Source: Haliclystus octoradiatus
Lineage: Eukaryota; Cnidaria; Staurozoa; Stauromedusae; Haliclystidae
NCBI GenBank assembly: GCA_916610825.1
Contig: OU744448.1
Location: 17,297,936 to 17,361,935 of the forward strand
Direction: 5' to 3'
Length of the DNA stretch: 64,000 nt
The notes below the pieces were generated by a model that saw only the letters and a program-made list of their open reading frames with translations, was not told where the DNA came from and did not search any database. Position 1 is the first letter of the stretch. Each line of letters begins with the position of its first letter. The translations under genes were made by a program, and so were the position numbers. This document shows positions 1 through 64,000 of the stretch, piece after piece.

Positions 1-173
1 AAATATGTCTGTTTTCGGACTATTTACAGGAGTTTGTCTGAAATATTTTGGAGCTGGAGTCGGAGTAGGAGTCTACTTTTCTTACATTTACGGAGCCGGA
101 CTCGGAGTCAGACCCTTCTACAATGCCTTTTTTCGGATTCGTAGTCTGAACATTCTGACTCCGTACACCTCTG
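1..173. mobile_element. Right end of a hAT-like nonautonomous element (truncated by window edge)
   Basis: The stretch is rich in GGAGTCGGAGT-like repeats and ends with GACTCCGTACACCTCTG (157-173). That is the exact reverse complement of the left terminus of the 1.46-kb element at 34034-35489. It therefore looks like the right end of another copy of that family, with the rest lying left of the window. The small open frame across it has no gene-like character. Confidence 0.6.
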
Positions 174-231
174 ATGAGACATGGGCATACACATAAATAC
201 GCAGTTTGATTATCTCTTATCTTTATCTCAC

Positions 232-3200
232 CTGGCTCTTGAGTGCCACAATCGTAGCGTTAACAATAGTCTGAGGGGTTGAACCACCGATCAATTTACA
301 TCGTAAATCTTTAATGCCGGCTAAATCACAAATTGTTCTTACTATCCGTTGACATCTCAAACCATGTCCTATAAACAATTACACAAGTAAGTTAAAAGAC
401 AATAAAATTCAATCTGATTTGAAAATATGAAAAGTTATATATCGTGGGGCCATGCAAGCAAACAGCCACTGACCTCTCTCCTCTGGTTACTAGTATTAGC
501 CCTACCTAATCGGATAAGTACATCCAATACAATGATTCATATTGGAATAGGCATAGCCAACATAGAGAATATTGTAAGTCTAGACCTTGTTAAGTCAACA
601 AACTAATTTCCAGTCATACGTAAATGGTGTATCCCTACTGTATATGAGCGATATAGAGAGGGTCTAAGCGTAAAATAGAAATTTAAAAACTGATAAGTTT
701 GTTCTGCAGAGAAACTGGATTATAATCGATTAATGTATTAAAGAAGTGCAGAGAGTTTCAACGAATGATTTTCATCGAAAGAGTGTATCTCCCTCATGTT
801 AGCATTTCAAAGAAGGTCAACTCAGCCTTGACTTAATTATAACATCAAATGAGTACCATCTAAGGATGGCGAATGGAACGGTCCAGATGAAATTGAATTG
901 TTAGTAGCTGCGGTGGCCATGAAATCTGTTGAGATTGATCTGCAGAATCACGACTGAGATCAATAAAGACCAATTAACATCATTGATTTCAGCAAAAAGA
1001 GCCACTCCTCTAGAAATAGAAGAGGTACGAGTGCCTTTGGTAGGTCGATACCATCTCAATTACTATTATTATATTAGCATTAGCAATAATGAGACATGCG
1101 CAATTTAGAGATCACATTAACAACGCTTAGTTTGAAAAAATAACAATCCGAATAAGATTCTATATCAGATTTGAGTCCATACATTCAGTAAATAATACCT
1201 TTTGGTTTTCTTTCCATAGTCATTCGAATGTTGTCATATTTTAGTTGTAGGTCATGATAAACTAAAACAAAGATTAGAATAACAAATGGGTTTACTTCGA
1301 AACGGAGGCTTCGTTCTAGAGTTCACCGTCCAAAAACTGAATCCTAACAATAACTTGACTTCAAAATATAAATTCACATTTTAATGAGTTGTAATTGGTA
1401 AATTTTGAACATTTGGATATGTGAAACAGAAGTTTTGAAAATTATCAGTGATGTACCATAAAAATAACCACAACAAGATATCAGTCCCACATTGACACTT
1501 ACACAAAGTCAATCAAATCAAGGATATTTCCTTTGAACATGCTGATAAGTATAAATCAACTTTATCGTGTACATACGCTGTCTGGATTAGTCAAAGTATA
1601 GGAAGGATATCTAATCACAAACACTATCTATATACCCGTCCCTCAGTGATTAGGTTTATGAACAATTGGCCGGTAGCTACATGGGTGGAAATATAATAAA
1701 CTGTAAATAACAAGTATGTTGAAGTTTCAATGAATTGATTTAAGCAAGCTATCCATTGGAAATTTAACATATACAAGATAGGAATAAATAAAACCACTCA
1801 CTTGTATGATTATCACTGATGTTGATGTCATGAAGGTAGTTTGCTGCTTTGTTACGTGCCTAACATAGAGTAGTATAGTCCATATGAGTACAATGATGAA
1901 CAGAATTTTATAGTGGGCCCTATTTATTTGCCTTAGTAGCCGCCAGCTATGTTGTTCCAGCTCAGCTGGTCTCTATCAACAACAAAAAGCAGCCCCTGTG
2001 AAAATAGTGCCATAACGCCAAATGGCCCATGACTTCATGAACAATTCATGAAACGTCATAAAAGCTTCATGACAATATGAGATTTAAAAGTACTGAAATT
2101 TGCTAAACATGAAAGGTTCATGAAAAACAGCCAATTCAATGTGTTTATGAAGTTTTGATGAGCTGATTGTTCATGAACGGTTACTGAACTGTTTATAAAA
2201 TGTCCAGGAACAGTTTACGGACTTGGTGATTTCTTCGCAAGGAAGGATGTAACATCAACTACATAAGCAAAACATACTACTTTGAGAATTTATAAATAAA
2301 ATGAATGGAAGCAAATTTACCAATAGAGCAGAGACATATTCATATACAGAAGCACATGCTCTATCAATTTCCTTCTTTCAATTACCTTGCGAATGGCACC
2401 GACAGGTACTTGACCCTTACCAATAGCCCACCCTGAAAAAGCATAATAAAAACATTTAAAATGTATTATTATATCCGCAACTGAGAAAAGCTGTGTTCGA
2501 AAAAACTATTATTCCATACGTAAAATATCACATTTTCAGACGCAAAAATATCACATTTTCAGAGGTGAAAATAACACTTTTAAACCAATGAGTGAACTCC
2601 ATTTGTTGCAACAAAGTTTCTTTTGTTGTTTCTACTGAAATTCAGAATGTTTCAAAGTTTCAAATAGTAAATTTGAAATGGCGGATAGGTTTGAAGCTCT
2701 GGGGTTGAAGTTTCTGACTAAGACAGAAGTTTAGCAGCCTTGAAAGATGTTTATTCAGGTATATATACTTTTTAAAGATTTCTTGGCTTTGTTGTTAGAA
2801 TGGATCATGCTTATAGCGATATCTCACAAGCTTGCAGAGCCTTGTGAGATATCCCTTTAAACACTCAAAAATAAATCCAATATCTGTGCACGCCCATGTA
2901 TTATTCTTAATTGCATTGATAAAATAATCAATTACTGTACAATTATGAAATATCTTCACTCATTTGACTTGGTATGGATTTATAATGACATTCTAAACGA
3001 TTAATGTAAAATTCAAAGCATTCATTTCTGGATGCAAACTAGATGAATAAAGAATATGCTACTCTACCTACAACACCATTCCGGTTACCAATAACAACAG
3101 CTGCACTGATCTGCCTCTTCTTCCCTCTGGCCTTTTGAACAGCTACACGTTTCAGTTCAACAACTACTGAATGAAACTCATCTAGAGACTCTGAAATTTA

Positions 3201-6200
3201 AACAATATTTAGCTTTGGGATCACAGGGAACGTAGCAAACATCTATTATACACTCGACAATCAATCTACATACCTCCATTGGGTAGCATAGGGGCACCAG
3301 CAGATTTTCCAGGCCACTTGTGTCCACTCCAGCCTTTCTCGAATGACCTTGGGCGAATAAATCCGTCACGTGACTTTTCATCGTTAATATTTGTGTTATC
3401 TGATTCAACAGGTTTCGGTGATGTTAAATCTATAGGAGAAGTAAACCCTGGCCAAAATTTTTTCTCTTTTCCTAACAATAAATGAATATTTTTTTTTACA
3501 AACAATGCAAACTTCGGAAGAATTTACACCAAAACAACAATTTGATGCAACATAATTTGTTTTGTTTACTGCATCAACAAAGTGAGTATATTTTATGCTG
3601 CTGCTATGTTTACAATGTGATTTAGTTGGTTATTCTGTTGTTTTTTGATACCAAGGCCAGGGTTATGAAGATATTGTTTGAATTTATTACAGTTATCATC
3701 CATTTTATGATATTAATAAACAATCCATATTCTTTATGAAGCAAAATTCAAGATTACCGTAATCTGTCTCAATAAGCAGGATAGGGGATTGAGACATTTA
3801 CACATGGGCAACATATTGCAAAGAATATGTTCTAAAAAGGCATGCAGTAATGTGAAAGAAAATACAAAGCAATTATTAACACACCATCAATTAGGCTGCA
3901 TCATCTCAAAAGGTGAAGAGGCTGCAAGTCTGTGCAATATTTGTTTCATCGGAAATTTACAATCAGAAAATGTTCTAGTCAAAGTTGATTTCAAGAACTC
4001 TTTGCAGAACTTGCAGACATTTGTATAAAAAGTTCATGAACATTTAACGTTCATGGACAGTTCATTAAAGCACGAACTGTTCCTTGCATAAGAAAAGACA
4101 ATGAACTCCTCAAGAGCTGGCTCAGAATGAAGCTCTGGGATATACAAACATAATGACAACGACCAGTAGAATAACATTAAATCAGCTAGCAGCCACAGCA
4201 CTCAAGATTCAGGTAACGTAGCATTCCTTTTCAGGTAGAGGGCATAATTTAACAACAACACGCTATGTTGCAATCATCTGGAGGCTGTTAAGACCTGTGA
4301 AACAAACTGAAAATGTTGATAAATCAGTGGAAACTGGATACTAGGCTAACCAACTGCCACTCCACGTTATGCAACACCGACACACTACATCAAATTTCAT
4401 CGACAAAAATCTCAGTGATAAATCAAAAAGGAAACGGTACCTTCAATTTGAGCTACATCCACGTAGAGGAAATGTTACCGTGGCACGGATAAAAGGAATA
4501 CTGTGTTTAATTTTCGAGAGCACTGTCAAAAACTCAAAAGAAAAGCATTTAATAGGAATCATCAATGGCAACAATAATTTTTGAGCTTTGACAACGTTTT
4601 TCTATCAACGTTAGCCATTTTCAGGTTCAAATTATCTAAAAAGTAAGCCTATTTATTACAAAAAGTATCAAAATTGAAATTAACATTACGGTGCTTAAAC
4701 TATTTTTATACAAAATACATAAAATAGCTTGGCTTTTATTGAGTCAGAGCCTTTTTCCAGGGAAACGCTAATGAAGTTATATCAAAGATGTCTACTAAAA
4801 AAATAATACTATAGCCAGCCAATTTGCTAATCGTGTAATACCAACATGGAGTTGCACTGTTTATTACTTTAAAAAATACCTTTGAACGATTAGATTTTTC
4901 AAAATTTGTAAAATTAACTTTCAGAGGCTAAATGAATAAACGGCGAAGTTGGCACAAGGTCATTCAAACAGTGATGCTCAGACTGATGAGAGTATTATTG
5001 ACATTCACGATACAAATCGTTGGCGATATTTGTATAGTCCCCAGCAATTGTAAATCCATGTGTCCAATGTCTATTATAATTGCAAATTTACGAAGAGCAA
5101 TTTGATTCAAGCTGCAAATGTTTTATATTATTGGAAATATAACATTTGATAGTCACAAGGTCTGAGCCTCTAAGTTTACATCCTTAAAATGATTTGGTTG
5201 TTAGAACAGTTCTTGAACCTAATGGTCATCATTTATATGATGCTTTAAAAAAATAACCTTTCAATATCAAAGTTAGCATATGCTCATAATGTATATTATA
5301 TATGTTTTACTTGGCGGTCAATTTTTGTTTCATGGAGGTTGCTGGTGTTCAATGAGAGGTGAGATTAAAGTCTATAGATTAAGTGATACATTCTTCAATT
5401 TTTTCATAGTCAACGTTGAAGCATCATCTGTAGGTGCTGTTGATCAGTTAAGTACACAATGCAAAGCATGTTGCAAATCCTTTGGCATGAAAACAGGCCT
5501 GAAAGTCTAAAAGTAAATGAGTTGTTGATTAAGTCAGAAGATTGTGACAAACCAGTTGCAAATCAAAAGAAAGAAATCAAAGAATATTGTGGCACATACC
5601 AAAACAGCAAAAATGCAACAAATTAATCATGATTGGTCTCAACAACAGGTACAATTTTCTTAATTGAACAATGACATGAGTGAAGCCAATATTTCACACT
5701 GCACAATCATGTTCTGTTGTTATAATCCACAGATGGCAAAGGTCTGTATTGTTTCATGAATCTTGAAAGCCATGATTTCACATAAGAAACCCAACCAGCA
5801 CTACGAACCTAAAATCGCATGATAATCGTATAACAACCGCATGAAAATCGTGTGAAAAAGTACAAGATTTCCACGCGATTTACGACTATAGTAAGGATGT
5901 TTTTTTTAAGGGAGATTCAAGAGGGTTGAGCCTTTTATTCTCAACAGATGGGATTGACCCGTTACAAAAAGCTGCAAAAAGCAGATCCATGTGGCCAATG
6001 AGTGTGAGTCTGCCAAATTATCCAAGAAAAATAGAAACTTGATTGGCTCAATAATTTTACCTGGTATAATACCATCTAATAATGGCAAAGAGCCATATAG
6101 TTTACAAGCTTATATTAAATTATTGGTTGATGATCTTAATAGCTTGAATGGAACTGTTATTTATGACTCTTTTCGTGGCGAAAATTTTGTTATTCGTGTA

Positions 6201-9200
6201 AGGGTATTCACGTATTCTTTGGATTATCCTGGAATCGGAAAGGTGCGTTTCATACAATATACACTCCCGCACTTTATGATAATTTCTATTCTTTCACATA
6301 TGTTTTAAGTTGTTTCTGGATTTACAGGTGTTCTTATGTCAGGGGTCTGGGGGCTATCGAGGATGTTCCTCGTGCAATCTTAAGGGTAACAATCGTTAAT
6401 ATATTGAAAAATAGACTGTCTGAGTGACACTATTTCTAACATTGTACTATTTGTACGTAGGTATGCAATGTATTTAATGCAGTAGAGTCGTTTATCCAGG
6501 AAATCGTCAATATCTATCAATAGACGATCCTCTAAGGAGTAAAAATTCCTATTTCCTGAAAATCAAGATCCCCCAGGCATGAAGTCAAAACGTGAGATGG
6601 ACAGTTTCAGAATTGCGATTAAAGAAGCTAAAAATAATAAGAAAAAGAAAAAAAAATTAATCAAAGCTTCTGGAGTTCGAGGTGTCTATAGTTTTATGGG
6701 TCTTGATTATCACAATTTTTTTAAAGACGTCCAACCTGATGCAATGCACACGGTGTCCAACGTTATTAAAACCTTGATTAAATTAATTTCTAACAATTAC
6801 CAGCTAAAAATGATAGTTGTGCTAGAAGATGAGAAATTACTGAAGGATGTGAATAAAGTCGCAAATTTGAAAAAAGCAATGAAGGCACGAAAAAAAAGAG
6901 AAATGTTAAACATATTCCTTACGTTCTCAGTGAGTCTGACCTGGCAATTGCCAATTCCAGGGCAGCTTCAATTGTGGTCCCCTGAGTACGCTTACAGATC
7001 AATTAAAGTATTCGTGCCAGTGGTAGTACATGAAAACACATGATTGAATTGAGGTTAGATATTATATTAATTTCTCAATCATTTAGTATGCACAGCATGG
7101 TTATATTAAATATTCACCATTTGCTTATTTCTCATTCTAATTCAGTTTGCAACACAAAAGGAATGCTGAAATTTTGTTTGAGAGGCCTGTTATCAGAACC
7201 CCAACAGTCGACTCTTTTCGGATTTATGGATAATCTTGCTGAACTCCTCCAAGATGATCACACTTCATCAAGCCTCGATGCATTGATTGAAACTTCAATT
7301 CATCAATTAGCCCTAGTCGAGCGGGATTTTCCTATCGCAATACACGTTTTTAAATAAATGCTATAGTTTTCTAACAAATTTACGTTTCAATTATATTCAT
7401 TTACAATACATCTTGAGTAATTGGATACGAGTTATCTTGTTTATTATTATTTTTCTCTTTGCCTGTTAGGACATCTCGTTGCACATCCTAATCCATCTAT
7501 TCGAAGCAATTAAAACAAATGGGCCTGCCCATGTGCACTGGATGTATCCATACGAGAGACTCAAATCATCGAATCAGAAACAAAACAGTACCAGAAGCGG
7601 ATGTTATGCAAACATATAAGGTAATAGACATATTATTCTATAATCTATATATTTCTATCTGAATATTTTCGTCTTTTCATTTGTGACATTGGTATTTTTT
7701 TAAAGATCTTTGATTGGTGCAACTCTCAACTTTTAACACGGAAAATAGCATCATATTTGTTGGAAGCGTTTGACATGAAAGAAAGTGAGGGATTTATGTT
7801 TTAATTGATTTGAGCTGGTGGATTTTGTGGCATGTTTGATATGGGGCATTTATATTTATTTACTATTTTCAGATTACGACCATCTACTGAATGACAAAGA
7901 TATGTATGCCGAAGGAAAAGTAAAGATTATTAGTCAAATTCTTTGAAGAGCATGATGATGAACAAATTACAATAAATAGTTTAATTGAAATAATGCATAC
8001 ATCAGATGAAGAACCATATAGCCGCACTTATATGAAAAGCCAACTGATTGAATATTTGGTGATAACATCTTGATCGCTGTAGTAGATGGAAAGTCAAGTG
8101 TTGTAACAATGGGAGGACTGATTATGCGATTTTATAGCAGTTTCATGAATCAAATTGTAATATTACACTACTTCAGAAAAAAAGTATAATTGCAACTGCT
8201 GCAAAATTAATTCTAAGTGATATAAAATCTATCCCCTGTTTGCATGACTTTTATCCCTCAATAATGGTTCAACTCATCCTAGAAAATCATCTGTATTATT
8301 TTTTACCTATGATAAACATGAAATCAACTGATGCTACATGTATATTTTTACATTGACATTTATTAGCAAACATAGACATTTTCATAACACTACATTCATT
8401 TTAACTTTTAATCAACCATGATGGTGGAAAGTGTATCATATAATTAACAATGAACCTGAGGGTAATGACTTGAGTAATAGATTTTTACGTCTTGGAGGTT
8501 TTCATTTAACTACATATGAGTATTCTTGGTAGTATTGGACATTCATTTGATAGGTGAATCTTGTATTGAAGAGATACTAAATTCAATTGATGATCCAAAT
8601 GCCGTAAAACATATGCTTACAGGCAAAGCAATTTCCAGAGCAATTAGAGGTCATTTTTTGCTTGATAATGCATTGAATATTTTACTACAGTATTTGCTGA
8701 TATTGTCAAAGTAAATAATCAAAATAGTGAACGAGCTGATGCTACCATTTAGACTGAATCAATTACCCCAAAACATGATCTATATGAACAGCTTGTACTT
8801 TCTACACATAAAAGTGAAGATATTGAAACACCGAATGGGTTTTATACCAATTAATGTCAAATGAGCTATCGCTCAACTTTCAAACATTTAAGGAAGAACA
8901 TGTCAGGAGACCGTACTGCTTCTTTATGGTTAATGTACACGTAAAGTAAAAAAAGAGTTAATGTACAAGTTAATGTAGTTGAACCGGTTAATGTACATGG
9001 ATATGATAGATCTTCTGAAAATAAAGATTAAAAACTGAGCGGCTAGGGAACTGGTTGATTCATGTACACACTATGTCTGAAATTATCCTTTACTTGATTG
9101 CCAATAGTCATAACCATTTTACCAAGTCAATACAGTATTTGCAATCAATCAATGATTTTGAACTAAAAAATCCAGAAATGTACAAGAAGTTGAAGGAAAG

Positions 9201-12200
9201 ATACCACGTTGTCAGAAAGAGTGACAGAGAGTGGTCAGGTGCTTGGACTGATTTGGCAATTGAGCAGGTTTTGATGCGTAGCCTGAAAACAAGTGGTGGC
9301 TTAACTGGAGGCAGTGACTTTGATGAGTAGCAAAGATTGTCATGGATTTTATCTATAAATGCCAGCATGTGTGGAGTTCAATAGAGCAATGCTAGAACTT
9401 ACAGGTGTGAATTATAAAACTGGTGAACAGAACAAAGATTTGTCTGAAGCTAGACAAAAAAAGATTGACTTAACAACGATATCATACAAATTGCATTCAC
9501 GAAATAAATTTAGTGGGTCAGTCTTCTAATTAACTAGATTACAGGTGTGTTGCAAATGAAAAGGCAAACCAACACTCCACAAGGTCCATTGGCTGTAAAG
9601 CCCTTTCAACTATGGATGGACAGCATGTTTCTGGACATGTGTTTAAAAAATATATAACTGTGGTTACAATGACATTAAAAATGTTACTTAATTTGGATGG
9701 ACAAGAAATTCATGTGGATCCACAACTTTTATTCCAGAGAATAATTTTAGCATCTATGCTTTAAGTTTAGATCTACAAAGTATATTCAGATATGAACTTG
9801 CACATTCCCTTCTTCATTATTTGATACAAGTTTGATGCTTCGTGAAGCTCACAAAGCAGAGATTGCAGATGAGATCTGGGAATTAGCTAAATCTCCTATC
9901 AATTTAGTAGAAAATGTTGAACAGTTTGTACTGGATGGAGGAGCTCTACTCCATAGAAATCTATGGCCGCCAAAAAGTACCTTTGGAGATATCTGTGTCT
10001 TACACTGTAGATATGTAAACAAAAAATATGGATTTCCAATAATTTTCTTTGACGGCTACAGGGAAGAGTTATCTACCAAATCTGTTACCCATCAGCGTAG
10101 AAAACAAAGTAAAGTTGGATTAAGAGTTAAAATAGCAAAAGACCTGATTTGTACAATTAAAAAAGACGACTTCATTTCCTTCCTTCCTTAAAGAGATGAC
10201 TTAAAACAAGCATCTATTGATAAGACTGACAAATTTATCTTATACAATTGTGATAAGAAAAAAGGTAAAGGCCGCCCACGTAAGATAGACCATCCCGTTT
10301 TAGCGAGGGAGAGAGCTGTATTGAACACTCTTCAACGTATTCTACCTTTATCAGTTGCTACTTCATTATCACCTGTTGACTTTAGACTTGCACATATATA
10401 TGGCCTCCCTAAAACCCACAAGCCTGTAATATCAATGAGGCCGTTTCTCTCCGCAACTAATTTGTATAATTTCAAGTTAGCAAAATGGCTCGAAGAAAAG
10501 CTTCAACCTTTGTCTATAAGTGATTACAGTGTTAGTGATATATTCAATTTCGCGGAAAAAGCACAATCTCTAGAGTTTTCACAAAACGACATTTTCATAT
10601 CATATGATGTAGAATCATTATTTACAAACGTTCCTGTTGATGAAACTATTGATATCATTGTAAACAGAGCGTTCCAGGATAATTGGTTTAGTGACACAAA
10701 TGATTTGATGATTACTAAGGACCAACTAAGGAAACTATTAGAAATAGCGACAAATAACCAGCTATTTACCTTTCAAGGAAATTTATACGAGCAAATAGAT
10801 GGCGTAGCGATGAGGTCCCCTCTTGGACCGTTGATGGCAAATGCCTTTATGTGTTATATCGAAGACAAACTAGAAAAAGATGGTGTATTACCTGAACATT
10901 ATTATAGATATGTTGATGACACACTCACCTTAATGGAAAGTCAGGAAAGTGCACATAAGTTTTTAGAAGTATTAAATCAAGCTCACCCTGCATTTAATTT
11001 TACCATGGAGTTACCCGACAAAGGCATAATATCATTTTTAGGCATCACTATTGACAAAACGAATGAAATAATAGACTTGGTGTTCATCACAAGAAAACAG
11101 ACAGTGGGTTATTATTACAATATCAAAGCCATGTTGATAACAGTTATAAAACATCTTTACTAACGACGATGCTTCATCGGGCTTCCCGATTATCTTCAAC
11201 TGTTGAAAACTTTAATTTAGAATGTAATAATTTAAGAGAGACATTTATTAGCCTCAAATACCCATTTGACCTAATTAATTATTACATTAACAAATTTAAA
11301 AAGGAACGTATTGAGCGTGAGCCTGATTTGCCAGTTGCGAGTAAGAATCGTCACGGAAATGACATCAATTTAATTCTAGCCTACCTTTCAAAGATCAAAT
11401 TCGGCTAATTCACTGAAAAGGCAGGATTGGCTGAAGTAAGTGCAAAAATCGGAAAATCAATTAAGCCGGTATTTACAAGTAAAAAATTGATTGATGAATT
11501 GCGGACATGTGAGCCTAAGCCGGCTGTATTGTCTCATCAATGCGTTGTTTATTGTTTTGAATGTGATTCGTGTGAAGCGAATTATGTTGGGTTCACTTCC
11601 CAACACTTACATCAATGTATTGCCGGACATTGCAGCTCTGCTGTTGGTTTGCATTTCCGCAACGTTCATCAACAAAACGTGAAAGACAAACACCACACTT
11701 TTAGGGTTTTACGGAAATGTAAAAATAAATTTGATTGTTTGATTCATGAGATGCTCGCAATCAGGCGGATCAAACCGACGCTCAATACGCAATCTGATTC
11801 AATCAAATCTAAATTGTTCTCTGCATAACTGTATTGTCTAACGTCATTAACACCTTTTTATTGTATTATGTAGTCTATTCTTTGTTGAATTTTTATCACA
11901 TTATACTGTAAAATTTTAGTAAGTAAAACATATAAATATTCATGTATTTTAAATATCCATCCTTTTTAATTCATAATCGCTTGAAAATGTCATATTAAGT
12001 ATAATGACAAAACGTTGCAAAATTACGCCTTTTATAGCTTGTCTTTCTTACAGACTTCCTTTCCAAAGTAGAAAATAAACAAGATTTTATACTGATGCTG
12101 TCAGAGTATCTTCATGTGTCTCTATGTCTATGTTTTCATCCATCTGGTGATGCAGACAGCTTTGTGGTAAAAGCAATAGAAAGTTTCAGGTATCAGGATA

Positions 12201-15200
12201 CTGTTTTGGTTGGCGACGATACTGATTTGTTAATTTTATTATGTTACCATGCAAGTGACATATTATCACATCAGCTATATACCAGAAGAAAAGAAAAATT
12301 CCAATAAAAATTGTGTGCGGAATATAAAAATTGTCAGAGAGCTCTAAGGTAAACATTTATGTGACAATATGACAAATTATTGTTGTATGCTTTTCTTGTG
12401 TGTGATACTACCTCGAGAGGATTTGGAAAAAGTGTATCATTGAAAAACTTTAATGTAAAAATCATTTTCAAAATTCCAGCACAAATTTTCAATAAGAGAT
12501 TAATGAGTAAAGATGCTATATCTGCAGCAGGGGGCATGCATTTTTGGCTTTATATGACAGCTGTCAAAAAGAAACAAATTGACATGCTACGGTATCGCCG
12601 CTACTGTGAAAACATTATGAAATGCAAAGTTGATGTCAAACCAGAACAACTACCACCAACATCAGCTACCATAAAGCAACACTCATATCGAATATACCTA
12701 CAAGTTTAGCAATGGATAGACCATAAGTATGATTTTCTACCAACTCAATGGGGCTGGAAATTTTCCAATGAGAAAGTTTGACTTGTGTTGACAGATATTC
12801 CACCAGCACCTGATTCCACTTGTAAAGTGTCCTACTAAATTTCAAAATCTTCTCCTACATCAATTGATTTGATTTATGTAAATTATACTAATGGCGTTAT
12901 AAGATCTGACGCAATTCATATGGGGGTTAGTGACCATTCGCTTGCATTTTACGTAATAAAATCTGGCATTCCAAAATCTACACCTAAAACAATAGAATAT
13001 TGGTCATTCAAGAAATATAACAAAGATATGTTCATAGAAGATTTATGTAGCATCTAGAGGAATCGTATTTTGACGCAAATTGGCTTTAGACCAAATTTAT
13101 TGGGAGACTACATTATATTTAGTCGAAGTTGAAAAATTGCTTATTGATGGTAGCAAATCGGAAATGGCCTGGGTAACAGAGGCTTTGTAGGTTTTGGTAA
13201 TGCTATTCTTCACAGAACACACAGATCTTGTATTGTGATTGGTTACCTGTTGGTAAAATATTGGACAAGCTTGTGGTTTTGAGGAAGTAGTTCACATAAA
13301 GTAAAAAACTAATGTGGACGGTGTCGCCCTACCGAAGGCACCCGTACCACTCATCTATTTTAAACACTCCTTAGATCTCAGCCGCGACACTACAGATCAA
13401 TTTCAACAGATTTCATGGCAGATAGGCCTTGATTGTCAATGCGCAACAATGCGCCGCAGCTACTCACAATGCAATTCCTTCTGAACCATTTCATCCGCCA
13501 TCCTTAGATGGTACTCATTTGATGTTTCAGATAAAGCCAAGGCTGAGTTGACCTGAGGGGGATTTGAACCACAGTCGATGAGATATGATACGATGTGAAG
13601 TTCGGTTGCTCTGCCAACTGAGCTAATCACCCCTTCACTAGTTCACATGATTGCCTTATAGGGAAGTTTTTGTCATAATTTGGTGACAATATCGAAGGTA
13701 AGAAATTGGTAGATTCATTCTTGTTTGAATTTCGCTACCTACGCAACGCTATTCGCTGTTACGCATCTACGATAGTTTATATATACTAATTACATTAATT
13801 TGGCTCATCGTCAACTGGTGCATGCTGATCAAGATACGGTAATCCGTCAGTCTTCGGCGAATGTCATTGGTGAGAGTGCAACTTCAGTACAACGAAGCGA
13901 AGATACGTCCTCAATTAATCTACCTACATTTGTTAATTCTTTTGCTATGGCTCCCTCTATTGCTGAAAACCCGCTACTATGGCATCATCATTGAGTAAGT
14001 CAGGGTCTGGGCTAGGGGATGTCCAAACTAATGATTCTTCACCAAGCAAGCACTGGCAGATTAATTCAACAATTACCTTCTCAGGTAGGACAACAACCTT
14101 TTATTATTGGACCTGGTTCATCCCCAATTTCATCAAAGTTGGTTACCAAGATTGTATCTGGAAAATTTGTCGAATTAGGTGACTTGATTTTGCCCCAGGC
14201 TATAGACTTGGAAAAGGACCCTATTTTATTCGCTAACAGCAAGGCAATTTTGATGTCATCCCGAAGCGTCAGCGTCGTAAGATAGACGAAATAATAAGTT
14301 GGGTACAAGCTTTTTCTATCTACATGCTTATACTAACAACATCTGACAAAGCATTTAGAGAACATGCTGCAGCTGCTAACATTGTAGATTGGTCAGTTAT
14401 CAACAACCCATTAACAACAGCTTTCATACTGCTGGGGGTATCATCTCGTATGAATTGAGAGTCCCGATCTCGTTCTCGGGTTTAATGTGTTGAAGCACGT
14501 GGCACATTTCATGAAGCATATGGTACGCCTTCCAGCAAGATTATCTGCCGTTCGTGGAACAGAGAGCTATATTCGTCGGCGTATTCTTCATGTAATTATG
14601 CTCATAAATGTGCAGATTGTCCTGGCACTCATCGCTCTATCCATTGTGAAGCTGCATCAGATCGTACAGTTGTTACAATATCACAGAAAAGATCGCCAGT
14701 ACCATAATCATCAGATCTCGGCCACGGTGTACCACCAAAGCGGTGAAGTTCTTACAAGAATACATTATCAGGAAACATTGTTCGTTTATTTAAATTGCTA
14801 TTGATCGTTAATATTATGCATTGCTAGTTAGAGAATATCACCTATAATACCATGTACTTAGCTCTTTGGTTAAGATTTTGTTTGTTGGACATTTCTCAGG
14901 CGGTGTCCTCTCTATGATGATCGTACTGTTCACATACTGATGCTTAGATTCTCTTGTGTCGGGTAAAATTAAAATTTCTTAGTTTAATTTTTGATAAAGT
15001 TAGTCTGCCCCCATTTAATTATACAAGTTTTCGGCCATTCAGCTATTGGGTACTATAAATTTACGAGAAGTTCTCATTATACGCTTTAGGCAATATGCTA
15101 CTTGGCATGTTTGAGTAGGGAGCTTCTTCTTCTTATGCTAGCGTTTGCCTGGTTGTTGTTGTCACATACCTTAAGTTTACCAGAAGTGTTTGCTACACCA

Positions 15201-18200
15201 GTACACCTCATTTATGCTTATAGGAGCGTCTTTACTCTATGTGAAATGTTCGCAATGCATTACACACTATACTAGATTCATAGGGAGCCCTTTAGTCGTA
15301 CATGTGTCCGCTTACTTTCTGTGTACAAGAAACACTCGCTATACACAACAACATGTAACAGTGTAACCTCCCATTACAGTCAACTCGTTCTAAATTGGTA
15401 TCACAAAAATAAAAAATAAAAAATAAAAAAATAAATCCACGCATTACAATTGTATTTATTTTGGGATTCCACATATCGTCATCCGTATCCGTATTTATTT
15501 TTTAAACTAAATGCTTCGGCAATCGTCTGTGACCATTTTCAAGAGTGAAAGAAGTATTATTTTACTATATTTCTAATTTATGACTTGAACTTACTAGGTT
15601 ACCTAATTGTAAAACAAACAAACAAAAATTTCAGTTAAGAAAGTTAACCAGCATGACGAAAATATTGATCAGGTGATTGAGATGAGACGAACAACAAGAC
15701 AAAGGATAACGCCGACACAAAATCCTGAAATGTTCTATGGAAATTGGTGGAATGAACAATCTGAGCAAAATGGTGTCAACACTTCTGAATGTTTATCTAT
15801 GCGAGCCAAAGTCAATTGCGGAAGAAATGAAATCATCCAATGCTGAAGAATGGAAGATTGCAACTGACACAGAATTCAAATCATTGATGAACAACAATAC
15901 ATGGGAGCTAGTCACATTGCCATACAACATGAACATTGTAGGATGCAAATGGATGTTCAAAACCAAGCGCACTGCAGATGGTACGCTGGATCAATGCAAA
16001 GCAAGATTAGTTGTACAGGAATATTCCCAACAAGAAGGGACAGACTATGACGAGGTTTTCGCTCCTGTTGCACGATACACATCAATCAGAACAATCCTAA
16101 GTCTGGCTAATGCTACTAACATGGAAGTGCACCAAATGGATGTACAGACTGCATTTCTGGATGGTGAACTACATAATGAAATCTACATGCGACAGCCTGA
16201 TGAATATGTTGATGAAGACCATCCTGATCGAGTTTGTAAACTCAAGAACAGTTTGTATGGACTAAAGCAATCTGCAAGATTTTGGAATGCGGCAATCGAT
16301 GCATACTTGAAGAATGCGAGGTATAGACAAAGTACCGCCGATACACGTGTCTACAAAAAATTACCAGTATCTTCGAAAGCCAATAAAGCAACTATCATCA
16401 TTGCACTATATGTAGATGATCTGATCATCGCGTCTGACGATAGCAACGAGCTGGCAAAAGAAAAGAAGATTCTTGGAAAAGCCTTCAAGATGATCGATCA
16501 AGGCGAGATTCATTTCTGCCTCTGAATGTGCATCAAACGAGACAGAATAAAGAAAGTGATGGTTATTGATCAAAAACAGTATTTGGAGAACATATTCAAA
16601 AGATTTGGCATGGATGAATGCAAACCTGTGTCAACACCATTGGAAATTGGACGAAAATACCAAAAAGATATCAGAAGAAGATGAAATTGCAGACAAGCAA
16701 CAATACCTAGCCGCCATTGGAAGTCTGGTATATGCAAGCAAGGCAACAAGACTAGACATTTCAGTTGCTGTTGGAATTCTTACTGATTCCAGCACTCAAC
16801 ACTGACAAGGAGTAAAGAGAATATTTAGATATCTAAAAGGAACACTTAGTGATGGTCTGACATTTGAATCTCAAGCAAGTCCCAGACCTGTGTTAATTTA
16901 TAGAATCCCATCAGATTTAATATGAAGTACACAAAAGAGAGGACACACAATTAATATGCACAAAATATCACAGAGAGAAGAAACCCAACATATAGGAGAG
17001 ACCGGGGTCACATCAGACGGGGGTGACTTCGAACAGAACGGTTTGAGTTTAAATAAAAATAAAATCTCTCAGTATGTTAAAATAAAAAGGTAAAAAATAC
17101 ATATTGCCAAAATTTCAGGTAATTTCAGCAAGTAATAAAATGTAATCATTGTTTGAAACTTTGTCCCGTTTTTGTGTATTAATTGTTCTCGGAGAAAAAG
17201 TTCAGCAAAGAAAATCCATGCGACCAACATATTGATATTTGGTACAATTTCTAAGCCAATGACATTTGTGCCTCATACTGAAGTTTCATCAATGTTCGCT
17301 TCGAAAATTCAACTGTAGAAATGACTTCCTTCGATGTTTATAAATGGGTAGTCTGCGTTACAGACTGCGATTCATTCACAAAAGAATAGGGTGTGTGTGA
17401 TTTGCTCAGTTATTTGTCCCACCGCTCCACGAAAACCTGGAGCGGAATTTTTTGATCAATGCATGGTAAATCTATTGTTATTAGTGAAAAAATTCATCAC
17501 CTCTGTTCAATCAATTAATTGTCATAGCTACAAAGCGTAAAATAGAATTAATAGCACATAATTTGTGATTTTTATTGTTACGACAAATAACGGAGCAGGA
17601 ATCGGCTAAACAAGGATTCAAACACGCAATTAGACAGCACTTCTGGATAATTTTTCATGTTTGTGTTTGTACATTATTGACAAACAGAACATTTGGTTTA
17701 AATAAAGTTTTCAAAGAAAGGTTGCATAATATTCGAAAACAAGCATATTAATATTTAAAATGTGTTTAAATCACAGCTTTTGCACCTTCGAGTCATTTCA
17801 ACTTAGTAAACAAAGTAGTGTGAGAATCCCAGTGAGAATCACCTTAAAGGGGCAAAATTGACCGGCGACCGCTGCGAGCTCAAGTTGAATTTATGCTTAG
17901 CGTAATTCAACCGTCTCGCTTTGAAACTATTGTTATACGCAAGCCTAATTTGTTATAAATTCATGTCAACAATGAACATTGTGTTATAAACAATAAACAT
18001 GCACACGATCCTAAGTGTGTAACGCTTGCCGGTCATTTTTGCTCCTTTTTAATCAAACATTATATTATGCTACATCAGTTTGATTCTGATATGAGGCCCG
18101 GTCAGAGAAACCGAGGAATTCACACAGACCCTATTCTTTCGTGAATGAATCACGGTCTGTGACGCAGGCTAATAAATGGGGTGATTACGGTCAGAGTGTC

Positions 18201-21200
18201 AAGGCAAATAGCAAAGCCGTTAAGAAATAAAAATATCAAGCTGTAAAACAATGGTAATCCGATATTAAGTGAGTGTCACGTTTCTCATTCCAATAAACAT
18301 TTTAGAGCATGCCTGATTTGTCTTTTTCAATTATCAGAATGTTTTGTTTTGGAGCCATAAAAATAAAACAGCAACGAAATATTGAACATTGCCACAGCAT
18401 CACAGAATTACACAGAACAATTAGCAGGCTTTCTATAAAGTGTTATGGTTTTGCTTCGTGTATTGTCCCTTTAGACAAAAGTGTTGTGTGTCAATATTTT
18501 GTGGAAAATAACAGAGAAATTAAAAGGTAGCGTGAAAAGAAACGGAAAAAATAAAAAAGTAATGGATAATACAATACTAATTTTCTAATGAAAATGTAAC
18601 TAGTTACAATTAGAAGTTACTTTTCCAAATAAGTAATTAGTTATAAGTAGAAATTACTTAAAAGTAACGATTACAAGTAACACCGTTACATTTGTAATAT
18701 TTATTCCTATCCCTGTCTATTGGACTAAGAGGAAACCAAAAATTACTCACAAGAATGTTGATGATCTCGAAAGAAAAACATCCAGGTTGAAAAAATGTTA
18801 CATTATACCCGCTTTGTCTTCAGTGCTGTTAAATTTTGAAAAGGTGGAAGGGTCTATTAATCAAAACCCAGAAGTCATCATTGATGCTAGCCTGTGTCAC
18901 AGGCTGCAATTCACAAATGCTATGCCAGTGGAAATTGATGGCCACACTTTAGTAGGACTTTCATATTCAATTACATTCTATTAATTCTGGATGAGTAGCA
19001 TAAGCTACACAACCAGACAACATTCTGACCTAAATTACATTCTTTTCTGTCCCACCTGGGGCATGCGTATGGAGTACACAACAGCAGAAAACAAAAGCAG
19101 GTTTTGAACAATTGACACTCTGTCGTCAGGATAAAGTAGCTTTATAAATAGATAACAAATTGTGATTATGTTGTGTTAGTCCGCCGGCCCACTTCTAAAG
19201 TCTTCAAAGAATACAAACTTAAGTTACCGGAATTTCTCCTAGGAAGATGTTTTGAAATAATTGTGATTAAAGTGATAAATAATTTGATATTTTACCTGAT
19301 ACATATGTTTTTATGCTGCAGAAGGTTATCAATTCACGCCATAAACTTTGTGTTTTTTCGAAGGCAAATCGGCCTTCTCCATTTTGAAAATTGAAATTTA
19401 CCGCCCTTCCATGCGCTCGTTCCAGTACTTTTCGTTCGCGTTACTATGGTTTCGACTACTAACAATATGGCAGCTTGATATTCGATACGTCTTGATATTT
19501 GATATTTGACCTTTTTAATTTGTTACGAAATAAAAATTATCGCGAAGGGCAGGTTGATCATGCATTATGTTTAGTTGTTTTTTGGCTAAACAGTTATTCT
19601 TATATTCATAAAGAGTTATATATTATGATATATGTTAGAAATGAATTGAATTGAATATGGAAAATGTAGAGAATCTGATTGAATCTGAGTTATCTAGTGG
19701 TAACATTGAAGACAACAACAGTGCAGAAGGTAAGAACACTTTGGCTTTATCCAATCGTTTGTCAGGTTTTGACTGTAGAAAACATCAATTTAAAGTCTTA
19801 ATAAATTGTAGATGAGAGGTCAGAATTGACCACCAAAGCTGCAAAAGTACGTATTCCTGGTATAAAGACAAAAAGACTCAGTTGGAATGGATGTCTTTGT
19901 GATTGCACCGAAAAAATAAATACTCCAGAATTCAGAGGTAAACATATGTTGATCAGGTTTAAGGTCAAAACGTTACTGCAAAAATAATTATCTGCATATT
20001 AAAATTTCCGATAACTATGAATTGGAAATTTTTGCATAAATATAGGCCAATATAGATATATTTATTTTCAATTCATTTCATGTGAAAATGTGACTATTCA
20101 ATTGCAAATTATATACGGGTGCCGAAGGGATATATACATTAATTACAAGATCGACCACTTTAGACGGTCCATAACCTCTAGCAATTTATAATTATTCCAT
20201 CTTATGAGTTTTAATTTATAGCCCCCCCCCCCCTAGGGCCGGATCTGGAACAACTTGAAACTATAATTCAACTGAATTATCTGACTCAATCTACCAGACC
20301 GCTAGCAATGTCAATTCTTTTTCAAAATAAATATTTGATTATTTAATTCTTGTATGTTCGGTATAACTTGAAATTAATCTGCTTATCTAACTTATGCTAC
20401 CTAAAATTTATTGAAAAAATATTCAAGTTAATTAATTTATTCTATCCGGTGTAGATCTACGTCAATTTCGTGAACAGAGTTGGAGTACATTCATAATTGC
20501 CGCTAAAAAGCAGAATGATAAAATTTGGAAATTTGTCGAACCTGCCAGTATTGGAAAGCCTAAAGGATATTACCACCGTCGATGCTTCCAAAGATATGTT
20601 CAAAAACTAGTCATAGAAACATTGGCCGAACAAGATGAAGCAGATCAGGCTTCTGAAATGGAATTGTCGGGAAGTGATTCAGACCATGAAGTTCCTTCCA
20701 AAAGATCTTCCCGCCAGAGCACCAAAAGAATTGATAAATCAAAATGTATATTTTGTCAAGGTTAGTAATCCGGCTATAATAATAATATTTTATATAATAT
20801 AGCGCTATTTCAATAAAAATATCCAATAGCGCTTTTAAATATATACAATTAAAAATGGTAAAAAGGGATATAAAAATAAATTGTATTTATTGGCTATGGT
20901 AGTATAATCCTTAAATATAATCGGACGATATATGATATATATACAGGCTCTCCTTCAAATGACATGAACGTGAATTATATGTATGTCTTTATAGATGAAA
21001 AGAAAAGAAAAGTACCCAAAAGTTCAAGAAAAATCGTTGAGCCACTTACAAGATGCACAGGTAGTGCAAATGCCACAGCTGGAGAATCCAAATTAATATA
21101 TGTTGCAAAGCTTCGAAAGGACCACGATCTTTTGAGGGAGCTGGAAGGTGGGCCAGCGGTAGATCCGATAGCAGGTGATACCCTGTATCACAACTCCTGT

Positions 21201-24200
21201 TATTCTAACTACACACACAAAAAAGCTGTAGATAAACTTTTGTCTGAGCAAAGTGGGGTATGTGAGAAAGTTATTCACATCGACTCCTATACCGAGGCAT
21301 TTACCCAAATTGAACCAATATTAAACGAAATAACGGAAGGTCAGAAAATTATGTCATTGACAAATTTGCGTAAATTATACATTGAAGAACTCTCGGCAAT
21401 TAATGGCTGTGATTCATCAATATCGTATAGATCCGAACGTTTGAAAAAAAGGATCTTAAGCCGCTTTGACAATCGTATCGAATTTTTCCAACCAAAAGAT
21501 CGAAGAAAATCCCAAATTCTATTTGCGTCAGATATCCAACGCACAAAACTTCTCTCTTTTTTTGAAGCAGCTTCATACGAAAGTATAGCTAATGGTGACG
21601 GTGAAGAGAATGAGGAGACCAGTGACATTGATCAATTTTCTCTCAGATTAGGTGGTACTGTATCAGCCGAACAAGAAGCAATGAAAATAATTTTTGAATC
21701 CGCATCAGTCATTAGGGCCACCATTCTGAAATCTAACTTCACCTCTGTTTGGCCAAATTTAGGTAGTGACCTAATCAGCAATTCTGATTCTTTGCCAATT
21801 ATTCTATACAATTTTTTTTCCTGGGTTATACATGGAGTCGAAAAAACTTCAGAATTCACAATGGAAAGAATAATCTTAGAAAAAAAACTTGAAGTGAGAG
21901 TTAATTCTATTGCGTCTGATTTACTGTTTGCTACGTCTCAGAGTCGCAAAGTCTCACCAAAACATATTTTATTGGCTACTACTATCCACCATTTGACTAG
22001 AAGTGAAAAAATTATCACAATATTAAACAGAATGGGGCATTGTATTGCTATGTCTCAGGTGCATGAAATCAACACAAAATTAGCTGAACAGCAATTGAAC
22101 CATCTAGAAAAAAATACGTATCTACCCACCACCGTTTCATTCGGTCCTTGGACAACATTTTGTTGGGATAACAATGACCTATGTGAAGAAACCCAGACTG
22201 GATCAGGTACGTTCCATTGCACTATGGGCATTGTTATCCAACGCCGTACCTTTGGGCCCCAAGGGTTTGTAGAACAAACAAAGCGTTCAAGGAGGAGGTC
22301 CTTACAGAGGGCTTTTCCACCTGTTCTCCCTTTCATCCCTGAAAAAAAAGTAAATTCTAACTCTGAGAATTCAATTTTTGATTACGAAGCAAAATCTTTG
22401 TCTTATGAAAGCTTGCAATTAGTCCCTTTCAAAATAGATCTTCTTTGGCTTATTTGCCGTTATGTCGAATCCCTGCAGGTCCCTAAGACCAATAGAATTC
22501 CTTCATGGTCCGGCTTTAATTCGATAATCAGCAAACCTAAAATCAAAAGCAAGGTCAGTTATTGTCCTGTAATTAATGCTCCGCCGACACACCTTGATAC
22601 AGTCTATACCCTTATGGTTAGATCTGTTTCAATGGCTTCTGCACTAGGGCAACCCAATACCGTTATTGTCATGGACCAGGCTGTTTATGCCAAGGCAGTA
22701 GAAGTGAAGTGGAAGTGCCCTGGAGAGTTCAAGTCTGTTGTTTTGCGTCTAGGAGGGTTCCACGTTGCTTGCACCCTGTTGGCTATTATAGGAGTTAGAT
22801 TTAAAAACAGTGGACTATTTGAGGTAATGATTGAGTCCGGAATTCTTGCCCCCGGTTCTCTTAATGGTGTTGTTTCTGGCAAGCATTACAACAGGAGTTT
22901 AAGGTGCCATAAATACGTTGCAGAAGCAATGTGCAGACTGATGTTCGAAGAGGTTGATTCTGGTGAGGAGGTGTATATTAACAGCGATGGAGTAAAAGAC
23001 AATATTTTTACTCCACTTTTAAACGGCAATAACGATCCTCTTGTTAACGACGTTGAAAGAAACGATACATTAATTCGCTTAATGACGATTTTGGGCAAAC
23101 TCAAAAAGTTTGAATCTCCTGTTTCAAAAATGTGGTTATCTTATGTTGATATTGTTTTTTTACTTTTGAGATTCATCAGAGCCACTAGAAGCGGAGATTG
23201 GAAGCTCCATTTGGCATGTGTTCATGACATGTTGCCTTGGTGCTTTGCGTATGACAGACCCAATTATTCTAGATACATGAGCCTTTATTGGTTTGAAATG
23301 GCCCAACTAAATGAAACACATCCAGCTGCGGCACAAGCCTTTGAAGATGGTGAGTTTTGTGTCCAGAGGTCACCGCATTCTTTTTCTCAGGTACCCGTTG
23401 ACCAAACAATTGAACAGACCCTCAACAGGCAATCAAAAACACCAGGTGGAATCGTTGGTATCAGTTACAATGATGCTGCAGTACAACGATGGACTCTGAC
23501 AGCTCATGAAAGAGCTTCATTGTCAAGTCAATGCTGTGAGCTAGTAAATCTGTTTGATGCCGATGAAGACGGGCACAAAGATTGTCGGCAAAAGGTGAAG
23601 GAGAGAGACGAGGGTTGTATTCAGAGTGTTATTGGTGCTATTAAATCATGGTCCAATCCCTTTAAAGGACAAGATGACAATCAGAAGATTTACAATATCG
23701 CCTCCGGGGTAGTTGCTCCTTTGAACGTTCAGAAAAGTATGGATCAAGCTAAGGAAATTGGTATGAAGCAATTTCAATCATTTATTAGAGATAGATTAGT
23801 CAATTCTAATGTTAATTTTAACGAACCAATCCGTAAAAATAAATTGCTAACTTTTACATCCATAATTGCTAAAAGAAAAACAAAATTAGGATCAAAGGAA
23901 ATTCTTTTAAAGGCTGATGTCGCCTTGTTCGCACGATTTGCAGCTCTTGCTCAATCAAGATCTATGAACCTCAAAGATGTCATGTCTTACCCACTAGGGC
24001 CGTTGCCATGGTCACTGTCAAATCCGGATGGTACCATGTGCAAAACGGATAAATCCTCGATCATTAAAACCCTAGAAGAATCGTTCCCTTGTTCCATTGT
24101 TTCACAGCCAGAAAAAGCTATATTTATTATAGATGGAATGGCTTTACTACAAAGTTTTCCTGGCCTCGGTCGTTCCGCATTATTTAAGGATTATGCTTTG

Positions 24201-27200
24201 GCGATTCTAAAATCTATTCTTAGAAAACAACATCAGACCTCTAAGAGAATCGATGTTGTTTTTGATACTTACCCAGATGATTCCATAAAAACTAGTGAAC
24301 GAGCGAGGAGAAGTGGAGAATGCAAGATTGTGATAAGAATAGGCAATGGTGATCAAAAAGGACCCCATAGCTGGACAAATTTTTTAAAAGTCAGCGAGAA
24401 TAAATGTAACTTAGTCAATTTTTTAATCACTGAATGGCAGAACTCTTCGTACTCTAATGTTATTGGTTTCAATATTTTGTATGCAACTTCAGGTTCTCGT
24501 TGTTGGCAATTGTCTTCTTTAAATGGGAACGTTTCTTGTCTCCCTGTTGAATGCCTTGCCAGCAGCCATGAAGAGGCTGATACCCGTTTATTTTTACATG
24601 CTAAACATGCTGCGATGTCTGATGCTGATTGCAATACAATCATAATTGAATCACCTGACACTGATGTTGCAGTTATCGGCATCAGCGTAGCACAGCATTT
24701 CCAGTGTCAATTATTATTCAAGCATGGCATCAAGCATCGTATGCAGTTCTTAGATCTTAGTTTAATATCAAGCTCTCTGAATGAAAAAGCCGAAGGACTT
24801 ATAGGGATGCATGCTTTGAGTGGGTGTGACTCTGTAAGCTCCTTCAAAGGGAAAGGGAAAAAAACAGCTCTGAAATTATTTTTTGATGGTAAATTTGATA
24901 ATTTATTCTCTACCTTGGGCACCCAATTCTCTTCTATTCCTTTGATTGATGATTGCGAAGAGTTTGTTTGCGCTCTTTACGGAAAGTTTAATATTAAATC
25001 TGTGAACGAAGCTCGCTATCAATTGTTTTGCACAAAAAACTGCCAAAGTGCACAGCTTCCACCATGTCGAAGTACACTTGAATTACATCTTGAACGAGCT
25101 AACTATCAAGCGGCCGTATGGAGAAGATGTCTGGTAGCGAACCCCACAATCCCTAGTCCGATTGGGCACGGATGGGAAAAGGAAGAAAACATAATTGATA
25201 TTCTATGGCTAAAAGATCAACCAGCTCCACGTGAACTCCTGGCATTAATTTCTTGTGGTTGCAAAAAAGACTGTTCAACTAATGCCTGCTCATGTCGATC
25301 AAGTGCATTAATGTGCACCGATGTATGTGGGTGTAGTCTTAATTCAGCTTGCATAAACAGAAAAATCAATGATACCGCCGACACTGAAGATTTACCATCA
25401 GAAGGAGACGATGACAATTCATCTGATAGCGAATAATTACGTTATAGTTTCCATCCTCGTTTTATTTGCTTCGTTTAATTTTAAACTGTTACCGCAAGTA
25501 ATTTTCTTATTGGAGAGATTTTTACTGCTGTCCGAATTTTACAAAGACGTTTAATAAATACAAAGTGTATAAGTATTATATTTTACACACTGCATTTTTT
25601 GTATCTCGTTTTTTATAGTAATGTATATATAGCTAATATCAAAGCATGCATATACTGTATGGCCAGTATTTTTATAGTCAATCAAATTTAACGTAGCATG
25701 CTATATCTTTTTTACCGACCATTTACTGAAATGGTATGTGTCTTGTGATGACATTGCCTGATTTTTTGTATCTCGTTTTTTATAGTAATATATATATAGC
25801 TAATATCAAAGCATGCATATACTGTATGGCCAGTATTTTTATAGTCAATCAAATTTAACGTAGCATGCTATATCTTTTTTACCGACCATTTACTGAAATG
25901 GTATGTGTCTTGTGATGACATTGCCTGATTTTTTGTATCTCGTTTTTTATAGTAATATATATATAGCTAATATCAAAGCATGCATATACTGTATGGCCAG
26001 TATTTTTATTGTCAATCAAATTTAACGTAGCATGCTATATCTTTTTTACCGACCATTTACTGAAATGGTATGTGTCTTGTGATGACATTGCCTGATTTTT
26101 TGTATCTCGTTTTTTAAAGTAATATATATATAGCTAATATCAAAGCATGCATATACTGTATGGCCAGTATTTTTATAGTCAATCAAATTTAACGTAGCAT
26201 GCTATATCTTTTTTACCGACCATTTACTGAAATGGTATGTGTCTTGTGATGACATTGCCTGATTTTTTGTATCTCGTTTTTTATAGTAATTTATATATAG
26301 CTAATATCAAAGCATGCATATACTGTATGGCCAGTATTTTTATAGTCAATCAAATTTAACGTAGTATGCTATATCTTTTTTACCGACCATTTACTGAAAT
26401 GGTATGTGTCTTGTGATGACATTGCCTGATTTTTTGTATCTCGTTTTTTATAGTAATATATATATATAGCTAATATCAAAGCATGCATATACTGTATGGC
26501 CAGTATTTTTATAGTCAATCAAATTTAACGTAGCATGCTATATCTTTTTTACCGACCATTTACTAAAATGGTATGTGTCTTGTGATGACATTGCCTAATT
26601 ATAAATTACTACTATTATATAATAATAAGATAACTACTTTCTATGCATTCGTACACTGCATATTGAAAATAGTTTTATAGTCAGTTAAAATTGATACTGC
26701 ATCCTTTGTATTAATTAGACTATTAATGATGAATAGGGTGTCTCTAATTATGGTGCATTTTTATTTTGTATACTACCTATACATTTGAATATACCGTTAT
26801 CACGAATCATTATAATAAAGTATTTCAAGTATTATAGTTATTCCTAAATAGATACTTTCGATACATGAATAATATTAACATTCTATTTTCAATCAAGAAA
26901 GTCTATGGATGAAGACTGCAGACTTGTTATCACAGTCACATTACAAGACTCGTGAATAATACATCGGTAATAATTGAACAACATTTATGGCCTATAAAGT
27001 ATATATATTCTCATAATCATCCAGAATGGATTATCATTCTATAATTATGTTACGATTTACCATACGGCAAATGCGAACAATAATTTGAACATTTTCAACT
27101 TAATCATTTATCTAATTATTTTATGTAAATAATGTTGAACAACTGCATATCTTGCTACGTGGCCAATACACATTATCGGTCTGTTTACTTCTTTTACAAG

Positions 27201-28841
27201 TCATTATTCGTTTGTATTTGTACTAAGTTTGCCAAACATTTATGCTTTCAAGCGGCTAATAATTAAATGATTCAAGAAAAATGATGTTAAATTTGTAGTT
27301 TTTCATGTTCTTTCGGATAAAGATGTAGTGATGTATTCAAATTAGAATGCGATACTTTTCAAGTTGGGAAGAAGGACCGAAATTGATAAGAAAAGTTAGA
27401 TCAAAACAAAGATCTGCCATATTGTTTATAGTCAAAACCATAGCAACAGAACGAAAAGTACTGGATCGAGCGCGTCCAAGGATCGGAAAATTCAATTTCA
27501 AAATGGAGATTGCACATTTTACTTTCAATTTCTTAATACAAACCGTAGACAGATTTAGTAACCTTCTGCTTCACCCAAACATGTCTAACAGGTAAAATAA
27601 TATATTTCATATGTTTTTATTTTCAAATATCTAAAAAAATCTTCCTCGGACGGATGTAGGTAACTTGAGTTTCGTCAAATAGCTATTGGCCGGCGGACTA
27701 TGTGAGATCATTTTAAGACACAAAGTGCACAACAGCACCATAGTGATAGCACACCAGTTATAAATAATCAAAAGGGGTCTAGAGATAACCAAATCCTCAA
27801 GTTGAAATGGAAGTAATAAAAACCTTAAATTTAAATTCTCATAATTTATTAAATCGCATTGCCTCCGTAATTGGGATTGAACGCATTATATACAGAAAAA
27901 CATGATATAAAAGCTTGATATGGATGAGTAATGATGGGACATTGCCCCCAGTTCTCTAATGAACCAGCCATCACCTTTTTAAGTTAAATACAATGAGAAT
28001 GAACCTTGTAAGATACCTAAATTTCAACTCACCAAATTTTGAGAACTGTTCGTCAACAGGTATGGATCGTTTCTTCTTCCGCCCCCGTCCAACACCACGA
28101 CCACCAGTTGCAGCAGACCATAACTTTTCATATTCACCTGGTAATAATTTCATTAAAGCAATGACTTATTTTGCCGTAGACGAGTATACTTGGTTAAAGT
28201 TGGTTTTAGTATCAAGGGGTCTCCTTTGATGGAATCTGTTGCTGTTATTGACCAATAGAAACGTGGCTATCAGGGGAACCCCCTTTCACATGGAACCTTA
28301 TGGCAAGATATAGTCCAATATTGAAGCAAATTGAACATATTTCACAAAAAGCTGTTACAAGCATGGTGTTTCAAAAATGAGCATTCTTAAACCAAATATA
28401 AAGAACACAAACCCACTACATGCTAATTGAAAATCTTGTGGCATGCGATGTTCACAGTTTTTCCCAAACTGCAGTCGGATAATTCTTAACTAATCAAATG
28501 ATGTGACTATTGCATGTTACATGGATGGTGGTTGTCTAATTTGTTTGTCTAGCTTTTAACTGGTAATAACATCTCTACACCTGTGAAAACAGTACAGGAG
28601 TGAATAAACTGTTCATGAACAGTTCAGGAAAATTGGAGCCATCCATGAACTGTTCATGAACTCCTGAACTGTTTTTCGCAGTGGTGAGTATCTGATGTTA
28701 ATTATTTGTCTTATTACACACTTTTCAAACTGTCCTGGTTTTGCTGTCTGTATTTACATTGTGAGATTATTATGAACTTACCAGCAGAATAAAATCTTCT
28801 CTGTGTGCTTTGAATTGCTGTTTGGTAGTTTTTATTTTGTC
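232..28841 (-). CDS. MRPS5: Mitochondrial ribosomal protein S5 (uS5m), multi-exon, 3' end outside window
   Basis: This encodes the small-subunit mitoribosome protein that carries the bacterial S5 fold. Exons in transcript order are 28841-28782 (tentative), 28137-28033, 3471-3274, 3190-3068, 2432-2386, 1859-1802, 1261-1199 and 368-232. Every join after the first is GT-AG with matching codon phase. Recognisable blocks are a Lys/Arg-rich GRGVGRGRKKKR, FWPGF, GWSGHKWPGKSAGAP (animal-specific S5m motifs), then the S5 core with GNRNGVVGWAIGKGQ and GHGLRCQRIVRTICDLAGIKD. The last visible exon ends in phase 0 before a good donor (GTGAGA at 231), so the C-terminal exon(s) lie left of the window. The start codon is unresolved. 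The 28841-28782 exon encodes a Gln/Ser/Arg-rich run ending RRFYSA, typical of a mitochondrial presequence border. One intron (3472-28032) has swollen to 24.6 kb with transposons. Confidence 0.9.
818..1061 (+). repeat. SINE body copy (tRNA-derived family), 5' truncated
   Basis: This segment matches, in opposite orientation, the body of the element at 13320-13633. Shared blocks include GGTCAACTCAGCCTTG, CATCAAATGAGTACCATCT and the tail motif GTACGAGTGCCTTTGGTAGG. The tRNA-like head present in the other copy is missing here. It lies in an MRPS5 intron. Confidence 0.6.
1993..2225. repeat. MITE-like repeat rich in TTCATGAAC, family member 1
   Basis: It begins CCCCTGTGAAAATAGT and contains many palindromic TTCATGAA boxes. 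Related sequences occur at 28578-28684, 38160-38480, 39070-39210 and 49855-50000. It lies in an MRPS5 intron. Confidence 0.5.
2817..2854. repeat. Short perfect-arm inverted repeat
   Basis: The arms GATATCTCACAAG and CTTGTGAGATATC flank a short loop, forming a 13-bp hairpin within an MRPS5 intron. No associated gene is visible. Confidence 0.6.
3500..5900. other. Intronic DNA without recognisable genes
   Basis: This is the first part of the giant MRPS5 intron. It has a short run of TTCATGAAC-type repeat near 4030-4095 and several small open frames with no family resemblance I can name. One frame at 3789-4028 has a cysteine pair in CNICFIGNL and might be a protein relic, but I cannot identify it. 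Confidence 0.4.
5932..7640 (+). pseudogene. CACTA/EnSpm transposase relic (Transposase_21 and DUF4218 regions)
   Basis: A broken gene keeps its old order in several exon-like pieces. At about 5940-6240 there is a block with STDGIDPLQKA, WPMSVSLPNYP and LLVDDLNSLNG followed by YDSFRGENF. A Cys piece, GYRGCSSCNLKG, lies at about 6333-6389 after an intron. RQYLSIDDPLR and a Lys-rich run with the acidic DAMH motif follow at 6480-6780, and the DUF4218-like HILIHLFEAIKTNGP...WMYPYERL at 7470-7570. In EnSpm transposases these blocks occur in this order. Frame changes near 6020 and 6490 and in-frame stops show that it is dead. Terminal CACTA repeats and target duplications were not located, so element borders are unknown. 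The family is clear from the combined motifs; exact exon ends are not. Confidence 0.7.
7880..10179 (+). pseudogene. Relic of a large transposon-type protein with PIN/FEN-like nuclease end, 5' part
   Basis: These pieces collinearly resemble the intact 1648-residue protein encoded at 19657-25436, but they belong to a distinct lineage. Visible blocks are an N-terminal stretch with LIEYFGDNILIAVVDGKSS (~8020-8100), RFLRLGGFHLTTYEY (~8490-8525), AVKHMLTGKAISRAIRGH (~8600-8650), SDREWSGAWTDLAIEQ with SGGLTGGS (~9210-9315), and the first half of the nuclease-like domain with IWELAKSP, FVLDGGALLH and FFDGYREELSTKSVTHQRR (9832-10165). Stops and frameshifts are frequent. At 10179 the frame is cut by a Penelope-like element and resumes at 12053. 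I name no function beyond the nuclease-like motifs; the rest of the protein is unknown to me. Confidence 0.65.
10168..10179 (+). repeat. Left target-site duplication of Penelope-like element 1
   Basis: GACTTCATTTCC here matches GACTTCCTTTCC at 12053-12064 in 11 of 12 positions. The host reading frame (...KKDDF then DFLSKVENK...) is continuous across the two copies. Confidence 0.7.
10321..11163 (+). pseudogene. Penelope-like reverse transcriptase
   Basis: RT motifs appear in order: HIYGLPKTHKP (motif 1-2 region), SYDVESLFTNVP (motif A with catalytic Asp), GVAMRSPLGPLMANAFM (motif B, with Arg where Gly is usual), YVDDT (motif C, the catalytic YxDD) and ISFLGITID (motif D/E). This spacing and the LPKTHKP block are typical of Penelope-like RTs rather than LINE or LTR enzymes. 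Sequence from about 10225 (GKGRPRKIDHPV) is in frame upstream, so the ATG at 10321 is not a true start. The frame is broken just after 11163; related thumb-like sequence continues in another frame at 11169-11408. Confidence 0.85.
11427..11828 (+). pseudogene. GIY-YIG endonuclease domain of Penelope-like element 1
   Basis: The domain reads VVYCFECDSCEANYVGFTSQ (the GIY and YIG positions), followed by an H-rich segment, then HEMLAIRRIKPTLNTQ, which holds the conserved Glu of GIY-YIG nucleases and the terminal P-x-LN motif. It is separated from the RT by a frameshift and a stop. In Penelope-like elements this domain nicks the target. Here the whole polyprotein is interrupted, so the copy is probably inactive. 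Confidence 0.8.
12053..12850 (+). pseudogene. Relic of PIN/FEN-like nuclease end, 3' part
   Basis: This continues the pseudogene cut at 10179. DFLSKVENKQDF is followed by GDADSFVVKAIES and VGDDTDLLILLCYHA, which carry the third to sixth acids of FEN-type nucleases. Then AFLVCDTTSRGFGK (seventh acid followed by a Gly/Lys turn as in the H2TH region), SAAGGMHFWLY, LRYRRYCENI, LPPTSATIKQHSYR and finally WIDHKYDFLPTQWGWKF. The same order is seen in the intact protein at 19657-25436 (HEEADTRLFL, PDTDVAVIG, GCDSVSSFKGKG, LPPCRSTLELH, GHGWEKEE). Frameshifts near 12310 and 12720 separate the blocks. Confidence 0.65.
12865..13170 (+). pseudogene. LINE endonuclease fragment
   Basis: The open frame reads IDLIYVNYTNGVIRSDAIH, then MGVSDHSLAFYVIK. 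The SDH motif with its catalytic His and the following hydrophobic strand is the C-terminal signature of APE-type LINE endonucleases. It is cut on both sides, with a stop near 13057. No RT is attached. Confidence 0.6.
13320..13633 (-). repeat. tRNA-derived SINE
   Basis: On the minus strand the element opens with a tRNA-like head: GGGGTGATTAGCTCAGTTGG with an A box, then a B-box-like GGTTCAAATCCCC at 13558-13570. The body that follows is shared with 818-1061. The head-to-body order marks a tRNA-derived SINE rather than a true tRNA gene, because no clean anticodon arm can be drawn. Confidence 0.7.
13790..14800 (+). pseudogene. Ngaro-type gag relic
   Basis: The fragments resemble the gag of the intact Ngaro element at 43065-44180. 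QPFIIGPGSSPISSKLVTK parallels its [19 protein letters not shown], then GKFVELGDL, KAFREHAAAANIVDWSVIN, and a decayed Cys/His segment near 14560-14660. Several frame changes occur and there is no RT or recombinase, so this is a gag-only remnant in the MRPS5 giant intron. Confidence 0.7.
14800..15640. other. Intronic DNA, nothing recognised
   Basis: No gene or clear repeat is visible apart from an AAAAAT-type simple run at 15407-15437. Confidence 0.4.
15640..16880 (+). pseudogene. Ty1/copia pol relic (reverse transcriptase)
   Basis: The copia RT is easily read: WELVTLPYNMNIVGCKWMFK, KARLVVQEYSQQEGTDYDE, FAPVARYTSIRTILSLA, VHQMDVQTAFLDGEL (motif A), LYGLKQSARFW (motif B) and ALYVDDLIIA (motif C, YVDD). 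A TGA where Gly is expected ends the main frame at 16525 (GEIHFCL then stop). Reading then continues through RFGMDECKPVSTPL, a frameshift near 16660, AAIGSLVYASKATRLDISV and a stop at 16803, then VKRIFRYLKGT. Sequence homology ends near 16880, before RNase H is complete. No LTRs, protease or integrase were found, so it is a dead, truncated copy. Confidence 0.85.
17338..18185. repeat. Inverted-repeat (foldback) element
   Basis: The arms at about 17340-17415 and 18105-18180 are reverse complements with small differences. Both contain GATTCATTCAC followed by AAGAATAGGGT and an AGTCTGCGTTACAGAC-like stretch. The interior is AT-rich without a coding frame. It is a probable MITE; terminal duplications were not resolved. 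Confidence 0.55.
18586..18715. repeat. hAT-like terminus relic
   Basis: On the minus strand it starts CAGGGATAGGAATA and continues with repeated GTTACTT/AAGTAAC boxes, the usual look of hAT ends. A related end lies at 60444-60546. No transposase is attached. Confidence 0.45.
19177..19480 (+). repeat. Left long terminal inverted repeat of the 8.5-kb transposon
   Basis: It is the reverse complement of 27405-27700 with moderate divergence and several short gaps. The outer 13 bp are identical. Conserved inner blocks such as CTTAAGTTACC, GCAGAAGGTTA and TCTCCATTTTGAAA suggest protein-binding or promoter sites. Confidence 0.75.
19657..25436 (+). CDS. 1648-residue transposon protein: Cys/His N-terminus, unknown centre, FEN/PIN-like nuclease end, CXC tail
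   Basis: Four exons join without breaks: 19657-19729, 19812-19937, 20455-20760 and 20995-25436 (stop included). All junctions are GT-AG in phase 1 and the total is divisible by three. The long open frame starting 20964 is therefore not the real start. Residues ~164-230 hold CIFCQ and later Cys/His (YHNSCYSNY), a likely zinc site. The centre has WDNND (D560), VMDQAVYAKA (D729), RLGGFH (H758) and CFAYDRPNYSRY (~D922). The C-terminal part aligns by motif with FEN1/XPG nucleases: IDG (D1215), VVFDTYPDDS (D1259), HEEADTR (E1362, D1364), SPDTDV (D1390, D1392) and GCDSVSSFKGKGKK (D1447). A Cys-rich tail (~1588-1625) resembles a CXC motif. It is intact and so possibly active. The nuclease reading is inference; the central region could hold a separate transposase core. 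Confidence 0.8.
25553..25558 (+). promoter_or_regulatory. Poly(A) signal of the transposon gene
   Basis: AATAAA lies 117 bp after the stop codon and just before the tandem array. Confidence 0.6.
25592..26598. repeat. Six-copy 167-bp tandem array inside the transposon
   Basis: The marker GTATCTCG recurs at 25601, 25768, 25935, 26102, 26269 and 26436, an exact 167-bp period. Copies differ by only a few bases, so the array is young or homogenised. Each unit contains AGCATGC and its inverse GCATGCT about 50 bp apart, plus ACTGTATGGCCAGT, a partial palindrome. A decayed further copy may follow at 26640-26710. Confidence 0.95.
27405..27700 (-). repeat. Right long terminal inverted repeat of the 8.5-kb transposon
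   Basis: This is the partner of 19177-19480. Small open frames on both strands here are by-products of the repeat. Confidence 0.75.
28578..28684. repeat. Compact MITE of the TTCATGAAC family
   Basis: It begins CCTGTGAAAACAGT and ends ACTGTTTTTCGCAGTGG, near-inverse termini. The interior is almost palindromic around AACTGTTCATGAACAGTT. At about 107 bp it is the best-defined member and shows the family's ends. Confidence 0.65.
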
Positions 28842-28859
28842 CTTGGAACAGTAGATTAA

Positions 28860-30440
28860 AAAAATAAAGTAAGTTTTATGGTTCATGACATTATGTAATG
28901 ATAGACCAAATTGATATTTGGCGTAGATTATCACTTCAAATAAATCGGCAAACATGTGTGTCCTGTCACCAGCTAAACACATTTCAGTCACATTGGATTG
29001 ATATCAGCCTGTGTGCAGATAGACTTTTTCTTCGTATACTCTGTCAGCGCATTAGCCAATTGCTCTTCCACTATCACTGTTTTGGTAGTGCTGGTATGTT
29101 GGAATTGGCTAATAACAATAAGAACAATTGGGAACTCGGCATGTATTTTAAAGAATGAAAAATGAGTAATGACAGGAAACCACACTAGGTAGACATTGAT
29201 TTAATATGAATTCAGAACAAACACTTAGTATGTCATACTTGGCACCAATACGCAGATGGACAAGACAAAGGATAAGTCTGACTGTACACAGGCTAGATTT
29301 ATATATGCAGTTCGCACAATTATATAGAAAATGAAAAAATGCGACGAAGCGGTATGCAACTTGATAAGCCTCATTTCCAAAAATTGTTATACTACATTCA
29401 GAAAAGCTACGTCTGCTCATAGTTGGCCGTATATGAGAGCTTTTATTCAATGAAAATGAGAGCACAAGGACTCAAAGTAGTTATCATTTCTAAAAACAAT
29501 TTCAAATTACAAGTGCCTTGAGCTTATGTGATTTTTGATGGAACTTTGTTGTTTTAACAAGTTGGTGCCAAATTGTAGGGGACGTGAAGCCAGATGATTT
29601 TATTGAATTATTCAATATTTAAGATGCCATATGGGGCTCAACTTGTTTACATGGAACTGCGAATCAAAGCATGCAATCACAACTAAATAGAGTTTCTAGT
29701 TTTTTGGTCTAATCACATACCAGCAATAATTTCTCAATTCTCAAGAGATGTGTGATTTTGAGAAATTCAGTACAAAAAATCCACCAACATGGTGTAAATT
29801 AATCCTGAACTGAACACGAAACTGTATGATTTCCTATACATACTCTTTTTATTTTATTTGATCAAATTGAGATTATTTTTTACGGTGGTTCAGGCCCACA
29901 GAACACGGAACTCAGAATACAGCATAAAAAGTATCAAATATTCTTATTTTTCGCTGCTGTTCCAAGCGATATTTAACTCTTTGCGGCCCAAGTTAAATAT
30001 GGCTTCCACACAAGTTTTCAAAGAAATATGGCGCAACAATATGTACAGCGATAATCATTTAGCTCTTGTCAATCTTATATCATTTAAAGAATCAAATATT
30101 ATATATATATATAAAGAGAATTACACAGACTTCCGTTTGATTATTTTTTTGTTTCAATCAAGAGACAAATAGCAAAGCTTCAGAGGAATCAAACACTCAT
30201 CAGAGTGAAAAATTATTGGTTGATAATGTAAACAACATCATGAAATATCAATTTTAAGGAGGATTGTTTTATGAAGGCTAGATTTTATCTTGAAACATTA
30301 TTTGTTTGATTTTAGAGCAATTTTACTTTCACATAAATTTTTGTTTTCATAAATCATATTAACACGCTGTCCAACAAAAAATAATATCACCTAATCTTGG
30401 GTACACCAAATATCCAATTAAGAATTGCAAAATAATTGTA
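28860..30440. other. Intronic or intergenic DNA, nothing recognised
   Basis: There are several short open frames but none with a recognisable domain. This interval lies between the tentative MRPS5 exon at 28.8 kb and the candidate first exon at 32.9 kb. Confidence 0.4.
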
Positions 30441-31685
30441 GGGGAGAGCGGGGTGAAATGGAACGGGGGTGAATCGGAATACGCAACTTCTAAAGACTCA
30501 AAAATTACAAAATTGCAGCAGAACATTGTTCTTATATAGTCTAAACATTGTGTAAAGTTTCATTTCGATACATAAAGTAAATAAAATATTATAAGCCTTT
30601 GAAAATTTGTACGCACGATGCAAGTCATTCGCTTTTCACATCGCGTTTGATTTTATTTTCATTTCTTCACGCATCAGGTGTTATTGCATACCATTGTGTA
30701 GAGAATTTCCGTGTTATGACGTAGGCAGTTGTTATTTTCGTCTTTTCCAGCAAACTTTCTAGTAAATAGTGCTTATGTTGCAAGATTCACGATGGGGTTG
30801 AATGGAACACGGCGGGAAACATTTCAATCACAGTCTGGCTTCACACTGCTTTGCTTTGTTGTTGCTCCGCCTTTGATTTCACACCAAGAAGAAATCATTC
30901 AAATTAATCCATTAAATTTGTTCAATTGCCTCTTTTCATTAGTAAATAGCCTTGTATTATTTCTATGAACCACTGATCTTTTTGTTGTTTTATTTTCAAC
31001 GTAAAATTAATGAGTTTGTATTGTCTTGTTTTGACTTATTATTTCCCTCGTGAATCAGTGTGAATTATAATGTAAACAAAACATTTGCATGAGCGGTTTC
31101 TTTGAATTTGACACCTTCGGAAGGAAAGCGACTTTTTCGAAGGACTTAATGAAATTAAATGTTGTTTTATTCATATTATATTGGTTAAATCTAATTAAAA
31201 CCCATTTGAATGATTAACTTTACTCATATTCTCTGAATTATAACTGAAATTTGAAAAATTATACTGGTACGGGAAAATGTTATCATGTTTTACGGAGACG
31301 CATTTTTTCGAATGGAAAATAATAATCTTATAAATTTATATTTGGAAGTAAGTTTCTTTATCTATCTAATTTATTACTGTTGATATCAATTTTTAAAGGC
31401 TCAATAGCTATGATACTCAATTTATTTGAACAAATTCGATGAAATAATGGTAAATTTGTGATCATTCCGTTTCACCCCACATTTTCGCAAAATTGCGGTT
31501 TTGAAAAAATGTCATTCTTCCTTTAAACATTGTTTCAACTTTGATTTGACAATATTCAGGTATTTTGCATTATAAACTTCAGACAATTTCCTACAAATCG
31601 ATATCAAAATTGTGAGTTTTGCGTGAGCCGTTTTGGAGCAATAATTTTTTTAAGAAAATTTGTTCCAATTCACCCCGCTCTCCCC
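30441..31685. mobile_element. 1.25-kb TIR element with TA target duplication
   Basis: The termini GGGGAGAGCGGGGTGAA and its inverse match over 24 bp with one mismatch. Both sides are flanked by TA (30439-30440 and 31686-31687). The interior has no transposase, and further CACCCC-type motifs lie near the right end (31470-31480). A TA duplication fits a Tc1/mariner-type or similar nonautonomous element. Confidence 0.8.
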
Positions 31686-32930
31686 TATGATCTGCTTCAA
31701 GCATTGTTGTTTAGTAAAAACTTTATTTCTTTATTAGCAAATACTCAAAACAGGTTAGCTTGTTCAACAGATTGTTCCGGGGCTCGACCCACCGTTATAT
31801 TTTACGAAGTGGATAATGTCCCGGCAGCCGGAATCCTGATTACTAGCGATAATGTTCCGTGCGTCTTTTGCGCATGCGTTATCTGTTGTCTGCTTTTCTC
31901 TCACATTAGTTCAAGATGCAATGGCGATGGACGGTCCTGTTCCTCAATCACGTTAGTAACAATTCTGTTCATCAATTTAATCTTAGAATATATAAAAGAA
32001 TTTAAAATGAGAGTGCTAGAGAGTGAAAACACTATAGCATATAGTATCAGTTACAGGATTATATACAGGATATATTACAGGACAATATTTCAATAACAAT
32101 ATCAATATGATCTGAATCTATAAAACAGTCACCGTTCAACAGAATGACCTTCTCGAGTTACAAACTTCCTTCAAATTACGATATCAACGGCGGCGACACC
32201 TTTCACGGAAATATTTTTAGATTGGCAGATTGACAGCAGACAATTGTAGATTAATCCTTTTTCACAGTGGAAGCCACGTTTTTTAATGCATCGTATTCAA
32301 CCCCATAGTTTCAAAGCAATGATAAAGATTCAAACATTTAAATTAATAAATTTAGATTATTCAGATCATTACCTCCACAGCCATGTAAGCAAAATTTAGA
32401 ATATGTTTTCACAAAGATGACGTATTTGCGTTTGAAAAATATCACCGTTTTCCCCATTTACTTTACGTATTAATTTAGAGGGGCATTGGGACCCCATTTC
32501 CCAATGTCAAATTACAATAAAATTTGTGCACAACTTATTTTCAAAGCATTCTGAGCAAGAAAATCGATAGGCCCGATAACATTTCAAACTTTTATGTTCT
32601 TTGGACCAGTCTCATGTTCATTGGCCAAAGTTTTTTTCAAAATTTGACCTTAAGAGACACGCTTCCCCTTCAAATACGAATTGCTTGCGCATGTCTAATT
32701 TGAAATTTCTAAGTAGGGTAGGCTTCCTCCTAGTTCTACCTAGTGGCACTGGCACCACCACAGTCACCAGTTGCCAGTTGGCAATACTGTCAATCAATAC
32801 ACAACTTCAATTCATTGGCCCATATGGCATATCATTAGATCGAAGCTCATTAACAGGAGAGGTAAAATCCCAAACACTGGACCTAAAATTTAACAAAACC
32901 AATGTTTGCATGATATTGAAATGAGCCTAC

Positions 32931-32965
32931 CTGCTCCAGTATAGGGGAGAACTAATGGCAAACAT
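32931..32965 (-). CDS. MRPS5: Candidate MRPS5 first exon (tentative)
   Basis: On the minus strand an ATG opens MFAISSPLYWS and runs into a good donor (GTAGGC). The peptide looks like a mitochondrial presequence and the position is head to head with COX16. However, its phase (2) does not fit the exon as drawn at 28841-28782, which needs phase 1. Either a weaker internal acceptor (before CACACAG) is used, another exon intervenes, or this is not the first exon. Confidence 0.25.
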
Positions 32966-33327
32966 ACTGATTTAGCATTGTGACTTTGACAGCGAATAAG
33001 TTTGGAGAAAACTGTAGTCAAGACACTGCTAGAGGTGGTGAATTTTTCTGTCAAACCATATCTTGATAGAGATAGCATTATGGCTATATAATGCAATTCC
33101 TTTTAAGTGAGGATCATCATGGCCACATATTAAATTCTTTCAAAGTCAAGAATATAGGCTATAAATCAAACTATTCTCGGACAGGATTAAGTAAGCAAAC
33201 GCCATCCACTGCTGTATGTTTGTCTTATGTCTGTACTGTTTGAAAAAGAGGTCAAAAGCATCATCAATAACATGGAAGAGTTTATTGGACCTACTCAGGG
33301 TCTACTTATTCTTTCAAATTAAATGCG

Positions 33328-36300
33328 ATGATGGAGAACTTTAAATCTGTATTACGAAGATCTAGGTTCCTCAAGTACGGATTACCTTTCATTGTAAGAT
33401 GACCTAGCTCCCATTACTTTCGTTGCAGAGCTCATCTATAAGTTTTTAGCTTAATATTTCAGATAAAACTCGATTATAGGCTTACCGGTAGTTGCTGATT
33501 ATGTGCCTACTGTTGGCTAGGCCTATGAACTGGGGTTGGGGACGCGTTGTTTTGAGTCAATCTTATCTACTCCCTGGAGATAGGCTAGTTAATAGGAATG
33601 AAAACTAATTGGGTTTGCAATCATTTCCTTAAATCGGCCAAAATGTTTAGATGGATCACTCAAAACATACTCCTGAATTTGCAAATACTGTAACAGTGTG
33701 AGTTATTTCCCTAGGGCAGAGGCCTCCCCCAGGAAAAACTTGCCGGGCAACCCTAAACACTTATATTATTAGAATAAAACAATTCGAATTAGGAAAGATG
33801 AATATTCCGTGGGCGCCTCTGATATCTTGTTGAAAGCGCCTTTTCTGTAAACTGGGCTGTATGTAGCAGAGGTGTCTTGGACCTGCGTCCTAGGATCCAC
33901 CAGGATCTTCACTTTTTACTGGGCTCATATCTGGCTCAACCCTTGCAATATTTAGCAGGATATTATGCTGGATCCAAATTAGTTCTTAGAGCAACACAAA
34001 ACAGTAGGCTATAGGCCTAGGCTTACTGATGAGCAGAGGTGTACGGAGTCAACACTTTCTGACTCAGAATCAGAAAAAAGTCCTTATGAAACGGTGTCGT
34101 CAACATGCGTGCCTCATTGTTTTTTTTAGAATTGTACGTAATTCAGCCTCCTTTGGAATCTGTTTCTCGCGATCGTTATCACGCCACTCGGTCGTGAATT
34201 CTGTTGTCTTCCCAAAGTTTCTCCTTGTATTATTGTCTCACTCGTGTAAAATCAATGTTATCTGTAGCTAATATCAAATATTAACATATCTAATGAAATT
34301 AGGTTCATCTTGTAGTGCGTAATTAGTTAGGAAACAATTTGAGGAAATAACTGAAATAAGGGATTTGTAATGCATAGCCTACCTTATATTGATTAAATAA
34401 GCTGTCTGAGCGATGCTCGTGATACGCGTGAGTCTACGTTAGTCAACTGAGAAATATTTACTCTTTGAGCTGAGTCAATCGCCATTATAATATTATTTAT
34501 ATTAATAATATATGGCGAAAGAGTCAAAGAATACACATTCTGTACTGTTATTTTTTACTTTAATATTATTTATATTTATATATTACAAATATAATTTAAT
34601 ATCAACAATAAACAGCTAAACATTGCCCATGGGTATCAGTATTAAGCATACTAAGACTCAACAATTATAACTAAGCAATTTATATTGTAAGTTAAATTAC
34701 AGTACTTCACAATTCGAATTGTTGTGATTGGATTGGAAGTATATTTATCGGTCAACATGAGACACCGAAGTGGCAATGGTATCAGAAGAGAGTGTGACTA
34801 GCGACATGTAGGCCTAAAGTGTTCATGATAGACAAGAAGCACGCTGTAAGACACAATAATTCATGTATTGCATTTACACATATTTTCCTGTAACTATTAA
34901 TGTAGTTTCAGACGTATAGCGATCCTCAGACAGTTTATTTCAAAAATACATTATAAATCCCCTATTTCAATTTTTACCTAACTATTTTATGTACTACAAA
35001 ATGAAACTAATTTCATTAGATATGTTATTTGATATTACAGATTACATTGATTTTACGCGTGCGAGACAATAATACAAGGAGAAACTTTGAGAAGACAACA
35101 GAATTCAGGACTTAGTGGCGTGATAACGGCCGCGAGAAACAAATTTCAAAGGAGGCTGATTTATGTAAAATTTCTGAAAAATATACAATGGGGCACGCAA
35201 GCACGCAGGCACGCATGTTGACGACACGGCTTATAAAACTGTTTAACTCAGAATATGGCACAAAAAATGATGTGAAAAAGTGGACTCCAACTCCGGCTCC
35301 AAAATATTAAAAAAAACTCCTGTACAAATTCCGGGAAATGGATTAAATTATTAACCGAAAATTAAGCGATCATAGGAAGGTACAAAATAAATTAACATAG
35401 TCTGAAATAAATAGCTAATCCTTCAATCTAACCTCTTTGTAGAAATATGCAGACAATTTCCGACTCTCTCCGGCTCCTGTACACCTTTGCTATTGAGATA
35501 GCACAATGATAACGTTCAAGTTTAATAATCCTATTAGACACACTACACGAGAATAGATATTTTATACAAATAATATGAGATTGCTAGGATTGGACGGGGC
35601 TCCCCTCAATTGTTTTCTGGGCCATATTCAATTATAGCCTATTGAATGAGATGTACCTAACATTAGGCTATACTTCATTATACTTTTTCGCTTGCCTGGC
35701 AATGATTTAAGAATTATCGAACCGTTACAGATCACTGTGTGCTGGAATCAAATGAAGTGAAATCGAATCTCCCTATAGGTGTAAAATTTGCACTGTAATT
35801 GTAGCATTTTATTTCATCTTGAATAGATTGTTGTGGTTGGTGGATCATTTGGACTGACTGTATTTACAGATATCAAAGTCAAGAGAAAAGATGAACGTGT
35901 CAGAGAGGTGGATGTTTACTGATTTCCGTGTAAAAAGCCTTTGTAACTAATTTATGGTCTTCAAGCAACCATTATACGATAACACACTGCGCATATACTT
36001 GGATTATGGGGGTGTTTACATGAGGTGGGCCAGCCTGGTAAGGCGAGGTGACACCTTTGAGTGAGATCAACATTCACTATTGTTTTCTATTGTCTACTGC
36101 GGATTGAGATATAATTCAGCTGTAATTTTTATTATCATTGTAAAAGTTGAAGATGCGACAATACAATTGATATGCAATATGTCGGGGGGATAGACACAAC
36201 TATGAGTCACAAGAGGTTGTGGATAGATCAGGGGTAACTCAAAGGACAATTTATGACTTTTTATAGCTGCCTTAATTTTTATTAAACTTTCTTTCAACCG

Positions 36301-37533
36301 ATTTTCAACAATTTTTTTGCATCTTGTACAGGTCTTTCTATATTTACTACAAATCTACAATCCATGTGTAAAATGATAATTATAAAAAGATATTCAACTT
36401 TTAAATTGAGCATGGTGATAAACGTTTTTGGCTGACTAACATTTGTTGCAATAATTTTTTTATTTTTCAGTTTACACATGGATGGTAGATTTTGTAGTAA
36501 ATATATCAGATGCAAAAAGAATGTTGAAAATCGGTTGAAAACAGAATTTAATACAAATTACTTAGGAAGCAAAAACAGTCATAAAATGTCCTTGAGTTAC
36601 CCCTGATCTAGCCACGACCGTCACAAGAATATCAGTGTTTAACAAATCTGTTTCTGTCATGCTACCTAGGTTACAAAAGAAGAAACGTTATCAGTTATGA
36701 AGAGCAGAGAAAGTGCAATTTCTATTGAAGATGCTTTAAAGGTATAAGTACAATATTCTAAATCAATAGCTTTTAATTCTATAACATTTAGTAAATTTCA
36801 AAGACAATCTATTTATGAAATTGTAGCGGTTTATTTGTTGTTTATATATATTGTAACTTCCGTTTGTATCACGTCATTCTCCACATGTACTAATCACTGT
36901 AATATGTAAAAATTTGCCCTATTTCTATGTCAATCAAATAGAGTTATCATGCATCAAATAAATCTCATACAAAACCCTACAAAGTCATATAACACATAGT
37001 CAATTGAAATTTTATAACTGTGTGACATTGGCGAAAAGTAAGAAAGTAGTATATGTTCTGAATTAGAACCAAAGATTGATTTAAGCAAATATAGTTTAGA
37101 TTAGTCAATATGAATATGAATATGAGTCAATATGAAGATTTGGGTAATAACAATGTCTCGTTGCGTATGTTGTTAAATTGTATTATTATTTTTTTGTATA
37201 GTATGTTAACTTCTTAATTACAATTAATTTTTGAATTTCTTTTACTGTAGTTTAACTCAGCATTTTTGTTTTAACCTTTTACCCATGTCATTCATAAACT
37301 CTATAGCGTCTCTCAATAGACAAGCAAATTTTGCTTACGAGATGACGTCAACCATTGTATACCGGTATCATATTTCATAAATCAATGTCTTTAGTCTGTA
37401 AATATCTTTTTATCATGTGGTTGAAATAAAATTCTATTCTATTCTATTTCAGGATGTGCAACAGAATCTAAATATTGAAGATTGGGAAAATAAACGAGGA
37501 CCTAGACCATGGGAAGAGCAAGTGAAAAACTAG
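33328..37533 (+). CDS. COX16: COX16, cytochrome c oxidase assembly factor
   Basis: COX16 is a small single-pass inner mitochondrial membrane protein that helps insert copper-bearing COX2 into complex IV. Exons are 33328-33393, 35827-35907, 36670-36741 and 37453-37533. All splice sites are GT-AG and all introns are phase 0, giving 99 residues and a TAG stop. The order matches the family: a basic start (MMENFKSVLRRSRFLKYGLP), a hydrophobic anchor ending VVVGGSFGL, a basic coiled stretch, and the C-terminal signature DWENKRGPRPWEE. A second ATG follows directly and upstream sequence lacks an in-frame alternative. The donor of exon 2 (GTGGAT) is weak but the join is clear. Intron 1 hosts a hAT-like MITE and intron 2 a 9-bp-TSD foldback. 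Confidence 0.93.
34034..35489. mobile_element. 1.46-kb hAT-like nonautonomous element with long inverted ends
   Basis: The left end CAGAGGTGTACGGAGTC and the right end (inverse CAAAGGTGTACAGGAGCC) are imperfect TIRs. The flanks CTGATGAG and CTATTGAG agree at six of eight positions, as for an old 8-bp hAT duplication. Subterminal sequence (about 34271-34460 against 34900-35035) is also inverted. GGAGTC-rich runs match the fragment at 1-173. There is no transposase. Confidence 0.7.
36215..36619. mobile_element. 405-bp foldback MITE with 9-bp target duplication
   Basis: The element is nearly palindromic from end to end. Its outer ends (GGTTGTGGATAGATCAGGGG) pair with the right end at 18 of 20 positions. 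GTCACAAGA flanks both sides exactly (36206-36214 and 36620-36628). A 9-bp duplication is typical of Mutator-like elements. It lies in COX16 intron 2. Confidence 0.85.
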
Positions 37534-37612
37534 CAATTTAAATGAATAGACAATCATATGTATATATACAAATATATTGTAATCTCCATCCATGTAATCT
37601 TATATGATTCAA

Positions 37613-37618
37613 AATAAA
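37613..37618 (+). promoter_or_regulatory. Poly(A) signal of COX16
   Basis: AATAAA lies 80 bp past the COX16 stop. It faces the CCNK poly(A) signal about 60 bp away. Confidence 0.7.
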
Positions 37619-37674
37619 ATGGTATGATACACGCGTTGTAGAGTAGTAGATCATTGTAAGTAACATGATACGTT

Positions 37675-37680
37675 TTTATT
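37675..37680 (-). promoter_or_regulatory. Poly(A) signal of the cyclin K gene
   Basis: The minus-strand AATAAA lies 54 bp beyond the CCNK stop. The two convergent transcripts would therefore end within, or just overlapping, a very short interval. Confidence 0.65.
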
Positions 37681-37733
37681 CAACATGATAAAATTAAGAA
37701 CAAATGATGTGAATGGTATGATACCTTATTATG

Positions 37734-40700
37734 TTATGTCTCAGGTAATGTCGATTGATTACAATACTGTGCTAATTCATCTTGTGCAGGTGATATTGGT
37801 TCATTTGTAGATACAACCTTCTCTTCATTTTGAGATACAGATCTTGACACTGCAAGATAATTGGTACAAATATAGAGTATTTACAGTGCTAATGATGTCA
37901 ACAGCCAATATAGTATTTGCAATAATATTTATTTGAAGTTAATGTATTCTAAATTAATAAACAAGTGTTGTAGCTAATAACTACTGTGTTAATTGCTTGT
38001 AGTTGAGTGCACACAGAAATTATACTGTATATATTTGTAAAATCTTACTTGGTGGTATTTTTATGAAAGTTAACTTGATAAATTGTAAATACTGTTTACA
38101 TTGTACATTCAAAAAGTTAAAATATCTTGTGTGTAACGTGTAATCACTGAGTATGTGTCTGCCTCTGTGAAATACAGTTCACAAATGTTGAATGGTTCAC
38201 GAACTGAATATCTACGCACTCTTACTGACACTGTTACTGAATCACTCAACTGTGATACAGTCAAATTGAGATTAAACTGATTATTATGATAATAGTACCT
38301 ACTTGCGTACCCTGCAAGACACAGTCATGGACTTTTAATGGGAACATGTTTGTGAAAAGGTTTGTGAAAAGCTACCTAATGAATAACATGCTATTTACCA
38401 TCCATAAACGCTCTGTTTACTTTGCATGATTTGATTATAAGAGTTCATGAACATGACATTTTTTCTTAGAGGCATTTGACCTCAGAGGAAATCATGAAGA
38501 TCAATTTAAGCTGTACCACTAATTTCGCGCAATTATCTAATATCATACTGTCGGGATAAAAGCAAGTAAATCTTTCAGTCTAAAGATTAGCGGTCTGACA
38601 CCTCAGCTGATCTTACCAATAATATGTTTATGGTTAGAATTTTTTATAACAAACTTAAACCTGCAATTCAGAGTGTATTTAACACAAATTAAGCCAATTT
38701 TATTCATGTGTACATAATGTTGATTCGTTAAAACATCAACTCACCTGCAAGGTCTTGCGCTCCCTGGGTGCTTTGGGTCCTCTGAAAATGATTAAAAAGT
38801 TCAAAATGTATCAGACAAGTTTCTACTTCCTACTGGTTCAGGTTCAAGAAAGGAAAACAATGCTAAAACGTGTGAAGATTAGTCCTTGTGGCTGCTGTAG
38901 TTTAATCCTGGCCTAAACCAAAAATATTGTATAATGATATTCAGCCTTCTGAAATCCTAGAGGCATTTCAACATTTTCTTCTGAATTTTATGACCAATAA
39001 ATCATAAAATCTCAATTTTCCTCTGAATAAAATCTAACCTTCCGGAACCTAGGATTCCTACTACATCTCAAAATTCATGAGCTGTTGATGAGTATTTATT
39101 GCGTAGTTCATAAATACTTACCAGGTTTCATAACTATCAATGAATCTTGATGCTTTTATTCATGAATTATTCATAAAGTTTTGAAGAGTTTTCATGGTAT
39201 AGTTCATGAACTTCTATTAGGATTTAAAATTTAATGAAGGACTTCAATGGTACTGTACTGTACTTTCAAACTTGACACCATGAGTGAGAATTTCAAACTC
39301 AATAAGGACATTTTAAAAGAAATTAACTTGTGTTGGCTATAAATGTCATTGCGTTGGCTATCAAACGCATTAGATTAGTACTTGATATTGACAAAGAAGA
39401 TGGAGTTGAAACTGTTTAAGTTGAGAACGTGGCCTAGTTTCATGACTCTTGGCCAGAATCCGATAAAAATTTTTGCCTTCCGTGACCCAAAGATTGCAAG
39501 TGAAACCTTCGGATTTTTCCCGGACATGTGATGAACTATTTTATATGAATTATCAGAACACGGTGGTCTGCTATTGATTTCATTGTCGACGCTCCATACT
39601 GGTTAAACTTGAACTCGTAAAGAAATTATTTCAGAACTTAACGTAAACGTAAACAAGCACTGATTATCGATTTGTGAATAGACAAATGTTCTTTGGAAAT
39701 CCGAAGGTTATAGCTTCATATTAATATTTAGTAAAAATCTTATAAGAAAAAAGTTAATTCTTGACTGCCTTCGGATTTCAGCTCAGCCTTCCGCGATCTA
39801 GGATCGCAACTTTCATCGAACCCTGCTCTTGGCCATTATCTTACATTGCGGAAATTGAAACAGAACCAAGCATGTCTCATTCTGTTGTTTTTCAAGAAGT
39901 TATCATGTCAATGACAAAGCTATGATTTTGTGCAGCAGGATAGGTGATAGCAAAAATCCAAAAATCTTGTTCTACATAAGATATTAGATGGATATAGATA
40001 CTAGATGTTAAAATTTCTACACAAGATATATTTTATCTTCTTAATTACCAATGATATTAAGTAGACCTGCTAGAAGGGAATTCTCACCTTTCTTTTATTT
40101 GGTGGACTGCTATTAATGGAAGGGCTATCTCCAAAGCTACCTGGGCTTGGTGTGTTGCTTTGATTAGTTACTTCACTTAAGCGATGCTCTCTCTTCTTGC
40201 CACTGCCTCCACCATATAATTCAAGCATCTCTTCGCAAATTTCTGCATATAAAAAAGAAACATCAACATTATCATATTATTATTTAGAATAATACTCAGG
40301 AACTGTATTTATGAAACAGTGCTATCCAATCGTAATTATACCATCCAAGGTGTCTTGTTCAAGGTCTGGGTTGAATAGTTTCCACCATTCGACTTTTGGC
40401 TGAGCTGTATACATTTGCATGTCTTGGTTGGCTAATTTGGCTGCCAAATGAAGCATAGCTAATGCAATTGTAGGTGGTTTGTAATGCAAGCAGAGGCATG
40501 TTGATAGGCTGAAATGACAAATACGTTTGGTAATTACATATCGACTATGTGTAATTATGTATCAAGTAATGTAATGAGAAATAAGGAATATCTATTGAAT
40601 GCAGCAATGGGATTAGTATTTCAGATCCAAGGTCAATAGGTAGGATCTGTTTTCAAACATGGGCTCAGTGGTTAGTTGTTAAATGGACGGCTAATACACC

Positions 40701-43700
40701 AATATATATTTTTACTGTTGTGAATTTAGTGGTTTTCTTCTTCCCCGACTAAGCTCCAATATTCCAATTGAAAAGCAATAAACTAATTACTCAAATTCAC
40801 AATCTACGTTTATTAATTGAAATTAGATGAATTATCAATGCAATCACTCATTGATGAGATCAAAATACCTACATTGTTATCTAGAAAACAAATCTCATGG
40901 TAGCATAAATTACATACAGCACTTGTTGTTATAACATACCTGTCATTGATGAAAATCCATGACTTTTGCACAAGCTCATTGAGCTTTTCTTTGTTGCCTA
41001 TGAGGTGGACATCAAAAAATATCAACAAGTTACATTTGTTTAATAGTAACATATTCGAATAGAGGATTAATTCAGTATGATAAGGGAAACCTTTGGAATG
41101 ATCTCCTGATTTGAATTTAATTCATGTTGCTAGCCAATACAATTATTTTATAATACAAAATGTAAAATAACAATCAAATATTAGCAATACGGTGTCCCAA
41201 AAGTGTGGGCATAGCTGAGTTAAACGTTGAAAACTTTTGATTTTGAGCGAAAGGGGATACGATTTTTTAAAGTTGTTAATTGTCCTTTTTCCTATACCGT
41301 AGTAAGCCCTCACATCATTCCGACTATTGTTCGAGTTTAGAAACAGTGACTGATCGAAAACAGATATCCAAGTATATTTAATATTAAACATCGTTGTTAT
41401 ATACATGTCCAAATTTAAAAATCGTTTTCACCTTTCTTTGTCATTTAGCTTCAGCTACCCTGATAGGTGTCAAATTTATTTTGTGTCATGTGCACTTAAA
41501 CAGAGTGTATCAAAGTTGATAATTCAAAATTAGATTGTGGAGAAAATAGCAGAACAAAATCCGTAAATAGTTAGTCTACTAATGATAATAATAATAATAA
41601 TATAACATTTATGATTAATTCTCTGTCTATTATTATTATCCAAGCCCTGCTATTTATTTATTGCACTGAGCCCTATGTCTATATTATAATACAGTATTAT
41701 ATTAGAGTATTATAATAAAATATTATAATATAGCATTTACATATGTATATATTTATGTTCTAGGTGCTTCACACATTCTATTTAACTACAATATTAACAT
41801 GGATGTAGGCCTAATCATTAAAAATATAGGGTACTAACATTAATATTATGATATTTATTTTTTTTAGCAAATCGATAATCACAGTACGGATAAGCAATAT
41901 AAAAGAAATGAGTTTTCAACTCGGATTTATATAAAGATCATGTGCGACTATCGTGGTAGACATTAAAAAGAGTTAAATTGTAGTGTGAGATAACTCAAAA
42001 GCATAACAAATAAAACTAATTACAAGCTAGACATACCCTTCAGTCCTTTACCGAATTTGAGTAAGTATTGATATGGATGGTCAATCTGCAGGTCAAATTT
42101 AATTGTTTGTAATAAAATCCTCTCATACATCAGGACTTCTTCCTACAACAAAAACAAACAAACTGCTACCATCTGTTGGAATTAAAAATAGCAGCTACTT
42201 ATCATGCCAGTCAGATGATTTATGTTCTGTAGTTGCTGCATCATTTGCGGCGTAAATCTCTTGTCCGTGCAGCTAGGCCTACAATTGAGTGCTTCTCACA
42301 TGCCCGGTTGTCATATATAATATGTTTCAAATTTAACATAAATTTGAAAATATTGGTTCATAAACATTGCTAATTGTATTGTATTTTGTCTGATGCAGTT
42401 ATGATCATTTAACAAAGTGAAACTCTGAGTAACAGCAAAAATGGTGTGTCTTTCTTGACTCTATTATTACTATTTACCGCTATGCTATTTACAAGCATTG
42501 AGTACTGTTCACCTGCCGATATGTTAAAATTTTTAATGTGGTTAAATCAAAGATTTAAGTGAAGTTAAAATGATGTATGGTGTGCTACTGTTAGGCTATC
42601 TAGGACCTGTTTATTAGTAGCGGAAGTGAACAAGATGCAATGATAAAACCGCAGCAGGTTAGCGGATCGACTACTGAAGCAATACGAGTCGGTGAGTGTA
42701 ACAGTACCCCTTTGTATGTGTGCGCATGTCTCAAAGGGCTGGGTGTGACAATCACTCTTGCCACCGTGACCTAGCTTGCTAGTTGCTTTCGAGAAGCTCT
42801 TGAATTTTCATGTTGCTACCTCTTTGAGAATCGTGAAGATCTTGCTTTTGCGAATTCTCCTATCGTTATCTATTTAAGCACTGGTTGCTGTTCTACTATA
42901 TTTACTCATATTTATCCTGTTTTACTATATCTACTCATATATATCCTGTTTTCCTGTTTTAAAACATCATTCATAATTATTTAAACATTATCTATCATTC
43001 GTTGTTTGTGGTTTATTCTGGATCGATATCTACTGTATTAAAACGTCAATAAAGTATAACAACTATGCCTGCTCAGCGAAAGACGAGAAACTCTCGTGAC
43101 GCCGCTTCGGCGTTGCAGTCGCCCTCAACCGTCGTTGTACCAGAATGTGGAACTTCGTTACTTTCTGCGCAAGATCGACAATCTATCGTCAAAGAAGTGG
43201 CACAAGAAGTTGTCCAATCTCTCCAGAGTATTCTGGCCCCTCATGCCTCGTCGACAGCTACAGAGGTTCAACAACCAGAAGGTATGTCTGAATGTCAATC
43301 GGTACCGAATTTTGTGGACATTTTTACTATGCCAGTCTCAGCTACCGATGCTGCTTCCGCAGTGAGTTCTTCTCTGTCCAGCAATCCTCCCCCTTTATCG
43401 ATGCCATCAACTAATTTGTCCTCTCACATTCAAACTCAAACTGCCGTCGCCCCCCAGAGCACTCCTGTCCTACACCAGCCGTTTATTTTAGGGCCCAGCT
43501 GTTCGCCAGTGCCGGCTAAGCTGGTAACTCAGATAGTGACCGGGAAATTCATGGATATCGGTGAGCTCTTACCTTCAGAACTAACGGAGAGCGAGCCGGA
43601 GCCCCAAGTCATGCTCAATGGCATGCTTGTTCTGACCACTACCCGAAAGAGATCATGGCATGCGACGAATGACATATTGTCATGGGTTGAAGCATTCGGG

Positions 43701-46700
43701 ATATACATGATGATTGCCATTACTTACTGTCCGCCACGCTGGCGGCATTTATCCCTTTACAAACTTCTAATAATTAGAACATTCCGCCAGTTCTCTGGCC
43801 ACTGTTGGTTACATTATGATAGGGCATTTCGAGAATATGCGGCTGCAACACAACTCACAGACTGGTCGTTGTTGAATACTCAATTATATAGTTTTCATAC
43901 GGCGGGGTCAGCTGCACGTTCTGCTAGTGTTGGCAGCGCCCCAAGCTCTTGGACTCAACAGCAGCGAAACACACAGCCCGTACGGGACTCTCGTATCTGC
44001 CGGTCGTGGAACGATGGTCAGTGTGCGTACAAAGAAGGTTTGTGTCGCAATGTACATAAATGCTCCAACTGCAATTTCAACCACCCATTTGTCAACTGCC
44101 TCCGTAAGGGCGGGCCATCGACCAACTACAACAACCGCAATGCCAATACAAAGACTCAAAATAATACACAACGTAATTAATCCATTTAGCAAAGTAACAT
44201 AAGGACATTCTATGTGATTTAAGCTGTCAGGTTGTAGCAAGTCACAAGGAATGCAACAACAATAAAAATAGTTTTTTATACTTTTTGTTATCTTCTAACA
44301 ACAATAATAATTCAAAGATTGTACAATGTCCTAATCTACTTTTAATCTATCTAAACTTTAATCTACTTAAATATTACAACAAATTTTGTAAACCAAAGGT
44401 TCAGTTATCAATTATCTACACTGTTATGTTGCTACTATCAATTGCTCACAATATTGAGATTTGATTTAGTCGTTGTTGTCTCTTGTCGTCTTTTCATTCT
44501 GTGGTCGGAATTGTGTCCAACAATTATACAATTTCTTAAAAGATAAGTCAATAGGTCAGGTTCAGGCGCCGTGTAACATTATACTCTTACATACTCAGAC
44601 CTAACTTAGTCGACTAACGGATATAGCAGGTCCACCAACTTCAGCATATAACATTCATTCATATAAGTATGCAATTTCTTTCAACCAAAGACTTACAGCG
44701 ATTCTTTCGAAACCTTACGGTCTTTAGGCGCAAGGAAAAAATAATAAGAATAATATAAGGATCAGAAAAAATATAACCTTTCCCAGAGGCTCTGTCTAGG
44801 GGCCTCCCAGGCTAGATCGGGTGCTGTAAGTGTTTGTGTTCAGTTTTGATTGTAACACGAGTAGCGGCAGGGCCACGTGACAGAGAAACCACAATTCACA
44901 AGAAGGGAACGAAGCAGCAAAACAATAGAGCAAGTTACATGTGCTGCGGTGCAAAAAAAAAATACCACCATTTAATTAAAACGAACTACAGATCGCGACT
45001 TGCATCATTTACTTCTCTCAAAACATTGAATCAAGAAAGGGTTTGATTGGATTAATTTATAGTCAGATTGTTGTCATAATATTACCGTGAAAATCAGTCT
45101 TTCGATCGTAAACAAGGCGTTATTCGTCGATTCATAAAGAAAAACAAACACTAAATGAACGATCAAGTCAGGTCAGAGGAAATCATAATTTTCTATTAAA
45201 ATTGAAAACAACGAAAAATAAGAGCAATTTATTGCTCTAGCCTGAAAAATCGGTGTGATTTCGCCTTCAGACATATGGGGTGTAAAAAATATTCCCAAGC
45301 AATGACAAGGGAAACTGGTTAAATTATGAAATATTTCTTTTAAAAGGGAAGAGAAAAAATACATCATATTACAGCCGGTTTCAGCCTTTATTTAATAATA
45401 AAAACAAAAAACAGAGCTACCTTGTGAGCTTCCTCGTTTACACCATTTTGAAATAAGTAGCGATCATATATATAACAGATTTCCAACTCAACAACATCAG
45501 ATGTAATGATGAATAAATAAAGAAAGAACGGGACGGGACGGGATAAATGAGCCACAAAATGGCTGCCGGCGAGGTCTAGAGTGTATAATGTAGTGAAAAC
45601 TTGATATTCGTTTCTATTTTTTAGCAACCACTGGCTTACCATCTGTTCAGGAGGTCACACCACTGCGCGTGGGTCGTTTCGCAGAGCAATTGGCGAGTCA
45701 CACAGACCGCCAGTTTGTCGACTACGTGTTGAACGGAATACGACAAGGTTTCCGAATTGGTTTCCATGGTAACCGGAAACTGCGCTCTGCCAGTCGCAAC
45801 AAACCATCCGCGGAGTCTAATCCCACTGTAATTAATAATTATTTGGAAAATGAACTCCACAAAGGCAGACTGGCTGGCCCATTCACCAAATCCCCATTAA
45901 CAGACTTGCATGTAAGCAGTTTCGGAGTACTACCCAAAAAAAGCCAACCAGGGAAATGGCGCCTGATAGTAGATTTGTCTTCACCTAGAGGATTCAGCGT
46001 AAATGATGGGATTAACAAGCAGGAGTTTACGCTAGAGTATATCACATTGGATAAAATAATTGGGATGATTAGCACCTGTGGAATTGGGGCGTTGATGGCG
46101 AAATTTGATGTGGAAGCCGCATATAGAAATGTGGCAGTTCACCCATTGGACCGTCACATGTTGGGAATGAAATGGCAAGAGCAGTTTTTTGTGGACTTGG
46201 CCTTGCCATTTGGGCTTCGATCTGCCCCATTTATTTTTAACACAATTGCAGAGGCAGTGGAATGGATTTTACGCGTCAATCACAATGTATCTCACATTGC
46301 GCACTATTTGGACGATTTCATATTGGTGGGCCCAGCAAATTCAGGCATTTGCAATAAATACCTCAGGGTAGCCATTAAGGAATGCACGGAATTGGGATTG
46401 CCTTTACACCCACATAAATTTATGGGTCCCACAACCATCCTTACTATTCTTGGCATTGAGCTAGACTCCACACGTCAAACTGCCAAATTACCCAATGAAA
46501 AGTTAGCAGAAATCCATAAGGTTATAAAATGTTGGCTAGGAAAACGGTGGTGTCAACGAAAAGAGCTTGAATCTCTGATAGGTGTCCTACACCATGCCGC
46601 TAAGGTAGTTTGGCCGGGTCGAACTTTCATACGTCGTATGATCAACTTACTGTGCTGCTTCCAGGCCCCTAATCACCGTATACGTCTCAACCAGGAATTC

Positions 46701-49700
46701 AAGTTAGACCTCGAATGGTGGAATTCATTCCTTAGCTCATGGAATGGTGTAAGCTTTTGGCTGTATCCAGGCATGGAGGCGGTAAATGATGTGACAATCC
46801 AAACAGATGCGTCTGGAGTAGTTGGCTATGGTGCCTTTTACGACGGACGCTGGTTTAATGGTTCATGGCAATGTTCTCAGGAGCCTACATCAATTGCTTA
46901 CAAGGAACTATTTCCAATTGTGTTAGCTGCTCATGTATGGGGTGCATCATGGCAGTGCAAGCATATTTTGTTTCAATGTGATAACCAGGCAGTGGTGGCT
47001 ATTGTAAACCACCGCACTTCAAAAATAGCGGACATTATGCGCCTTGTCCGTCACCTATTGATGGCAGCAGCCCACTTCAATTTCACGTTTTCATGTCAGT
47101 ATTTGCCTGGTCACTCTAATTGTATTGCTGATGCACTATCTCGATTTTATTGGCAGGATTTCAGGCAATTGGCCCCATCAGCGCAACATCTGCCAACACT
47201 ACTACCACCTCAGCTGCTAGCATCGTTGATCTGAATGCCCTACAGCATCAGTGTCAGCAATACATGGTCAACAGTCTGGCACCATCTACCCGACGCTCAT
47301 ATGCTTCAGCACAGCGTAAATTTATAGCATTCTCTCATGAGATTGGGTATCCAAATCCGTGTCCAGCTAAAGAAAGCACGCTGTGCCTATTCGTGACAAA
47401 CTTGGCAAAGTCAATCAATCATCAGTCAATCAAGGTATATTTGGCTGCGATACGGTCGTTGCATATTGACCAAGGCTTTCCAGACCCCACCAATGGCGCC
47501 TTGCAACTTCAGAAGGTGATCCGTGGCGTCCAACGAACACAAGGTTCCACAACAAAGCAGAGATTACCAATCACCGATCAATTGATGCTGGTCATACACA
47601 AGTCGTTGAACCCAAATATTGCTGACCATGTAATGTTCTGGGCTGCGTGTTCATTGGCGTACTTTGGGTTCCTGAGAGCAGCAGAGCTTACAGTGCCAAA
47701 CATGAGTTCATTCAATCCAGAGATACATCTTCAAGTGTCAGATATCGCAATGGACAATCTAGCAAAGCCGTCATGCATGAAAGTCTTCATAAAAGCATCA
47801 AAAACAGACCAGCTTCGAAAAGGCTGTCACGTCTATATAGGTTGTGGCTCGCAATCTTTGTGTGCAGTAACGGCAATGTCGGCCTATCTAAATTTGCGAG
47901 GAAGCCAATCAGGGCCTCTCTTTCTTCTGCAATCAGGCCAGCCACTCTCAAGGGAACGTATGTCAAGCTGGTTGAGAACAATCTTCACAAATGCCAAAGT
48001 ACCTGGTAATTACTCCACGCACAGTTTCCGCATCGGAGCAGCGACAGTAGCTGCTAAGAATGGGGTACCTCCTCATTTGATCAAAGCATTGGGACGATGG
48101 ACGAGTAACGCGTACCTTCTCTATACAAGAACAGATCCCAGTGAATTGGTCAAGTTGGCGCTTGCTCTGTCATAACTCTACATGTGCCTGGCAGTGCTTG
48201 GGACTTGTATGGTGGGAATACCAGGTCGACCTGTCATTCTCCTCCAGGCACCTCGGAGCTTCTGTTTGGTGGTGACAGGTCTGCTGTCTACGGTAGCCTA
48301 GCCCTGGTTATGGTCAACCGCCAGCCGTCCCATCAACCAAGCACCAAAAGCCAAACAATATATTACAATATCAATGATACAGACATAGATTTTAAATGTG
48401 GTTAAATCAAAGATTTAAGTGAAGTTAAAATGATGTATGGTGTGCTACTGTTAGGCTATCTAGGACCTGTTTATTAGTAGCGGAAGTGAACAAGATGCAA
48501 TGATAAAACCGCAGCAGGTTAGCGGATCGACTACTGAAGCAATACGAGTCGGTGAGTGTAACAGTACCCCTTTGTATGTGTGCGCATGTCCCAAAGGGCT
48601 GGGTGTGTCAATCACTCTTGCCATCGTGATCTAGCTTGCTAGTTGCTTTTGAGAAGCTCTTGAATTTTCATGTTGCTACCTCTTTGAGAATCGTGAAGAT
48701 CTTGCTTTTGCGAATTCCGGGCATATCACTCTACTACATACTATCATGTGCTACATATGCAATAAAATTTTCTAATTGTCTCATTCAAATGCAATGTGGC
48801 ATCCTTGTGACATCAAGGTATGCCGATGCTATACTGCACATTGTCATCACTTTATTTTATGTGCTATACTGCACTTTTTGAGTATTGTGCTATACTGCAC
48901 TTGTATAGTATGTGATATACTGCACAGCACGAAGTATGTGTTACACTACACAGATTCATCATCATAGATTAGTATGTGCTACACTGCACATTACGGATTT
49001 TGTGCTATACTGCACTTGAGGAAATTGCTATACTGCAATGAGGCTAACCGATATTGCAACTGATCAGTTTTTCTCCACACCCTCCCTCCTCTCTCTCTCG
49101 ACATGGTTAGGTAAGTATATTAGGTATTCCACTGACATAGCAGTGTGACGGGTGCTTGGTTTTGGTGGTGACAGGTCTGCTGTCTACGGTAGCCTAGCCC
49201 TGGTTATGGTCAACCGCCAGCCGTCCCATCAACCAAGCACCAAAAGCCAAACAATATATTACAATATCAATGATACAGACATAGATTTTAATTAGTTTTT
49301 TATCAAATATTAATATACCTATTATATTATATCATTATATACATAATGAGAAGGGATGGGTTTGATTGTCTCTGTGTTTTGCATTCTTTCTTAATTTGGT
49401 GCCGTTAGTTTCTGACATTGGGAGCTATTGGAGATCTATTAAAACAGATGTGATTTGGTCATACTTTTTAGTTTTCTTAGCAGACGAGCAGCTAAAGTTT
49501 GAACATATTTAGATTTTTCTAAATTGCTTTTATTCAACGGCTTTGGTGAACTCTTTTACTTACATCATTTCATGGTGGGTTATTGTAACTATTCGGTATT
49601 GTATGACATGCACAATTGAAATAAACTATATTTGCATTGTGATTGCTCTAGTGTAAGCCAACATTGATAATGGGTTTTATTGCATTTATCTGCAATTGTT

Positions 49701-52700
49701 ATATAACGATTTGACTAGAAAATAGTTTTAAAGTTGTGAAACCAGCTTGCAATAAACAGGAATTTCATCCAAACCGGCTACATTATTCTATATTTGGATT
49801 TGAGCACTAAGCAGCATTCCAGGTGCTGTATCTAAAATAATGGTGTATCTCAAACCCCTGTGAAAACAGTCCATCAATGTTAAATGAACCAATTTTTATT
49901 AGCTGCTTGTGAAACGTTCATGAAAAAAAACAGGTCATTTAACAAGCATGGACAGTTTCTGAACTTTTTACAACATGTTCATGAACATTTCACAAGGTTC
50001 ATTGTTTGGTTAACTGATTAAACGCTGGTTATTTTTTTTAGTTAACTGATCATGAAAACCATAATAGAGTAGACAGTAATTGTACCATCACCTATACATA
50101 ATATGTGAATTATTCTATAATATGAGATATTTTAAGTTTGATACAGTTCAAAACCTTATGGATTTTACTATGCTGAGCTCTAACTTTTACCCTTTAAAAT
50201 TAGTCTCTATGAAACGCAGTTATATGTTATTCTAGCATTGCAACATTGCATGGATCAAAATTTAAATACAGAAACTACTTAATTAATTGTCCAATGAAGT
50301 GTATCAATTCTGTAGAGCTTGCCAAAACATGTTGGAATGGGATAAGCACTTACTTTAGGGTTACTACCAAAACATTCCCAATGTGAATCTGACAGCATAC
50401 TTCTTGCAACTTTCAGAATGTCTCTACATTTTTTCGGAGTTTCCTCTACCTTTCCAGCTAGGAACAGACAGGCAGTGCTTGTCACCTACAATAAACAGCA
50501 ACATTTGCAAAATTAGATTCATTGAATTAGTTTTGCAATTGAGAATGAAATGCAAAATACAGACTTCCAATGTTTTGTTTTGGTCAATGTTTATAAAGAC
50601 AACAAACAAATGAACCATAATAGCCATGAAACAACCGAACACTATTATCTGAGAAAACAAGTATTTTTGAGCTGGCAAAGCTGCAGACTTGTTGAAATGT
50701 TGCAGGCTGGTTAGATTTAGACTACACACCACAGTCACCAAGACAGAATGACTCAGATGACAGTTGAAATGATAAAAGTCATTTTCTTTGGTGCCGCCAA
50801 CAGGGTCCTACAAAAGCAGAAATCCTGGAATCCTAGATTCTGAAGGTTAGAACAAATTCAGAAGAAAAATGATATTTTTCTGATTTATTGGTCAAACTTC
50901 AATAAAATAATTCAGAAGAAAATGAAATAATCTGATTAGAACTTAGAAGTTTCTTCTTGAAACATTTTAAAGCAAAAGTCAATGGTAACAGTTTTTGAAT
51001 TTATTGTACTCAACCTCGTTTCGGCTAATGTCTCTAGCCATTTTCAAGAAAATAAAATGTTATAGTCAGAGAATCAGACAGTCATGTTTGCTACTTGAAG
51101 TTTCACGCCGAGGCGATCATCAAGCAATCTATTCAATCTTTTGCATTGAGCCCTATGTTCAATCAGTTAGACAACGTTTTACAAATAAATATATAAATTA
51201 TGTACAATTTAAAATTCTATTCTCTTGAAAATGGCTAGAGACATTAGCCGGAACGACGTTGAGTACAATAAAATTCAAAAACTGTTGCCATTGACGTTTT
51301 CTTTAAAATGAAATAAGATAAGATAAATATATCAATAATATCAATAACTCATAATAAAATTAGGTTTATCTAGTAGCAGATGAAATAGAAAAGTAAAAAT
51401 TGAACTACGGGATTTAAAATGTATATTTTTAATTGAATAAATAAATTGTCGGATGATTGCAATACGAGTGAAACTACATTGTGTGAGACAATAAGACAGG
51501 GAAACGCAAGAGAAGACTGTAAAAGTTGTTTGACTTGATTCAAATCAGTGTTTATTTTTGTTCGGCAGAGTTAGTTTTTATTGTGTAAAATGCCGCGCCG
51601 CACTCGCAACAGTAGAGATGCAAAAATTGTTAATTCTGGACCATCGACAAAGTCAACGAACTAAACTGTTGTCAGCTGAAGAACGCCGCAGTTTGGTCAG
51701 TGAAATTTGAAAATTTATCTTGGCTAGATCTTCTCAAGTGCAGTTATCTCAAGCTGCTGTGGTCAGCCAACCTGTAGGATTGGCCAATGTAAGTGCGCTA
51801 TCGCATGAAGAGCAAGGTATGTGGCGTATTCCTTCATTGCCCTCGTTTGTCAATAGTTTTTCGATACCGTCTTTGTCTGTCACTGCTGTTTCGATTGCTC
51901 CAGCTTTAACAACTAACGCTTTCAGCAATCCTGTTATGAGGCCAGTGGCTGCAGTAGGAATTTCACCTTTAGCGCCTGCAGTGTACTAACAATTTGTTGT
52001 GGGTCCTGTCCTTTGAGGGTAAGTTTGTCAAGCTCACTGACTTAGTAGAGTCGAACGGCAACAAATCAGAGGATGAACCATGTCTATTTATGGATGGCCG
52101 CTTAGTTGTTACGTCTTCCCCACATCGACGTCAAAGGCTAAAATTGGATGACATGGTCCATGGTTGGAAGTGTTCACTATATATACGTGGTTTTAACATC
52201 TTACAATCTTCATCGGTGGCATAATCTGTCATTGTACAAAACGCTAATCATACGGACTCAACGTCAGTTTTATGGCAAAGCGTAGTACTTTTACGATAGA
52301 GCGTTTCATGAGCATGCCATTGCATGCCATCTCCAAGACTGGTCCACTATGAACCATCAGTTGCTCAGTTTTCACACTGCTGGTACCAATGCTAGAATGA
52401 TCCCCAAACGTCGGGTATACTGAGAAGAAGTAACCGGTACTGCTAACAGCTCTGTTATTTGCCGATCATGGAACCATGGTTCTTGTTCATCTTGGTCCAA
52501 TAATTGTCGCTATGCCCATAAATGTATCTCGTGTGAGGCATTGCATTGTCAGCCATCAGTCAGCAACGCAGATAATCATAAACGTCAGTCAGATGAAGTT
52601 TTGGCCCTTCCCAGCAGTCAAAACAGCATTCGCAACAATTGAAACATTATAAACAATAATCCGTAAACTGCATCCATAGTTGCAGAATTATAGGCATTAG

Positions 52701-55700
52701 CCACAATTTTCAATCTAATTGTAATATATACGTATTATTCCCCTTTTCTATTTTGTTGCATCGCGATACTGATCTTATTTGTTGTTTTTCATGGTTATAT
52801 TTAATTAATTATATTAGTCGATTTCGTTAAAATTAGGGCTGCCATTCATTTTATTATTCAGCTAGACCAGATAATGGCAATGATCGGGTATTTAGGTATT
52901 GGTGCTCTTATAGCTAAATTCGATGTGGAAGCAGCTTATCGTAATGTTCATGTACACTTTTCAGACTGTTATCTTCTTCGCATGACATGTTGATTGGCAG
53001 CAAATGTGTAAGCATCTTGGTCTGCCATTGCATCCGAAAAAATGTGTTGGTCCGGCATCCACTATGACAATTTTAGGCACTGAATTAGACTCTGTTCAAC
53101 AAGTCGCTAGGTTACCAGCTGAAAGGCTTGAGAGATTAATTGCTTTAATTGACTCCTGTGTGCACAAGAAATGGTGCAATAGACAACAACTTGAATCCTT
53201 GGTTGGCCATCTTCATCACGCTGCTAAGGCTGTTTGGCCTGGTAGAACTTTTATTTGCCGCATGCTCAATCTCCTTTGTGGTTTTCGCAGGCCAAACCAA
53301 CCTATCCGTCTCAATCGTGAATTCCATCTTGATCTCATTTGGTGACAGACATTTCCCAGCAATTGGAATGGTGCTTTGTTTTGGTTATTTACTGGTGCTC
53401 AGATTGTAAATCATTTGGAAGTCTTTTCTGATACTGCAGGTTCAATTGGGTATGGCGCCTATTACAGCAGTTAATAGTTTAATGGGAAATGGCTGGTTTC
53501 TCAATTGCCTTGTCCTTATGGGATTGCATGCTAGAGTTATTCCCAATCGTTTTAGCTGCTCATGTGTGGGGTGGTTCGTGGACTACTAAGCATGTTCTTT
53601 TCAGGTCTGACAACGAAGCAATAGTGCATGTTCTCAATAAAAGAACCAGTAAGATTCCTGAACTCATGTAATTATTACGTCTCTTGTTACTAGCAGCAGC
53701 ACATTGCAATTTCTCTTGAATTGGTTCAATCCATATACCCGGTTCTGACAATTTAATTGCTGATTCATTGTCTTGTTTCCATTGGCAGGAATTTTGGCAA
53801 GCAGCACCGGCAGCTCAACTACTACCAACACCAATCCCTTGTCAAATTTTGGAAGTTTTAACCTTGTACAATTGAAAGCACCATGCCACAAATTTATGAT
53901 GGATAGTTTAGCACTGACTACCCGCCAGACTTTCACTTCAGCAAAACGAAAGCTCATCACATTCTCTCAGGATATTGCCATCCCCAAGCCTTGTCCGGTT
54001 TCCAAAGACATTATATGTCTATTCGCATCACTTCTGGCTCAATCATTGCAATACAGATCGGCAGAGTTTATTTGTCAGCAGAACGCTCTCTTCACATCGA
54101 GCAAGGATAACCTAATTCGTTGGACAGTCGCCTTCTATTGGCTACACTGCAAGGCATCAGACGTAACACAGGTCCATTTGTAAATCAATGTTTACTTATT
54201 ACTGATGATTTGCTTCTCATCCTTTACATTTCTTTGCAGTTACATGGCTTCAGCCACACAATGCTTTGGGCTTGCAGCCTTCGTATATTTTGGCTTCCTC
54301 AGGTCATCGAAATTTACTGTTCCTAACTTGTCGGCATTCGATCCTACAACCCATTTTTAAGTATGTGATATTGCCTTTGACAACCTTGACTCATCGGCAT
54401 GTCTTCGAGTATGGATAAAAGCTAGCAAAACTGATCCTTTTCGTATTGACTGCCCAATTTACATTGGTTACTGTTCTGGTCCTATGTGTGCTGCATGGGC
54501 TATGTAAATATGGAAGCACTAAATGTAGAAGAAATAAATATAAAATAAATAGATATAATCCCCACCAACCAAGCACCTATGTCAAGGTCATCCAAAGGTC
54601 ATCAATTGGATGAGCTTCTGCTTAAATGTTGCTCACATAATGTATTATTTGGGCAGAGTCAAAATCGACAATTGTACTTTATCAAGGGCAAGTTTGCCTT
54701 ACCACAGGGGGCAAGTAGTTGTTTAATTATAGACAGAATTAAGGGGGATGTCGAGAAGTGTTGTCGCAGTATAATTACACTTCACCACAGAAGTCTTATT
54801 GGATGCCTAAATTAGGTAATATTCATAGTTAAAGGGTCCTGGGTACTAATCCTTTGGAGGGAGTGTCATTCTCATGCTACTCCAGAATTTAGTCATTTTT
54901 AAGCAGACAGAACAGCTTACAGATACAAGCATTAACGTTAAGCAAACTAATTGTCAATTAGTTTGTTGTTGAAGTCTATTAGTGATTATTCAAACTTGTT
55001 TGACTTAATTCAAATCAGTGTTTATTCTCGTTCCCTCCCTCCCTCGTCTAGGTTTCATTTTAGGTACAGGTTTGTTTATTGACTTCAAAGGATTGGTAAG
55101 TATTATTGTTATTAAATACTGTATTTTATACAGCGTATAATTAATTCCACTGGTAGTCAGGGTGACTGGTGCTTGGTTGGGTTATGGGGACGTGTAATTT
55201 ATTTATTTGGAGTGTGACAGCTTTGCAAGTAGAGGAGCAGCAGCATACAGCAAGCAAACAGAAGCAGCAAATTGAAGCGAAAATATGTGAAGCAGTAAAT
55301 ATGGAAGCAGTACATGTAAAAGAAATAAATATAATACCAAGCACCTATGTCTAGCTCATCAATTGGATGAATTTAATTGTATTGTATTTTGTCTTTGAGA
55401 GTTAAGAATTTGGAACTAGGGAATTGCAAAGCAATGCATAGCATTTATTTTAAAGGAATACCATTACAAGAACAGTAAAACAAGACAGTAATACATACCC
55501 ATCGAGGAAAACTTCTAAATGAGTGAAGCATATAAAACCTGTGAAAGAACACTACAGCTGTTGCCATAGTAAGATATTTTCTATTGATCAGTAAAGGAAT
55601 AAATTAGTTGATTGAATATATATATGCATATAGATAGATTATGGATTAGATTGGATTAGATTAGATTGCCTGATAGATTTCCATATATAGATTTAGATTG

Positions 55701-58700
55701 CCTTATATAGATTAGATTGCCTGATGATCGCTTAGGCGTGAAACTTGAAGAAGCAAAATAAATGTTTGATTTTTTGTGTTTTTCCGATTTATTTAATTTT
55801 ACATAGCTCTGCATTTACAAATGTCATTGAGCACTATGAAAACCGTGCAGACAACATAAGTACTATTATATAAATATATATATATATATAGAGAAATATA
55901 AAATAAGAAACGAGACGTTTTCTCCATTACTCAAAGTTTCGCGCTGTAGCGCTCCTCAGACGGTTTTATTCATATAAAAAACATTTCTAAATTCACCAAA
56001 GATATATACATGATTAAAATTTACACGCCCATTGATTAAATTGTTGCTCTATTGTTATTTGCTGCTATATTAGTTTCCGCAGTAAATTATTATATGCTAT
56101 TGTTCTATTTATGTTTTATCTTCCTTTAAATTTTTCAAATAAAATTTGTTTTCGTGCCTGCATTTCGAAAGTAGCTCAGATCTTCTATTTAATAAGTTCT
56201 TGCTTTTGTAAAAATGTTATAAATTTTTTTTTCTCTAAACAGAGATGGCAATTGTTCAATACGTTGTTGTATGGCACTGCAGTCGATAGTATTGACCATT
56301 TGACGAAGAATGATTTTCCGTTGTATTTTAGTGACCAGATGTGTTTAGATAACTCAGTGCGGTTTTCATATTTTCTGTTGATAAATGACGACTTATGAAC
56401 GTAAAACGATCTTTGAATGTTCCTTCTGTAAGACCGATGTAGTTGTGGCCGTTTACGTCCTCAGGTGTAGTTACGTTTGCATTATATATTATGCTGGTTT
56501 TCAAGCATTTGTTGTCAAGAGGGAAGTTTATTTTGAAGCGGCAATTGCATTGTTTTGTTGCGTGTTCTTTGTTGTTTCCATGTTTTCCATGCAGCAGTAG
56601 TTGACTTTTACATTATTTTTATTAAAAATTTTGCGAGATTTGTGCTGTTTCGGAAAAGGTTTGTTCAGTAAAAGTATAAATTTTCTGGCAATGTCTGTGT
56701 CAACACTTTAAGCAAAAATGTTGACACATTCATGATATTGGGAGATTGCTTCTTTAGATAGAGAAAAAGTTTCTATTCGTACATGATCTTCTTGTGTTTT
56801 TAGTTTGCGCGATCATTTCTCCTTCAAAAATGCAGTCAAAGTGACGATTTTGGGTTAATTTTGTGTCTTACTCTTTTTCCTCGAACAGGAACCCGTTCAT
56901 TTTCAACAAGAGAGTTTACACCAGAGAATACACTAAACTTTTTACTTATTTGTCTCTAAATAAAAATCAGCTAAACGAAATGACAATCTGCTTTCGAAAT
57001 GAAATTTGCAACCTTCAGCTGAAGATTTTGAGCTATATTTGATCAAATTATTCAAGATACAGGTAAAGAGATATAAGCCTCTAAAGTCAAAAAATTTTAG
57101 TTTTGGATTTTTCTCACTCAAGTGCTCACACGATTAACACCTCTTTGCGACTTCGTCTAAGCATAGTCGGCATAGTTTATGCGAATTAAAAATAGTCACA
57201 CACCTTCAATAACCAGCAGCGATAACCTGCTTAGACGAAGTCGTAAAGAGGTGCTAATCGCGTGAGCACTTGAGTTAGAAAAATAGCTCGGCTACGCTCG
57301 GACTCATGGTGAATAATGTAATAATCAAAATAAACCAATAAAAATCAAATTCAATAGAATATCAAATCGATCAAATCATCATGCAAAGAAAAATCAAATC
57401 AAATCAAATTCAAAAAAGTAAGGCTAACCTTATGGGTCCGTACGGACGGATAACAAATTGTTTTGATTATTTGTCCGTATGGACGAATAACGAAAAATTT
57501 ATGTTATTGGTCCGTAATCTGGGGACGAATACCGACTAAATCCCCATTATTCGTACGTAAGTACCAATAATAAAAAAATACCTTATTCGTCCGTACGTAC
57601 CAACAATTGAATAATAAATTATTTGTCCAGTGTATAACTTTGAAAATAAGTTACAAATATCACTTTTTGTCGTAATGTTTATTTTTATTCAAGGGTCAGG
57701 TGGTATAGTAATTTATATCACAATTATATCTCTAAGTTGCTACGGTCAGTAGCAACAGTTGTGCTATCAGAGTTTTATACTGTTCTGTTAGTCTTTTTTA
57801 CAGAAACACATCAAAAATATGGCGAGTATATAAAAGCATATTCTTCCTTTCAAATTAATTACGTTCAATATCTTTAAAAGCATCAATCAAATACTTTGGA
57901 AACGAATTTTAATTTCTACGACATGAGAATGGCTGCCTCTACGGCTCTTTCCGGGGATTCTTCGATGATCGAGGCAAACACAAACATTTTAATATTATTT
58001 CATTATATTTCATTACATTTCATTATACATCAAACAAATAATATTTCATTAGCGACCTTCCACGATGAGAAACGTCGAAAATATGTTCAACGTGAAAGTG
58101 GCGCCAATTCTTGAGGAATGAAGCTTGGTAACGACTCTCCCTAATCCCCAAGGATCCATGCGGACGAATAACGAAAAAAATCCCTGTTATTGGTCCGTAC
58201 GGACGAATAATAGAATAATTTTCTTATTGGTACGTACGGACATATAAGCACTTCGAAAAAGTAAATCAATCCAATCGAATGATATAAATATCAGATCAAA
58301 TAAAAAAATCACCTTCAATCAAATAAAATAAATTATAAACAATATCCAAATAATATAATAATATAAAAAAAATATATCCAAATAAAAAATCAAAGAAAAA
58401 AGAAAAAGAAAAAAATGTTAAGGCAGACCACCAATGGGATTGAGCCCCAGACCCCGCGCGCTTTAAGCAGACGCTCCACCACTAGACCATACCAAGATAT
58501 AACAAACGAAGTGATTTTCACTACTTATAATACAGGTGTGAGTTGTAAATGACGTGCGAAATTGTCTCTTCTTAAGCTGATGTCGCAGCAGAATTAAAAC
58601 AGTTTAATATTTACCAAATAAAACCATGACGACTGGCTTAGCAGTTTGATGTAATAAATAACTTCAGAAAACAATACAAACATAAATATATAATACTTGC

Positions 58701-61639
58701 TTGTCTAAGCCCCCAAACAAATGATGAATTGTCGGTTTAAGAGTTCTCATGGTCAAAACACAACAACAATTATCTTCGAAGTTTCACCTCAAATATGATG
58801 TTACAGAACGACTAAAACCTTTCATTAACCATTTCAAATGACGAGAAGAAGAAAACAATCATGTGTTCTACCAATGAAGAGATAGTCACGATGTAAACTA
58901 ATCCAGGAGTATTAGAAAACATTTCATTTAATAATGCAATTGTAATCTCGCTAAGCTGCGAGTCGGCCATCATGGCGGGCAATGGAAAAAATTTATGTCA
59001 AAAAAAATTTAGCTAAAAATTTAGAATAATCACACAGCTTGCCCATTGTATTTTTAACAATAAAATGGTGTTTCTTGCGCAATCGTTTTTTGTTCAACCT
59101 TTGTTAGCACGCAGAGCAGTGTGTTGAACGTTATCTCAAAAGAACAATAGATTTAGTCAAAAATGAAATGAAATGAAAATGTTTCCACCATGACAGCATA
59201 GACTCAAGGTCACTTACGTAACCATGAGTCAAAAATCCAAAACTAAAAACTTTTGACTTTAGAGGCTTATATCTCTTTACCTGGATCTTGAATATTGATC
59301 AAATATAGCTCTAAATCTTCAGCTGAACGTTGAAAATTTCATTCCGAAAGCAGATTGTCATTTGGTTTAGCGTTTTTTTATTTAGAGACAAATAAGTAAA
59401 AAGTTTAGTGTTTTTTCCGGTGTAAACCCTCTTGTGGAAAATAAGTGGGTTCCTGTTTGAGGAAAAAGAGTGAGACACAAAATCGTAACTTTGATTGCAT
59501 TTTTGAGGGGGAAATGCTTGCGCAAAGTACAAATACAAGAAGAACATGTACTGATAGAAAATATTTCTCTATCTAAAGAAGCAATCTCCCAATATCCAGG
59601 ATATACACTTTAATGGTGGGTTGAACCAAATTATCTTTCTTTTTCTATTCCTTTTTGCTGCAGTGGTGGTTTGTTGTTTGTAGGTAAAATCGGCGTCATA
59701 GCCGCTAGATCTTAGCGCGCATATGTAAGTGGAATTTGACCTTTCAAAAGCATCGTTGTTGCAGGAAAGGTCAGATATTCTCTGGTTGATTGAGGTTGGT
59801 ATCTGTTTGATGACGTTGGGTGGGTGGTTAGACTCTGCATTAATGTATAGGGGCTCGTTGTTTGGTTTTTTGTATTGTTGGTATGTTCCGTCTTTGAGGT
59901 TAAGCGTTATATCTAAAAAAATTATAATTTTTAGGTTAGTCTGTATAGTGATTTTTAGGCCGTTGGTTTTGAATATTTTTATTATATCTTTTCGTATTCG
60001 TTCTGCTTGAGGGCCAGAAGTATTTTTCAGCAATGCAAGCCCGTCGTCTCTGTACAGACCAATGTTTTCTTTGCTATACTTATTCGTGGTCAAATCGAGT
60101 AGGAAAAGTCTAACAAGTTTGCAGATTTCTGCCCCATCTTAACTCCCCATGGTAACGTCGAATAAGGCCCCCTTGATTTTCTTTGTCCAAGCAGTGTTTT
60201 TGTTAAATAGAAGGGATTTTCAGGCGTGCATAATAATTTGTATATCTTTTTGACTGATTGTAGTGAATTGTTTAGCATAATTAATGGCGTTAAGTAGTAG
60301 TTTCTCTGTTATAGTAGGGTAGAAGTTTTCATTGTCAAATACTGCAAATTACCAAACTACTGTTTACCAAATTTACATTTTGACTGTGAGTCTGCGAGCA
60401 GGCTACAATTTCTCTTACTCTTACAATTTTGTAACAATTAAACTCAGGGATGTTGAAGTTACTTTTAAAAAGTAACTTGTCATAGTTACCGTTGATTAGG
60501 TGAAAACGTAACTAGCTTCTTTCAGAAGTTACTTTAAAAAAAATTAACATTATTATTATTACAAATGTGATGTGGCATTATTGGGCTAACCCGAAATAAA
60601 GCTTGACCAAAAAAAAAGATTACACCAAGCTGAACTGTATTGCTGGGGTATTTCTCAAAATTATACGTCCATTATACAAATATACATTGCTTTTCAATAA
60701 AAGTATGCTACCTTATTTGTATTGTAATTTCAAATTGATGAACATTGCTAACTGTTGACATTGTGCACAGTTTCAAGTAACATATTTGAGTGTATTAGTC
60801 TATGATAAATTTTGTCATTGATGAGGTGGAACTGGGTATAGCTGTAATTAACTAAAAAAGTGGGATAAAGTACTTCTAATTTTCCTTCAAAAAAGAAATC
60901 TTGCAACAGGCTCCGACAAAATGTTTAACCTTCTGCAAACCTCAACCTTTTAGATAAATGTTTGAGAAATTTTACTGACACTTTGAAATTTTATATTTCA
61001 TATTTGTCTAATTATTTCTGCTTTATATCCAGCATTTTTCCTTTTCCTTCTGAATTTTGCTAGCCTTCCGCAAACTAGATTTCCAAGTTTCCGGACTTTC
61101 TCGGACTCTGGCTTGCAACAAACCTTTCCCTTTTAACGGTCTTTATTGTTTTGTTTTTATAAAGCCCAAAATTTATTCTATATTAGTAAATATTACATAA
61201 CAGTTATAAAGAAATGAAACAGACTTGGGCATATTGTATCAGAATCAGCCAAGCAGGGTTCTGTGAGAGTGGGGATCTTAGAATTCTAGATCCTGACGAC
61301 GGAGAATGGAGGCCCAAGAGCAACTCCTGAAGATAACTGATACTTTCATTATTTACAAGGGAAAAAACTCAGAAAATCTGATACCGTAGTAATGTTCTAG
61401 GATTCCAGAAGGGATTCCATTTTGCTATGCACAGATCAGAAGGAATATAGTATTCTTATCTTGAAAACTACTAAACATGTCTATGAATGAGAAGGATACA
61501 ATCCAAGCTTGTTTCCCATATCCATGGCAAATCTTGCTCCTTCACGACGATACCTCATCTCTACCGTAAGGTCAACACCATCCTTCCGAGAAGGAGCACG
61601 TAAGTCTGTGTCCTCCTTTGTGTAGTACCAATGCATCAT
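37734..61639 (-). CDS. CCNK: Cyclin K-like transcriptional cyclin, nine exons
   Basis: This is the cyclin partner of a transcriptional kinase (CDK12/13 for cyclin K). Exons in transcript order are 61639-61500, 55580-55499, 50485-50354, 42142-42037, 40997-40940, 40508-40342, 40242-40088, 38781-38745 and 37849-37734. All sites are GT-AG and phases agree throughout. The N-terminal cyclin box shows [27 protein letters not shown] and [16 protein letters not shown]. Then come [20 protein letters not shown] and the second box ([38 protein letters not shown]). The tail is short and Ser/Asn-rich, without the long Pro-rich C-terminus of vertebrate cyclin K. The ATG at 61639 follows a possible acceptor (61646), so an extra upstream exon is possible. 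Cyclin T-type relatives are the main alternative; KVEETPKKC with the IKFDLQ block favours K. Confidence 0.9.
38940..39215. repeat. Dispersed MITE-like repeats in a CCNK intron
   Basis: Sequence at 38940-39070 (GCCTTCTGAAATCCTAGAGG ... CCTTCCGGAACCTAGGATTC) reappears in inverse form at 50805-50960. It is followed by a TTCATGAA-rich stretch of the MITE family seen at 28578. Confidence 0.45.
42535..42857 (+). repeat. Ngaro split direct repeat A1
   Basis: It runs from AATGTGGTTAAATCAAAG to GCGAATTC and differs from A2 by five substitutions with no gaps. It forms the left end and probably part of the promoter/5' UTR. Confidence 0.9.
43065..44180 (+). CDS. Ngaro gag-like protein
   Basis: A 371-residue protein encoded just downstream of repeat A1. 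The N-terminal third is Ser/Thr/Pro-rich. A middle block ([18 protein letters not shown], then GKFMDIGEL) is the part conserved in the two decayed Ngaro copies of this window. The region [19 protein letters not shown] resembles a capsid-type helix block. The C-terminal Cys/His cluster ([10 protein letters not shown], then [14 protein letters not shown]) is a zinc-knuckle-like motif typical of DIRS/Ngaro gags. The ATG at 43065 follows an AT-rich leader and no earlier in-frame ATG is present. The frame is intact; I infer that it is functional. Confidence 0.85.
   Translation: MPAQRKTRNSRDAASALQSPSTVVVPECGTSLLSAQDRQSIVKEVAQEVVQSLQSILAPHASSTATEVQQPEGMSECQSVPNFVDIFTMPVSATDAASAVSSSLSSNPPPLSMPSTNLSSHIQTQTAVAPQSTPVLHQPFILGPSCSPVPAKLVTQIVTGKFMDIGELLPSELTESEPEPQVMLNGMLVLTTTRKRSWHATNDILSWVEAFGIYMMIAITYCPPRWRHLSLYKLLIIRTFRQFSGHCWLHYDRAFREYAAATQLTDWSLLNTQLYSFHTAGSAARSASVGSAPSSWTQQQRNTQPVRDSRICRSWNDGQCAYKEGLCRNVHKCSNCNFNHPFVNCLRKGGPSTNYNNRNANTKTQNNTQRN
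44181..45600 (+). other. Ngaro spacer between gag and pol, possible intron
   Basis: There are 1.4 kb without a coherent frame between gag and the RT frame. A good acceptor (TTTTTTAG at about 45617-45624) immediately precedes the in-frame start of the pol reading [17 protein letters not shown]. The spacer could therefore be removed by splicing. Small minus-strand frames here have no support. Confidence 0.45.
45669..47234 (+). CDS. Ngaro reverse transcriptase/RNase H
   Basis: A 521-residue frame from the first ATG. In-frame sequence continues upstream to about 45625 (VTPLRVGRF), so the true N-terminus is longer and may be spliced on. RT motifs are [38 protein letters not shown] (motif A), [19 protein letters not shown] (motif B) and [10 protein letters not shown] (motif C, YLDD), then LGIELDS. 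RNase H follows with [14 protein letters not shown], the acidic [19 protein letters not shown] and the C-terminal [12 protein letters not shown]. This RT-RH order without protease or integrase fits DIRS/Ngaro. The 3' end overlaps the recombinase frame. Confidence 0.9.
   Translation: MGRFAEQLASHTDRQFVDYVLNGIRQGFRIGFHGNRKLRSASRNKPSAESNPTVINNYLENELHKGRLAGPFTKSPLTDLHVSSFGVLPKKSQPGKWRLIVDLSSPRGFSVNDGINKQEFTLEYITLDKIIGMISTCGIGALMAKFDVEAAYRNVAVHPLDRHMLGMKWQEQFFVDLALPFGLRSAPFIFNTIAEAVEWILRVNHNVSHIAHYLDDFILVGPANSGICNKYLRVAIKECTELGLPLHPHKFMGPTTILTILGIELDSTRQTAKLPNEKLAEIHKVIKCWLGKRWCQRKELESLIGVLHHAAKVVWPGRTFIRRMINLLCCFQAPNHRIRLNQEFKLDLEWWNSFLSSWNGVSFWLYPGMEAVNDVTIQTDASGVVGYGAFYDGRWFNGSWQCSQEPTSIAYKELFPIVLAAHVWGASWQCKHILFQCDNQAVVAIVNHRTSKIADIMRLVRHLLMAAAHFNFTFSCQYLPGHSNCIADALSRFYWQDFRQLAPSAQHLPTLLPPQLLASLI
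47150..48175 (+). CDS. Ngaro tyrosine recombinase
   Basis: A 341-residue protein in a different frame, overlapping the RT/RNase H end by about 85 bp. The N-terminal half has a SAM-like core-binding segment ([19 protein letters not shown] and later [20 protein letters not shown]). The catalytic half keeps FLRAAEL (first Arg), the Lys-containing strand [23 protein letters not shown] (His-x-x-Arg) and [14 protein letters not shown], which offers the nucleophilic Tyr. In tyrosine-recombinase retrotransposons this enzyme integrates a circular cDNA, which explains the absence of an LTR integrase. No disabling change is visible. Confidence 0.9.
   Translation: MAGFQAIGPISATSANTTTTSAASIVDLNALQHQCQQYMVNSLAPSTRRSYASAQRKFIAFSHEIGYPNPCPAKESTLCLFVTNLAKSINHQSIKVYLAAIRSLHIDQGFPDPTNGALQLQKVIRGVQRTQGSTTKQRLPITDQLMLVIHKSLNPNIADHVMFWAACSLAYFGFLRAAELTVPNMSSFNPEIHLQVSDIAMDNLAKPSCMKVFIKASKTDQLRKGCHVYIGCGSQSLCAVTAMSAYLNLRGSQSGPLFLLQSGQPLSRERMSSWLRTIFTNAKVPGNYSTHSFRIGAATVAAKNGVPPHLIKALGRWTSNAYLLYTRTDPSELVKLALALS
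48265..48395 (+). repeat. Ngaro split direct repeat B1
   Basis: It runs from TTTGGTGGTGACAGG to GACATAGATTTTAA and is repeated as B2 exactly 896 bp downstream. It abuts A2 directly. Confidence 0.9.
48395..48717 (+). repeat. Ngaro split direct repeat A2
   Basis: Second copy of A1, offset by 5860 bp. Confidence 0.9.
48735..49040 (+). repeat. Irregular tandem motif TGTGCTATACTGCAC between A2 and B2
   Basis: The box GTGCTATACTGCAC and close variants recur at least seven times at uneven 25-40 bp spacing. It lies inside the Ngaro 3' region. Confidence 0.75.
49161..49291 (+). repeat. Ngaro split direct repeat B2
   Basis: Right end of the Ngaro element. Similarity with B1 stops at GATTTTAA. Confidence 0.9.
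49292..50353. other. CCNK intronic DNA with one MITE-like repeat
   Basis: No gene is visible. Positions 49855-50000 begin CCCCTGTGAAAACAGT and carry TTCATGAAC boxes of the family at 28578. Confidence 0.45.
50974..51300. repeat. Foldback element carrying a hammerhead-like motif
   Basis: The arms at about 50978-51065 and 51210-51296 are reverse complements and share AATGTCTCTAGCCATTTTC and AACAGTTTTTGAATTT. The loop contains the hammerhead-like fold at 51083-51130. It lies in a CCNK intron. Confidence 0.7.
51086..51129 (-). ncRNA. Hammerhead ribozyme relic (C3 changed)
   Basis: On the minus strand stem I pairs UUGC with GCAA. The core reads UUGAUGA where CUGANGA is required. Stem II is CGC-CUCG-GCG, followed by GAAA. 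Stem III is ACU-UCA-AGU and the cleavage context is GUA. Only the first core base deviates. C3 is essential in known hammerheads, so this copy is probably dead. Confidence 0.5.
51591..52645 (+). pseudogene. Ngaro gag relic
   Basis: It starts with an [12 protein letters not shown]-like reading matching the gag start of the 43-kb copy. [25 protein letters not shown] and [12 protein letters not shown] follow, then, in other frames, a [19 protein letters not shown]-like segment and a Cys-rich end ([10 protein letters not shown]). At least three frame changes occur, so it is non-functional. Confidence 0.75.
52860..53790 (+). pseudogene. Ngaro RT/RNase H relic with internal deletion
   Basis: [16 protein letters not shown] (motif A) jumps near 52990 directly to [19 protein letters not shown], so motif B and the YLDD block have been deleted. 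[33 protein letters not shown] and RNase H pieces ([34 protein letters not shown]) follow with stops. Confidence 0.8.
53790..54510 (+). pseudogene. Ngaro tyrosine recombinase relic
   Basis: The N-terminal block is readable ([35 protein letters not shown]), then frames shift through [17 protein letters not shown] and [11 protein letters not shown] to [19 protein letters not shown]. The reading stops before the HxxR and Tyr motifs, so the catalytic end is lost. Confidence 0.75.
55715..55757 (+). ncRNA. Hammerhead ribozyme relic, plus strand
   Basis: Stem I pairs UUGC with GCAA. The core is CUGAUGA, stem II is CGC-UUAG-GCG and is followed by U and GAAA. Stem III is degraded because the U before the cleavage base is A. 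It is a near-complete core with one damaging change. Confidence 0.5.
55921..55965 (-). ncRNA. Hammerhead ribozyme of Penelope-like element 2
   Basis: All parts of a minimal type I hammerhead are present on the minus strand. Stem I is CCGU with AUGG (one G-U pair) and the core is CUGAGGA (CUGANGA consensus). Stem II is GCGC-UACA-GCGC, followed by GAAA. A very short stem III is ACU-UUG-AGU, with cleavage expected after GUA. The short stem III is typical of hammerheads reported in Penelope-like elements. The homologous copy at 62876-62918 preserves the fold. Confidence 0.75.
56220..56640 (-). pseudogene. GIY-YIG endonuclease and Cys motif of Penelope-like element 2
   Basis: Minus-strand pieces read [18 protein letters not shown] (the zinc-binding linker upstream of GIY-YIG in this subgroup), then [37 protein letters not shown] and [13 protein letters not shown] with the catalytic Glu. 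A stop follows near 56190. Frame changes show decay. Confidence 0.7.
57115..57276. repeat. 162-bp hairpin repeat with ~47-bp arms
   Basis: Arm CTCAAGTGCTCAC...GACTTCGTCTAAGCA is mirrored by TGCTTAGACGAAGTC...GTGAGCACTTGAG. It is a small foldback at the inner edge of the left arm of the host element. Confidence 0.85.
57430..58260. repeat. Region rich in palindromic TTATTCGTCCGTACGGACGAATAA boxes (split copies)
   Basis: The motifs GTCCGTACGGAC, TTATTCGTCCGTAC and GGTCCGTA recur at 57435-57605 and again at 58155-58245 in both orientations, flanking about 550 bp of AT-rich DNA. They may be the subterminal repeats of a nested nonautonomous element. Confidence 0.55.
58421..58498 (-). tRNA. tRNA-like sequence (tRNA pseudogene or SINE head)
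   Basis: On the minus strand TGGTCTAGTGGTGGAGCG is a good A box and GGCTCAATCCC a slightly degraded B box, with the right spacing. The loop bases TTAAA could hold an anticodon, but the anticodon stem does not pair well and the acceptor ends are poor. It is more likely a pseudogene or SINE-derived piece than a working tRNA gene. Confidence 0.45.
59610..60358 (-). pseudogene. Reverse transcriptase of Penelope-like element 2
   Basis: Minus-strand motifs are [15 protein letters not shown] (motif A region), [23 protein letters not shown] (motif B region), [13 protein letters not shown] (motif C, YRDD), [15 protein letters not shown] (motif D/E) and [16 protein letters not shown] (thumb). These belong to the YRDD-type Penelope-like RTs. 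In-frame stops lie at about 60240 and 60140. The frame ends at IIWFNPP, where the 2.86-kb element is inserted. Confidence 0.8.
60444..60546. repeat. hAT-like terminus relic
   Basis: It begins CAGGGATGTTGAAGTTACTT with further AAGTAAC/GTTACTT boxes, resembling the end at 18715-18586. Confidence 0.45.
60547..61499. other. CCNK intronic DNA
   Basis: No gene was found. A repeat related to that at 38940 (CTTCCGCAAACTAGATTTCC) lies near 61065-61090. Confidence 0.4.
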
Positions 61640-62046
61640 TGACAGCTAATCAATGCTATAAGATAGAAAAAGTAGAAAGTAGGATACAATGTTTGCTAGG
61701 TATGAGGGAGAGGCATCTATTGGCAAGTGGCAACGTAAAAATAAGTCAGTGAAGTCATTTGACACTTATAGTGGTTATTAATGCTGTAATATAATAAAGG
61801 ATACATTGTATTTATCTTATTCTGTATAAGTGTATAACATGTTTTGTAATAAGGAAATTTCAGACTACAGATTTCACTTAAAATTTATGTTGATTAAAAT
61901 ATTTGAGATAAGTAGGCCTACACTGATCTGATCTATTGATTGAGTTCTTCAAAAACTAAAACGCTTGTTCCTCTTAGTCTGTTTTATCTTTATGTAATAA
62001 TAATGACTGAGCTTATTAAACATTGTGTAACAGTAATTTCATTATA

Positions 62047-62407
62047 CTTAGTAGCGACAAATAAAACACAAAATAGTCTGCAACGGTTTCGATTTATTCT
62101 TAAATCATCGTCAGGCAAGTGAAAGAGAGAGAGAGAACATTATTATTTCATATTTGTGTATTGTATCCGTAATTAGTACCACTTTAGACCATCCCTTTCG
62201 TCATAATGTTTCATGTATTGTTTAGCGTGTTATAGTCGTATATAGAGCCCCAAATTTCAATAGATTATGTAAATTAATTTTTAACTACTCTATAAATACG
62301 ATGTAAAGCCTGTTCTCTCTCTCTCTTTCACTTGCCTGGCGATGATTAAGAATAAATCGAAACCGTTACAGATTATCATCTGTTTTACTTGTCGCTAGGC
62401 TACTAAG
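62047..62407. repeat. 361-bp foldback element
   Basis: The arms start CTTAGTAGCGACAAATAAAAC and end in its inverse. They include GAATAAATCGAAACCGTTAC-type sequence and GAGAGAGAGAAC next to the centre. A small plus-strand open frame at its left edge has no support. The short stretch GCTTGCCTGGCAATGATTTA at 35690 suggests a related copy in the COX16 region. Confidence 0.75.
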
Positions 62408-62849
62408 TACAATGAAGTCGAAATTAAGAACCTCTCAATTAATACAATGTAACAGTAATTGTTAGGTCATTTATAAAGAAGGATTGATGTAACAACCTTG
62501 CCATGTCAGTCATAGCCTCACAACACCAGCTTGATTTCAAGTTCAACATTGAATAATGTCCATAATACTTAGTTAATTAAGTAATGTTAATGAAGACAGA
62601 GTGGGATTTCGATGTAGTATGATATGATATAATATGATATATTTTGTCAATGGAATTTGATGGGCAAATAAAGGGAGACTTGATTAAATTAAAGCCTCCA
62701 TTTACATACAGCCAGTAATGAACACGAAAATATATATATATATATACTGTAATAATAATAATAATGTTGATTTAATAAATAAATAAATTTATTTATTAAG
62801 AGCAAAACATCAATATAGTGCTCAATACCGGTAAGCAGAGCTGTATAGA

Positions 62850-63197
62850 TTTAAAATAAGAAAAGAGACGTTTTCTCCGTTACTCGAAGTTTCGCGCTGT
62901 AGCGCTCCTCAGATGGTTTTATTCATATAAAAAACATTTCTAAATTCACCAAAGATATATACATGATAAAAGTTTACACGCCTATTGATTAAATTGCTGT
63001 TCTATTGTTAATTGCTGCTATGTTAGTTTCCGTAGTAAATTATTATATGCTATTGTTTGTTTCCGTAGTAAATTATTATATGGTATTGTTCTATTTATGT
63101 TTTATCTAATTCCTTGAAATTTTTCAAATAAAATTTGTTTTCATGCCTGCATTTAGAAACCAGCTCAGATCTTCTATTTAATAAGTTCTTGTTTTTA
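62850..63197 (-). mobile_element. Penelope-like element 3' fragment (copy 2)
   Basis: It is homologous to 55895-56210 along its length, with the same orientation and the same hammerhead, and ends just past the endonuclease stop region. Because CCNK exon 61639-61500 lies between the two, this is an independent truncated insertion. Confidence 0.8.
62876..62918 (-). ncRNA. Hammerhead ribozyme, second copy
   Basis: The core is CUGAGGA, stem II is GCGC-UACA-GCGC and is followed by GAAA. Stem III is ACU-UCG-AGU with GUA at the cleavage site. Stem I (CCAU with ACGG) has one mismatch. Relative to the copy at 55921 the stem III loop and stem I bases have changed while the core is kept. Confidence 0.7.
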
Positions 63198-64000
63198 TTT
63201 TATATATATATATATATATATATTGACTGTACATTTACATTTTACATGATTATTATTTTTATCATTATAACTTATATTAATTAATCATTACCAGCTTGTT
63301 TATACAATTTGCAAAAAAAAGATGAAATGTCTGCTTAGGCTACTTGGTGTGACGTAACAATAGATTGCCAAGCAGAACGGATTGCCATGTTGAACTACAC
63401 ACATCTGTGCAGAACAACTAATAACTCGTCTGAGAATAATGCATGTGATGTGAATAATGAATAACCGTGCAGAATAAGCGAATGTTAGTAGAAATATGGG
63501 ACAAACCATAACACAGCGCAATGACGCATTTTTGACCCCTTTGCTGCTTCATAGCGTAGAGTCTGAATGAGACATATAGGGTTGGACAACTACCTGCTAT
63601 GCAACTTTTGTCAATGTTTGTTGCAAAATTGTGGCTATAAATTACATTTCTAAACTCAGCTCATTAAGATCTACATGCATATATATTTTTTAACAGATTC
63701 TAAGAGGGTTAGAGGATGTGTGGGACAGGCTGTCACAAAGTGCGTTATCCTGGGAATCTGGTTCCCGGAAGGCCAGCACAAATTCGGAAGGTTTCCAATC
63801 TGATCATGATTGTTTCTTATTCAAAATTTATTATTTTTTTGGAATTCATATTATTTATGTTTTGAAATTCATGCATACTATCTTCAAAGTAAGTCAAACT
63901 TCAGAAATGTTAAGATCAATTCTTAAACGATTAAGCATTATACTTTAAATTCAATTAAGGAAGTTTTAAAATCTAACAATACAGTTCCCGGAAGATCTAA
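63198..64000. other. Right edge, no assigned gene
   Basis: A TA repeat lies at 63213-63232. An acceptor-like TTTTAACAG at 63686-63694 opens a plus-strand frame (ILRGLEDVWDRLSQSALSWE...) of about 50 residues before it becomes AT-rich. It might be an exon but I cannot identify it. Confidence 0.3.

Follow-up and report, generated by a model that had tools for sequence, protein, structure and literature searches.

A probably autonomous DNA transposon of Haliclystus octoradiatus, likely of the AcademX kind, with a FEN1/XPG-like nuclease region behind a candidate DDE core

We describe an apparently complete, eukaryotic-type DNA transposon of the cut-and-paste class, 8524 bp long, at positions 19177–27700 of a 64,000-nucleotide stretch of the Haliclystus octoradiatus genome (the whole stretch analysed, here called the window). 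Its features suggest, with good confidence, that it is an autonomous member of AcademX, to which it is assigned by the published description of that group. Its gene appears to encode a candidate DDE transposase core followed by a putative FEN1/XPG-like nuclease, for which motifs and conservation give good support.

Termini, gene model and relatives of the element

The 13-base terminus TAGTCCGCCGGCC reads inward at both ends of the element, and no other exact copy of this 13-mer was found elsewhere in the window. A gapped local alignment of the two ends places the left terminal inverted repeat (TIR) at 19177–19543 on the plus strand, best conserved up to about 19490, and the right TIR at 27349–27700 on the minus strand, best conserved from about 27410. 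The TIRs are imperfect and about 300–370 bp long in this alignment, and blastn pairs 19215–19473 with 27414–27672 at 71.9% over 263 columns (E 1.8e-31), a match that is beyond chance. The trinucleotide TGT lies directly outside both ends of the single copy, as a possible left (19174–19176) and right (27701–27703) target-site duplicate, which is compatible with a 3-bp target-site duplication (TSD). Its presence on both flanks would be expected by chance about once in 64 if the bases are equal, and a TA target site is also a possible reading because the termini begin with TA. An earlier note on this DNA had described long inverted termini of ~300 bp and an element spanning 19177–27700; the former is borne out by the shared terminus and the alignment, and the latter by the termini.

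Within the window, blastn found no second copy of the element. The single copy would suit a domesticated host gene that is flanked by repeats through chance and is not a transposon, but the inverted termini, with the E value given above, end in the same 13 bases, and a disrupted copy occurs in a different sample as the relative L002 (described below), so that we consider this explanation extremely improbable.

The transposon carries one gene on the plus strand, with exon 1 at 19657–19729, exon 2 at 19812–19937, exon 3 at 20455–20760, and exon 4, including the stop codon, at 20947–25436. The joined exons encode 1664 amino acids without an internal stop, and the three GT-AG introns are all in phase 1. 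The protein segment conserved in the relative L001 is encoded by exon 4; exons 1–3 are placed by splice consensus and open frame, because L001 reaches only into exon 4. The undamaged four-exon gene with three phase-consistent GT-AG introns of the earlier note was recovered, with its length of 1648 codons corrected to the 1664 residues computed here. The poly(A) signal that had also been claimed is present as a candidate AATAAA, read from the sequence at 25553–25558 on the plus strand. Between the gene and the right TIR, at 25594–26600, six 167-bp units are arranged head to tail with 98% matches; this tandem array inside the element is absent from the earlier note and, compared with AcademX, may be particular to the window copy or to its family.

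Other mobile elements are visible in the window. A probable tyrosine-recombinase retroelement, which we take to be of the DIRS/Ngaro type, occupies 42529–49311, with a reverse transcriptase frame at 45597–47234 (RVT_1), an overlapping frame at 47132–48175 (Phage_integrase), and split direct repeats (42529–42828 with 48389–48688, and 48255–48415 with 49151–49311). The frame at 15710–16525, presumably Copia-type, has a strong RVT_2 match (E 3.5e-60), and the frame at 10192–11163, with an RVT_1 match (E 9.3e-09), possibly belongs to what we assume, by its look, is a Penelope-like element.

A DNA pattern encoding HEEADTR and the adjoining downstream residues was used to seek relatives in genome contigs, where it had two exact matches. 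The first, L001, is a 6512-bp contig in a Planctomycetota metagenome-assembled genome, with an open 1466-residue frame that runs off the contig end; this frame shares 38% identity with the exon-4 protein along its length and 41% over the C-terminal region. A TIR pair cannot be seen in L001, because its upstream end is cut by the contig end, and a repeat search of it returned none. The second, L002 (positions 1–3431), lies in a Bathymodiolus gill-symbiont assembly (G002) and is a copy broken over two frames. Both probably represent eukaryotic contamination of assemblies filed as bacterial, which is supported by the finding that one of the 83 genomes in the family of G002 matched, namely G002 itself (the same 83 genomes are covered when the group is taken as an order). 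No relatives were found in viral contigs, which were searched with two queries of each of three kinds (protein, alignment, and DNA pattern), or in phages and plasmids by tblastn with the C-terminal part of L001. The mussel-associated L002 is in line with the amplification of Academ elements in bivalves, as reported in PMC10294476.

The FEN1/XPG-like nuclease region

The nuclease-like region is encoded at approximately 24129–24900 on the plus strand and is recognized by motifs, conservation in the relatives, and shuffle tests. Seven acids that would correspond to the catalytic set of the FEN1/XPG nucleases (D1231, D1275, E1378, D1380, D1406, D1408, and D1463) occur in the window protein in motifs starting at residues 1230 (IDG), 1272 (VVFD), 1376 (HEEAD), 1404 (SPDTD), and 1461 (GCD). 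All seven are identical in L001, in the contexts FDA, VPD, HEEAD, SPDTD, and GCD, and the pieces of L002, which cover the last five, keep all five, the final one in RCD instead of GCD. The ordered FEN1/XPG acid set proposed in the earlier note is thus present at the places given there and fully kept in one relative. The region has in common with the FEN1, XPG, EXO1, and GEN1 nucleases the seven acids in the same order and the contexts IDG/FDA, VFD, and a GxGxK helix-hairpin; unlike in these nucleases, it is embedded in a transposase, and the similarity lies below the reach of Pfam, phmmer, hmmsearch, and hhalign.

Pfam searches with the window protein (exon 4 whole and also in three pieces) and PDB sequence searches with the nuclease region gave no XPG/FEN1 match, and a block scan was built because these searches gave nothing. 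Six ungapped blocks were cut from four archaeal FEN-1s, and their best ordered placement was scored against shuffles; the spacing limits were chosen with the sequences of FEN-1 and of the window already known, a bias towards the hypothesis, and the shuffles ran under the same limits. The C-terminal 515 residues of the window protein scored 78.5, a value reached by none of 1000 shuffles (mean 35.5, maximum 61.0), and the score of the whole window exon-4 protein was reached by none of 300. L001 alone was weak: its C-terminal part scored 53.0, which 25 of 1000 shuffles reached, and 42 of 300 reached the score of its full frame. As controls, the N-terminal parts scored 43.75 (window) and 41.5 (L001). 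The joint alignment of the window and L001 scored 58.4; none of 500 column shuffles came as high, the best being 38.5. Judged by the 0/1000 and 0/500 shuffles, the ordered set of nuclease motifs is more than chance.

The individual blocks differ in how well they find the proposed motifs. Blocks 1 (IDG), 2 (VFD to R), and 6 (the GxGxK hairpin) all have their top-ranking position in the joint alignment where the proposed motifs lie. In the same alignment, the EGE block is placed on HEEAD, which ranks third for it, and the GTD block is placed on GCD, though GCD is outside its first three. The DxD block (DYD) is never placed on SPDTD in any placement, whether joint, with the window alone or with L001 alone, and SPDTD ranks third for it jointly. 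With L001 alone, the EGE and DYD blocks, the third and fourth of the set, are both placed off the motifs.

Profile and fold comparisons were also made. A profile comparison with the four archaeal FEN-1s, made by hhalign with two rows, gave 24.9 at a probability of 2.1% in the wrong register, the best of 30 column shuffles being 23.8. A search of G001 with Pfam PF00867, aimed at archaeal FEN-1 loci, matched four of 14 control genomes and yielded no loci. The AlphaFold model of the nuclease region, built with four alignment rows, was poor (pLDDT 41.7); strands and helices alternate in a PIN-like order, which is a weak indication at such a pLDDT. A Foldseek search with this poor model gave no matches at E 0.001 or better and no FEN1 among the 50 matches listed. 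Since there is no significant sequence or profile match to the XPG families or the FEN structures, the region is labelled FEN1/XPG-like and is not filed as a member of the family.

That homology searches and fold prediction gave no confirmation, together with the weak block-scan score of L001 alone, would agree with a C-terminal region that serves in DNA binding, being either a PIN/FEN-like fold that has degenerated and become inactive or some unrelated fold resembling the motifs. We regard this as unlikely, given that all seven acids are kept in L001 at 41% identity and all five of those covered in L002, and that the shuffled sequences in the tests of 1000 and 500 never reached the observed scores. 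The FEN1/XPG-like nuclease is the reading that we follow below.

The candidate transposase core and the probable AcademX assignment

Upstream of the nuclease region, at approximately 22020–23500 on the plus strand, lies a well-kept stretch with a candidate D/D/E set consisting of D576 (WDNND), D745 (VIVMDQ), and E828 (YVAEAM), whose catalytic assignment is putative. The set is kept in L001, the corresponding window and L001 motifs being WDN and FDN (D576), VIVMD and VVVLD (D745), and YVAEA and IVYEA (E828), and on these motifs the stretch probably forms the DDE core. The earlier note had suggested a structure-specific cut by a flap nuclease rather than a plain DDE enzyme; this contrast is not supported, as a candidate DDE core precedes the nuclease region. 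The L001 core matches Pfam DUF6589 at E 0.00097, below the curated cut-off, and the window core has no DUF6589 match. DUF6589 may be linked to Academ; a literature search on DUF6589 with transposon found no paper. The AlphaFold model of the core, built with two alignment rows, was unusable (pLDDT 33.1).

Three further Pfam matches were below the cut-off and were taken as chance, namely Glyco_hydro_2_N with the window core (E 0.086), and TcA_TcB_BD (E 0.025) and ParcG (E 0.28) with the C-terminal part of L001.

At 25251–25358 on the plus strand, comparison with L001 and L002 identifies a cysteine-rich, CXC-like tail. Its sub-threshold matches to TCR (PF03638) are limited to L001 (E 0.35) and L002 (E 0.058); for the C-terminal part of the window protein itself, Pfam returned no match. 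Pfam scans of the window protein over exons 3 and 4 matched no helicase family.

The AcademX nuclease is reportedly of the XPG type, a view said to go back to Kojima in 2020 and to Kapitonov and Jurka. According to PMC10045372, AcademX elements have 3- or 4-bp TSDs and AcademH elements 9- or 10-bp TSDs, a difference tied there to the encoded nuclease or helicase, and the AcademX nuclease is proposed to bear on TSD length. By this description, the nuclease-like region, the absence of a helicase match across exons 3 and 4, and the possible 3-bp TSD fit AcademX. AcademX elements are likewise DNA transposons with a nuclease, and their 3- or 4-bp TSDs would correspond to the possible TGT duplicate here. 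AcademH belongs to the same superfamily according to this literature, but it has a helicase and 9- or 10-bp TSDs, in contrast to the present element with no helicase match in exons 3 and 4.

The sole family signal of the core is the L001 match to DUF6589 below the cut-off, and the placement in Academ is by published description; both points would allow a DDE transposon from a superfamily other than Academ to have gained an XPG-like domain independently. Against this, the nuclease and the 3-bp flank repeats fit the AcademX description in PMC10045372, and such an independent gain appears very unlikely. The element is most likely ordinary in kind, a good specimen of the known AcademX group and not a new one. 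Novelty of the arrangement of nuclease and transposase is not supported either, since Academ elements with a nuclease have already been published under the name AcademX.

Proposed roles of the two putative catalytic regions

In the mechanism that we propose, the central DDE core would cut the transposon ends and join the 3' ends to target DNA at positions staggered by 3 bp. The FEN1/XPG-like domain of the same polypeptide would cut in a structure-specific manner. This cut would most probably fall on the 5' (non-transferred) strand, and it may serve either as second-strand cleavage at excision or as trimming of 5' flaps after strand transfer and gap filling. The cysteine-rich C-terminal tail and an N-terminal CxxC segment would probably bind DNA. 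We hypothesize that the structure-specific cut stands beside the DDE reaction and does not replace it.

A narrow literature search found no paper testing how the AcademX nuclease takes part. It is a tentative proposal, which we hold as possible, that one polypeptide combines both chemistries, with 3' cleavage and joining by the DDE core and cleavage of the 5' strand or flap trimming by the FEN1-like nuclease, and that the nuclease takes the place of host repair in fixing the short stagger and completing the junction. The Haliclystus copy has both of its ends, an uninterrupted gene, and a candidate for the TSD; such a specimen may serve to test what a flap nuclease contributes to a DDE reaction.
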